From Xestospongia bergquistia (lineage: Eukaryota > Porifera > Demospongiae > Haplosclerida > Petrosiidae), in NCBI GenBank assembly GCA_963965975.1, contig OZ014411.1:21852249-21916248 (forward strand): a DNA stretch of 64,000 nucleotides, given 5' to 3'. The position numbers were made by a program, and so were the translations under genes. Below the pieces are notes generated by a model. That model was given only the letters and a program-made list of their open reading frames with translations, searched no databases and was not told the DNA's origin. Positions 1 to 64,000 of the stretch are shown here, piece by piece (the stretch's first letter is position 1; every line of letters starts with the position of its first letter).

Positions 1-1395
1 AGTTGAGTTGTACATATAATAAAAGTTGACACCTGAGACAGAGGAAATAACAAAATTATAACTGGAAAAAACCATCCTATAATTTTTTGGAATATATTGG
101 TTTCATAGTGAAGCACTTTACCGACTAGAGCTATAAAAATTTGCTAAATATCAGTTGATTCTGTGATATACTAATAGCTAAGCAAGCTTTAAAATGTGGG
201 CGTGATTAGTCACACAATGTCATTGGTGCATCGGCAGTTAAAGGATGCGGTACAATTTCATTTCGTCACTTTCAATTGTCACATGCATCAATAGAAAAAA
301 ACAAAGCAAATGACCATGCCAATATATACATAACATGTGGTCTTAAATGATTATAGGACTGCCTTGCACTCGCGTGCCAGGAGGACAAATGACAGATAAA
401 CATAGATTCTACTTTAACAAGAGTGAATTGCGGAGCACTTTATATATGTGGCATAGATGGACAATTTGGACATTGATAAATACTATTGAAAACTGTAATT
501 GTGGTGTATCAATCATCCAATGAAGTGCCACACAGGTGTGTTTCCCATGATTTAACATAATGAAATTTACAACTTAACAGTAAATCTTTTAACCAATTTT
601 TTCACAGTGTATCAGTTGATTCCCTATGCTGAGGTGAATTCTGAATCTAGAGAAAGTAATTACAAATATATTTTAACCCCGTGAAACTTGTCACGTGACT
701 CAGACCAAGTGAATGTAGTAAATTCCATTTGAATTGGACATATGGTTCTTTATAGTGCACATAGACCTACTTTAAAACCACATGCCTTTTATGGAGCAAT
801 AAATGGCTGAATTAATCTCATGATAAATTATATTATGATATATTATGGCTCATCAATCCATACGTGTTATTAACCTGCCAATTCAGATTTTCTAAAAGAT
901 GCGTCACCCTTGGGTTTGTGGGTTTACATCACATTTTGTGTCCTTTTTAAGCTAAGATGGTAATTTCAGCATTAAGTATTGGTTTATGCAGCTCTATGCA
1001 ATTTTGACATGATATCATTAACACATTATAATTTATTACCACATGCCTTAACAGTTTCAAAATAAAGAAGAGAATAAAAATTATTTCAAAAGTAAGTTAA
1101 TTTAGATGTGATCTATCTGTCCAATTGTATTGTTATTACTGTATCATCTTAATATTAAGTCACTGCAGTGTCCAACTTTAGGTGTTATGTAAGTTTGTTT
1201 GAATAATTTATAAATAGCATAGTTATGCAATCTAGTTATTCAAATTTAGGATTTCATAGAATTAGCTTTGATGCCTATTTTTATGGGCTTTTGGAACATA
1301 GTTAAGCAAAAAAGTAAATAAAAACATTTTATTAAAATGGAGTAGCCGTAAGGACAGTTTATACTACATACAGTAACTAATGTATAATGGTGTAG
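1..1395. other. 5' flank or long intron of gene A, no gene seen
   Basis: I see no EGF-type cysteine spacing, signal peptide or other exon bounded by good splice sites here on either strand. The first recognisable exon of gene A begins at 1396 after the acceptor ending tgtag. In paralogue B the matching exon is preceded by an intron of only 157 bp, so this stretch is either a much longer intron or a flank next to a 5'-truncated gene copy. Confidence 0.5.
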
Positions 1396-4300
1396 ACATT
1401 GATGAATGCAGTAACTACACTTTAAACGGATGTAATCAGAAGTGTACAAACTTACCATGTCTGGAAGGAAGGTACTCTTGTTCATGTTACAATGGTTTTA
1501 GGCTCATAGAAGACAATAGGACATGTATAGGTAAGGTTTGCATTGAATAAATATAAAAAATGTTGATGATATTTATCTTAACAAGATGTTAACGAATGCT
1601 TCACCAATAATGGAGGATGTCAATATCAATGTAAAAATACAGATGGCAGCTATGTTTGTGAATGTCCAGAAGGATATCGTCTTAACAATGATTCACAATC
1701 ATGTGATCGTAAGATCTTATGCTTATTAATGATTTTATTATTATTGTTACTCATGTAGCATTGCCTTGTCCTAATCTCTTTTCACCTGTGAATGGACACA
1801 TCTTGTGTTCAGACATAATTTTAGTTGTTGGTAGTAACTGTTCCTTTTCTTGCAATGAAGGCTACCGATTACAAGGTTCACAAAATAGAGTATGTTTACC
1901 TAATACAAGCTGGAGTGGATACCAAACTGAGTGTAAAATTATGGAATGTCCAGAACTTATTGCACAAACTAATTCAGTTATTGTACAGAGCTGTTCAAAT
2001 ATTCTCAATTCAACATGTCTATTAAGCTGTATTCAAGGATTTTATCATGAAAGTGGTGAACTATTTCAGCAATCTTGTTTGTTGAAAAATGGTATTACTG
2101 AATGGAATGATCCAGTAGTGTGTAAAGGTATGTAATCATCAATATGTATCATGTTTATGAATTTATTAGAAATTGATGTTTGTGATCCTAATCCATGTGG
2201 ATTGGGTAATTGTTCCATAACTAATGAAAAATCACCAATTTGTTCCTGTCCTGGTAGCTATTTTTCAGGAAATACTTGTGAAGAAGGCAGGCTAGTTGTG
2301 TCTGATATACCAATTCTAACAGTAAATCAGTTATCTCTGCCAATTTCATTATATTCGTCACCTCACACAACTCTCAATATAACTATTTTTTCACAACCAC
2401 ATGTTCTTTTGTATCCAAGTGACAAGATTTCAATCACATATCCTAATGAACAGACATCTTTAAAAATCAAATCCACTTCACCTGGAATTGTTAAACTACA
2501 TTTTCAATTAGAGTCTACCGAAAAGTATGAGCCAGTGAATGATCAAATTGCTGTTGTATCTGATGAAAATGTAGCTGGTCATTATTTTGATGATGATGAG
2601 ATGGGAATACTTAAAGAAGGTTGCTGTCAGTTTGACTGGAATTTGCCTGATTATTTCTGCTCAAACTCAGGTCATCAGGTTACATTGTATTCATCCTGTG
2701 GGTGGATGAGAAATAAGCAAAGAGCAATATCAGATGGAGTTATTGTCATAGAGTATGGTATGTTCAAGGTTCCTCTCTCTATAGCTGGTATTGATATAGC
2801 TATATCTGATGAAAACATTGCTATTGACTTTAGCAATGAAGGTGGATTGTGTAAGCATTGCTCTAAAAGAGAGATAAATTGTCATTCTCATATTCCTACT
2901 ATCGAAGATGTACGTGATATGTTAAAGCTCCAAGCTTTAGAGAAAACATTTTTAAGATGGTCAGCAGCTATTTTGCCTTCATCAATCACAATTAGCATTC
3001 CTGTCAATGCAACAAAACAAGCATTTTCACGGATAGATTTCCATGCAAAATTAGTCACAAGACTTGATTTGGTTGATGAGTGCCCATACTTGAGTCCTCC
3101 TATTGTACAGAGCTCTGGTCTTGACTATGTCATAGCAGTCTCTTCTAACCTTTCAATTAGCTATAACCATAATGTCATACTATACATTCACTCACCCAGT
3201 GATTCTCCTGTGTGCTTCATGAGGTCTCTTTGTAATGACAATGAGGATTCTATTACTGTTGGAATCACCAAATCTCTAAATGCAAAGCTCTTAAGCCATC
3301 TTTCATTTCAAAAATATGTTCAAAAAGGATGGAATATTAAGTTGCAAACACTTACTACATCAAGCTTTGGTCTTGGATTGAGGCAATCCACTATATACTG
3401 GGATGGAAATAGTGAAACCACCTTAAGAGAATCTGTGTATGACACATTATTGAATATGGAACTAAGTGGAACATTTCAAGAAAACTTCTTGACTGTAAAA
3501 ATTTCATTTGCTGGTTCATTCACTACCTTTATTGCTTATGAAGAACCTTTATCATGTTCTGTAAGGATTAACTTTTTTATATGATGATGCGACATTATTT
3601 TTTGCAGATACCCAATGAAATGAAAGGAAAAATGACAATTGAAATCATATCTGGTGCATCAGGACATTCCAGTACACTTCATCTGCACTCTAACAGTGGA
3701 AATGCTCTTTATATAACAGAACGTAAGGTGATATATATCTTATCAGTTATAACTGTATGTTTTCTCTCACTAATATAAGGTACTTGTAAAGACAGTAATA
3801 TTAAAGCTGGTGTTATGACTTCCCTTAACGTATCTCCTATTTTAACCAATGGCAGCTTCAGCAACTATGTCCCCTTGACAGGTAAAGGACCATGTAATGT
3901 CAAAACTCATCTACAATTTGGTAATTCACTGCAAATCAATACTGTTTCACTGACTAGTGCATGTTTGACCTTAAAGATCAATGAGCTCAGTTTCCATGGA
4001 CTTGTTTTTAAACTAGTACTTTTTCCAAATAACGTGCAACTCATTCCCGGAAAAAAGATAAATGTGCTTCTTGAATCAAGTGTTGACCAAGATATTGTTG
4101 AGTTAGGAAACTTTGTTAAGCTTCTGCCAAATTCACAAGTACCAAATATTGTGGCAGCAATGTTTGCTGACGAGGACAGTATTTTTAGCGCTTTGAACTC
4201 AGCTAATATTTCATTATTTGATGCCCAAATTCCAACAACTATGAAGATCATTGACGATCAAATAAGCTTCTCAGCAACAGCAAACATTTTTCAAATAAAG

Positions 4301-7300
4301 TCAGTTAAAATAAGTGGTAGAGGAACTACAAAAAGAAAATGGAGCTCACTACAACTCAAATTGAATGTTGATGCAAGTAAAGCATTATCTGAAGGCATGA
4401 CTCAATATGCAAGAAATGAATTAAATGAACAAGCTGAAGAAGCCATAGATCGTATTTATCAGGCAAGACAGAGTGTATTTGAAGCAAACATTAATGTTAA
4501 TAATGCTAATATAAAATTAGCATATGTTAAGAAACAGTTAAAAACTCTGGAAAGCGAAATAAAGAACAAGATGATACAGAAAAATATATTAAAGAATGAT
4601 AAAGATTTTCATGAAAAACATTTACGTGATCTGTTAGAAACATATTGGAATGCCTCTAATGAACTCACAGATTCTATTGAAAATATTTGTCAAATTAAAG
4701 AATGCGAACAATCATGCCGAGCAGGTGATATAGAGACATTGTGCTTCACTCCCACTTTTATTAATGAAAACAAAACATGCTACATGTATGGACAGGAAAT
4801 CAGCAGTGTCAGCAAGAAGATGGACATTATAAAATATATTTGCCATTATGAAACTTATTATAATGGGGCTACTCTTAAAGATCACATTATAAAAACTGCT
4901 GTATTATTAGTTATCAATCCAATTGCTGGTCTGATTAGTGGTTTATCTACAGACAAAAGGAAAGAATGCCATCATGTTACAGTAAAAGAGGAACATTGGT
5001 ACGAAGGATACTTCTTAAAGAAAATTGTTATAGCTAAAAATTGTACTGTGAAAAAGGTTGGCAACCAAGTCCACAAAGGTTGCAATTATACATCTGATTG
5101 TGCAGTTTTAGTTGAAGATTCTCCCTGCAGTGCACTTAATGACTACTGCTACAAAAATCGATCAAAATTAATTAAGCAGTTCAATAAAGATAATGAAGAG
5201 GTTTTACTCAATATTGACCAGAGGTATTATGCTTATAAAACAGCATTAGAAAATTTCACTGATATCAGCTTTGAAATCTCATCATTGGAATTAAAAAATC
5301 AATCTTTAACAAAGGAAGCCATTTCAACATCTTCAATATTGCAGAGTGCTTTAAGAGCAGAAAAAATTGCAAATGGCAGCTATGTAAAGATCAAAAATGA
5401 AGAGGAACAAAAATATAAAATGTATAAGTTTATTCAAGACAATAGTATTCTATTAGCAGTTCAATTTACTAGAATTTTCTTTAATGTTACCGTTGAAACA
5501 CAGACACCAGTCTTAGTGCCACTCCATGTTGTGTATGAAGTGCCTTTTCATAAAACAAGTCATGAAGCAATAGTTGTTGTTGATATATCTTCATCAACTG
5601 ATCTTATTCAAAAAACTATTTTTGACAACATTGTTGATGATATCATCGATGATATTTTGGAGATTAATTCTGTACGAAAAAGAAGAGATACTCACATTAC
5701 TTATCTGTCTGATATATTCAAACAAAACTGTGAACTACAAACAAAATTGCTACATTATCTAAATGAACTTATTAGCACACTTGAAGAAATTCATGAAAAC
5801 ACTAGAGAAACACTTTCTTCAATAAGAAAAGTCAAGGATGATGCAGAAATGAAATATCAAACTACTTTAAAGGTTCTTAGGGAAATTGAAGCCAATGCTT
5901 CATTTGTAAATCTTCTAAACCAAAAAGAATATATTTTCTATCAGAATCAATTGGACATTTTCAATGCTATGCTAGCTAGAGTCTCTGAATCAGAGGTTGT
6001 GGAATGGAAGACAAACATGGAAGATATACATAATGGCAGTATAACTTTTTTTGGTCGAAAGTGTTATAGCTTTAGTGACTGTCTTAAAATTGCTTTGAAG
6101 AGCCTTCAACAATTGCTGTCTGGAATTTCTAATCCTAAAGCAATGTCCATTCTTGAATCAGTTTCTGAAATACAACAGCCACTGCTAAGTATTGCTAGTA
6201 ATAGTTCTCAAAATTATACTCAAATTAATTCTATTTTGACAGAAACAATGCAAATAATGCAATCTTTAGTCGACTTAGACTATTGGTGCACAGCTCCTCC
6301 AGAAATAACTGAACAGCCGGAACATGAACTATATATACAATCTGGTGATACACTCAAACTTAATTGCAAAGGTCATTCCATCCTACCATTGACATATGTA
6401 TGGAAGAGAAACAACAAAACCATTCCTTTTGCAACCTCTGGAAATCTTGTAATACAAAACATGGACATATCACATTTAGGTGTTTATCAATGTGAAGTAA
6501 GAAATGCTGTAGGACTAACAAAGAGTCATCGATCTATCGTGTATGTTTACGAAATCCCAAGCTTCATTCAACGCCCAAAATCAGTGTCAACTATACAATA
6601 TAATGATGCCTACTTTATATGTGATGTTAGTGCTTATCCTGTGCCAGTCTATGTCTGGTTCTTTAGACCAAATGCTACAACTTCTTGGAGTATCATTAAA
6701 AATGAAAACAAGAGTCTTTTGTATATTACAAATGCTACTTATGCAAACGAGGGACAGTATTATTGTAATTCTTCAAATGATTTTGGTTCAGTTGTATCTC
6801 AATTAGCTAATCTTGCTTTCCTACCTGGGAGCCCAGTAGAAATGAGTTACCAAGTAGAATGTGCCTATGAAGCAAAGACGTCTACACAATACTCTATGAG
6901 GAATGAAAAACAAACTTTCTTAGCAGCAGTTAGCAAAATATTAAATTTGACGACAACACCTGTACTAAACATAACATTCAATGGTTATGTCATAAGCTTT
7001 GAACTTCTAGCACCAAAAATATTATCAGTCAATAATGCTGAAAAATGGTTTAATGATACCCATAGAAGTCTCAGTGAACTCTACAAGGCTAAATTACTGA
7101 TAGAGCTATCTTTCAATAACATCAGTAATCCAATTGTATTCATCAGCAAGAAAAAGATGTATACAGTCAAAGTCAAAAGCATTCAAATACACCCACTTTT
7201 GTTCAAATGTCCAGTCGGATATGAATTTGATTTAACTGATCTTGCTTGTGGTAAGATAAAACTAGTTTATGATATTGCTACTGTATTTTTAAAAAATTCT

Positions 7301-9101
7301 GCTCTATGTAGTTGGTTGCAAACCTGGTTATTATTGGGAAGGTTATGTGAAAGAGACACTTCGACCAAAACCTGGTGTATTGCTAGAAATCAAATATCCT
7401 ATTTGTTCTTTGTGTGGCAAGGGATCATTTCAAAAGGAGAAAGCTAGTTCTAGCTGTATTCAATGTCCAGCAAACTATTCCACTGCAATAAGTGGTTCTA
7501 AATCAAGAAGAGATTGTCAAAGTATAAAAATAAACTCTATAATAATTATTTTTGTACAATTTTAACAACTAATATTATCTTTGTCATGTACTTATAGAGT
7601 TATGTCAACCTGGCACATACTCCACTACTGGTTTTGAACCTTGTTTATCATGTCACTTGGGATATTATCAATTGAAATATGGACAAATACATTGCATTCC
7701 ATGTATTCATGGAGCTAACATAACAGCCTGTACATCAGGTAAGTAAGATTTAGTTATTAATGAGATTTAACAATCAACAGTACAATGTAAACCTGGTAAT
7801 TACTCATCCACTGGATTTGAGCCTTGTGTCAACTGTCACAAAGGTTATTATCAACCTTTATATGGACAGAAGACTTGTTTGAAGTGTATTCCTAACTCTA
7901 ACATTACAGCTTGTGATTCAGGTAATTCAAGAATCTTAAAACTATATTATAATTGATTCATAACAGTATTTTGTGAGACTCATCATTATTCCTATACTGG
8001 ACTCAAACCTTGTCTATCATGTCCAAGGAGTTATTACCAACCAGCAAAAGGGCAACGTTTGTGCATTCCATGTCCTCCAAATACAAATATAACACAATGT
8101 TTACAAGGTTAGTGCATGTTATGATAGCATACCCTTATCTGTCATATCACCATAGATCCCTGTAGTCTACCACCTTATAAAGGACCTTGTTATGGTGATA
8201 TTCCTAAATATTTTTACAATAGAACCAGTGCAAAGTGTGAAATGTTCAGTTATGGAGGATGCTATGCCAATAAAAATAATTTTAATAACAAAACAAATTG
8301 TGAAGAACAATGTCTTTGTAAGTTTATGATAAAGATTTCTGATTATTAAGTACTTTTATTATAAATGCAACAGCTCCTTGCAGTCTACCACCCTATAAAG
8401 GACCTTGTTATGGTGACATTCCTAGATATTTTTATAATGCGACAAGTGGAAAATGTGAAATCTTCAGTTATGGAGGATGCTATCCAAATAAGAACAATTT
8501 TCTGACACAACATGGCTGTGAACATAATTGTAAATGTGAGTTTGAAGTTTCTTATGAATAACTATTTATGTTCATTGTAGTCTGTCCACCCATGTGTACT
8601 CCAATGTTTTGCAAAGGAAACATTGGAGCTATGTGTTCTTTGTGAGTTAATTTTATAGTGTAATTATAACTTGAACTTGGTTTATCAGATTGCCAATCCC
8701 AAGCAGTAACAGTTCCTGTCCTGGTGGATGTGTCATTTCCAGTTGTCATACTTGTTATTATGCTATTAATCCACTTCCATTTCCTTCAAAGGCAATGTCA
8801 TGTCATAAGTGTCCTGATAATAGAAATGGAATTGATGAGGCATGCATAAGTGAATGGGGTCAATGCATTGATAAAGCTTTGAATGTGACTTCTGTAAGTA
8901 TAGTTATAAAATTAATGCATGTATTTCTTTAGTGCTAAGTAATTTGTGATACCAACAGCTTTAGCAAAGTGATAAAATAATCTTAAAGTATATTGAAATC
9001 TTTGTTACTTATTTTTTTTTGTTTAGATTCCTACTGAACAGAGGACAACTAACAACTACCATTGTTATGGATATCCTTGTCCTTATTATAACAAACAATA
9101 A
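1396..9101 (+). CDS. Gene A: secreted EGF/Sushi/coiled-coil/Ig/ephrin-receptor-like/Kunitz mosaic, 5' incomplete
   Basis: Fifteen exons: 1396-1530, 1586-1708, 1759-2127, 2170-3560, 3608-3722, 3780-7250, 7312-7521, 7598-7738, 7781-7921, 7967-8107, 8156-8317, 8374-8535, 8581-8641, 8689-8893, 9027-9101 (stop TAA). The lengths give an uninterrupted frame of about 2299 codons, starting at phase 1. In order: two calcium-binding type EGF domains (DIDEC, DVNEC starts), two Sushi/CCP domains in one exon, one EGF, about 1100 residues of unrecognised sequence with coiled coils, a furin-type RKRR at 5674-5685, two I-set Ig domains (about 6295-6830), four Cys-rich ephrin-receptor/GCC2-GCC3-like repeats (7312-8107), two Kunitz domains (8156-8317, 8374-8535) with Tyr at predicted P1, and a Cys-rich tail without a membrane segment. 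It is a tandem paralogue of gene B, with identical exon order. The EMI-like start and five EGF exons present in B are not visible upstream. Cell-surface or matrix role is inferred. Confidence 0.85.
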
Positions 9102-9326
9102 CATTTAAAGTGATTGCTCAATGCAGTGATAATTAAGTTTGAATATTTTGCTGTAAACTTAGTTAGCTTTTTAGAGTGATATTTTATTCATGCAACTTAC
9201 CTTACTGTATATACATTGCTGTTTTAGTAATTAGGTATAGCAATGCACACACTTTTGACAATTTATAGAAAACTTTGAATATAGTTTCATTTTTTTATTA
9301 GAAGGTTGATGAGAATTTTTTGACTT

Positions 9327-9332
9327 AATAAA
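9327..9332 (+). promoter_or_regulatory. Polyadenylation signal of gene A
   Basis: AATAAA lies about 225 bp after the gene A stop. The same hexamer occurs in the matching place after gene B (25968-25973), within a 3' flank that is nearly identical between the two genes. Confidence 0.7.
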
Positions 9333-11282
9333 ATATTTAAAAATGATATCCTCTGACTTGTACATTGCTGTAATTAAATCTATAGGCAAAAAAAATACTG
9401 GACCTTATGTTCCATAAGGCAGTCAGTGATCATGCATGATAGTGTTCAACTACACAGATTATGGTTAACGCATTTGCTCTACTCTATTCAATGATTTTTC
9501 TTAATGCAACTACATGTTTGACTAAATCTCTATCTATTTTTCCATCAAAATTTCAAACAGTACATTAGTTATATTCTCTGCTATTCACAGGATCTATTAT
9601 TGTAGTTTACATGACTATATATTATTATTTTAGCATTGTTATGGTAATACACCCATACACTTATCATTATCTCATCAATTAAATTACTTGTCCATTATCT
9701 ATATTATAAGTTTATATTCTATTCATTCATTTCCTGTTTACACTAATCTATAATTATCTTCTCTACAATCTTTATTAACGAAAACAATTATATTTCTTTA
9801 GTGTTTTACATTAACAAAGAAACTATATCTGGCTTTATATTCTAGTCTAGCCAATGATCATTTGTGCTGCATAAATAATTTGATAGATACCCTATATAAA
9901 CAGATTGACACGAATGCTGACTGAGAGACTATTACATTATGGATTAATAGGCAAATGGCAGACAAATAGACATTAATGTTGTTGGAGTTAGCAATTGTTT
10001 TTGTGTGTATACTCTTTTATATGTATTATATATTGTCAATGGCAGAAGCATGAATGTATAAATGAATTGGTACATACAATTAAACATATTAACGTTGCCA
10101 GGGACAGACAGTTAGACTGAAATTACTGAAGTCAGAGATAATAGATAAAAATTTAATATACACATTAACAGTCAGAAAGATGAACAGAAGGATAGATTGA
10201 CTGATAAGCAGTAATGAATGGACATGTGGTCCAAAAGTATACATAGACAGATAAGCAAAGAATGAAATTGAGAACTATAAAATGATCATTAATTAATTCC
10301 TTGTCCTTGTGTTTGTCTATATCCAATCATTTGTTCTTCTATAAACACATTTTACCACTATCTTGTTTACATAACCAACTGTTCATTCTCATTTGTTTGA
10401 TTGGTTCTGTTACCAAAGACATCTGTTTGTTTTGTCTATTTATTAGTTTATCAATCTAATAGCAATCCATTCATTAATAACTCCATTATTTTTTTAGCCA
10501 TTTGTGTACAGACATATGAAGACATTGTAGTGTTCTAGTACACCTTCAAATATAAACAACTGATTGATAAATGAAAGTACTGACAAACAGTAATAAGAAT
10601 ACAGAAAACACATGTACACACGTTTATATATAGAAATCCATAGAATATTCTAGAAGTTCTACACGTGGTTTCACACCTACAAAACCATACATATTAGCAT
10701 AATTACATTAGCATGAAAAGAATATTAAGTTAACATTATCAAGAGTTATTGAGATACCACAGACATGATTAACTAATAAAAATGCTCAAGCTGATACACA
10801 TAAAGAGAGATCCTGTAAAGAAAATTATATAAATATAATATGTTAAGTTTAAGAATTATCACATTGTCAATTTTTAATATTTTTTATTTGTGTATATTAG
10901 TTCTCTCAGTCTATCTGACTAATGGTTTGTATGAATGACTTCTTTGGAATCCTTATTCATTGCTTCAACTTATCACTCAGTCTTCATTCGATTTTCATAA
11001 TACTACTGTTGTGAGTACTCATAATAGTTTACATTGTTAAAAGTAAAGTAATATTCTTAGAAATAATCATCTACAATATATTATCATTTAAAATATAAAA
11101 TTTATTGTTCAATGACTTATAGATATTAACAAAATGTACAAATGATAGTTCTATAATTTTGGATTCTTTCTTAAATTACTTATAGATCTATAGAATAAAA
11201 ATTGAAATGATATAAACATAAAAACTTTAAAATAAATTATAGTTAAAGACAAAAGAAATTCTCATTACAATTGCTGCATATC

Positions 11283-11490
11283 TATGTTCACATCTGCTTA
11301 TTAATATATATAACATCTGTGTTGACATCTGGTTATTAATAGATATAACTTTATATTGACATCTGATGATTAAAATATATATAACATCTGCATTGACATC
11401 TGGTTATTAATATATATAACATTATCTTGACATCTGGTTATTAATATATATAACATTATCTTGACATCTGGTTATTAATATATATAACAA
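11283..11490. repeat. Tandem AT-rich repeat, unit about 42-50 bp
   Basis: About five imperfect units of the form gacatctggttattaatata followed by a TA-rich spacer. Related units recur at 12985-13083 and 13540-13612 as gacatctggtgattagtatt. Confidence 0.75.
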
Positions 11491-11859
11491 AGACAAGCTG
11501 TCATATGCTTGTGCAGCTAAATGTAAACGCATGGATGACTGAATAGATGGATAGATATCATAGGAAGATAGATAAAGTATAATAATAAATAATGAAAAGA
11601 AATAGACATAACATGAACTTGATGGGCTACTTAAGTGTGTGTATATATGTTACCATAACTGGTTTTATTAAAGCTAATGTTGAAAAGTGTTATTTAATTA
11701 TATAACAGCAATACCTAATTGTCAATTGAGTTACATATTGTGGGTAGATAATGACAGACAGAGAAAAGAAATTAGAAACTGATATTGATGTCTTCAAATC
11801 CATCATTTGTTTGTTAACTTGTTCATGGCACTGCTATTCAGTCCATGTTTATCATCTCA

Positions 11860-12215
11860 TCAATTCAACTAGTAGTACAAAATCTACTTAATTAGTCTCA
11901 TAATCTGTCCACCATTTCCTGTTAATATAATATTTTCCATATACATAAATAAATTGATAGATAATATCAATGTGAACAGTTTGATAGACAAATATATGTT
12001 AACATTTGGGACTATGAATGATCACAAATACTACAATATTAATTAGTGAAGTAATAGTCAAAAGAAGTAAAAACTAATTACTTGATGACTTGTTAGCTAC
12101 AAGTGCATGTACATTATCATCACTTGTTACAATATAGCTAAACTTACAAAAAATTATAAAACTATCTAACAATTCTACTATCTATTGAGTTAAATATTGT
12201 GGGTATATAAAAGAA
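11860..12215 (+). repeat. Dispersed repeat, copy 1 (partner at 14205-14555)
   Basis: About 350 bp beginning near atctcatcaattcaactag is repeated in direct orientation around 14205-14555 with scattered differences and short indels. No coding potential was seen in either copy. Confidence 0.75.
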
Positions 12216-12502
12216 ACTGGTAACATTTATTTATTCAATTATCTATTCTTACAACCTCTAAGTACATTATTATATAAGATATATATTTAGTTTCTAATAA
12301 TATAACATTTTTGCTAAAACTGAGCAGTTGTTATAATGACAGTCTACATTATGTAACCACTGAATCTAAAATAGTATTTTCAAAAGAGATTTTCCGAGTG
12401 TTATTTGTATCAGGCATATACATGCAATAGCAGTGCCTATGTAGGTAATGGCCTGGATTGACCATTGTCATGGCAGAAAACAATAAATAACTCACTCAAA
12501 AC

Positions 12503-12913
12503 TACGGAAGGCGAAGGCGGACATCTACTTCTACTTTGTAGTCTCATAATCTGTTTGAAGTTTTCCAAAAATACTCCACTTCTAATTTGCAGTTTTCCCA
12601 ATTCCAATTCTATTTCTATCCTTCGATGACAACTAAAATACTACATCCCCACCCTAACCGGAAACACGCCGCTTCGATCCATTCTAGGATCGCCGTGAAC
12701 GATTCATTGAGCTCAATGAACTGAAGCGTGAGCTGTCTCCTAGAATGAATTGAAGCGACTTGTTTCCAATTTGGGTGGGAGTGTAGGATTTTAGTTGTTA
12801 AATATTCCATCAAAGGATAGAAAATAGAATTGGAATTGGAATAATTTTGGAAAACTTCAAAGTAGAATATGAAATTACGAAGTAGAAATGGATGTCCGCC
12901 TTCGGCTTCCGTA
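12503..12913. mobile_element. MITE-like fold-back element with long inverted arms
   Basis: The left end tacggaaggcgaaggcggac and the right end gtccgccttcggcttccgta are inverted repeats with one mismatch over the outer bases. Pairing continues, with gaps, through most of the 411 bp, for example ccaattccaattctattt against agaattggaattggaata. The core is GC-richer than its surroundings. A TA lies at each outer edge, and aaaact sits on both sides. No transposase is encoded, so it would be non-autonomous. The superfamily is not assigned. Confidence 0.75.
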
Positions 12914-13031
12914 CAAAACTAACTACAATCTTTCAATTCTTTGTAGAATTAGATTCTACGATATTCCCCTCCTTCTATAACCTCTATGTTGACATCTGGT
13001 GATTAGTATTTACAACATCTATGTTGAGATC

Positions 13032-13225
13032 TGGTGATTAGTATTTACAACATCTATGATAACATCTGGTGATTAATATATATAGACATCCTAACAGACA
13101 AATTCAAGCTGTCAGATGCTCATATAGCTGAATGTAAATGTATGGATAAATGAACAGATATACAATTATCACAGGAATACAGATAATGCATAATAACAAA
13201 TGATAATGAGTTAGTCAAAAAATGA
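13032..13225 (+). repeat. Direct duplication, copy 1 (partner at 13551-13745)
   Basis: This segment, containing catctatgataacatctggt and then a stretch on agctgtcagatgctcatata, recurs almost unchanged at 13551-13745. A more distant relative lies near 11490-11600. Confidence 0.7.
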
Positions 13226-13550
13226 TTAACTTGATGTTAATTTGTTTATTGGCAGTCCATATTTCTATTCTTCTACTAATATTTGCCTGTCATTTCTATC
13301 ATTCCATAAAATAATAGTCTTCTCAGTCAATATTTCTTCCACCTATATTCTCTATTCCTTTGTAAGGTCATACATTAATTTATCTAAGTATTTGTTCTTA
13401 TGGTCAAATTAATATACCATTCATCTATAGAATTAGCTTCATAGTCTGTCAATCTATTTCCTGTTTATATTAATATTCACATATAAATAAATAAATTGAT
13501 GTATAGACAGTGTCCATGTAAACAGATTGATAGACAGATACTTCTTGACA

Positions 13551-13745
13551 TCTGGTGATTAGTATTTACAACATCTATGATAACATCTGGTGATTAATAT
13601 ATATAGACATCCCAACAGACAAATACAAGCTGTCAGATGCTCATATAGCTAAATGTAAATATATGGATAAATGAACAGATGGACAATTATCACAGGAATA
13701 CAGATAGTGCACAATAACAAATGATAAAGAGATAGTCAAAAAATG
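13551..13745 (+). repeat. Direct duplication, copy 2 (partner at 13032-13225)
   Basis: Near-identical copy of 13032-13225 with scattered substitutions. Non-coding. Confidence 0.7.
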
Positions 13746-14204
13746 GATTCAAGATTAACTTGATGGACTAGTTGAATTCATATGTGTATATATATTACCA
13801 TAACTGGTTACATTACTACTAATATTATAAAAGAAGTCAAATTTATACTCATCTGTTTATTAGCTCATAAAGTTCGTCCAAAGTCTTTATCTATTCGTTC
13901 AATATTTTATCAAATTTGGATTGATCTATTATTGGCCTATTTATTATATTTGTTCCACAATATTCAATAATCTTTCTTCATTCAACAACCAGCTTGACAA
14001 AATTTCACTATATCACCTAATCTGTTAATTTACTATGAAATACATTAGTTGTACTGTTTGTCAGAAGATCCATCCTTTGACTATCATTCTACTTTACCTG
14101 AGCCATTGTCATGCTCAATAAAAGATTGCTGACCAAAAAGGTCATATTGTATATTATTATATTAACTTATGTTGATGAATATAACTCACCTCACACACAT
14201 ACCA

Positions 14205-14555
14205 TCATCTCATCAATTCAACTAGTAGTACAAAATCTACTTAATTAGTCTCATAGTCTGTCCATCATTTCCTGTTAATATTAATATTTTCCATATACAT
14301 CAATAAATTGATAGATAGTATCAATGTGAACAGTTTGATAGACAAATATATGTTAACATTTGGGACTATGAATGATCACAAATACTACAATATTAACTAG
14401 TGAGGTGATAGTCAAAAGATGGAAAAACGATGGCTTGTTAGATACAAGTGTATGTACATTATCATCACTTGTTACAATATAGCTAAACTTACAAAAATTA
14501 TAAAACTATCTACTATCTATTGAGTTACATATTGTGGGTAGATACAAGAAACTGA
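14205..14555 (+). repeat. Dispersed repeat, copy 2 (partner at 11860-12215)
   Basis: Direct copy of the segment at 11860-12215, with high identity by eye through the shared stretch gacaaatatatgttaacatt and the later cttgttacaatatagctaaa. Non-coding. Confidence 0.75.
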
Positions 14556-15867
14556 CAAAGAGGATGGTGATTGAAGATAAATTTATAGACATTTTAAAGA
14601 ATAGATTAACAGATAAGCAAACACATCATTCAGAGTAAATTGATCATTATTGATAAATATAGGTATTTTATAATTACACAAGAAGACAAATTGATGGACA
14701 GACAGATGAATAGATAGATGAAATTAGTAATTAATAACTGATGTCTTCAAGTATACGATCTGTCTCTTAAAACATAAAGATTGTTCATGACTCAGTCTAC
14801 TCGTTCAATGTTTATTGCTTTCAATTGATCCATTGACCTATACATTTTCCCTCTATATTCAACAATCTTTCTTAATAATCTCAATCTATAATTATTTCTA
14901 TCTTGTCTCACATAGGTCCCTTCCCTTAAATGAAATGGGAAAATACTGAAGGAGAAACTGGCTATGTGAGACTATTATCTATCCAAATCTGTTTATCACT
15001 AGGACACACATTAGTTATACTTTGTCAGGGGATCTATCCATGACTATTGTTTTCCTTTACTTGAACAATTCGATTCCCTACATTTAATTAAAGATGATTG
15101 ACCCAAATGGTCAGACTATATATTACTTTAGCATTATATAAACTGATACACTTCTCATCAATTAAACTACTAGCACATTCATCTATATAATTATTCTCAT
15201 ATTCTATCCATCAATTTCTTGTCAATATTAATAGCTATAATTATTCTTTGTTTTAATAACAAAGAAACTATCGGATAATATTTTCTAATTTAGCCAATGA
15301 ACATTTATGCTGTGTAAATAAATTGATAGATTTTCTATATAAACAGATTAACATGAGGAAATGTTTTTGTATTAATAGTCTGCTCATCAGTAATGTGGTC
15401 TAATATGTGTCTGTTAATTCTCATCTGTGTATCTGTTAATCTGTTTATTGCTCAATTTATCTTTTTATTCTTCTGTTAATTTTATTTGTCTATTATTTGC
15501 ATATCAATCTATAATGTAATGATCTTTTTATTCAGCATGCCTTCTACATATATTCTTTATCCATTAGTTTGCTCATACACCATATATTCATATGTTTGCT
15601 CATATATTCTTTCATCCACATATTTGACAAATTTTCATCAAATACAACTATTGTTCATCCAACTTATTATTCCTGTTCTTTCGATTTCTCTGTGAATTTT
15701 TGTAGTTGTGGACAATATTTTTGCGAGTTACAGCAGTTCAAAGTGCATTGCCAGCCACATGCATAAAGCAAGTATTGTAACTTCACCCTCTCAGTGAGCA
15801 TCAAAGGTTCATTATTTAATTACCTGCCAGGATATGCATATAAGTGGGCGGTATCAAAACTATTTGC

Positions 15868-15875
15868 TATATAAA
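15868..15875 (+). promoter_or_regulatory. TATA box of gene B
   Basis: TATATAAA lies 35-42 bp upstream of the ATG at 15910. If the usual spacing to the start site holds, the 5' UTR is only about 10 nt long. Confidence 0.5.
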
Positions 15876-15909
15876 GAGACAATCGCTGCGTGATATCTGA
15901 GTTGCAAGC

Positions 15910-18900
15910 ATGACTCTCTCAAGGGTTTGCTTTTCTCTTTTCGTTCCTATCAATATATTGGTCTGTCTAAATTTGTTCAATTATGGTTACTCAGCAGACG
16001 TGTAAGAAATCTTGTTCATGTGATTTATGTATATTATTACATAATATATCGCTTGTGTATTTTAGATGTTATGCAACATCATATACCTCCAAATATCAAG
16101 TAGTGTCGAAAATTGGGTCAAGAGACGAAGGTTACAGTTGTGGATGGTGGGGCAGAAGAAGATGTACAAGGTACTTATTTCAAAAATCTTACAGGCTGAC
16201 TATATGCTAACTCATGATTTTTATTTGGTTAGAACACATTACCATTGGTACTATGAATCTCAATACATCAGTGTTTCTTACTCAACTGCAATATGTTGTG
16301 CAGGCACACATACTGGTGTTTATCCAAACTGCGTGCGTAAGTGATTAGACCTAGAACTTTTTCAATAAAAGTTACTATACATATGATCCACAGCTTTCTG
16401 CAATCCATCATGCAACAATGGTGATTGCCTGCATAACGCTCAATCAAATATCAACTACTGTCTATGTGATTCTGGATATACAGGGCAATACTGTGATCAA
16501 GGTTAATAAGTCAATTAACATTCATAAAACCATTTTTAATGATTTAAATCTTTAACATAGATATCAATGAATGTACAGCGAATCCTTCAATATGCCACAG
16601 CCTTGCTGTTTGCAAGAATACCCTTGGTTCTTATATTTGTCAATGTCCTAAAGGATACAAATTAGGTTATGACCAGTTTACTTGTGTAGGTGAGTATATA
16701 ATACTGATAATACAAGCGTCAACTGTTTATATGCACTTAAAATAACATTTTGTCATTTCAACCATTGTCCTCATTACCAGATTTAAACCTAATATTGAGT
16801 TATCACAAAGCCAAATCTGGTCTAACTTAACATGTGAAAAGCCAACTAGAAGCTAAAAGTAGTCTTTGTAGTTTTGTCCAAGAAATGAAATTATGAGGGA
16901 GAAGTAGATACTATTTCAACTTAACTAACTGAGTTAGTATTCACATATAGCTTTAATTGAAGCCATGATTCGACTACTATAGCAAAGTGGGTGTAAAAGC
17001 AATGTGGTTGTAGATGCAACTACTTCACTTCATGCTTATTGAGTTACACTAGTATTAGCTTACTTCATATTGATTTAACTGTAGTAACGAAGACCTTAGT
17101 TAAAATGACAATATGTTTTTTTTAATGCAATTGATCCTAGCATGGATGAGAGTCTTTCAAAGGAACTAGATATTTGGCTGTTAGGTACAACATTTTCAAA
17201 TATTAAGTGCTATAAGGTCTATATGCGTTATATAAAAATGGCACTCCATTCAAAATATATAGATGAATTTCATATATATCTATATATCTATATTACATAT
17301 CTATATCTATCTATCTGTTGTCTGCCTGTCTGTTTATCTATCTATCTCTATATATAGATATATATATACACACATTACAATACATGCTTTTACACAGACA
17401 TTAATGAATGTACTGATAACACTCATAAATGTGGCACTACTGGACGATGTGAAAACACAAAAGGGTCTTATATTTGTCATTGTGGTCGTGGATATGATGT
17501 TATTATTGAAAATAACTTTCAATATTGTCGAGGTAAACAATATTATTGATAACTAACTAGTATATAACTTTATTGTAGACAGAGATGAATGTAGAGATGG
17601 CAATGGAGGATGCCAGCAAATTTGTATAAATGAACCTGGATTTTTTAGGTGTTCCTGTAGAAATGGGTACAAACAAAACTTGACTAGTCTTTACAAATGC
17701 AATGGTATGGCAGATCTGCTACACATATAATGTATTCACATACATTTTTCCAGATGTGGATGAGTGTTCACTTGGTACACACAACTGTTCTCATATTTGC
17801 AAAAATACTCTTGGCACATATATTTGCGGATGTCACCTCGGGTGTGAAATTGATGCAAATGATAGAATATCTTGTCAAGGTAATATAATGTCTTATGCAA
17901 TAACTATGGAGATATGTAACTGAAAATTTTTGAGAGCCTTTAACTAAGACTTGTTTTAATTATTAGTAATTTTGGCATATATTATACATACATTAATTCA
18001 TTAAATGTATATACCAATTAATGGATAATATCATAGATATTGATGAATGCAGCAACTACACTTTACATGGATGTAATCAGAAGTGTACAAACTTACATTG
18101 TCTGGAAGGAAGGTATTCCTGCTCTTGTTATAATGGCTATAGTCTCATGGAAGACAACAGGACATGTACAGGTAAAGTTGACGTTGAATAAATATAGAAA
18201 ATGTTGATGATATTTTTCTTAAAAAGATGTCAATGAATGCTTAACCAATAATGGAGGATGTCAATATCAATGTAAAAATACAGATGGCAGCTATGTTTGT
18301 GAATGTCCCGAGGGATATCATCTTAAAAATAATTCACGATCATGTGATCGTAAGACCTTGTATTCGTAGATAACTTTGGAATTATTTTTTTTCTTTATGT
18401 AGCATTACCTTGTCCTAATCTCTTTTCACCTGTCAATGGACACATCTCTTGTTCAGACATAATTTTAGTTGTTGGTAGCAATTGTTCCTTTTCTTGCAAT
18501 GAAGGCTACGAATTACAAGGTTCACAAAATAGAATGTGTTTACCTAATACAAGATGGAGTGGATACCAAACAGAGTGTAAAATTATGGAATGTCCAGAAC
18601 TTATAGCACAACCTAATTCAGTTATTGTACAGAGCTGTTCAAGTATTCTCAATTCAACATGTCTATTAAGCTGTATTCAAGGATTTTATCATGATAATGG
18701 TGAGCTATTTCAGCAATCATGTTTACTGAAAAATGCTACTGCTGAATGGAGTGAGCCAGTAGAGTGCAAAGGTAAATAATCATAAATGAATATACTATTT
18801 ACATTTTCATTAGAAATTGATGTTTGTGATCCTAATCCATGTGGATTGGGTAACTGTTCTATAACTAATGAAAAAACACCACATTGTTCATGTCCCAGTA

Positions 18901-21900
18901 GCTTTTATTCAGGAAATACTTGTGAAGAAGGCAGACTAGTTGTGTCTGATATACCAATTCTAACAGCAAATCAGCTATCTCTGCCAATTTCATTATATTC
19001 GTCACCTCGTTCAACTCTCAATATAACTATTTCTACACAACCACATGTTCTTTTGTTTCCAAGTGACAAGATTTCAATCACTTATCCTAATGAACAGACA
19101 TCTTTACAAATCAAATCCACTTCACCTGGAATTGTTAAACTACATTTTCAATTAGAAACTACAGAAAAGTATGAGCCAGTTAATGATCAAATTGCTGTTG
19201 TCTCTGATGAAAATGTAGTTGGTCATTATTTTGATGATGATGAGATGGGAATACTTAAAGAAGGTTGCTGTCAGTTTGACTGGAATTTGCCTGATTATTT
19301 CTGCTCAAACCCAAATCATCAGGTTACATTATATTCGTCCTGTGGGTGGATGAGAAATAAACGAAGAGCAATATCAGATGGAATTATTATCATAAAATAT
19401 GGTATGTTCAAGGTTCCACTCTCTATAGCTGGTATTGATATAGCACTCTCTGATGAAAACATTGCCATTGATTTTAGTAATGAAGGTGGATTGTGTGAAC
19501 GTTGCTCTAAAAGAGAGAGAACTTGTCATTCTCATATTCCTACTATTGAAGATGTACGTGATATGTTAAAGCATCAAGCTTTAGAAAAAACATTTCTAAG
19601 ACATTCAACAGCTATTTTTCCTTCGTCAATTACTGTTAGCATTCCTGTGAATGCAACAAAACAAGCATTTTCACGGACAGATTACTATGCAAAATTAGTC
19701 ACAAGACTTGATTCACTCGATGAGTGCCCATACTTGAGTCCTCCTATTGTACAAAGTTCGGGTCTTGACTATGTCATAATAATCTCTTCTGACCTTTCAA
19801 TTAGCTATAACCATAATGTCATGCTATACAATCACTTACCCAGTGATTCTCCTGTGTGCTTCATGAGGTCTCTTTGTAATGACAATGAGGATTCTATTAC
19901 TGTTGGAATCACCAAATCTCTAAATGCAAAGCTCTTAAATATTCCTTCATTTCAAAAATATGTTCAAAAAGGATGGACTATTAAGTTACGTTCAATTACT
20001 ACTTCAATTTTTGGTCTTGGATTGAGAGAATCCACTACATATTGGGATGGAATTAGTGAAACCACTCTAAGTCAATCCGTCTATGATACATCGTTGAATG
20101 TTGAACTAGGTGGAAAATTTCAAGGAAACCTTTTGACTGTTAGTGTTGTATTTGCTGGTTTATTCACTACTGCTAGTGCTAATGAAGGTTCTACATCATG
20201 TTTTGTAAGAGTTCACTTTTTTTAGATGTTAATATATGATATATTGCAATATTGTTTGTACAGATACATAGTGAAATGAAAGGAAAGATGACAATTGAAA
20301 TCATTTCTGGAACATCAGGACACATTAGTACACTGAATCTGCACTCTGACAATGGAAATGCTCTTTATGTCACTGAAGGTAAGTATACAATATTAACAAT
20401 CAATTATTTACTGTTATTCTCACATTTAGGTACCTGCAAAGATAGTACTGCTAAAACTGGTGTCATGAGTACCCTTGATTTATCTCCTGCTCTAACTAAT
20501 GGCAGCTACAGTAACTATATTCACCTCTCAAGTATAGGATCGTGTAAAGTCAAAACTCATTTACAATTTGGTAATTCACTGCAAATCAACAATGTTTCTC
20601 TGACTAGTACATGTTTGATCTTAAAGATCAATGAGCTCAGTTTTCCTGGGCTTGTTTTTAAACTAGTACTTTTTCCTAACAATTTTCCACTCATTCCTGG
20701 GAAAAAGATAAATGCCTTTCTTGAATCATATGTTAACCAAGGTACCGTTGAGTTTGGAAACTTTGTAAAGCTTCTGCCAAGTTCACAAGTACCAAGTATA
20801 CAGGCAGCAATGTTTGCTGACGAAGGTGGTATTTTTGGCATTTTGAATTCAGCTAACGTTTCATTATTTGATGCCCAGATTCCAACAGATGTTAGGATCG
20901 ATGATAATGAGATAAACTTCTCAGGAAAATCAAATATTTTTCATCTAAATTTAGTTGACATAAGTGGTAGAGGAACTACAAGCAGAAAATGGAATTCATT
21001 GCAACTCAAATTGAATGTTGATACAAGTAAAGCATTATCTGAAGGCATGACTCAATATGCGAGAAATGAATTAAATAAACAAGCTGAAGAAGCCGTAGAT
21101 CGTATTTATCAGGCAAACCAGACTTTACACGAAGCAAAAGTTAATGTTGATGATGTAAAGATCAAGCTTGCAAACCTTAAGCAACAGGTAAAAACTCTTA
21201 ACACAAAAATAGAGACCAAAAGGAGACAGAAAAACACATTCAAGAATGAAAAAAACGTTCATGAAAAACATTTACATGATCTGTTAGAAACATATTGGAA
21301 TGCCTCTAATGAACTTACAGATGCCATTGAAAGTGTTTGTCAAATTAAAGGATGCGAACAATCCTGCCGTGCAGGTGACATCGAGACTTTGTGTTTCACA
21401 CCCACCTTTATTTATGAGTCCAAAACATGCTACTACTATGAACAGAGAGTTGGCACTGTAAGTAAGAAAAAAGATTTTGTAAAAAACATTTGTGTTTATG
21501 GAAGTAGAGGGGCTAGTCTTGAAGGTCAAATTATAAGAACTGTTGTACTAGGAGCGATTAGTCCAGTTGCTGGTCTGATTAGTGCCATCTTTACAAGCAA
21601 AAAGAAAGAAAAATGCTATAAAGTAGGAGTAATTGAGCCTCGTTGGGTTGACATATACTTTCTAGAACGTATTGTTACATCTGCACCATGCAATGTTAAA
21701 AGGGTTGGCAATCAAGGCCGCAAAGGTTGCAATTACACATCTGATTGTGCAGTTTTAGTTGAGGATTCTGTCTGCAGCGCACTTAATGCCTACTGCTACA
21801 ATAATCGATCACAATTAATTAAGCAGTTCCATAAAGATAATGAAGAAGTTTTAATCAATATTGACCAGAGGTATTTTGCTTATCAGAGAGCACTAGAACA

Positions 21901-24900
21901 TTTCACTGATATCAGTTTTGAAATCTCATCATTGGAACTTAAAAATCAATCTTTAACAAAAGAAGTCATTTCAACATCATCGATATTGCAGAGTGCTTTA
22001 AGAGCTGAAAAGATTGCAAATAACAGCTATGTAAGCATCAAAAATGAAGAGAAACGAATGCATAGATTATATAAGTTTATTAAAGATAACAGTGTTCTAT
22101 TAGCAGTTCAATTCACTAGAATGTTCTTTGATGTTACCGTTGAAACACAGACACCAGTTTTAGTGCCACTCCACGTTGTGTATGAAGTGCCTTTTCATAA
22201 AACAAGTCATGAAGAAATAGTTGTTGTTGACATATCTTCATCAACTGATCTTATTCAAAAAACTATTTTTGACAACATTGTTGATGATATCATTGATGAT
22301 ATTTTGGAGATTAATTCTGTACGAAAAAGAAGAGATACTCACATTACATATCTGTCTGATATATTCAAACAAAACTGTGACCTACAAACAAAATTGCTAC
22401 ATTATCTAAATGAACTTAATAGCACACTTGAAGCAATTCACGAAAACACCAGGGAAACACTTTCTTCAATAACAAAAGCTAAGAATAATGCAGAAATGAA
22501 ATATAAAGCTACTGTGGATGTTCTAATGGAAATTGAAGCCAATGCTTCATTTGTAAATCTTCTAGAGCAAAAAGAATACACCTTCTATCAGAGTCAATTG
22601 GATATTTTCAATGCAATGCTAACCAGAGTCTCTGAATCAGAGGTTGTGGAATGGAAGACAAACATGGAAGATATACATAATGGCAGTGTAGCTTTTTTTG
22701 GTCGAAAGTGTTATAGCTTTAGTGACTGTCTTAAAATTGCTTTGAAGAGCCTTCAACAATTGCTGTCTGGAATTTCTAATCCTAAAGCAATGTCCATTCT
22801 TGAATCAGTTTCTGAAATACAACAGTCACTGCTAAGTATTGCTAGTAATGGTTCTCAAAATTATACTCAAATTAATTCTATTTTGACAGAAACAATGCAA
22901 ATAATGCAATCTTTAGTCGACTTAGACTATTGGTGCACACCTCCTCCAGAAATAACTGAACAGCCGGAACATGAACTATATATACAATCTGGTGATACAC
23001 TCAAACTTAATTGCAAAGGTCATTCCATCCTACCATTGACATACGTATGGAAGAGAAACAACAAAACCATTCCTTTTGCAACCTCTGGAAATCTTGTAAT
23101 ACAAAACATGGAGATATCACATTTAGGTGTTTATCAATGTGAAGTAAGAAATGCTGTAGGACTAACAAAGAGTCACCAATCTATTGTGTATGTTTACAAA
23201 ATCCCAACCTTCATTCAACACCCAAAATCAGTGTCAACTATACAATATGATGATCCCTACTTTATATGTGATGTTAGTGCTTATCCTGTGCCAGTCTATG
23301 ACTGGTTCTTTAGACCAAATGCTACAGCTTCTTGGAGTATCATTAAAAATGAAAACAGGAGTCTTTTGTATATTACAAATGCTACTTATGCAAACGAGGG
23401 ACAGTATTATTGTAATTCTTCAAATGATTTTGGTTCAGTTGTATCTCAAGTAGTTAACCTTGCGGTCCTACCTGGGAGCCCAGTCGAAATGAGTTACCAT
23501 GTAGAATGTACCTATGAAGCAAAGTCATCTACAAAACACTCTATGAGGAATGAAAAGCAAGCTTTCTTAGCAGCAGTTGGAAAAGTATTGAATCTAACGA
23601 CAACACCTGTATTAAACATAACATTCAATGATTATGCCATAAGCTTTGAACTTCTAGCACCAAAAATATTATCAGTCAATAATGCTGAAAAATGGTTTAA
23701 TGATACCCAGAGAAGTCTCAGTGAACTCTATAAGGCTAAATTAGCCATAAAGTTATCTTTCAATAACATCAGTAATCCAATTGTATTCCTAAGCAAGAAA
23801 AAGATGTATACAGTCAAAGTCAAAAGCATTCAAATGCACCCACTTTTGTTCAAATGTCCAGTTGGATATGAATTTGATTTAACTGATCTTGCTTGTGGTA
23901 AGATAAAACTAGTTTATGATATTGCTACTGTATTTTTAAAAAATTCTGCTCTATGTAGTTGGCTGTAAGCCTGGTTATTATTGGAAGGGTTATGTCAAAG
24001 AGGTACTTCGACCAAAACCTAGTGTGATGTTAGAAATCAGATATCCTACTTGTTCTTTGTGTGACAAGGGATCATTCCAAGATGAAAAAGCTGCTGCTAG
24101 TTGTATTCAATGCCCAGCAAACTATTCCACTTCAATGAGTGGTTCTAAATCTATAAGAGATTGTCAAAGTATGAAAGTTAAATCTATTATTATTATTATA
24201 AAATTTTAACCATGTACCTGTACAGAGCTATGTCAACCTGGCACACACTCCTCTACTGGTTTTGAACCTTGTTTATCATGTCACTTGGGATATTATCAAT
24301 TGAGATATGGACAGACATCTTGCATTCCATGTATTCATGGAGCTAACATAACAGCCTGCACATCAGGTAAGTAAGATTTAGTTATTAATGAGATTTAACA
24401 ATCAACAGTACAATGTAAACCTGGTAATTACTCATCCACTGGATTTGAGCCTTGTGTCAACTGTCACAAAGGTTATTATCAACCTTTATATGGACAGAAG
24501 ACTTGTTTGAAGTGTGTTCCTAACTCTAACATTACAGCTTGTGATTCAGGTATTACAAAAATCTTTAAAATATATAATAATTGATTCAAAACAGTATTTT
24601 GTGAGGCTCATCATTATTCTTATACTGGACTCAAACCTTGTTTATCATGTCCAAAGAGTTATTACCAACCAGCAGAAGGACAACGCTTGTGTCTTTCATG
24701 TTCTTCAAACTCGACCATAACACAATGTTTACCAGGCTAGTCTCATGTCATTATATTACAACACTCAATTATGTGTCATGTCACCCCAGATCCCTGCAGT
24801 CTACCACCATATAAAGGACCTTGTTATGGTGATGTTCCTAGGTACTTTTATAATACAAAAAGTGCCAAGTGTGAAATATTCAGTTATGGAGGATGCTATG

Positions 24901-25742
24901 CCAATGAAAACAACTTTGAAACCAGAGAAGACTGTGAAGAACGATGTCTTTGTAAGTATATATGAAAACTTCTAATTTATTAAGTACTTTTATAATCAAT
25001 GCAACAGCTCCCTGTAGTTTACCACCTGATAAAGGACCTTGTTATGGCAACATTCCTCGATATTTCTATAATACAACTGGTGCAAAATGTGAAGTCTTCA
25101 GTTATGGAGGATGCTTTCCAAATAAAAACAATTTCCTGACACAACATGAATGTGAAAGTCAATGTAAATGTGAGTTTGGAAGTTTTTTTTACTAATAATT
25201 CAATTTATTTTCATTGTAGTCTGTCCACCTACTTGCACTCCAGCATTTTGCAAAGAAAATATTGGAGCTATGTGCTCTTTGTGAGTTCATTTTATGGTAT
25301 ATTAATGATCAACTTAAATTTATCTCACAGATTGCCATTTCCAAGTAGTAACAGTTCCTGTCCTGGTGGATGTGTTATTTCCAGCTGTCACACTTGTTAT
25401 TATGCTATTAATCCACTTCCATTTCCTTCAAAGGCAATGTCATGTCATAAGTGTCCTGATAACAGAAATGGAATTGATGAGGCATGCATAAGTGAATGGG
25501 GTCAATGCATTGATAAAGCTTTGAATGTGACTTCTGTAAGTATAGTTATAAAATTAATGCATGTATTTCTTTAGTGCTAAATAATTTGTGATACCAACGG
25601 TTTTAGCAAAGTGATAAAATAATCTTAATGTATATTGAAATCTTTGTTACTTTTTTCTGTTGTCTAGATTCCTCCTGAACAGAGGACAACTAACAACTAC
25701 CATTGTTATGGATATCCTTGTCCTTATTATAACAAACAATAA
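15910..25742 (+). CDS. Gene B: secreted EMI-like/EGF/Sushi/coiled-coil/Ig/ephrin-receptor-like/Kunitz protein, 2607 aa
   Basis: Twenty-three exons: 15910-16001, 16066-16170, 16233-16336, 16394-16501, 16561-16689, 17398-17532, 17579-17704, 17754-17879, 18037-18171, 18227-18349, 18403-18771, 18814-20204, 20264-20378, 20430-23897, 23959-24168, 24226-24366, 24409-24549, 24595-24735, 24790-24951, 25008-25169, 25220-25280, 25331-25535, 25668-25742. They total 7824 nt, exactly 2607 codons plus TAA, which supports the splicing. Residues about 1-30 are a signal peptide; 31-100 an EMI-like Cys domain (CGWW, CC pair); 100-394 seven EGF domains, most starting DINEC or similar; 395-517 two Sushi domains; 518-555 another EGF; 556-1650 an unrecognised region with a coiled coil near 1220-1320; RKRR at 1651-1654, a furin-type site; a second coiled coil about 1667-1730; two I-set Ig domains about 1855-2030; four ephrin-receptor/GCC2-GCC3-like repeats 2175-2386; two Kunitz domains to about 2494 with P1 Tyr; and a Cys-rich tail. 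There is no transmembrane helix, so secretion is expected. Exon 18 ends at a GC donor. Confidence 0.9.
17254..17385. repeat. Microsatellite (tatc/ta-rich) in gene B intron 5
   Basis: A run built mainly of atct/tata units lies in the longest intron of gene B (16690-17397, 708 bp), where the other introns of this gene are mostly under 160 bp. Confidence 0.8.
24736..24789 (+). other. GC-AG intron of gene B
   Basis: The exon ends TTACCAG and the intron starts gctagt, ending ccccag. The matching gene A intron starts gttagt (8108). A GT-to-GC change in the donor fits a tolerated minor intron class. Using it preserves the phase 1 junction into the Kunitz exon. The alternative, reading through, meets TAG at once. 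Confidence 0.7.
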
Positions 25743-25967
25743 CATTTAAAGTGATTGCTCAATGCAGTGATAATTAAGTTTGAATATTTTGCTGTAAACT
25801 TAGTTAGCTTTTTAGAGTGATACTTTATTCATGCAACTTACCTTACTGTATATACATTGCTGTTTTAGTAATTAGGTATAGCAATGCACACACTTTTGAC
25901 TATTTATAGAAAACTTTGAATATAGTTTCATTTTTTTATTAGAAGGTTGATGAGATTTTTTTGACTT

Positions 25968-25973
25968 AATAAA
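25968..25973 (+). promoter_or_regulatory. Polyadenylation signal of gene B
   Basis: AATAAA about 225 bp after the stop, in the same place as in gene A. Confidence 0.7.
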
Positions 25974-27344
25974 ATATTTAAAAATGATATCCTCTGACTT
26001 GTACATTGCTGTAATTAAATCTATAGGCAAAAAATACTGGACCTTATGTTCCATAAGGCAGTTGGTGATCATGCATGATAGTGTTCAACTACACAGATTA
26101 TGGTTAAATTGTAGTAGTAAGTCAAGGCAGTGTCTGGTTTAGTCATGCTATGGTAGGCCAATCTATAATTCATCCCCTTTTACTCCATGTCACATAGACT
26201 GACATAACAAATTATTAAGAACTTGTATTATATGTTAGTCTGGAGGAGCTAAACTACAATTTTCAATGATGTGAAAACAATTTTTTAAAAAACCATCTCA
26301 TCAATATATTCTAGTCATACAGTCTAAAGTGCTTTTAAGGACACACATTGTGTGCTATTAGATATAGCATATAGCTACTTTGAAAGACTTGAGGGCAATT
26401 GTCAAAAGCATAGACAGGATTAGTTAAATATATGGATAGTTGATTAGTAAAGCATGTGTCTGGTATTCAATCTTTAACATGTCTTCTTAGTACGAAATGT
26501 CTTCTGGCACTACAGACAATGCCATGGTCATATACAACAACAATAATCATGTTTAGCAAATCAGATTAAGACACTTTATTACCTAGAGCAAACATATACA
26601 GTAATAAATAATTCAAAGAATATCTTTCTTCTTATACTTTTGTCATACAGAACACAGTTTACCACATCAATAACTGCACTACACCACACACAAATAATGG
26701 AAAAAATGCTGAAGTTGCCTTATGTTGTGAAATGTATTTAAATAGATTGTTTTAGATATTACTTCCTGGAGGCATATTCTTCCTATGCAACACCTTCCTT
26801 CCATATATTGAGATCTTAGAACAGTTTTTGCAATTATATTCTTATATACACAATCAAAAATACAATTATCTACCGAAGCTTCTAGTATATTCAAATTATT
26901 GTGTTTGGATACTGTCATTTTCAAGTTATTTTAAATTAATATTTTTTCTTAATTTTGGGTATTTTCCAGATTATTTACTACCTTTGTACATCTGATGCTA
27001 TATGCATGAGGTGTTATAAAAATTACCTGTAGAGTTGTCATCATTTTCATTGTGGAGGCAAATTGCCTGTGAAGTATAGTACCATTTTTTTGCTTAGCTT
27101 AGTTCCAGATTTAATTAAATGTACTACCAGCACATGGTATAGTTCATTGGTCAAACACATGTCTAATATTCAATCTAAAACTTGTCTTCTTAGTAAGAAA
27201 TTACATAGCATATACTAATTCTAATACTACACAAAAAGCTATGTTTTCATAATATTGCACAACTATGTGCTTTATGCATCATTATTCTGTAAATTGTCTA
27301 TGTTATTCCATTTAATTTTGGTTTGCATGTTCATATGCTAATAA

Positions 27345-27545
27345 AGTTACAAATTGAATAAAGGTCAACACACCACAGATTATTAAGACAATATGTTGAT
27401 GGTCTATCAAGAACATGTAAACCTAAGATAAATAAACAGAAACTATCATATTCTGACTTTTCTAATATTAATAAGACAATATATTGAGGGTCTATTGAGG
27501 GTCTATTGAAGGATATGTAAACCAAATAAAAATAAACAAAAGACT
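27345..27545 (-). repeat. Segment related to the 3' UTR of gene C, with internal duplication
   Basis: The words attattaagacaatat, ggtctatcaa and acatgtaaa occur here in the same order and spacing as at 48195-48245, just after the gene C stop. The pattern appears twice in succession (about 27378-27440 and 27468-27535). Either a shared repeat family or the remains of a lost gene C paralogue; no coding exon is recognisable beside it. Confidence 0.5.
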
Positions 27546-30264
27546 CCTTTCCAATTGCTGTACACATTGCCTAAATGCCTCGGTGTAAATCCTAGGATCA
27601 TCATACACTTACATAAGACGGTTTTCAAACTGTAACTACATACAAGTCAAGGGTTACTTTTAGTATTCAATAACATAGAAAAAAAACTTTGCCTTCTGTG
27701 CCTTTTCTGTTGATTTCTATTAACACATTACAGCAATGCTAACTAAATGGACCAATCACTAGGTGTCATACGTGTGTCATAGGAGTGTCATTATTGTATG
27801 TACAAGAATGATACATTGCAAAGACGAGGTGCCACATCATGATTTTGTATACATGACAACATTATATGCGATGTATGGAGTAAATTTATATGGTACTAAC
27901 TTTATCAACAGCATCTAGACTATCTCCATTGCTAATAAAAGTATAGCAACTTTAGTCTTACCATTACATGCAGTATCATACAAAGAAGTCATCTTGTCCT
28001 TAAAGATATGTCAATAGCAAGATACCAAATAAAGCACAAATATAGACTGTACAGGTACATTATGTCAAAAAATTTGATGTATCACAGAATAACTCCTAAT
28101 TACTGTTATGTAGGTAGAATATAGCAAAGATTTTTTAAAACTAGTTTGCTTGTACAATACATTTCATAGATTTTAACTGTATAATAGTATTACTTCTCAT
28201 GTTGACATAACATGCCAGACAGGAAAGAAGAACATACTAATATAAAACATCAATTAACATAAAATCCCATTACAATATCAAGTTAATAAAGGTTTTTCAC
28301 AATAAAATCAATTTGATCAATTTTGAAATCTTACATAACTTTTTTCAAAAAACTTCGGCATGAGGCAATATAAGAAGACTTTAAAGACATTTTTCACATG
28401 ATTCTATGTATTATAGATCTATATTAAAAATTTATAATATATTTGTTATTGTATATGTCAGTATATTCAGGAATGTATACTATTCATAACAACCAGGAAT
28501 CACTGAGTGGTATAAGAAAGCCAAACAGCACACAATATAATATTTGTATAAAGTAAAATTATAAATTGTGTTATAACTGATGTCCTCTTTTGGTTGTTAT
28601 TAATTTTTGTTAAGATGATTTTGAATGACACTAGCAGTAATTTCATAATTTGTAATAATGTTGCAAATTTGGATGACAAAAAAACATAATTCTTTCTATA
28701 ATACATTTAGCTGTCAATATAAATCTCATGGTCTACCTTGTTGCTACTATGAGTACAGATAAAGCAAAAGGCAATTAAAATTATATGAGATAGAAATAGA
28801 TAATTAATGCAATAACAGAGACTACATAGTTCTAGGAATGTAGACATACTGGTGCTAATTATTGTATTGATAGTGATGAACCTACCCCATGTAAAAATGA
28901 ACCTCTGATGCATCTAGTGTAAGTCATCGCTTTTATAGGCTACCTCATTGACGTAAGATATAACAATAAACTGCTATGTATATTGAAAAAATATATATTT
29001 GAGTATCTCTCTTTTACTTATGATTACGTATTTCCTGACCTTTGACCAACTACAATGATAAAATGAAAGTGGCATTATACATTCCTATTGAGAGTATCCA
29101 GGCAGTTCACAATTTCACTAGGCTACCTGTATCTGAGTTGACAGTCCTTAAAGCATTTGTAAAGGCCCTATTGATTCTTTCTGGCCATTTGCTTTGATTT
29201 TTATAGTGGAGATCATATGGTAATCATAGCTTCTCTTTTATTGGCTTCTTTATACTCCTTGAAAATTCTTAAGCACATGACTTGCTAAAGAAACTTACTT
29301 TAGGTACTATCCTAACATTTTAATTAGTTACCCATAGCCTGTTTGCTAGTGCAGAATGGGTGATGTTATTTGAAGTATTTTAAGCAATAATTCAGCCAGG
29401 GTTTAAAATTATATAGTCAATCTTTCTGGCAGTCTTGCTCAAATGAGTATCTTAAACTAGCACAGGAAAAAGTAGACATTTTTATTTTTCTATGTGCACT
29501 TCATACTCATCTCCCTACAACTTTTTCTATGACTATGAGTTCTAGCATGTACAATACATAAACAGTCATAATATCTTTAACTAAAATATTCTCACATAAC
29601 TTAAATCCATTTTCCACTGCCAATTAAAAGGAATGTCTCAACTAGTAACTTCGACAAGTAATAAACCATATTTATATCAAGTGCATATTACACAATACAA
29701 CATATTACATGTTGTAATGTACATAAGCTAGATATTAGAATGAGTTTGGGGAAAAAATGGAAGCACACAAATAAGTAGCTGGTTGTGACAATAATAAGTT
29801 GACTATTTTATAACTGATATTTCTATCATTTATAGTTGTCATTTGTTATGAAAATGTTATCGTTAATATGGATAGTATGTTACAAAGATCCACTTTATAT
29901 GTCATGTTGATAGACAAAGTTTTTGAAATTCAGAAAATTCCATTGCATGTACAAGCACATTTTATGTCTCAATGTAAAAAGTCTAACAGTATTTCTTTAA
30001 GTACAGCATCCTGGTATATTCACTTTGTTGCAACTTAGAGTGTCAAACCATTAAGTTTTAATTACAATAAAATAAACATAATGGAGACACTCACTAGTAG
30101 GTGTTAGAGACTTAGAGTTGTAGTAAAATATTGTGATGACATATAGGCTTTTGAAAGTTGAATACAATTTTATTCTAGCTTATAGGCTAACTAACTACAC
30201 AAGCACGTGTATTTCATGTATTAATAACAACATTACATACAAAACTATAGTCATTTGTATTAAC

Positions 30265-30299
30265 TAACCTTGCTGTGCATGAGCACATAGCAAGGGTTA
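30265..30299. repeat. Short inverted repeat (hairpin)
   Basis: taaccttgctgtgc and gcacatagcaagggtta are imperfect inverted repeats around a 3-4 base loop. No partner terminus or transposase was found, so this is only a structural note. Confidence 0.45.
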
Positions 30300-30944
30300 C
30301 TGCAGTCTGTTAGTGTGCCTATGTCTGTTACCCGGGCAAATGGCTTTGAATTGGTTTAACTCGGCAAACACGGCACTGGTAGCCACCAAACTATAGTGGA
30401 GGGTAGCAAAACTTCTGTACTTCTTAAGAATACTGCCAAAAGGACCGTCAAACAAACAAAAAGCTTTAAAAGTCTGAAAAACCTTTGAAAAAAAGGCACA
30501 GCTTTCAGTGAAGACTCGAGAATTCAATAAAAATATCTTGCACACAGCTTATGACATTTTCCAACTTTTTGTAGTGAGAAATTTGGCCAAAATACTTCTT
30601 TGGAAAGTTATGACAGTTTTACTAACTTTTAGCAGTTATCTTTGTTGATACATTGAGCTCGAACAAATCATACTAGCACCATAGCTGTCATTGGAGAATC
30701 ACTAACTTTTATTAAGAAGTTGGAAAGTATTGAACCTTTTATCAATTAAAGTGCAAAGTACACAGTAGACGCACTAAAAGGCAAAGCATTTTTCCTTTTG
30801 ATTGCAGAGAAATGCTGAGTCATCAAATTATCTTGCTCATCACGTGGATTACGTCATTTGAGTAGAATAAAGAGGATAAGAGGTTAAGCACTTTAGTGCA
30901 TTTCATTACAATATGTTCAATAATGGAGATACTTATATTGTTAT

Positions 30945-31042
30945 TGGGATTCACTGTTCCATAAGCTTCTATTATCACATTGGATACATCATTGTGGCCG
31001 TTGTAAGCAGCATACTGAAGAGGAGCATCATTGCTCTATATA
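30945..31042 (-). pseudogene. Ankyrin-repeat fragment
   Basis: Read on the minus strand after an acceptor-like tatatag, this gives NDAPLQYAAYNGHNDV followed by SNVII, the core of one ankyrin repeat (usual pattern xxTPLHxAxxxGHxxVxxxLL). An in-frame TAG lies just upstream if unspliced, and no second repeat follows. It may be a relic or a lone exon of a gene not otherwise visible. Confidence 0.4.
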
Positions 31043-32436
31043 AAGGACATGTTGGTATTCATCATCAATTCACATTATATTATACAGCTACATCTAATGG
31101 TACATTATGATCGATAGGTAAAATAATTCAATGTCTTTTCGTTAAGTATGTAGAGAAATTACTACTTTAATGATGTCAGAAGTAGTATTCATGAAAACTA
31201 CTTATGATAATATATATATTTTGAGATTAAAGAATTTGTCCTATCATGTCACATGTCTTTTACCTATAGGTTTAAAATATAGTTTTGTAATGAAATACAT
31301 GACCGTAAGTCATTTGTTAAGTACATGCTCCATTTAACTTACATTATTGACAAGTTACAACTTATGTATATCAACACTATACAAAAGTTGTAGTCCTCGT
31401 GTAAGTATTATGTGACACCTAAACATGATATTAACATAATGACATAAGTGTAAAATGTCAAAGTAAGACTAATTATTATCAGTATATATCAGATAACCTA
31501 CATTATCTAATAATGTGAACATTCTCATAATTTTGTTATGTTCATTTTATTATTATATGAGTTTTCTGCACATATCAACACTATGTCTATGTATATAATG
31601 AAATAAACTAAGAATGCTTATTAAGTTTTATGTAACAAAACCGATAAGTAAAATTTAAAGCATGGTCCATAGAGTAATGCACAATTTGTCAACACAATGT
31701 AAGGAACTTGAAATAGACGATGAGGCAACAGGAAGATCAGCTTTATGAGAGTTTTGGATCTGGCTCAAGGTCTATAAAGAAAGCTTGTGTAAACAATGTA
31801 TTATTAAACCATACTTTGTTACATTTATAGTCTTTGACAAGGAAGAAACAGTTTGTATACAAGGCTTCGAGCCTTTGAAATGACTAACCAGTTTGAAACT
31901 AAAAACTAAAAACCAAAGGCATAATTCAAACACAACAAGCTTGTTAATTGTAGGTTTATTACTCTGTTAGACTAATCTAAACAATCAATATCCAGTACTC
32001 AGTTGCTTTTAAATTAATATTAAGTTTTCATTGATATAGATAAAACTTAATAAAGGGGTGAAAAGTAGACAAAGAGATGTCTTTAGTGCTTTGAGACATT
32101 GTCATAAATGTTCTTCTATAATTTCATACGTTGAGTTTTTTCTACATGTTTTAATTCATCTAATTAATAATGTTGTTATTATGAAACACAATATTAAATT
32201 GCAATGTTATAGTGACATACCACAGGTGGTGGCTCTATATGTGATATAACATTGTTAGTAATAGTGTATTGAGTTTTAATATACAAACACAAGAGATAAC
32301 TAGACATGCTCTGCTTCAGAAGCCTTACTTTCCAACTAATGGACACATGTTTGAGTATATATGTAATCATATCCAAACAATTTAGTAGCGACATTATGAT
32401 GTGATGGGATGCATTTGCAATGGGGTCCTACAGATT

Positions 32437-32822
32437 TTAGTGTAAAAAAGGATTTTATGCCTAGAGTTACTCATGGCACAATTTTACACCAACACAACCT
32501 GGAGTATATCATGGGACAATTTTAAACCAATACAACCTTGATCATACTCTAGGGCTAAGTTTATACTATTGTTTTTGGTTTAAAATACCTCAGTAAATCT
32601 ATCTTTGTATTATTATGGGGTACTTTTACACCAATTGGCTAATTATGGGGTTTACTCATTTAATTTCCTTCCACAGTAATTTCCTTTTCCAGTATATGGC
32701 ACAATTTTACACTAGTTGCCACCCTTAACTGGAATTGGTGTAAAATTATCCCATATAAAGTGAAAGCTACACATTCAACCGAAGGAAGATTTTAACATTG
32801 ACCTTTGACCTCACTTAAAACC
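32437..32822. repeat. Left inverted arm of the fold-back element
   Basis: Pairs with 33992-34351. Contains at least five variants of the motif cacaattttacaccaa in both orientations. Confidence 0.8.
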
Positions 32823-33285
32823 TTCCCATGAGAACAATCTGACAATCAACTCAAGAAAACTTTTACATAAAGATCTTGCATGAGTGGTGGTGTGAAGGTG
32901 TGGTTAAGTGTTAGGTGTGGCTGAGACATGCATGCATCCATCAATTGCAGCTCTATTAGGGTGGAGCTGGCCTGACAGATCAATTAGAGGGTTGTCAGGC
33001 GGTGAAACTATAGTGAAGTTTTTCAAAGTACTAATCATTTGCTTGTTAATAAAATGTAACAGTGATATTCGACCTGTTTTTTTAAAAGCAAACAATATTC
33101 AGAGCTATGGCTGTGATGGAAGAGTAAACCTTCTCTTTGCACCATATTGCCCTTTTATTTGCCGCTATGCTCTACCTGGATGGATTGTGTTACTGGTTCT
33201 GATATTTCATCCTCCAACTCATCAGTTTCATTTAAACTCAAATCAAAGGCAGGCTTTGAAGAAGAGAGAATGTAGTGGTTTGTCG

Positions 33286-33851
33286 ATGAAAATACATGTT
33301 CAGCTTCCTTCTGGTAAAGCCATACTTATATCACTTAACCAGTGTGTCCTTGGCAGATCATTATACCTCAAGATAGAGAAAGTTACTGGCATTTCAAAAG
33401 TTATTTAGATGTTATTTTATCGAGGGTCTTTGATACAACCACATGTTCCATTACGAGATTATGGGCTGAAGGATGGAGAATGTGTTAGTCTACTTGTTAA
33501 AGGTGTAGGAGGAGGAGGTGATGGTGGCAGTGCAGATGGTACGTTTAGGTACACTAATTGTTTACTTAAAAATAATTTTCAATTGAAATGATGGTTATCA
33601 TAATTAATTTTTTTTCAACAGAGTCTGTCGACAATGACCTTACCAATGAATGTATTCCAAATGCTATTCCAGAAATTATTGGAAAACGTGTAAAAATGAA
33701 ATTTGTTGATAAAAAAGAACAGGAACAATGGCATGAAGGAATTATATCCTCATATAATGTGATAACTGGCAAGTACTCTGTGTACTTCCCGTATGACGGA
33801 GTTACAGAAGAGGCATCATATGATGATGAAGATATGGAAATTATTGACTGA
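33286..33851 (+). pseudogene. Ubiquitin-like plus Tudor-like protein gene, interrupted by an in-frame TAG
   Basis: Exon 1 (33286-33538) encodes a ubiquitin-like fold: start MKIHVQLPSGK, then KIEKVTGIS, then LFYRGSL, then DYGLKDGECVSLLV, ending in a Gly-rich GVGGGG. This matches the strand, helix and C-terminal order of ubiquitin. A TAG at 33406-33408 stands where the family has a residue such as Gln, so the copy is either broken or starts at 33409. Exon 2 (33622-33851) joins in phase 1 after gtacgt...caacag and ends with TGA. It encodes a Tudor/SGF29-like beta domain: GKRVKMKFVDKKEQEQWHEG followed by an aromatic-rich strand and a final acidic run. The frame is open upstream to 32908, but I recognise nothing there. 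Its position between inverted arms suggests a captured gene. Confidence 0.6.
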
Positions 33852-33991
33852 TGATTAATTGATGATTTTATTAATATTCAATTCATTACAGTGTTAAAAC
33901 AGTGTTATAAACTGAATTCATTCATTTACTCAATCATATACACCATTAACTCTCCACCTCAGTACTCTCGTTCAGTATTTTATAATTGAAA

Positions 33992-34351
33992 AATTTTAAG
34001 TGAGTTCAAAGGTCATTAAAATCTTTCAGTTGAATGGAGTAATTTTATACCACTTCCAGTTGAGGGTGGCAACTGGTGTAAAATTATGCCATAAAGTAGA
34101 TATTAGTTTTAATGTGGAAGGAAGTTAAATGAGTAAACCCCTTAATTAGCCAATTGGTGTAAAAGTACCCCATAATAATACAAAGATAGACTTACTGAGG
34201 GATTTTAAACTAAAAACAATAGTATAAACTTGGCCCTAGAATAAGATCAAGGTTGTATTGGTTTAAAATTGTCCCATGATATACTCCAGGTTGTGTTGGT
34301 GTAAAATTGTGCCATGAGTAACTCTAGGCATAAAATCCTTTTTTACACTAA
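33992..34351. repeat. Right inverted arm of the fold-back element
   Basis: Reverse complement of 32437-32822 with scattered substitutions and small indels, the largest difference being near 34080-34120. Confidence 0.8.
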
Positions 34352-35395
34352 CTTCTACAAGACCTTGCAATGGCAGGAGCATTATCCTATATAGCGGCAG
34401 GGTCCCACATCAGGTTTCTTCTTTCATTTTCATTATGGCAGCCCACTGATAAAGAGTCATTTTGTTGCAGTGGTCAGAGAAGTATTCAGTCAAACAGGTT
34501 TGGACCAATTCCAACATACTCGACTAGCTTCAGGATTTGGGCTATAATAGAGGCTGTTTAAGCAGGAATTGAGTAGTCCACCATCAAAGCTCTTGGTCAT
34601 TGGTCAAAGTGTGGATTTTTAACTTTTATCAGAAATTACCATAACTCACTTTCCAGATAGAGATACTAGTAATATCTTTTTTAATCTTATCATATGATCT
34701 AAGTCAATGTTAGATTTAATTTAGTGGTTCAATTATTTTAGTAACAGTATACCATTGTGATTGTTGGATTGAAGTCCTTGAGCCACCCTCATTGGATGTT
34801 AGTGGTACCTCTCATGGCCAATGGATAGAGATCAGGAGTTCACTCCTCCTTGCCAAGGATGCCTCATTTCAAGGGAGTTGGTTATTATCACCACATTAGA
34901 ATATCAACTGTAACTAAAATTAGGGTGATGCAATATTAATAGGACTGCCAACCAGGTCATTTTTCAATCCTGTGTTGTTATTGGAGAGAAAAGGTATCGT
35001 CATCAAAGCTAATTTTATCATGTCAAGTAAATGAAGTTAAAACCCACAATTTATCATAGGCAAGCAAGTAGCAGATATTTGCTCTATCTGAATTAAATTT
35101 AATTTACATTTATTGTTTAAATGTAGTTAATGAGGATGGATAGAGACCATACTACACATGTGCAGTTAAGCTCAGACCACATTGATGGCTATCATTGCTA
35201 GGCAACTTGAGTAATAAATATATTAGTTCGTATAATGTCATAATTATTGATCATTATTGTGTATATCTCAATGTTAGTTTTTGCAATTAATATCTTATTG
35301 TAATTTGATTATTGTAAATTGGAAATTATACAAAAAGACAAAGACAGGTATAAAGAAGGAAAATCAATGGTTCACAAATTAAGAATACAATACTT
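34352..35395. other. Intergenic stretch before gene E 3' end
   Basis: No exon is supported. It should contain the gene E 3' UTR; a minus-strand AATAAA lies at 35114-35109, about 280 bp beyond the stop. Confidence 0.5.
35109..35114 (-). promoter_or_regulatory. Possible polyadenylation signal of gene E
   Basis: AATAAA on the minus strand about 280 bp after the stop. Other A-rich stretches are nearer, so the assignment is tentative. Confidence 0.35.
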
Positions 35396-38300
35396 TCAAT
35401 ATATTAATTCAGTTTTATCTAGGACAAAATCAAATATTAACGATTCTCTCCTTCTAATAGTTACACTTGGTGAATAAGTTTCATCCTCTGACTTATCTAC
35501 TGATGATTTATCTAGTAGTGGGCGTGTCTCTTCTCTTCTACTGTTTTTATAACACTGCCTTTCTTTTAACTTGCAGTAGACATGTACAAGAATTGTAAGA
35601 AAGAACATTACCATAGCAACTGCAATAGATATAACAGTTATAAATGGTGTATTGACTTTGTAGACACTTTGGTTAATAAATGAGTTAACAAGAGCTAGTA
35701 CAAGAAGATTGATGTGAAATGATTGCTCAAGAAAAGATAGTCGTCTATCACGATAGACATTGTGTCGTAAAATATATAGTATGATCACTTCAACAAGGAT
35801 GATGATGTAGTCATTAACAATATGCAGTGATCCTGAAGTACAAATAAATATTGTAGTCAATAGTAAGCGAACAATTAACAACAGACCAGTCCAGAACCGA
35901 TATCTCTCTTTGTATGGGCCTGTATATGCATCAATAAATGGTAGTAGTTTTAATACAGGATCATTTGTACTACGACAACATAAATGACTGTATCGTTGTA
36001 ACCATTGAGTAGAAAATATTAAACAAGAGTATATTATTGATAATACTAGTACCACAACAGAGAATGCTACCAATATGGAATGTTTGGTAGTTCCATAGTT
36101 AATATTACCATCTATACTCCACACTGTCCACTGATAACTACCACATTTTAGTTTGGATGTCATCAAAGCATTTGTAGTAGTTCGTAATAATTTAGTAAAT
36201 GATATCAGTACAAGTGTTGCCAGAACAGGAACTATATTACGTCCAAATGTCTTAGATAGCCATGTAGATTGTCTAGATATCATAATAATACCAGCTACAA
36301 GAGACCATACATAAAATGGAAAGACAAACTGTAGCCATGTTTTCCAGTATGCATCTAATCCATCAAACAAGCATACCTCAATACCAAAGTCCAAATTGAT
36401 CCATGATATGAATTGACTAACTATAATGATATTTCCACTGGGAAAGAAAATTGATTCATTGAGTTTTATAATATTAGCATAAAACAACAATCCATTGATA
36501 GTACCTACTGACACAGTTAAGTTCAGTATTATTAGTAATGTTACTAATAATATTCCTGAGAACATAAACACAATCAGCAGGAGGAGATAAATGTTAGTAC
36601 ATTTAGAACATGCATTGGAGCCAAGTTTGAGACTGAGTCCTGACTGACACTGACCACAAAGGAGACCCATTCTATTGTGATTACATTGAAGATCTGTACC
36701 ATTATCTAAATTAAATTTAATCTTTGAGGATTTGCAATAATCAAATGGACAGTTCTTATATGCAATTGTACAGTTGTAGTCTTTTTCAAAACCCAACCAA
36801 ACATTATTACTAGCAGATATAAGTAAAGGATGGTGTTGCCATGATATGTTACATTGTACATAAGATGCAATGATGTCATTACAAACACACTCGTATGATC
36901 GCCCAAGTACCATACCTGATGGACAATTTAAGAACTGAACTTTCAATGTCAGTGATTTTGAAAAAGGGTATGGTGTTGAAGATACACTAATCGTGGCAGT
37001 ACCTTGTGAAACATTTGATAATAATTGAATTGCTTTATAAACAAAACATCTGCATTGAATGCTTGTCTTGTCATTATCAGCATTACTAATAAGTTGTAAG
37101 TTAGGTGATGATGATATAACAATGTATGTACCAGGACTGGAACCACCACAGTAACCAACTGTAATTAATGATATGTTAAATGATTGTCCTGGATAGACTA
37201 CAATTGGATTTGGATTTGAATAATAATCAATAATATTGTGTTGGTTGCACAAACAAACACCAATTGGATCTGAAGAGACACTAGTATAAGCTTGACTTTT
37301 ATATGCAATTGTGTAGCAGTTTACTACATCTTTAAAGTTTCTAATAATCATATACCTATTTAGTAACCAACAATTATGAAATAACCCTCCATATAAGTTG
37401 TCCCCAGTAATATAAGAAGTATTATTTTGAAAAAAAGCTTTAAATTTAGGAAAGGTACAAATGTTTAGTGACCATGCCAAACTGTGTGGATTATTGATAT
37501 TGGAGTACAAGGCTCCTCCTTTAGTAGCAGTATTGTTGATAAAAATAACTGAACCATGTTTTTCTGTAGTAGCACATCCACTATTATTGACAACCAGACC
37601 TCCTCCAGCATATGGTGTAGTATTGTTAGCTATAATGTTGTATCCACTGAAGTGTAGTCCACAGCGATCACATCCAATACCAGTCATATTGTTGTCATAT
37701 ACTTGAATATTACTAATGTCAACCTTAACACCTATATTTAAACAATATATGAGCACAGCATTCTTTCCTGTTTTGGAATTTCTAACTACAATATTCGAAA
37801 AATAAAACCTAGAACATTTTTGATCCTTAATAAAATAAAATGTCTGCATAGCAGTAGCTATACCTCCTGATATAGCAGCATTGCCATCAAAAACACAATG
37901 TGATATATTTAATGATGCACATCTTGGATTCAAAAACAAACTTAGTGAGGCTAATCTAACACTTTTGTTATCATCAAAGAAACAGTTACAGATTGTAATG
38001 TATAATTTCTCAACAGTTCTAAATTGACTTGGATTTAATAGTGCGTGATCATATGTGCTCACATATAAACCTGTTCCAAAATTGTTGACAAAGGAACTGC
38101 TAGAAACTGTGACAGAGTTTGTAGTTTTTTCATGACTAAAGAGTCTCAAAACCAATGCAGCATGATCCAAACAATATAATCCATTTCCTATGTAACTGTT
38201 GAAGTTGAAATTACAACTATTGACCACAATATTGAAATGACTTAGACTATACCACCATGACCATATTAACAATCCTGAGGCATCTGTTCCAGCTTGATTA

Positions 38301-39904
38301 TGAAAGAATACACTGTTTACTACTGTAATGAAATGAATATGCTCATTACCTGGAATATCATCTGATGAAGACACATACAAGCCTCCACCTCTCTTGTTTG
38401 CTATGTTATATGAAAAATTTGAATTCGAGACAAGAATGTTTGATGGGTTTACATTAGCATCAATAATAATACCAACACCAGCACCATGTGTAGCACTGTT
38501 ATTTATAAATGTGGAGTTGTGTATAATGATATTGCTGGAATGATTGCTTTTAATAGAGAGCTTGCTTGTTGTACCTCTGAACTGAAGAAATTTTAATTTT
38601 AATCCACCACCTAAAACCTGTTTTTTATTAATTGAATTATTTCGGTAGTTTTTGTAAAAAACAGAATGCAATACAGTGATATTAGCATGATCGCTATTGT
38701 TAATAACACTAATGTTAGCTGCACTAGCAAGACAACCAACTATATGTGAGAAATAGCATCCTTTAATTGTCACTTCACTATATATAGTGTTAGCAGTATA
38801 AAGATATAAGCCTCCACCTAATGCAGGTAGATTACCAATAAAGACAGAGTCACTGATATTGTAATGTACCTCCTCTAAACTGTTGGATATAATAGTAACA
38901 CTGTGTCCTCTCTGGGTGCTTTCAATAGAACAATTTTTAACACCAAGACCATTGTTTTTAAAGAAACATTGACCTGATATAATGATGAATGCTGAATTGT
39001 TTATAAGTACACCCGTTCCATATGTATTCTGTATTGTAATATTGTATATGTTAACCGATGATACATTTTGAAATAAAATAACAGCTCCACTAGATGAACT
39101 ACAACCATTAACTACTAGACCTTCCAAACTAATGTAGCAAGAGTTTATAAATCGTAGACCAGCCTCGGCAGTAGTGAAATTGATTGTTGGGCTAACGACA
39201 CTACTGTCTTTTCCTTCATAGTTGTATTTAAAAATACTTTTGAAGACAATTTGGCTAGCTTTAGCAACAACTAAATTTTTTTCAAGTTTATGCTCACCTT
39301 CCATGAACACAAAGGTAGTGTTGGATACAAAGAAGTATGTTACATTTTGAGAGTAGAAAGAGAGAGTATAACATATTGAACTGTTTGGACATTTCTGCTC
39401 TTTATAGGATTTGACATACCAAACAATCTTACTGCAACACAACAAGCAAAACAAGGAGAGTGTAATTATCAACAACAAGTTTATCTAAAATGGCAGAGAT
39501 TGTAATGATATGATAAATTAAATTAAAAACTCTAAAGTGTAGAACTACTAACTTATGATTTACAAACAATGCTAATATAATGCTAACTGGGCAAAACATG
39601 TGTATTGTTTTCTTGCATGCCTTCTTATTTTTTGATTGTCCTGAATATAGCCATTGTAAAGTCTGATAATGAATTTGCATACAACAAAACATCACTTGAC
39701 AATGAAAGACAAACAATGTACATAAAGTTATGTAGCTATAATTTTTGAACTCAAAGTTTATATCGAAACTCTCACAATCACTATTATTTTCAATGATTCT
39801 ATCAATTGATACATTAGACTGAATGATCAATTGACAAAAGTAAGCAAAACACAGCAAGATTATGAAGGATTATCTCTAAGATAATATAATGAACAACTCA
39901 CCAT
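35396..39904 (-). CDS. Gene E: beta-helix ectodomain with multi-pass membrane C-terminus, about 1363 aa
   Basis: The main exon (39484-35396, stop TGA) is one long frame without an ATG near its start. It is preceded by the acceptor ccattttag. The reading ATG (39904-39902) followed by the donor gtgagt and then ATA AAC TTG TTG gives MINLLLIITLSLFCLLCC, a good signal peptide, so I infer an upstream exon ending exactly in the start codon with a 417-bp intron. Residues about 60-700 are Asn-rich repeats with motifs such as NSTFINNSATHGAG and ANKRGGGLYV, typical of right-handed parallel beta-helix surface proteins (Pmp-like). A Cys-rich segment follows (GLLCGQCQSGLSL, about 930-960). Then come seven or eight hydrophobic helices up to about residue 1310, and a short cytoplasmic tail rich in Ser, Asp and Arg. 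Role (adhesion or receptor) is inferred. Confidence 0.8.
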
Positions 39905-40441
39905 ATAAGAATTCATTGTCGAACTATCTAGGTAATCACAGCAATATTATAACACAGTTTCAAATTATCAGACCAATTAACCATCAAACAGCATATCTTA
40001 AAACACTTTGGCAATATCTGTGCACATACCCATTGCATCATATCATATATGGTATACATGCTTATGAGTTAAAAGCCATAGAAAACAGACACAAGAATTT
40101 AATATTTGTGTATAGTAAACAATCATGTCATTATATGATCTATGATCACATGGCATCTTCTTTTGCACTATAGTTTGACAATATAACTATATACATATAA
40201 CATAGTAATAGTTGCTACTTTATCTGTTAAACTGTTGAGGCACTATAATTGTATTCCAAAATCTAATTATCAATAAGGAAACATATACTGTTTGGATTCC
40301 AAATCCAATTATTCTATGAGGAAACACATACTGATCATACTGATGTATATAGCTTAACTAATTTACCAGACCTGTAAACAAGAAATTAAAATTCTTAAGT
40401 AATGATACAGATGTTAACTAAGTACATGACCTAATAGGGAC

Positions 40442-40530
40442 TATCAGATACAGCCAATTCATTTTTAACACCATGTCATAATTGTTATCAGATACAGCCA
40501 ATTCATTTTTAACACATGTCATAATTGTTA
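40442..40530. repeat. Two-copy tandem repeat, 44-bp unit
   Basis: tatcagatacagccaattca and the bases after it occur twice in direct succession, with a one-base indel (acaccatg against acacatg). Confidence 0.85.
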
Positions 40531-42616
40531 GTGTAATAGTGGTACTAATTGTTTTCTAATAGGTGTCATACATTAACGAAATTTATGTATACATAAACTC
40601 AATACATGTACATACACATTGAACATAATGCATGCTATGTCTTTACAATGAGGTAATGATGTCCAGGAGATGATACATAGTACTAAGTTATGATGATGAC
40701 TACTTGTGTACCTTGTACAAGCTGGATGAACTATAATATATAATATTCTTATGGGTATGAGACTAATAGGTACTGACATCTACAATATATAGAAGTAGTT
40801 CTTATTTTAATATACTATAATGGGTAATCATGTCGTTCATTCACATTAATTGGTATATATTTTTAACCTCAATCTATCGTTCTATATAATTATTAGTCTT
40901 TCTGTCTATTCACTGTATTCAGCAATACAAAATAATGATAATACATAGCTACTAAAATAGCCCTACATTGTAGCCACAGAAAAGAATGTCACTGTATTAT
41001 TAAGCAGCATTTGCAGTATTGTTACAAACTTATTGCCAATGGTGCTATGAGGTTTGGTTACTATGTACTAGTATTGTAGACTGCTATTCCATTGAGATCA
41101 AAAATCAATATATTGATTCTAGTGACATCCCAAATACCTTTAATTTGATTTTGAAATGATGTCAGTTGGTAATAAAATAATGCCGTATGGCTCCAAACTT
41201 TCGTGATCTGTTATTAGATTTGTTACTAGTTATTACCCCATTGAATGTGACCATAGATTGTATAGACTACATGATGTGGCTGGGATTGGAAACGAGTCCC
41301 GTGATCTAATGGCCGTAGAAATCAATGACCATTAGAAAAACACTTAAAAGTTTATAAAGAGACTGACATATAAACATTAGTCTAATTAATACTCTAGGAC
41401 CAACTGGTTCAAATTATATATTTCATTGTGGAACATTTGTCACATAATTTGATTAATGTTTAGCAATGGCAGGTTTGATAATTATTATTATTTATTCATT
41501 TCAACATGTTAACTAGGAGCAAATTGATGTTATTAGAAAAATTATATTAGAACATGTGGATAACTCATGCGAGTTGCCTCACTGAAGTACATTCATTACT
41601 ATCAAAACAGTGTATGCAATCAATGTGAGGACAATCTTATTAGTTCCTAGCAGGTTCAATTATCACCCTCTATTCTTAGAATCTAAAAAAAGGTACTATT
41701 AATTAATTAAACTTCACAATTAGCATTACTTTGTACAACAGTCATACCTTCATCAAAAAAAACAAAACTGTTTTCACTAGAAACAAAACCTAATAAACAC
41801 ATATGCACAACATGTGGAAGAAGTTGTTTATAAGAGTTGTTTTTGTTGTTTTATTTATATGTGGAGTGGTTTAAAGTTATTTGCCTATAATCTTATCATG
41901 TTTTCAAAGAGAAAGCGAAACCCAAGACAACAACATGGACAATTTAGCAGACGCTGACTTTGTTTTTCAATGAGATATGCTACAGAAATTACATGGTACT
42001 AATGTATGGTGAGGTGTTTTTATTGAGAATAAAACTTAAAAACTTGTATGTGCATGACATTTAGAGAGAAAGGCACCTACGAAACACATGAAGGACAAAC
42101 AAGAATAAATAACACTGTATCATTTTATCAAATCTAAATTCTGAGTTACATTGCAACAATTTTAAACACCTATACATGAAAATCACAACCATTTTTTATA
42201 TATTTTTATTCCAATTATAGCATGCATTTGGAGCACTGGACATCATATTACAGAACAAACACAACTGCTAACACAATATGTCGTTTGGGTCATTCCACAA
42301 AGTACTAAAAATGATATATTTGTATCACAAACAAAACAGAAGTGATAAGGATATAGGTGATGTGCTAATAATGATGAAATATATAATGGAGTATACCTGT
42401 CATTAGTTAACCATGTAACATCATCCACAAGTAAGGAAAAAGTCAATGACATGACAACAGTCTACTGAAAATAAAAATGTAGTAATGTTGTGAGGTAATG
42501 CTTGCTATGAGCACTATCACGATATGAATTATGTATAGTTATTGCACAACTATTAGTCTATACTGTTAATACAGTGTATGATGTCAAGACCTATAGGACT
42601 GAGATATCATGTACTG

Positions 42617-42617
<1 letters not shown>

Positions 42618-42680
<63 letters not shown>
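42618..42680. repeat. TA/GA microsatellite
   Basis: A short (ta)n run continues into an interrupted (ga)n run of about 45 bases. Confidence 0.9.
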
Positions 42681-42984
42681 CATTCTTTAGTTGGAGATAC
42701 TCTCTCGTCTTCTGTACAACAGTACCTATCTGTTGATAAAGAAACCTTGTTAAAATTTGTCATTAGTGTTGAATAAGGATTATTATTTTGAGGCTCCCAG
42801 TAAATGTAAGAGAGAGAATGTGTATAAGTTCTTTCAAAGCTAGTAAGAGTTGACGTGTAGCAAATTGTGTAGTAATGATATCTAGTCATCCATAGTGGAC
42901 AAGATACTACTAGTTACCTGCCTTGCACATGTAGTTGCAGTTTGAAGTATCTATAGTGATATGTTGTTATTTTCACTGATACAT

Positions 42985-43017
42985 TATATATATATATATA
43001 CATACATACATACAAAC

Positions 43018-43062
<45 letters not shown>

Positions 43063-43078
43063 TACATATATATATATA
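42985..43078. repeat. TA-rich microsatellite
   Basis: (ta)n with interspersed catacata units; the longest pure stretch is near 43021-43059. Confidence 0.9.
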
Positions 43079-44599
43079 ATGTTGTTTTGGTAATACTATA
43101 ACTAAAGGTAATTTAAGATTTTGATGCTTGTAAAACATCAACAAAACCTCTTTAATATTACCTTACTTGATATTTATAACATTTGGTAGATGAGTAGTAG
43201 TCAGGTGTTTGCTAATGAATAGCATGTTTACTGTAGTGTATTGTTATGTCAGTTGACGTGTGCTGTTTATAAAGAACTAAAGCTAATACTAAAACCATAT
43301 CGTTTTGAAATATGCCAATATTGATACTCAAGATTGTTTGAATGCTATTATAAAAAGTATAACTATAACAATAACAGTTACTACATTATACTTCTTATGT
43401 ATTGCAGACATTATATGACTGTACTCTATTGCCTATGATTGGATCACTGCTAAAATGATTATGTATAAAAGTCATCAGATACAGATACTAAGATTGTCAT
43501 AACTGCCATATGTTAATTGATGATATGAACAAAGCAACATTACAAATTTATAGCAGCAGTACAATTACAGTATATGATGTTTACATGTAATTAAGTAATA
43601 TGCATTTTAGTATACACAGTATAGATATATACAAGGGAGTGCACACCTTTCACCTCTTTACTCTCTTTGGTATTGTGATTTCACATACAACAGTTATGAC
43701 AAGAATGTATTAGCACTGTCACAAATAGCTTCCTTATTGATGGAAACAATCAATCAGTGACATATTACCTTGTTGACAACTCAGGTATACAAAATACATT
43801 TTATTGATCTCTAATGACACACAATATATATATTGATGATATATTACATAATTTATATGCTCAGTGTGATTTTTAACTACACTAATATGTGTGTGTGCAT
43901 CCTTAAATGATTACTACAGAACAGGCATAAGCATTGATTGCACCAAAAAGAAAGACTTTGATGAAAGTCTACAACTCTACATCACACATCCAATTACATG
44001 TGACAAACCAAAATGTTAATCTGTTCAATCACACATATATTACTAAACTACTGACAAATTCTTATAGCATTTTCTAAAAATGCTCATATTGAAAGTCATG
44101 GAATGGTAGAGTCACAATTTGTGAAGTGTTGACATATTCTGGTTCAAATTATAACATTATTACCAAAGTGAGTTTGAGCATTTTCATTATTATAATCCAC
44201 AATACATCAGCTTGACATTGCATTTTATTCCATATATAGCATTGAAATGCTGATTATGATGTTAATTGTGTATTATATAACTGAGTAGACAAAACTTACC
44301 CTGTTAAATATAACTTATTATATATAACACATTAATTTATATGTCAGATGTATACGCATTGTAAATGTAACGTATGTATTGTATGTACATATATCTGAAG
44401 TATAATCATTGAATATAAAATGAATGTAAAAGAAGTGTATTGTGTGCATTATACGAATGCTTAAATTATTGTTTATTAGTAATCGCTAGTACCATAACTC
44501 TTTCATGAAGTTGAACATGAACCATTTAATAATAGAAGACACCATCACTATGGTGGTTATTATGGCAATATCTATAGCAACACATATTTTACTATAAGT

Positions 44600-46480
44600 T
44601 AATTAAGTTATTGATGTAAATGATAAATAACAATAGGCAAGGAGCCTTGAGACACACCAGAGATGATATGACACTTAGATGAGAATGTGCTCTCTACAAT
44701 GACATGTTGAGTTCTACCTTTGAGGTAATTATGAAACCAATTAACTAAAAGAGGAGAGAAGTTCATAAAGGATAAAAAAATCGAGTAGAAATTCATGTGG
44801 CACAAATTGAAGGCTTTAGTTAGATTTAAAAAATTGGCACAAATAGCAATGTTGGCATCTAAGGACGAGAATTTGATGTTATTGTTGACAACAAAGCAGT
44901 TTCAGTATAAAAGCCCAGACAAAAACTAAATTGTTGATTTGAAAATAATTAATAAAAAGAACAGAAATCATATAAATAATTTAAAATGTTGTGATCAAGA
45001 ATCTTGTTTATAATGCAAACAAGAGTGATAATGTAATAATTAGTAGGATAGAAAGATAAAGATTTTGATTTAGGAATGGAACAACATGTGAGTTTTTCCC
45101 ATCAGATGAGAAAGTACCAGTGGTTAGTTGAAATAAGAGACAAAGGGAATGAGATGCTATGAGCAATCTGGAGAAGAATTACAAATAAATACTATTAGGA
45201 ACAGTGGCAGTATCATTAGGAATATAAAATTTTAGTTTGCAAATTTTGTCTGGAGTACAAACAATAGCTAAAGGACAGACAGGAGAGGGCATGAAGTGGT
45301 TAAAATTTGAGGGGGAGAGAGGGAGAACTCATTTATTAAGACATGATGAAAGTATCGATTTCATACATATGTTATTGTGTCGGTGAAGTAACAGGAAGAT
45401 CATTGCAAATGAGAAAAGGAATGGATGAACATTTGAGATGAATGTGTTTACCATAGACCAGAAAGATCTGGGTGTGGGAGAGTTAGACAAGGGACAGAAA
45501 AATTTAAATTTTAGATATCTTAGGAAGGTTAGAGTTTAATTACTATAACATTTGTACTTGGTCCAAAGTTGAAGAAGGCCTTTTTCTTAGCAGAATGGAT
45601 GAGATAATTTCTTTTTAAACACATTTAAGGCAAGCGTCATTAGTCCAACCAATTGATTTAGATGAAGAGTAAACAATTTTGTTAGTAGGATCCATAATGA
45701 GAAGAAAGAGTTAAATCCAAGAGAAATTTGAGTCAGACAATGAGAGTATTTATTCTCAGTCTATAAAGAGAATGATAATGTTACATGATCAAAATCAACT
45801 TTTTAATAAAGCCAGACTTTATGAGAAAGGTAAGGGCTTGAAGTAATGACATATATGCAATTAAGAGAAATGAGAATTGAATTGTGATTATATAAGACAG
45901 AGGAGGGATGATATCATATGAAAGTGTATCAGTTGTGGAAGGGAGAAAAACAGGATCAATGGTAAAATGTGTACTATAGCAAAAAATATGTTGGTTCTTT
46001 GATAACTTACTGTAAATCAAAAAATCAGAAATGATGTCTATTTTACGTTTCATGATAGAGGTATTGAAGTAGTTCACAATGAAATTGCCCAAAGTACCAA
46101 GTTAAGCAAGACAGAAGGATTTAGAGATGCAAACTCATCTGACAAATAGTTAAGATCATGTACAGATGAGGATGGCCACTAATACTAGTACTAGTGTGAA
46201 AGAAAATTGTTTAAACTTAACCGAAAGAAGAATTAAGTTCAAGGTGAGAGGAAATGTTTATCTTAGAGGCAATTAATTGATATTAACATATACAATAATA
46301 CCATTTCCGTTGTGGCTACGATCATAAATATGATTTGTGGATGAAACGGAATAAGAAGATGGAGGATCTATCTGAGGAAAATGTGTACAGAATTTGATTT
46401 ATGTGATTAAGATTGCTAAAAGCAGTTACGGAGAATGACTTAGGTGATAAATGAGAAGTAGAAGAAATAGGTTGAGTTGT
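44600..46480 (-). mobile_element. Decayed non-LTR retrotransposon (LINE), endonuclease then reverse transcriptase
   Basis: On the minus strand, pieces appear in the order expected of a LINE ORF2. Near 46400-46260, an endonuclease-like segment with FSSDRSSIFLF and later YDRSHNGNGIIVYV (family pattern DRxxxxGGGVxxY). Near 46090-45880, FIVNYFNTS and a later PPLS element before the expected SDH. Near 44805-44620, reverse transcriptase LVNWFHNYLKGRTQHV and SGVSQGS. The pieces lie in different frames with stops, so it is a dead copy. Its clade (CR1/L2-like) is a guess. Confidence 0.75.
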
Positions 46481-47244
46481 AGAAAAGATAGAAGTAGTAT
46501 CTATCTTGAGATGATGGATGAAGAAGGAATAATAGTGATAAGTTGTGTTATAGAGGAGATAGGATTATTGTTTGTGTTAGAGATAGTGGATGTAGAAAGA
46601 ATAGAAGGAAGTAAACTATGAAATGTAGATTGGACTTTGGTAGATAGGAATTGCCCACCATATTTAATTCTGTTGAGAAAGAAATGAGAGAATGACAGAC
46701 TTTTATAATTTAACCACACAAGCCCGGGAAATTTCTGAAAAAAATGATGAAATGGACAAGACACTTGATTTTAAATGAAAGGGCACACAAAAGGATATTT
46801 ATCAGCAACAGAAAGCACTATCTTGACACATGAGCTATGAGACCAGCAAGAATAGTTATCACAGGCAATCATGTGATCAGACTCTTCCATAGATTCACAT
46901 ACACATTTCACAACATCTTAAGGACCAGGATTGAGTTCTATATCACCTGAGAGAATACATAGAAGACAAAACAAACTAAGAAATAGTGCAGAAAAGTAAG
47001 AGACCATGGATTGGCAAGCCCTAATCAGATGCTTGAGTTGCCAGTATCTCCTGTGCCTGGGAAGTTGATGAATTGAGAGAAAATTTGTGTTATATAGGAA
47101 ACCAACATAGCAATTAAAATGATGAACTAAATTATGTCAACAATATTCACCATACAAGAAAAACATTATTGAGGATTTGCCATATATGAATCGATTAGGA
47201 ATGTGGAATACAAGACGAAGCCTTCAGACTTATAAAATATAATT

Positions 47245-47523
47245 ATGTTAGTAAAAGATCTATCATATTCATCAGAGATTTCAACACAAGAAACTATAAA
47301 TGAAAGCATGGCTGCTTATGTAGAAGAATTGAGAAAACTTTCAGAATTTTGTAATTATGGAGACAAGCTGGATAATATGTTAAAAGACAGGATAGTTCAT
47401 GGCATCAATCATTCAGCAGAATTAGACAGACTAAGCCTTGAAGGCATTATAGAGATGTTGTGCATTACTAATAGTAATGATCATGAAAACAGACAAAACA
47501 ATTCCTGGCTATTGATATTATAA
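47245..47523 (+). pseudogene. Gag fragment of an LTR retrotransposon
   Basis: The frame reads MAAYVEELRKLSEFCNYGD and then LKDRIVHGI. This fits the capsid C-terminal region of Ty3/gypsy-type Gag, where FxxxLRxLxxxCxFGDxLxxxLRDRxVxGI is usual. No protease, reverse transcriptase or LTR was found next to it, so it is a solo relic. Confidence 0.65.
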
Positions 47524-48177
47524 ATCCCAAAGTTGATTATTTGTTTTTGTTGTTAGCAGGAGGAGTTTCTTTCATAATAATGGATCTTTCATATTGATTA
47601 CAGATATCCACAAGTTCACTTTGATACTACAAACAACACACACACAAAGAGTAATATGTAAATAAGCGAGCACCATTCAGATTTATTTCAGTATCATGAA
47701 CGTTTCAACTACAAAGACTGTCACAGGTCACTGACTGTATATGTATACGATATCTAACTGTTGACTGTACTGAATCAGCATATGATAGCAAACATTGAGA
47801 AAATATTAGCACAAGCTGCAATGAAACTTATCTTAATTATTTTATTCGAAAAATATATTATATAAGATATCAGATTTTAACTGACATTTTTATAAATATT
47901 TTTGCTATGAATATACAAATTTCTTGTCTAAGTTTCATTACAAATTATGACAATTTTTCTAATACTTTAAAACTAAGTCAAACAGGATCATCATCTGGTA
48001 CTAGTCATAGACTTAGATGGTTGACTACACCTCTAACAGATATTCTGATATTAACGTTGGTTGAATATTGCCTTATATGTAATGTCTATATATGCTTATG
48101 AATCTTATTATCATGTTTGATACTTCCTGTGTGTCATTATACTAATTACTTTAAGTCAGTTGTTACACCTTAAAAAG
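47524..48177. other. Intergenic stretch before gene C 3' end
   Basis: No exon or recognisable repeat was seen; AT-rich. Confidence 0.5.
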
Positions 48178-48183
48178 TTTATT
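48178..48183 (-). promoter_or_regulatory. Polyadenylation signal of gene C
   Basis: AATAAA on the minus strand about 100 bp after the stop codon. Confidence 0.6.
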
Positions 48184-48282
48184 AAGGTCAATACAGCACA
48201 AATTATTAAGACAATATATTAAAGGTCTATCAAAAACATGTAAAATTAAATATAAAAAGCAAAAACTGTCATTTTCTAATTG

Positions 48283-48458
48283 TTAGTTAATATCACAACT
48301 GCTAGTGATATTGTCACCAGAACCATTGTAGAAATGAGCTGAACATTGACCACAATTTGATGGTACACATATAGCATCAGGTATGTTTGGACATTGGGCT
48401 GTGTCACACGGATTGCCTGGACATTGTACGACTTTAACGTCTTTCTTGCACTTTATAC
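48283..48458 (-). CDS. Final exon of gene C: Cys module and stop
   Basis: 57 codons plus TAA: CKKDVKVVQCPGNPC, PDAICVPSNCGQCSAHF, ending SSCDIN. No membrane anchor or GPI-type hydrophobic tail, so secretion is expected. Confidence 0.85.
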
Positions 48459-51400
48459 CTGTCATAACAAAAGTGTTAAAATAAGGTTTAAATAAACATT
48501 AAAATTTGTGGTCAATTTAACAATTATTTTCAGTCATTTCTAATAAGAATAAAACACTTACCACATTGTTGTAGACAGTTATATAAAGTGTCAAAGTTGT
48601 TTTGGTTACCATCACAACCACCATATGTAAATTTCTCACATCTACCCACAACATAGTTATAATACCATCGAAGGGTATTGTTAGTACATGGACCACTAAC
48701 TGGTAACAACAAACACATATCTACAGAAAATGAAATTAAATTGAATTGATTGCATCCAAATAGTTATTAGTTTGTATTTTGATAACAATTTGGACAAAAT
48801 AGAATTCATCATATTCTGGATTAATTATTCCTTGTAAAATAATTACCATAACTTCTTGGAATGTTAATCGGATTTAATTTCATGCCTCCAACATAACTGT
48901 ACCCTGCAAACAAATTCCAGCCATAGACAGTGACAAACAATTTACCATTTGGATTCGAGTGCGTTACTGTATTGTTACCATAAAAAGATGTTGAATAGCC
49001 ATACCCATAGATAGAACCATCTGAACCATATATTGGAACCCATGGTGGATTGATAAGAACATTGTTGATCAATAAATTCTCGTTAAAGTAAGCATTATTT
49101 GGTACAACCACACTGTAATAACTATCACCACTTGGCAGTAGTGAGGAGAATTGGATGGAGTGTTCATACTGTTCTATTGGTGGCACTGTGTTAAGGGAAG
49201 GGTCACCATGGCTCCCACCAGCATGTCTTTGGGCATTTCCAATTTGAGCAACATAGATTGGTTGATCAGAGATAATACTACAGTATGTATTGCTGTCTGT
49301 GTAAAACCAATTGGTGTTGTTTTCATCAAAATTTATATATTCAGTACTATAATTTGTACCACAAGATTTGACTGCATTTGTTTTATTGTTAGTAGCAATC
49401 ACTTTGTAACTTTGTCCATTGTTTCGACCTATGTGTGGTGATAACAAAAATGTCTTTCCCCATGTTATTGTTGGTGTGAGTTGTGTAACGATTGTGTCAG
49501 CATCAAAAGTTCCAGCTGGAACTTGGGCAGCTTCATGTCCACTGATAATCGTGAGTGGACTATCTGATATAATTTTGGTTCCAGTGAGATCAACATAAGG
49601 CTTAAAAACAAAGAATGTCTGAAGGGAATGAAGAACAAATTTGAAGGAATGACCAGCTGAAACAATTATGTCAACAGCAGCACTGTCCTGAGGATCTGAT
49701 GGAACAATAATGTCATTATTTGGAATGATAGTCACGTTGCTATTATTAAGGCAGCCAATAATCATGAACTGACTTGTTCGATCTGAAAGACCAAATGTAG
49801 ACACAACATAGTATGTGTATTGAGTTGTTGGTTGTATATGACATGGAAGAGCTAAATATGACACAAAATCTGAAAGATGGCTACGGAAGCTCCATGCAAT
49901 AACTGATATTGGCTCTGTGTCTAAAGATGAAACTTTTAGACCCTTTTTCCTCCAAGAAAAGGTATTATCTAACACTTCATAACTTGCTGGTATAGTGACC
50001 TTATGAGGGTTGTGATAACTAGTTGTACCCATATATGAGAAGTTGCCATCAAGTGATGTGACTTTGAAATTAACAGGATTTGTTTTCATAGTATGAACAT
50101 ACAATATACGTTCATTGGATCCATCATTAACCTCATAGAATCCCACAAAGAACTCACTACTGTATGTGCTGAGGTCAACCTGTGGTTCTGTAATGAATAA
50201 CAATATATATAAAGTAAAAATTCCACTGTAGTACTAATTATAGGGTATTGTTTAAAGGAACATAAATTACAATGGATGCGAATATTTACATTTTCATCAG
50301 AGTTATAGAGCTTACTATAATGATCAGTCACATTGGTTTCATCAACTATAAACATTCCACTTGTCATACAAAAAGTCTTTAATTAAAATAATGTTATTAT
50401 AATTAGTAAAATTTTTAATGAATAGCTTTTGCTATCAGTCAAATTGAAGAAAAATAAAACACTAATTTACTTTGAGTAAAAATTGGCATTAGTGTAATTA
50501 TAAAACCAGTTAAAGAAAATGAATAAGTTGCTGGAAGTTGTGAATTATTTATCAAAAAGTATCAGTTTTAGATCCTGTGTCTATTCAATAATTGCAAAAA
50601 AAACAGTTGATTATAATCACATGTTAACATTACACATCAGTAACTACCTTATGAATGGATTGTTACAAATTCTCTATATAATTAAGAACTAGCACCAAAC
50701 TAATTAGTTTTGATTAAAAATTTTACTACATTTAAATGTGATTTTAAAAGCAATATACAAGTATTTACAAGTGTTTAGAAGTATGAAAGATAAAATCTAT
50801 AAATTTTTGACTATTAATATAAAGAGTCACTTACCACTTATGCCTGAGCCAGATTCAGGAAAGATTTCTGACCCAGATCCAAAATCTAGTTAAAAATTAT
50901 AGTGTGTACACAAGAAATGAAGAAGTACAAAAATAACATATTGTTTAAGGTTTAATTATTTTAAAAAATGAGAATAATGTGTGAGATTATAATTTTTTAC
51001 CAGGTATATCAGTTGGAACAGGTTTAACTAGAGGAGAGAAAGAAAAAGCAGGATGAGAACCAATATATGCTATATCATTTTAGCAATCTTTTGCAGTGTT
51101 ACATGCTTGATCACAATAGCATTCGTAAATTAATAAATGCTCATTTACCTTGAGAAACAGTTGGTGTAGGTATAAGTGTAGAACCACTTAAAGAATATGA
51201 AAAACCTAGATGTGTACTACTTGTTGAATGGTATGGAGTTTTAAATTCTGTGTCTATATGATAATGGCAATAAAATTTGATAATTATTATATGACATTAT
51301 TATAACATCATTGACTACGTATACTATTACTTTACATACGAACTGTTAGGAAACAATATTTATTTATACAGAAATATCAACAATCCTACTAGTTTTGACC

Positions 51401-54400
51401 AGACTAAAATATGACTACTACAAGATGTGATATAAAATGTAAACAACATAAGAGAAATGATTTTGAGATAAAAAAATTAATTTTATTTCATAAGAATTTC
51501 AACGGCAGTTCAAGGAATTTAGTTTATAATTATTATATTCTTGGACTTAGTGTACATAGTTGGATATAGCATTGTTTTGTGGCATGTGATTATAAATACA
51601 GAATAATTTTTAAAAAAGATCTGTTAATAACATATATTTTGGCCATTATTGAATAGTCACTTACAATTTATTCCAGACCCTAAGCCAGATTCAGGCAAGA
51701 ACTCTGAGGCAGATTCAAATTAAGAAAAAAAATTAATAGTGAATACACATGAAATAAAGAAGTACAACAAATTACAATTTTTATTAAAAGTAAGCTTGTT
51801 ACATTAAATTTTTTATTAAAACTGTGACTAATGTAATGCATGGTTTTCTATTTTTTCCTTACCAAATGTATCAGTTGTAGTAGGTGAAACTATAGTAGAG
51901 GAAGAAGTAGCAGGATTATTAGCGCTCGCTTACCTTGAGAACTAGGTGTTGTAGAACCACTTAAAAATGAAGAACTTGTTGGAAGAATTGTACTACTTGT
52001 CAAAGGGTATGAAATTTCAGAATCTGTATCTATATAACAATGTTAACAAAATTGATATCATGTAAGAGATCAAATAATCATAATTATCACATCAATTAAC
52101 TAAATGTGCTACTACTTTAAACTGAACTGTTAGAACGAAATCTTTACCTTGAGAACTACGTGTTGGTAAAACTGTAGAACTACTTAAAAATGAAGAACTT
52201 GTTGGAAGATGTGTACTAATTGTCAAAGGGTATGGAGTTTCAGAATCTGTATCTATATAACAATGTTAACAAAATTGATATCATGTAAGAGATCAAATAA
52301 TCATAATTATCACATCAATTAACTAAATGTGCTACTACTTTAAATTGAACTGTTAGAAAGAAATCTTTACCTTGAGAACTAGGTGTTGGTAAAACTGTAG
52401 AACTACTTAAAAATGAAGAACTTGTTGGAAGATGTGTACTACTTGTCAAAGGGTATGGAGTTTCAGAATCTGTATCTATATAACAATGTTAACAAAATTG
52501 ATATCATGTAAGAGATCAAATAATCATAATTATCACATCAATTAACTAAATGTGCTACTACTTTAAACTGAACTGTTAGAACGAAATCTTTACCTTGAGA
52601 ACTACGTGTTGGTAAAACTGTAGAACTACTTAAAAATGAAGAACTTGTTGGAAGATGTGTACTACTTGTCAAAGGGTATGGAGTTTCAGAATCTGTATCT
52701 ATATAACAATGTTAACAAAATTGATATCATGTAAGAGATCAAATAATCATAATTATCACATCAATTAACTAAATGTGCTACTACTTTAAACTGAACTGTT
52801 AGAAAGAAATCTTTACCTTGAGAACTAGGTGTTGGTAAAACTGTAGAACTACTTAAAAATGAAGAACTTGTTGGAAGATGTGTACTACTTGTCAAAGGGT
52901 ATGGAGTTTCAGAATCTGTATCTATATAACAATGTTAACAAAATTGATATCATGTAAGAGATCAAATAATCATAATTATCACATCAATTAACTAAATGTG
53001 CTACTACTTTAAACTGAACTGTTAGAAAGAAATCTTTACCTTGAGAACTACGTGTTGGTAAAACTGTAGAACTACTTAAAAATGAAGAACTTGTTGGAAG
53101 ATGTGTACTACTTGTCAAAGGATATGGAGTTTCAGAATCTGTATCTATATAACAATGTTAACAAAATTGATATCATGTAAGAGATCAAATAATCATAATT
53201 ATCACATCAATTAACTAAATGTGCTACTACTTTAAACTGAACTATTAGAAAGAAATCTTTACCTTGAGAACTACGTGTTGGTAAAACTGTAGAACTACTT
53301 AAAAATGAAGAACTTGTTGGAAGATGTGTACTACTTGTCAAAGGGTATGGAGTTTCAGAATCTGTATCTATATAACAATGTTAACAAAATTGATATCATG
53401 TAAGAGATCAAATAATCATAATTATCACATCAATTAACTAAATGTGCTACTACTTTAAACTGAACTGTTAGAAAGAAATCTTTACCTTGAGAACTACGTG
53501 TTGGTAAAACTGTAGAACTACTTAAAAATGAAGAACTTGTTGGAAGATGTGTACTACTTGTCAAAGGGTATGGAGTTTCAGAATCTGTATCTATATAACA
53601 ATGTTAACAAAATTGATATCATGTAAGAGATCAAATAATCATAATTATCACATCAATTAACTAAATGTGCTACTACTTTAAACTGAACTGTTAGAAAGAA
53701 ATCTTTACCTTGAGAACTACGTGTTGGTAAAACTGTAGAACTACTTAAAAATGAAGAACTTGTTGGAAGATGTGTACTACTTGTCAAAGGATATGGAGTT
53801 TCAGAATCTGTATCTATATAACAATGTTAACAAAATTGATATCATGTAAGAGATCAAATAATCATAATTATCACATCAATTAACTAAATGTGCTACTACT
53901 TTAAACTGAACTGTTAGAAAGAAATCTTTACCTTGAGAACTACGTGTTGGTAAAACTGTAGAACTACTTAAAAATGAAGAACTTGTTGGAAGATGTGTAC
54001 TACTTGTCAAAGGGTATGGAGTTTCAGAATCTGTATCTATATAACAATGTTAACAAAATTGATATCATGTAAGAGATCAAATAATCATAATTATCACATC
54101 AATTAACTAAATGTGCTACTACTTTAAACTGAACTGTTAGAAAGAAATCTTTACCTTGAGAACTACGTGTTGGTAAAACTGTAGAACTACTTAAAAATGA
54201 AGAACTTGTTGGAAGATGTGTACTACTTGTCAAAGGATATGGAGTTTCAGAATCTGTATCTATATAACAATGTTAACAAAATTGATATCATGTAAGAGAT
54301 CAAATAATCATAATTATCACATCAATTAACTAAATGTGCTACTACTTTAAACTGAACTATTAGAAAGAAATCTTTACCTTGAGAACTACGTGTTGGTAAA

Positions 54401-57400
54401 ACTGTAGAACTACTTAAAAATGAAGAACTTGTTGGAAGATGTGTACTACTTGTCAAAGGATATGGAGTTTCAGAATCTGTATCTATATAACAATGTTAAC
54501 AAAATTGATATCATGTAAGAGATCAAATAATCATAATTATCACATCAATTAACTAAATGTGCTACTACTTTAAACTGAACTATTAGAAAGAAATCTTTAC
54601 CTTGAGAACTACGTGTTGGTAAAACTGTAGAACTACTTAAAAATGAAGAACTTGTTGGAAGATGTGTACTACTTGTCAAAGGGTATGGAGTTTCAGAATC
54701 TGTATCTATATAACAATGTTAACAAAATTGATATCATGTAAGAGATCAAATAATCATAATTATCACATCAATTAACTAAATGTGCTACTACTTTAAACTG
54801 AACTGTTAGAAAGAAATCTTTACCTTGAGAACTACGTGTTGGTAAAACTGTAGAACTACTTAAAAATGAAGAACTTGTTGGAAGATGTGTACTACTTGTC
54901 AAAGGATATGGAGTTTCAGAATCTGTATCTATATAACAATGTTAACAAAATTGATATCATGTAAGAGATCAAATAATCATAATTATCACATCAATTAACT
55001 AAATGTGCTACTACTTTAAACTGAACTGTTAGAAAGAAATCTTTACCTTGAGAACTAGGTGTTGGTAAAACTGTAGAACTACTTAAAAATGAAGAACTTG
55101 TTGGAAGATGTGTACTACTTGTCAAAGGGTATGGAGTTTCAGAATCTGTATCTATATAACAATGTTAACAAAATTGATATCATGTAAGAGATCAAATAAT
55201 CATAATTATCACATCAATTAACTAAATGTGCTACTACTTTAAACTGAACTGTTAGAAAGAAATCTTTACCTTGAGAACTACGTGTTGGTAAAACTGTAGA
55301 ACTACTTAAAAATGAAGAACTTGTTGGAAGATGTGTACTACTTGTCAAAGGGTATGGAGTTTCAGAATCTGTATCTATATAACAATGTTAACAAAATTGA
55401 TATCATGTAAGAGATCAAATAATCATAATCATCACATCAATTAACTAAATGTGCTACTACTTTAAACACGAACTGTTAGAAAGAAATCTTTATTATTATA
55501 TACTAATTTTGTGAGAATTCGTTTTGACTAAAATGTGACTAGAATATCAACAAGTGTATAATTAGTAGCAGTATATCTGGAACAATATAACCATAAAGAC
55601 TGGAAGCTTAGGATTACACAAATTTAATAAACTCATGAAGGTGGACATAATTATTATACATCATAATTATGGTAGAAAATAGTAATAGGACTGTGTGCAA
55701 CGCTGACATGCTAGACAGTAAAATTAGGAAAAAAGGTCAAATTTGTAAGCTTATGAAGTTTGTGGGAATGTACATATAGATAGCAGTTTCTTTAATGACA
55801 CCAAATATGGTGCCATAAAACTTGTTAATAGTATACATAGTATACACTATTACAAGCAGTCACTTACCATTAAGCCCAGACCCTAAGCCAGATTTTAGGT
55901 CAAGTCCTGAGCCAGAGCCAAATCCTTTATAAAAAAATGGTATATACACGCACATGAATGAAGAAGTACAAGAAATTATGTATTGTATTGTTTGCTGATT
56001 AGAGATAATTGTTTTAAAATGTGACTAATGTATTGTATGTCTTTCTGATTTTATCTTACCAGGTGTATCAGTTGGAGTAGGTGAAATTATAGAAGAGGAA
56101 GAAGCAGGATGACAACCAATATCAGCTATATCACTACAACAATCATTCATATTATAACAATTTTGATCACAATAACATCCATTATTGTTACAAGGTGGTG
56201 ACAGGAACATTACACAACATCCAGAATAGCTGAGATTAAGTGCCAAACATGAACCTAAAATTAACATAATATGAACAAATTATTTAGTTTATAGTGCTAG
56301 TTTTAGCATAACATGAACAAATTAACTTAATAGTACTTGTTTACCTGGAGTAACAGTTGAAGTAGGTAAAACCATAAAACCACTTGAAGAAGATGAAGAA
56401 ATTTTTGGAAGATGTATACTACTTGTCAAAGGATATGGAGTTATAGATTCTGAGTATGTATAAAAATGTCATTAAAACTGAATCATGTAATAGATCAACT
56501 CATCACAATATCAGTAACTAAATATGCTGCTACTTTACACATTAATTGTTATTGAGGAAACTTCATTATTATATAATAATTTTGTGAGAATTAGCAGATA
56601 ACATGTTGTTCAAGATTTAAATTTTTAATAAAAACTGTGACTAGTGTATTGCATGATCTTCTATTTTTATTTTACCAAGTGTTCCAGTTGGAGTAGGTGA
56701 AATTATAGGAGAGGAAGAAGAAGGAGGATGACAACCAATATCAGCTATATCACTACAACAATCCTTCAAATTATAACAATTTTGATCACAATAACATCCA
56801 TTATTGTTACAAGGTGGTGACAGGAACATTACACAACATCCAGAATAGCTGAGATTAAGTGCCAAACATGAGCCTAAAATTAACATAATATAATCTAATT
56901 AATTTACTTCAATAGTGCTCCCATACCTGTAGGAGTTGGTGTAGGTGTAACTATAGAGCCACTAAAAGAAGGTGCAGCGCTTATTGGAAGATGTGTACCA
57001 CTTGTCAAAGGATGTGGGCGTCTAGATTCTGTGTATATTTAAAAACAACCATAAAACATAAATAAAAAGGTATAACTAACTATGTATTGTTTGTTTAATA
57101 AAGATAATTGCTTTAAAATGTGACTAATGTATTGGATGTCTTTCTGATTTTATCTTACCAGGTGTATCAGTTGCAGTAGGTAAAACTGTAGGAGAGGAAG
57201 TAGAAGTAGGATGACAACCAATATCAGCTATATCACTGCAACAATCATGCCAAAAATGACAGGATTGATCACAATGGCATCCATTATTGCTACAAGGTGA
57301 TATAGATGTTACGCAACACCCAGAATAGTTGAGATTAAGTGCCAAACATGAACCTAAAATTAACATGAACAAATTTTTTAGTTTATAGTGTTCACTTACT

Positions 57401-60400
57401 TACCTGGAATAACAATTGGTGTGGGTGTAATTATAAAAGAAAATGAAATACTTGCTGGAAGATGTGTACTACTTGTCGAAGGGTATGGAGTTTTAGAATC
57501 TTTGTCTATATAAAAAATGGCATCTAAAATTAATACTATGTAAGAGATAAACTGATCACAATCATCACATCAGTGAATAAATATGCTACTATTTTACTCA
57601 TGATTGTGTGGAAGAAACTTTAAGATGTAATTTAAAAGCAAATAATAAATTAGGAAAAAAATATTGCTCATAAAAAGTTCCTAAATCAATAATTTTGATA
57701 TTATTTGTTAGTAGAGTTGGTGGGAATGTATAGACAGTTATATGTGCTACTTATAAGAATGAAATATGTTGTAAAATAAAATTTGTTTTACTTTGACCAT
57801 TAACACAAATAGTCACATACGATAATACAGATGAATTATATATTGTTTAAAGTTTATTATAAAGAAATATGAACTTACCACAATCATTTGTGACTTCATT
57901 ATTTTCAATAAAATATCTTGGAGAACAATCTGCACACACATCAGGATAACAAACTGCATCAGGATAGTTAGTACAAACACTTCTATTACAAATATCTGAA
58001 CTACACTTCTTGTTTGGTTGACCAAATGAACAGCCTATTTAAAAAATAATAAAAACAAAATTAACTAGATATTAGTTTGTGATACAAATGCATCGTAATA
58101 ATCAATATATATATATATATATATAAATATTACCACAATATATAACTCACCACAAAGATCAATGCATTCATTAAGAGTGTGAAATTGATTTCTATTTCCA
58201 TGACAACCACCATAAATGAATAATTCACATTGACTTGAACTGGTGTTAAAAAACCAACGAGGAAATCTACCTTTACATGATCCAACTTTAGGAGGTAGAT
58301 GACAAATAGCTAGAAAATTATATAATATTTATTTTATTTCTTATTTCAATAAACATGCATGCATGAAAAATTGTAAATAACATCATATAATGCATTCTGT
58401 AAAAAACATAAATATTGCTTGTAAAATAATTACCATTGCTTGGAATGTTAATAGGATTTAACTTCATGCCTCCAACATAACTGTGCCCTGCATAAGTTGT
58501 CCAGCCATAAATAGAGACAAACAGTTTACCATTTGGATTAGGATGTGCTATTGTATTGGTACCACTGAAAGATGTTGAATAGCCATATCCATAAATAGAA
58601 CCATTTGATGCATATATTACAATCCATGATGGATTGACAACAACATTGTTAATCAATAAACTCTGGTTAAAGTAAGCATCATTTGGTACAACTACACTGT
58701 AATAACTAGTACCACTTGACAACAATGTAGAGAATTGGATGGAGTGTTCATATTGTTCTATTGGTGGCACTGTGTGAAGGGAAGGGTCACCAAACTTGCC
58801 ACCTGCATACTGTGTACTAACACCAATTTGAGCAACATAGATTGGTTGATCAGAGATAATACTACAGTATATATTGTTACCTGTGTAAAACCAATTGGTG
58901 CTGTTTTCATCAAATTTGATATATTCATCACTGTAATTTGTACCACAGGTTTTTATTGCAATTGTTTTATTGTTAGTAGCAATCACTTTGTAACTTTGTC
59001 CATTGTTTCGACCTATGTGAGGTGATAGCAAAAATGTCTTTCCCCATGATATTGTTGGTGTGAGTTGTGTAACAATTGTGTCAGCATCAAAAGTCCCAGC
59101 TGGAACTCGGGCAGCTTCATGTCCACTGATAATTGTAAGTGGACTATCAGATATAATTTTGGTTCCAGTAAGATCAACATGAGGCTTATAGACAAAGAAT
59201 GTCTGAAGGGAATGAAGAGTGAAGACAAACGAATGTCCAGCTAAAACAATTACATTAGCAGAAGCACTGTCCTGAGGATCTGATGGAACAGTGATGTCAT
59301 TGTTTGGAATGATAGTCACATTACTGTTATTAAGACAACCAATAATCATGAACTGACTTGTCTGATCACTCCAACCTAATGTAGACACAACATAGTATGT
59401 GTATTGATTTGTTGGTTGTATATGACATGGAAGAGCTAGATGGGACATAAAATCTGCATTACTACGAAAACTCCATGCAACAACTGATATTTGCTCTGTG
59501 TCTAGAGATGAAACTTTAAGACCTTTTCTCCTCCAGGAGTAGTTATTATCTAACACTTCATAACTTGCTGGTATAGCAACTTTACAAGGGTTCTGATAAC
59601 TAGTTGTACCCATAAATGAGAAGTTGTTATCAAGTGTTGTGACTTTGAAATTAATAGGATCAATTTTCATAGTATGAACATACAATGTACGTATAGTAGA
59701 TCCATGTACATGCTCATAGAATCCCATAAAGAACTCAGTACTGTATGTACTGAGGTCAATCTGTGGTTCTATATTGAAAAGAAAACATTTAAATATAGAG
59801 GATAAGGTAATTATTTTGATGAGCTAAACTTAAACAACTACTTATTCTAAATATATTTGTATTGACTATAAAATGTTAAAAATAGAAAAGTATTGTAGGG
59901 TTTGCTATGAATCAACACTTCACATAAAACAACATATGTCCTACTAAATAAAGTTTCTGAGAAAGTCATAAAATGTAAGGAGTCTGTTTGATAACACCAT
60001 CTTAAACAAGCCTAAACTATTATTGCAACATAGAGATCCTTACATAGTAGCAACATTAATGGTTATTTAGTATAAAGTTGTAGAAAAAATTAAAGAAAAG
60101 TTTACAAGAAGTAAAAAGTAAATGTAAAACATGTGGTTCTATGGTATCTATTGTGAGAATGTATTAACTCAAGTTCATGTTTAAAGGTGAACAAATCATG
60201 GAAGTGAATATTTATAATTTTATTGTTGCTCCAAAACTTACTGCACTGATCTGTCAAATCAGTTTCACCAACTATAAACTTTCCTCGACATTGTCCACAG
60301 TTATCAACTATACATTGGGCATCAGGAAAATTAGAACAGGTTTCATGATCACAAGGATTATTAGGACAATATATTGGTGGTTTATCAGGAGGACATGAAC

Positions 60401-63400
60401 CTAATAATATTAAGAAGAAAAGAATACAATTACCTTTTTCCATTTACTTACTGCAAATGCTTGTGACATTGTGACCAGAAGTGTTAAAGAAATGAGCTGA
60501 ACATTGACCACAACTTGATTGTACACATATAGCATCAGGTATTTTTGGACATATTACTGTGTCACATGGATTTTCTTGACATTGTACGACTTCAAGGCTC
60601 TTCTCACATTTTACACCTGTCATAATAAAAGTCTTAAATTAAAATAATGCTTACATAATCAAACTTTTCATCAAATTACTTTCGTATTCAATCAAATCTA
60701 ACAAGTCTAATATACTTACTACATTGTTGTAGACAGTTATGTAAAGTTTCAAAGTTGTTTTGATTACCATCACAACCGCCATATGTAAATTGCTCACATC
60801 TACCCACAGCATAGTTATAATACCATCGAAAGGTATTGTTAGTACATGGACCACTAACTGGTAACAACAAACACATATCTACAAAAAATACAATGAAATT
60901 GAATTAATAAGATCTAATTTTGTATTTGTTTTCTTGATCAAGAACTTACCACAAATATTTGTGACTTCATTATTCTTGTAATAATATCTTGGAGAGCAAT
61001 CTGAACACTCATCTGGATAACAAACTGCGTCAGGATAGTCAATACAAACACTGCTATCACAAATATCTGAACTACATTTGTTAGTTGGTTGACCAAATGA
61101 ACATCCTAGGTGAATAACAATTACATACATTGCAAAAAACATATAGCCTTAATGTTTATATAACTCACCACAAAGATCAATGCATTCATTAAGAGTCCAA
61201 AACTGGTTTTTATTTCCATGACAACCACCATAAATGAATAATTCACATTGACTTGAACTGGTGTTAAAAAACCAACGAGGAAATCTACCTTTACATGATC
61301 CAACTTTAGGAGGTAGATGACAAGTAGCTAGAAAATTAATATTACAATAGTAATTAATACCAATCTATAACTTTATAAGTAAATAAAAGTGCACATAAAT
61401 TGAATTTGCAAATTTAAGTAATTTTTGCTTAAGAATAGTTACCATTGCTTCTTGGAATATTAATTGAATTTAACTTCATCCCTCCAACATAACTGTACCC
61501 TCCATAAGCTGTCCAGCCATAGACAGAAACAAACAATTTACCATTTGGGTTAGGATGTGCTATTGTATTGGTACCACTAAAAGATGTTGAATAGCCATAT
61601 CCATAAGCAGAGCCATCTGAACCATATATTAGAACCCATGGTGGATTGATAAAAACATTGTTGATCAATAAACTCTGATTAAAGTAAACATCATTTGGTA
61701 CAACCACACTGTAATAACTAGTACCCTTTGACAGTAATGAAGAGAACTGGATGGAGTGTTCATATTGTTCTATTGGTGGAACTGTGTTAAGGGAAGGGTC
61801 ACCATAGTTACCACCACCATATCGTGTACTAACACCAATTTGAGCAACATAGATTGGTTGATTAGATATAATACTACAGTATACATTGTTGGGTGTGTAA
61901 AACCAATTAGTGTTGTTTTCATCAAATTTGATCTGTTCTGCAATGTAATTTGTATCACAGGTTTTGACTGCATTTGTTTTATTGTTGGTAGCAATTACTT
62001 TGTAACTTTGTCCATTGCTTCGACCTATGTGAGGTGGTAAAAGAAAAGTCTTTCCCCATGTTATTGTTGGTGTCAGTTGTGTAACAATAGTTTCAGCATC
62101 AAAAGTCCCAGCTGGAACTCGGGCAGCTTCATGTCCACTGATGATTGTGAGTGGATTATCAGATATAATTTTGGTTCCTGTAAGATCAACATGAGGCTTA
62201 TAGATGAAGAATGTCTGAAGGGAATGAAGAGTGAAAACAAACGAATGTCCAGCTAAAACAATTATATTAACAGCAGCACTGTCCTGAGGATCTGATGGAA
62301 CAGTGATGTCATTGTTTGGAATGATAGTCACATTACTGTTATTAAGACAACCAATAATCATGAACTGACTTGTCTGATCACTCCAACCTAATGTAGACAC
62401 AACATAGTATGTGTATTGAATTGTTAGTTGTTTATGACACGGAAAAGCTATGTAAGACATGAAATCTGCTTCATTCCGAAAGCTCCATGCAACAACTGAT
62501 ATTGGCTCTATGTCTAGAGATGAAACTTTAAGACCCTTTTTCCTCCAGGAATAAGTATGATCTAACACTTCGTAACTTGCTGGTATAGTGACTTTATTAG
62601 GTTTGTTATAACTAGTTGTACCCATATAAGAGAAATTGCCATCAAGTGATGTGACTTTGAATGTAACAGGAGTTATTTTCATAGTATGAACATACAATGT
62701 ACATTCTTTAGATCCATGTACATGTTCATAGAAACCCACAAAGAACTCACTGCTCTTTGTACTGGGGTAAATTTGTGGCTCTAAAATGAAAATAAGTAAA
62801 ACATTGCTTTCAAACATAGATTGTGTTGAGATATTTCAATAAGGTGAGCTACTTGTATATCATGCGTCAACAAATGTAGATATGATAGATAGGTGTGAAT
62901 ACTGCAAATTTAAATTCAAAGCCCATTCAAAAGAATGAAAATTAAATAGTGAAAATTTAAAATGTTACATTGTCTTAAAACTCACTGCACTGATCTGTGA
63001 TGTCAGTTTCATTGATTACAAACTTTCCTTGACAATGTCCACATATGTCAAGTACACATTGAGCATCTGGAAAATTAGAACACACTAGACTGTCACAAGG
63101 ATTATTAGTACAATATTTTGGTGGTTTATCAGGAGGACATGAACCTAATATAATTTAAGCAGATGCTGTCATTTTCAAATTATTAGTACTTACTGCAACT
63201 ATCTGTGACATTATGACCAGAAGTGTTAAAGAAATGAGCTGAACATTGACCACAACTTGATGATACACATATAGCATCAGGTAAGTTTGGACATAGTGTT
63301 GTTTCACATGGATTGTCTGGACATTGTACTTGTTGAATATCCTTACACTTTTCACCTGTTTTAAAAACATAACATGATGTTTATATAATTGTTAAAACAT

Positions 63401-64000
63401 TAGATCAAATACAATAATGATTTAGTTTTTCAGTCCAAACTAACAAGGCTAACACACTCACCACATTGTTGTAGACAGTTATGTAAAGTTTCAAAGTTGT
63501 TTTGATTACCATCACAACCACCATACATAAATTGTTGACATCTACCCACAGCATAGTTATAATACCATCGAAGGGTATTGTTAGTACATGGACCACTAAC
63601 ATGTAACAGCAAACAAAAGTCTACAGAAACAGTAATGAAATAAAATTGATAAGATCAAATGTTATTAATTTGAACAATGTGTGCACGTGTGCCAAAATTT
63701 AAGATATGTCAATATATTCTGGATTTTATAAAGAAAATTTAATATTTCTTTTAAAATAATTACCATTGCTTCGTGGAAAGTTCATTGGATTTAACTTCAT
63801 TCCTCCAACATAACTGTGCCCTGCATACTCTCTCCAACCATAGATAGAGACAAACAATTTACCATTTGGATTAGGATGTGCTATTGTATTGGTACCACTA
63901 AAAGATGTTGAATAGCCATATCCATAGATAGAACCATTTGAAGCATATATTAGAACCCACGGTGGATTGATAAGAACATTGTTGATCAGTAAAGTCTGGT
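48283..64000 (-). CDS. Gene C: giant secreted IgGFc-binding/Kunitz/somatomedin-B/mucin mosaic, 5' end beyond window
   Basis: About 45 exons on the minus strand end at TAA (48285-48283), and every internal exon I can place has phase 1-1 borders. Order from N to C in the window: IgGFc-binding domain 1 (cut by the edge), Kunitz, two Cys modules, IgGFc 2, Kunitz, Cys module, Kunitz, two Cys modules, IgGFc 3, Kunitz, Cys module, three alternations of Ser/Thr-rich exon and somatomedin-B exon, a Ser-Gly exon, 16 tandem Ser/Thr exons, short linkers, IgGFc 4, Kunitz, final Cys module. The visible coding sequence is about 3000 codons. No start with a signal peptide and no stop is evident between blocks, so I treat it as one gene, though separate tandem genes cannot be excluded. 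No membrane helix is seen. The domain mix (IgGFc-binding as in mucus proteins, protease inhibitors, mucin stalk) suggests a matrix, mucus or barrier protein. Confidence 0.75.
48562..48720 (-). CDS. Kunitz domain (gene C, P1 Thr, last copy)
   Basis: 53 codons: SGPCTNNTLRWYYNYVVGRC, YGGCDGNQNNF, CLQQC. Confidence 0.9.
48847..50187 (-). CDS. IgGFc-binding domain 4
   Basis: 447 codons, one exon, phase 1-1. FFVGFYEVNDGSNERILYVH, VTIPASYEV, PLTIISGHEAAQVPAGTF, TVPPIEQYEHSIQF. The most divergent of the four copies in its first third. Confidence 0.9.
50316..50366 (-). pseudogene. Relic of a Cys module before IgGFc domain 4
   Basis: Encodes SGMFIVDETNVTDHY followed by a donor gtaagc, aligning with CRGKFIVGETDLTDQC at the end of the exons that precede IgGFc 2 and 3. 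The first part of the exon and its acceptor are gone, and the last Cys has become Tyr. Confidence 0.6.
50835..51889 (-). CDS. Linker exons between the array and IgGFc domain 4
   Basis: Exons 51863-51889 (VSPTTTDTF), 51149-51253 (Ser/Thr unit, 105 nt), 51001-51027 (VKPVPTDIP) and 50835-50885 (DFGSGSEIFPESGSGIS), all phase 1-1. The two 27-nt exons are the surviving tails of somatomedin-B exons (see relics). The 51-nt exon has acidic residues beside Ser-Gly pairs. Confidence 0.65.
51028..51120 (-). pseudogene. Dead somatomedin-B exon upstream of the 51001-51027 exon
   Basis: Aligns with the intact SMB exons (plus-strand agcaggatgagaaccaatat, then atgctatatcattttagcaa, then gatcacaataacat-like), but Cys codons are lost and stops are present. 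The new acceptor cctctag is at the same point as in the relic at 51890. Confidence 0.65.
51661..51715 (-). pseudogene. Ser-Gly exon with lost acceptor
   Basis: Resembles 50835-50885 and 55868-55924 and keeps the donor gtaagt, but the acceptor end reads cttaatt, without AG. Skipping it leaves the frame intact because its borders were phase 1-1. Confidence 0.5.
51890..51933 (-). pseudogene. 44-bp intron made from the remains of a somatomedin-B exon
   Basis: The intron begins gtaagc and ends ctactatag. Its last half (atcctgctacttcttcctct) matches the tail of intact SMB exons, where the same place reads ctataattt. A TAA to TAG-like change made a new acceptor and the Cys-rich body was deleted. 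Confidence 0.6.
51934..55374 (-). repeat. Array of 16 Ser/Thr-rich exon-intron units, 223-bp period
   Basis: Each unit is a 105-nt phase 1-1 exon (35 codons; 18 Ser or Thr in the consensus, beginning DTDSETPYPLTSSTHLPTSS) plus a 118-bp intron starting gtaaag and ending tatatag. Exon high ends lie at 52252, 52475, 52698, 52921, 53144, 53367, 53590, 53813, 54036, 54259, 54482, 54705, 54928, 55151 and 55374; the last exon of the array in transcript order (51934-52029) is 96 nt and older-looking. Introns are as conserved as exons. Among the variants, Arg or Pro alternates near the end of the unit (PTRSSQ or PTPSSQ), and TAC CCT or TAT CCT is synonymous. Together they add about 555 residues of mucin-like stalk. 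Confidence 0.9.
55375..55867 (-). other. Intron between the Ser-Gly exon and the array
   Basis: After the last array-type intron sequence (to about 55480) the unit breaks off; no exon seen in the rest. Confidence 0.5.
55868..55924 (-). CDS. Short Ser-Gly exon
   Basis: 57 nt encoding GFGSGSGLDLKSGLGSGLN. The SGSG with a nearby acidic residue resembles a glycosaminoglycan attachment site. Related exons: 50835-50885 (functional) and 51661-51715 (damaged). Confidence 0.65.
56060..57505 (-). CDS. Alternating Ser/Thr-rich and somatomedin-B-like exons
   Basis: Exons: Ser/Thr 57404-57505, SMB 57159-57353, Ser/Thr 56927-57028, SMB 56676-56873, Ser/Thr 56345-56449, SMB 56060-56254. The SMB exons read SGCC...CNNNGCYCDQNC then DCCSDIADIGC, eight Cys in the somatomedin-B pattern (CxCDxxCxxxxDCCxD), and end in a Thr/Pro-rich tail such as SPTPTDTPG. 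All are phase 1-1. SMB domains often bind proteases, inhibitors or matrix partners; the target here is unknown. Confidence 0.8.
57879..58034 (-). CDS. Eight-Cys module, CSFGQP variant
   Basis: CSFGQPNKKCSSDICNRSVC then NYPDAVCYPDVCADC. 156 nt, phase 1-1. Confidence 0.8.
58151..58309 (-). CDS. Kunitz domain (gene C, P1 Lys)
   Basis: 53 codons: CHLPPKVGSCKGRFPRWFFN, YGGCHGNRNQF, CIDLC. Trypsin-like P1 Lys, almost identical to the copy at 61169. Confidence 0.9.
58434..59768 (-). CDS. IgGFc-binding domain 3
   Basis: 445 codons in one exon with the same hallmarks as copy 2 (FMIIGCLNNSNVTIIPNNDI, PLTIISGHEAARVPAGTF, TVPPIEQYEHSIQF). Confidence 0.9.
60242..60616 (-). CDS. Two eight-Cys modules (exons 60452-60616 and 60242-60400)
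   Basis: First: C..S..VVQCQENPCDTVIC, PDAICVQSSCGQCSAHFF. Second: CPPDKPPIYCPNNPC, SNFPDAQC, NCGQCRGKFIVGETDLTDQC. Same order as at 62986-63355, so the whole Kunitz-module-module-IgGFc block was duplicated. Confidence 0.8.
60720..60878 (-). CDS. Kunitz domain (gene C, P1 Thr)
   Basis: 53 codons: SGPCTNNTFRWYYNYAVGRC, YGGCDGNQNNF, CLQQC. Nearly identical to the copies at 63462 and 48562. Confidence 0.9.
60950..61105 (-). CDS. Eight-Cys module, CSFGQP variant
   Basis: CSFGQPTNKCSSDICDSSVC followed by DYPDAVCYPDECSDC; the spacing matches the other Cys modules but with CSDC or CADC instead of CGQC. A near-identical copy is at 57879-58034. The intron before this exon happens to be open in frame and starts with an ATG and hydrophobic residues; I read it as intron because the acceptor is strong. 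Confidence 0.8.
61169..61327 (-). CDS. Kunitz domain (gene C, P1 Lys)
   Basis: 53 codons. CHLPPKVGSCKGRFPRWFFN, then YGGCHGNKNQF and CIDLC. Lys at P1 predicts a trypsin-like protease target, unlike the Thr-type copies. Confidence 0.9.
61443..62780 (-). CDS. IgGFc-binding domain 2
   Basis: A single 446-codon exon. Family hallmarks: FFVGFYE, VTIPASYEV, KGLKVSSLD, SVVAWSFR, YYVVSTLGWSDQTSQFMIIG, SLQTFFIYKP, PLTIISGHEAARVPAGTF, TVPPIEQ and SYYSVVVPN. This is the N-terminal domain of FCGBP-type proteins, usually extracellular. Copies 2 and 3 are very similar. Confidence 0.9.
62986..63355 (-). CDS. Two eight-Cys modules (exons 63194-63355 and 62986-63144)
   Basis: Each has the form C...VxC...NPC....C...PDAxC....CGxC...(F/Y)...VTxxC. 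The first is CKD...NPC..TLCPNLPDAICVS; the second CPPDKPPKYC then SNFPDAQC and CGHCQGKF. The module recurs throughout gene C; I know no certain Pfam name for it. Confidence 0.8.
63462..63620 (-). CDS. Kunitz domain (gene C, P1 Thr)
   Basis: One exon, 53 codons, phase 1-1. SGPCTNNTLRWYYNYAVGRC, then YGGCDGNQNNF and CLQQC, give the six-Cys Kunitz pattern. The residue after the second Cys (P1) is Thr, which is not trypsin-like. Confidence 0.9.
63764..64000 (-). CDS. IgGFc-binding domain 1, C-terminal part (cut by window edge)
   Basis: Matches the C-terminal part of the other three copies: YGYGYSTSFSGTNTIAHPNP, then LFVS and HSYVGGMKLNP. The donor gtaatt at 63763 leads to the Kunitz exon. Confidence 0.85.

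Follow-up and report, generated by a model that had tools for sequence, protein, structure and literature searches.

A 223-bp exon-intron unit repeated in register encodes a predicted mucin-like linker in a multi-domain sponge gene

Protein repeats that have multiplied together with their introns, and have been kept alike by homogenisation, are already known from the SmPoMuc mucins and the Flag and MaSp2 silks, and the sponge gene described here is a multi-scale variant of that theme. In Schistosoma mansoni, the cited passages of PMC2576457 describe SmPoMuc as a clustered multigene family in which every mucin-like repeat has a small exon to itself, contained in a tandemly repeated genomic unit; the intronic parts are >93-94% alike, a gene can hold about 20 units at most, and the repeat number was shown to vary in both transcripts and genes. 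In spider Flag and MaSp2 silks, according to the cited text of PMC9779670 and PMC3522626, the unit likewise comprises one or more exons with near-identical introns, and homogenisation acts inside the gene. In some MaSp2 genes two homogenised introns occur in alternation, an arrangement for which the MaSp2 authors, in the text cited, knew no other gene (PMC9779670). Other authors name SOWgp of Coccidioides and tenascin-X, too, as examples of exon-intron repeats that evolve in concert. A different kind of likeness is offered by the PRIT glue proteins of frogs, which as described in the cited part of PMC11237159 carry a signal peptide and several IgGFc-binding domains with disordered repeats between them, these repeats being predicted to be O-glycosylated. 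Among the titles and opening lines of abstracts in the literature searched, no case of an exon-intron array in a sponge appeared, which does not prove absence in print.

The array reported here lies in a window of 64,000 nucleotides (the whole stretch of DNA analysed) from the sponge Xestospongia bergquistia, whose COX1 sequence exactly matches an entry bearing the label Demospongiae. As in SmPoMuc, a mucin-like repeat occupies its own small exon within a tandem unit, but the unit measures 223 bp, its exon 105 nt, and the accompanying domains are others, whereas the SmPoMuc units described extend over ~1 kb, contain a 27-bp exon and have microsatellites between them (PMC2576457). With the silks the likeness is one of organisation, the repeats described there consisting mainly of A, G, P and Q (PMC9779670, PMC3522626). 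The frog repeats differ in being 18 residues long with Pro-Gly motifs, and the cited part of PMC11237159 notes no Kunitz or somatomedin-B-like parts.

On the minus strand, 15 units of 223 bp, each a 105-nt exon followed by a 118-bp intron, lead to a single 96-nt exon. Tandem Repeats Finder (TRF) recovered the array at 51950-55492 with a period of 223, 15.9 copies, 99% match and 0% indels, scoring 6923 where the second-best of its 14 rows scored 324. The 16 exon starts are separated by 15 spacings of exactly 223, a regularity that is not due to chance, and the original prediction of a unit repeated 16 times in register thus proved exact; its phase 1-1 borders in all units and its mucin-like composition (a predicted segment of 557 aa with 51.3% S+T and 11.8% P) are supported as well. 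AG/GT borders flank the exon in 15/15 units of 223 bp, giving one exon and one intron per 35-residue protein repeat as in SmPoMuc and Flag; all 16 acceptors end in TTATATAG, and the donor is GTAAAG in 15 of the 16 exons and GTAAGC in the last. Because all borders are phase 1-1, the number of units can change with the frame intact, so that a flexible, probably sugar-bearing stretch of the protein might lengthen or shorten between alleles or by exon skipping; retention of a unit intron would bring a stop after 18 codons. One small exon and its intron in sixteen near-identical copies is an uncommon gene organisation.

The gene around the array spans ~21 kb and comprises a signal peptide, four IgGFc-binding exons, Kunitz and Cys-rich exons, and Ser/Thr-rich (S/T) exons that mostly alternate with somatomedin-B-like exons (Table 1). 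Pfam matches are strong for IgGFc_binding (PF17517; E 2.8e-45, with 155.3 and 144.6 bits against a curated cut-off of 25.6 for the two of four exons submitted) and for Kunitz (3.5e-19). Matches to Somatomedin_B (PF01033) are weaker: 18 of the 20 peptides submitted, from 30 dereplicated, matched at E <= 10, the best at 0.0015, and member 1 reached 13.7 against a curated cut-off of 23.1. One of these 20 peptides also touched an unrelated Pfam family (E 0.067). A profile of the Cys-rich exon against the PDB gave a single, non-significant match (E 1.5), and a protein search with 458 of 875 spliced residues, including 4 of the 16 array exons, found one match among 7989 candidates scored, a protein of Amphimedon queenslandica with tandem Cys-rich and fibronectin-III domains (33% identity). 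The array had been predicted to form a stalk, which these data do not support. In a hydropathy scan limited to seven segments of the gene, the signal exon ranked highest (1.81), the next peak (1.56) fell inside an IgGFc domain, and no transmembrane segment was found; the last exon closes with a Cys-rich domain and a stop, and on this evidence a membrane stalk was rejected. Since the scanned segments held no transmembrane segment, the array is better read as the linker of a secreted protein, and with signal-peptide exons preceding IgGFc exons in relatives too, the product is apparently a secreted, multi-domain protein.

Table 1. Features of the gene within the window, in order of transcription
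Feature	Position	Strand	Remarks
IgGFc_binding exon 1	63764..64000	-	runs on past window
Kunitz exon	63462..63620	-	
Cys-rich exon	63194..63355	-	borders by eye
Cys-rich exon	62986..63144	-	borders by eye
IgGFc_binding exon 2	61443..62780	-	borders by eye
Kunitz exon	61169..61327	-	
Cys-rich exon	60950..61105	-	
Kunitz exon	60720..60878	-	3' border by eye
Cys-rich exon	60452..60616	-	borders by eye
Cys-rich exon	60242..60400	-	3' border by eye
IgGFc_binding exon 3	58434..59768	-	borders by eye
Kunitz exon	58151..58309	-	
Cys-rich exon	57879..58034	-	without Pfam match
S/T exon	57404..57505	-	
Somatomedin-B-like exon	57159..57353	-	
S/T exon	56927..57028	-	
Somatomedin-B-like exon	56676..56873	-	
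S/T exon	56345..56449	-	relative of array exon
Somatomedin-B-like Cys-rich exon	56060..56254	-	
Gly/Ser-rich exon	55868..55924	-	57 nt, phase 1-1
3' part of intron upstream of array	55375..55540	-	resembles unit intron up to 55492, the founding junction, with TAA in common with donor
Array	51934..55374	-	16 exons, of which 15 measure 105 nt and the last 96 nt; 118-bp introns between
Array exon 1	55270..55374	-	first transcribed; exons 2-15 every 223 bp down to 52148-52252
First unit intron	55152..55269	-	118 bp, GTAAAG...TTATATAG; retention would give a stop after 18 codons
Array exon 15	52148..52252	-	
Array exon 16	51934..52029	-	96 nt, diverged, donor GTAAGC
Somatomedin-B-like exon relic (3' part)	51858..51916	-	just past array exon 16; candidate 27-nt mini-exon
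S/T exon	51149..51253	-	downstream of array
Second somatomedin-B-like exon relic	50997..51122	-	in-frame stop
IgGFc_binding exon 4 (last)	48847..50187	-	borders by eye
Kunitz exon	48562..48720	-	
Last exon	48283..48458	-	Cys-rich domain, stop codon (stop at 48283)
AATAAA polyadenylation signal	48178..48183	-	

Within the array, exon and intron are equally uniform. When the 15 full units are compared, variation is confined to 3 of 105 exon positions and 3 of 118 intron positions (Fisher p = 1), mean pairwise divergence is 0.0091 in exons and 0.0061 in introns, and the variable sites 23 and 124 of the unit occur in all four combinations, which supports the predicted recent homogenisation of whole units. 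Unequal exchange is the process we would hold responsible. The order of variants along the array is only weakly structured (the lag-2 similarity was reached by 493 of 10000 shuffles, that at lag 1 by 6475 of 10000), a point against the reading favoured below. Relatives in the same genome have amplified other units together with their introns: ~754 bp in 10 copies (one of 586), about 773 bp (mostly 771-775) in 6, 1270 bp in 4 (one of 1147) and ~1490 bp in 2. TRF on 13 of 16 pieces (all except L005, L008 and L027) also showed arrays at other scales in the family, and the ~754-bp array alternates introns of 55 and ~408 bp, as some MaSp2 genes alternate two homogenised introns in the text cited above (PMC9779670, PMC3522626). 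In a tree, three of the five arrays (A1, A2 and A5) form exclusive clades, and A3 and A4, which have two S/T exons per unit, do not, a further point on the opposing side. In A5 (L030) the 'intron' divergence is 0.074, a figure that may include other exons because only its S/T exon was recognised. With units differing at just 6 of 223 positions, the count itself could be an assembly artefact, the real array having been expanded or collapsed from far fewer or more units; yet the variants form a mosaic across units, and 3.4 kb is below the length of typical long reads. Arrays with other units exist in the same gene family, which makes genuine amplification likely whether or not the count is right, and we consider such an artefact improbable.

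A further question is whether the S/T exons are coding at all, as the array might instead be a non-coding minisatellite in one long intron, its 105-nt frames incidental and never spliced in. Uniformity as great in exons as in introns would suit this, as would a pN/pS of 1.09 (bootstrap 1.00-1.21) in S/T exons, near the value of 1 of non-coding DNA, measured on 67 dereplicated from 129 usable of 138 refined exons, all 67 stop-free. The frame argues otherwise. At 148 S/T acceptors located by intron similarity, the expected frame was open for 90 nt in 137 and the other frames in 4 and 2, and 19 of 444 readings of introns were open as long. The intron queries for this count came from the 67 exons preselected as stop-free; hence it was repeated without them, and the expected frame was open at 70 of 81 acceptors against 4/81 and 1/81 in the others, and at 55 of 66 outside the window's region. 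Donors point the same way, in phase and before any stop at 132 of 148 sites, against 29/148 and 5/148 in the two shifted phases (counted without the stop condition), and gap lengths are divisible by 3 in 789 of 1267 exon gaps against 1015 of 4409 intron gaps (1039 pairs, >=78% identity). A minisatellite is thus very unlikely, and the S/T exons are well supported as real, if predicted, coding exons; the gene is probably transcribed with all units spliced. The family does include S/T exons that have decayed or were wrongly placed, since only 8 of the 19 intron-anchored sites outside the 129 stop-free exons were open, and the count of 2 in 138 refined exons with a stop is biased because refinement takes protein similarity as its starting point and imposes lengths divisible by 3. 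Somatomedin-B-like exons have a pN/pS of 0.78 (n=40), their Cys core 0.59; their S/T tail gave 1.67 on short alignments, from which nothing is drawn. The S/T content of S/T exons is 0.431, against 0.358-0.405 after neutral simulation. These exons hold frame and composition, hardly sequence.

The claim that introns are as conserved as exons stands within the array; between paralogues the two look equally conserved because hardly any constraint acts on the protein sequence of the exon, as its pN/pS attests. There, dereplicated relatives share a mean identity of 75-78% over ~106 bp of intron (aligned positions only, which favours the intron; 2202 of 2211 pairs appear in the table of identity classes), set against 0.6% divergence within the array, a contrast of the kind seen in SmPoMuc and Flag. 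Synonymous divergence of the S/T exons (pS 0.22) is close to this paralogue figure, so no extra constraint on introns shows, and the idea of specially conserved introns was rejected. It is therefore very unlikely that the introns stay identical through selection acting on them directly, for splicing control, RNA structure or recombination, and not through whole-unit turnover, despite the at least equal uniformity of array introns and the suggestion by silk authors, in the text cited, that homogenised introns may favour homogenisation of coding sequence (PMC9779670).

What we favour, at a probability of roughly 0.82, is an S/T linker of a demosponge secreted protein, founded by an intronic duplication and multiplied and homogenised by unequal exchange. 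The older state, as we read it, would have been an alternation of S/T and somatomedin-B-like exons, those adjoining the array having since decayed. A short tandem duplication may then have fused an S/T exon's donor (GTAA) to a point midway in the intron that precedes this exon; the founding junction, at 55492, has a 3-bp overlap (TAA) and left the donor working. The resulting 118-bp intron would have had a usable donor and acceptor, and unequal exchange between 223-bp units could have multiplied and homogenised exon and intron together into 15 + 1 units. Selection would see mainly the open frame, the splice sites and the S/T/P composition, leaving the amino-acid sequence of the repeats nearly free while unit number changes. 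The product is most likely an extended, probably O-glycosylated spacer in a secreted protein of mucus, matrix or glue type, and the gene may be a parallel to the frog glue proteins, with a putative mucus or adhesive role suggested by analogy. A bolder proposal, which we regard as unlikely, is that this IgGFc/somatomedin-B-like family tunes length and composition by repeatedly amplifying phase 1-1 short-intron cassettes that comprise one, two or four exons. The set of linker lengths found in secreted surface or mucus proteins would then differ characteristically from one individual to another, which could matter for adhesion, defence or individuality.

The founding junction can still be read: one tandem duplication with intronic breakpoints appears to have created, from just one S/T exon, a linker that can be extended, in an early-branching animal, and the outcome is a clear case of exons bound to frame and composition and barely to sequence. 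With the same building blocks amplified at several scales in one genome, the family offers a natural comparison of how such cassettes spread and become uniform.

Read on the minus strand, the array has 16 exon starts at a spacing of exactly 223 bp, with exons of 105 nt in 15 cases and 96 nt in the last, and introns of 118 bp; TRF returns a period of 223 over 51950-55492 (15.9 copies, 99% match). The original prediction of an exon-intron unit repeated in register is thus borne out, as is its corollary that the frame survives gain, loss or skipping of any unit, because the AG/GT exon borders are phase 1-1. A retained intron would meet a stop after 18 codons. The predicted segment spans 557 aa (S+T 51.3%, P 11.8%). 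Introns had also been held to be as conserved as exons, and within the array they are: the 15 full units vary at six positions, 3/105 in the exon and 3/118 in the intron (Fisher p = 1).

That exon and intron seem conserved to the same degree reflects how little, beyond frame and composition, constrains the S/T-rich, phase 1-1 exon of the array and its relatives (S/T exon), whose sequence is nearly free. The pN/pS of 67 dereplicated S/T exons stands at 1.09 (1.00-1.21 by bootstrap), that of 40 somatomedin-B-like exons at 0.78 (0.59 in their Cys core). S/T content (0.431) exceeds the 0.358-0.405 of neutral simulations started from the same exons, and mean intron identity between paralogues is 74.5-78.1% in all exon-identity classes.

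The array sequence matches at least 147 places in the same genome (146.46 Mb, 21 contigs). Among exons refined under the guidance of protein similarity in the genome pieces examined, stops interrupt 2 of 138 S/T and 7 of 97 somatomedin-B-like exons. With S/T acceptors placed by intron similarity alone (148 sites; queries from 67 exons picked stop-free), the expected frame is open for 90 nt at 137 sites; the two alternative frames are open at 4 and 2, and of the intron readings 19/444 are. Removing the query exons leaves 70/81 sites open, versus 4/81 and 1/81; outside the window's own region the figure, again without them, is 55/66, and at sites not among the 129 stop-free S/T exons it is 8/19. 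An in-phase donor precedes any stop at 132/148 sites, shifted-phase donors occurring at 29/148 and 5/148, and gap lengths divisible by three make up 789/1267 exon gaps versus 1015/4409 intron gaps (1039 pairs, frame not forced). Together, open frames, in-phase donors and gap lengths argue that selection keeps the reading frame of S/T exons open, a minority being decayed or misplaced.

Three sequences reveal the origin of the unit junction: ...AATAATAAAGATTTC... in the intron upstream of exon 1, ...CTCAAG/GTAAAGATTTC... in the units and ...CTCAAG/GTAAGCGAGC at the end of exon 16. At this junction a donor (GGTAA) is fused to sequence of the upstream intron (TAAAGATTTC), TAA being common to both. 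Past the junction the upstream intron still resembles, by eye, that of a neighbouring S/T exon, and the 118-bp intron accordingly resembles a shortened fusion left by the duplication. All four combinations occur at variable unit sites 23 and 124, pointing to exchange between units or to parallel mutation, and the order of variants along the array is only weakly structured.

Features of the gene, the window and the wider genome (plain coordinates are window positions; G000, genome of the source sponge; C1 and C6, its contigs)
Feature	Position	Strand
Signal-peptide exon (MTLLVFAVVL...), first in gene order	C1:21,921,922, 5.7 kb beyond window	minus
Second Cys-rich exon	after signal-peptide exon	minus
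Three IgGFc exons, Kunitz and Cys-rich exons after each	next in order	minus
Three S/T + somatomedin-B-like pairs, Gly exon, then array		minus
Somatomedin-B-like relic, one more S/T exon, second relic	behind array	minus
Relics	50997-51122; 51858-51916	
Fourth IgGFc exon, Kunitz, last Cys-rich exon	3' end of gene	minus
Stop	48283	minus
AATAAA	48178-48183	minus
393-bp repeat, three copies, upstream of signal-peptide exon	G000:C1:21923852-21925041	
18-bp repeat, 133 copies	L022:4-2403 (G000:C1:6715004-6717403)	
Tandem gene copies	1713-7565; 18354-23968	plus
Single open frame, 1362 codons	35396-39484	minus
COX1-like pieces with stops (8.8-Mb contig)	G000:C6:3154917-3155898; 3199148-3200446	

In the gene containing the array, two of the four IgGFc exons were submitted to Pfam and match IgGFc_binding (2.8e-45, 5.1e-42), with a Kunitz match at 3.5e-19; the signal-peptide exon joined to the second exon matches stanniocalcin below cut-off (E 0.0011, 18.8 bits; cut-off 23). 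Relatives in the family carry the same signal exons ahead of their IgGFc exons. Of seven segments the signal exon is the most hydropathic (1.81), the next (1.56) lying inside an IgGFc domain, and on this evidence the product looks secreted. Both relics keep an AG at the matching place of the old exon (CTCTAG/TTAAACC, CTATAG/TTTCACC), then ~27 nt and a GTAA donor, so that a phase 1-1 mini-exon may have been salvaged in each. The 393-bp repeat has no open frame >62 codons.

Related arrays comprise 10 units of ~754 bp, each an S/T + somatomedin-B-like pair (last unit 586 bp); four of 1270 bp with four exons each (last 1147 bp); two of ~1490 bp; and six further units of 755, 980, 774, 775, 772 and 771 bp. 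TRF over 13 of 16 genome pieces gives twelve arrays with periods between 223 and 1270 and picks one of them up at twice its period as well, counts that are silent on the genome at large since the pieces were picked for similarity to the window array. Exons were assigned to units in five arrays; in a tree of 129 S/T exons, built with 110 bp of intron for each, three of the five form exclusive clades, namely the window array (16), that of 754 bp (10) and that of ~773 bp (7), and the other two do not. Two introns alternate in the 754-bp array, a 55-bp one, identical in 10/10, and one of ~408 bp, 98.6% alike over the first nine of 10 units. The last IgGFc exon matches 175 proteins, many of the 120 listed sharing 76-86% identity with it and lying on long ENA contigs; judged by such matches, its relatives are a large family in public data. 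Beside another family member, the 18-bp repeat holds open frames on both strands, of 717 codons on the minus (GNTGIV-type hexapeptides) and of 616 on the plus.

Elsewhere in the window, the tandem copies share 88.5% identity across 5602 bp and have Ig domains and, by eye, Sushi/EGF-like parts; the 1362-codon frame matches right-handed beta-helix and Chlam_PMP repeats below cut-off and has, by eye, a hydrophobic C-terminal part. An 18,997-bp contig of the same genome carries COX1 (TGA = Trp), 100% identical over 447 residues to a Demospongiae-labelled entry, which makes the source a demosponge; the COX1-like pieces are probably mitochondrial DNA copied into the nuclear genome.

Concerted evolution of exon-intron repeats has been described for schistosome SmPoMuc mucins (PMC2576457) and for Flag and MaSp2 silks (PMC9779670, PMC3522626), with SOWgp and tenascin-X cited in such mucin and silk papers. 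The Argiope authors state that two homogenised introns in alternation are known to them from no other gene (PMC9779670), an arrangement that the 754-bp sponge array, by its sequence, also has. The nearest protein design found is the frog PRIT glue protein (PMC11237159); in the sponge Halichondria panicea, IgGFc-binding is listed among domains of receptor-like genes (PMC8242945). The literature searched yielded no exon-intron array in sponges. The array is a real, well-preserved example of a gene organisation already known but uncommon, to which it adds a founding junction that can still be read and amplification at several scales.
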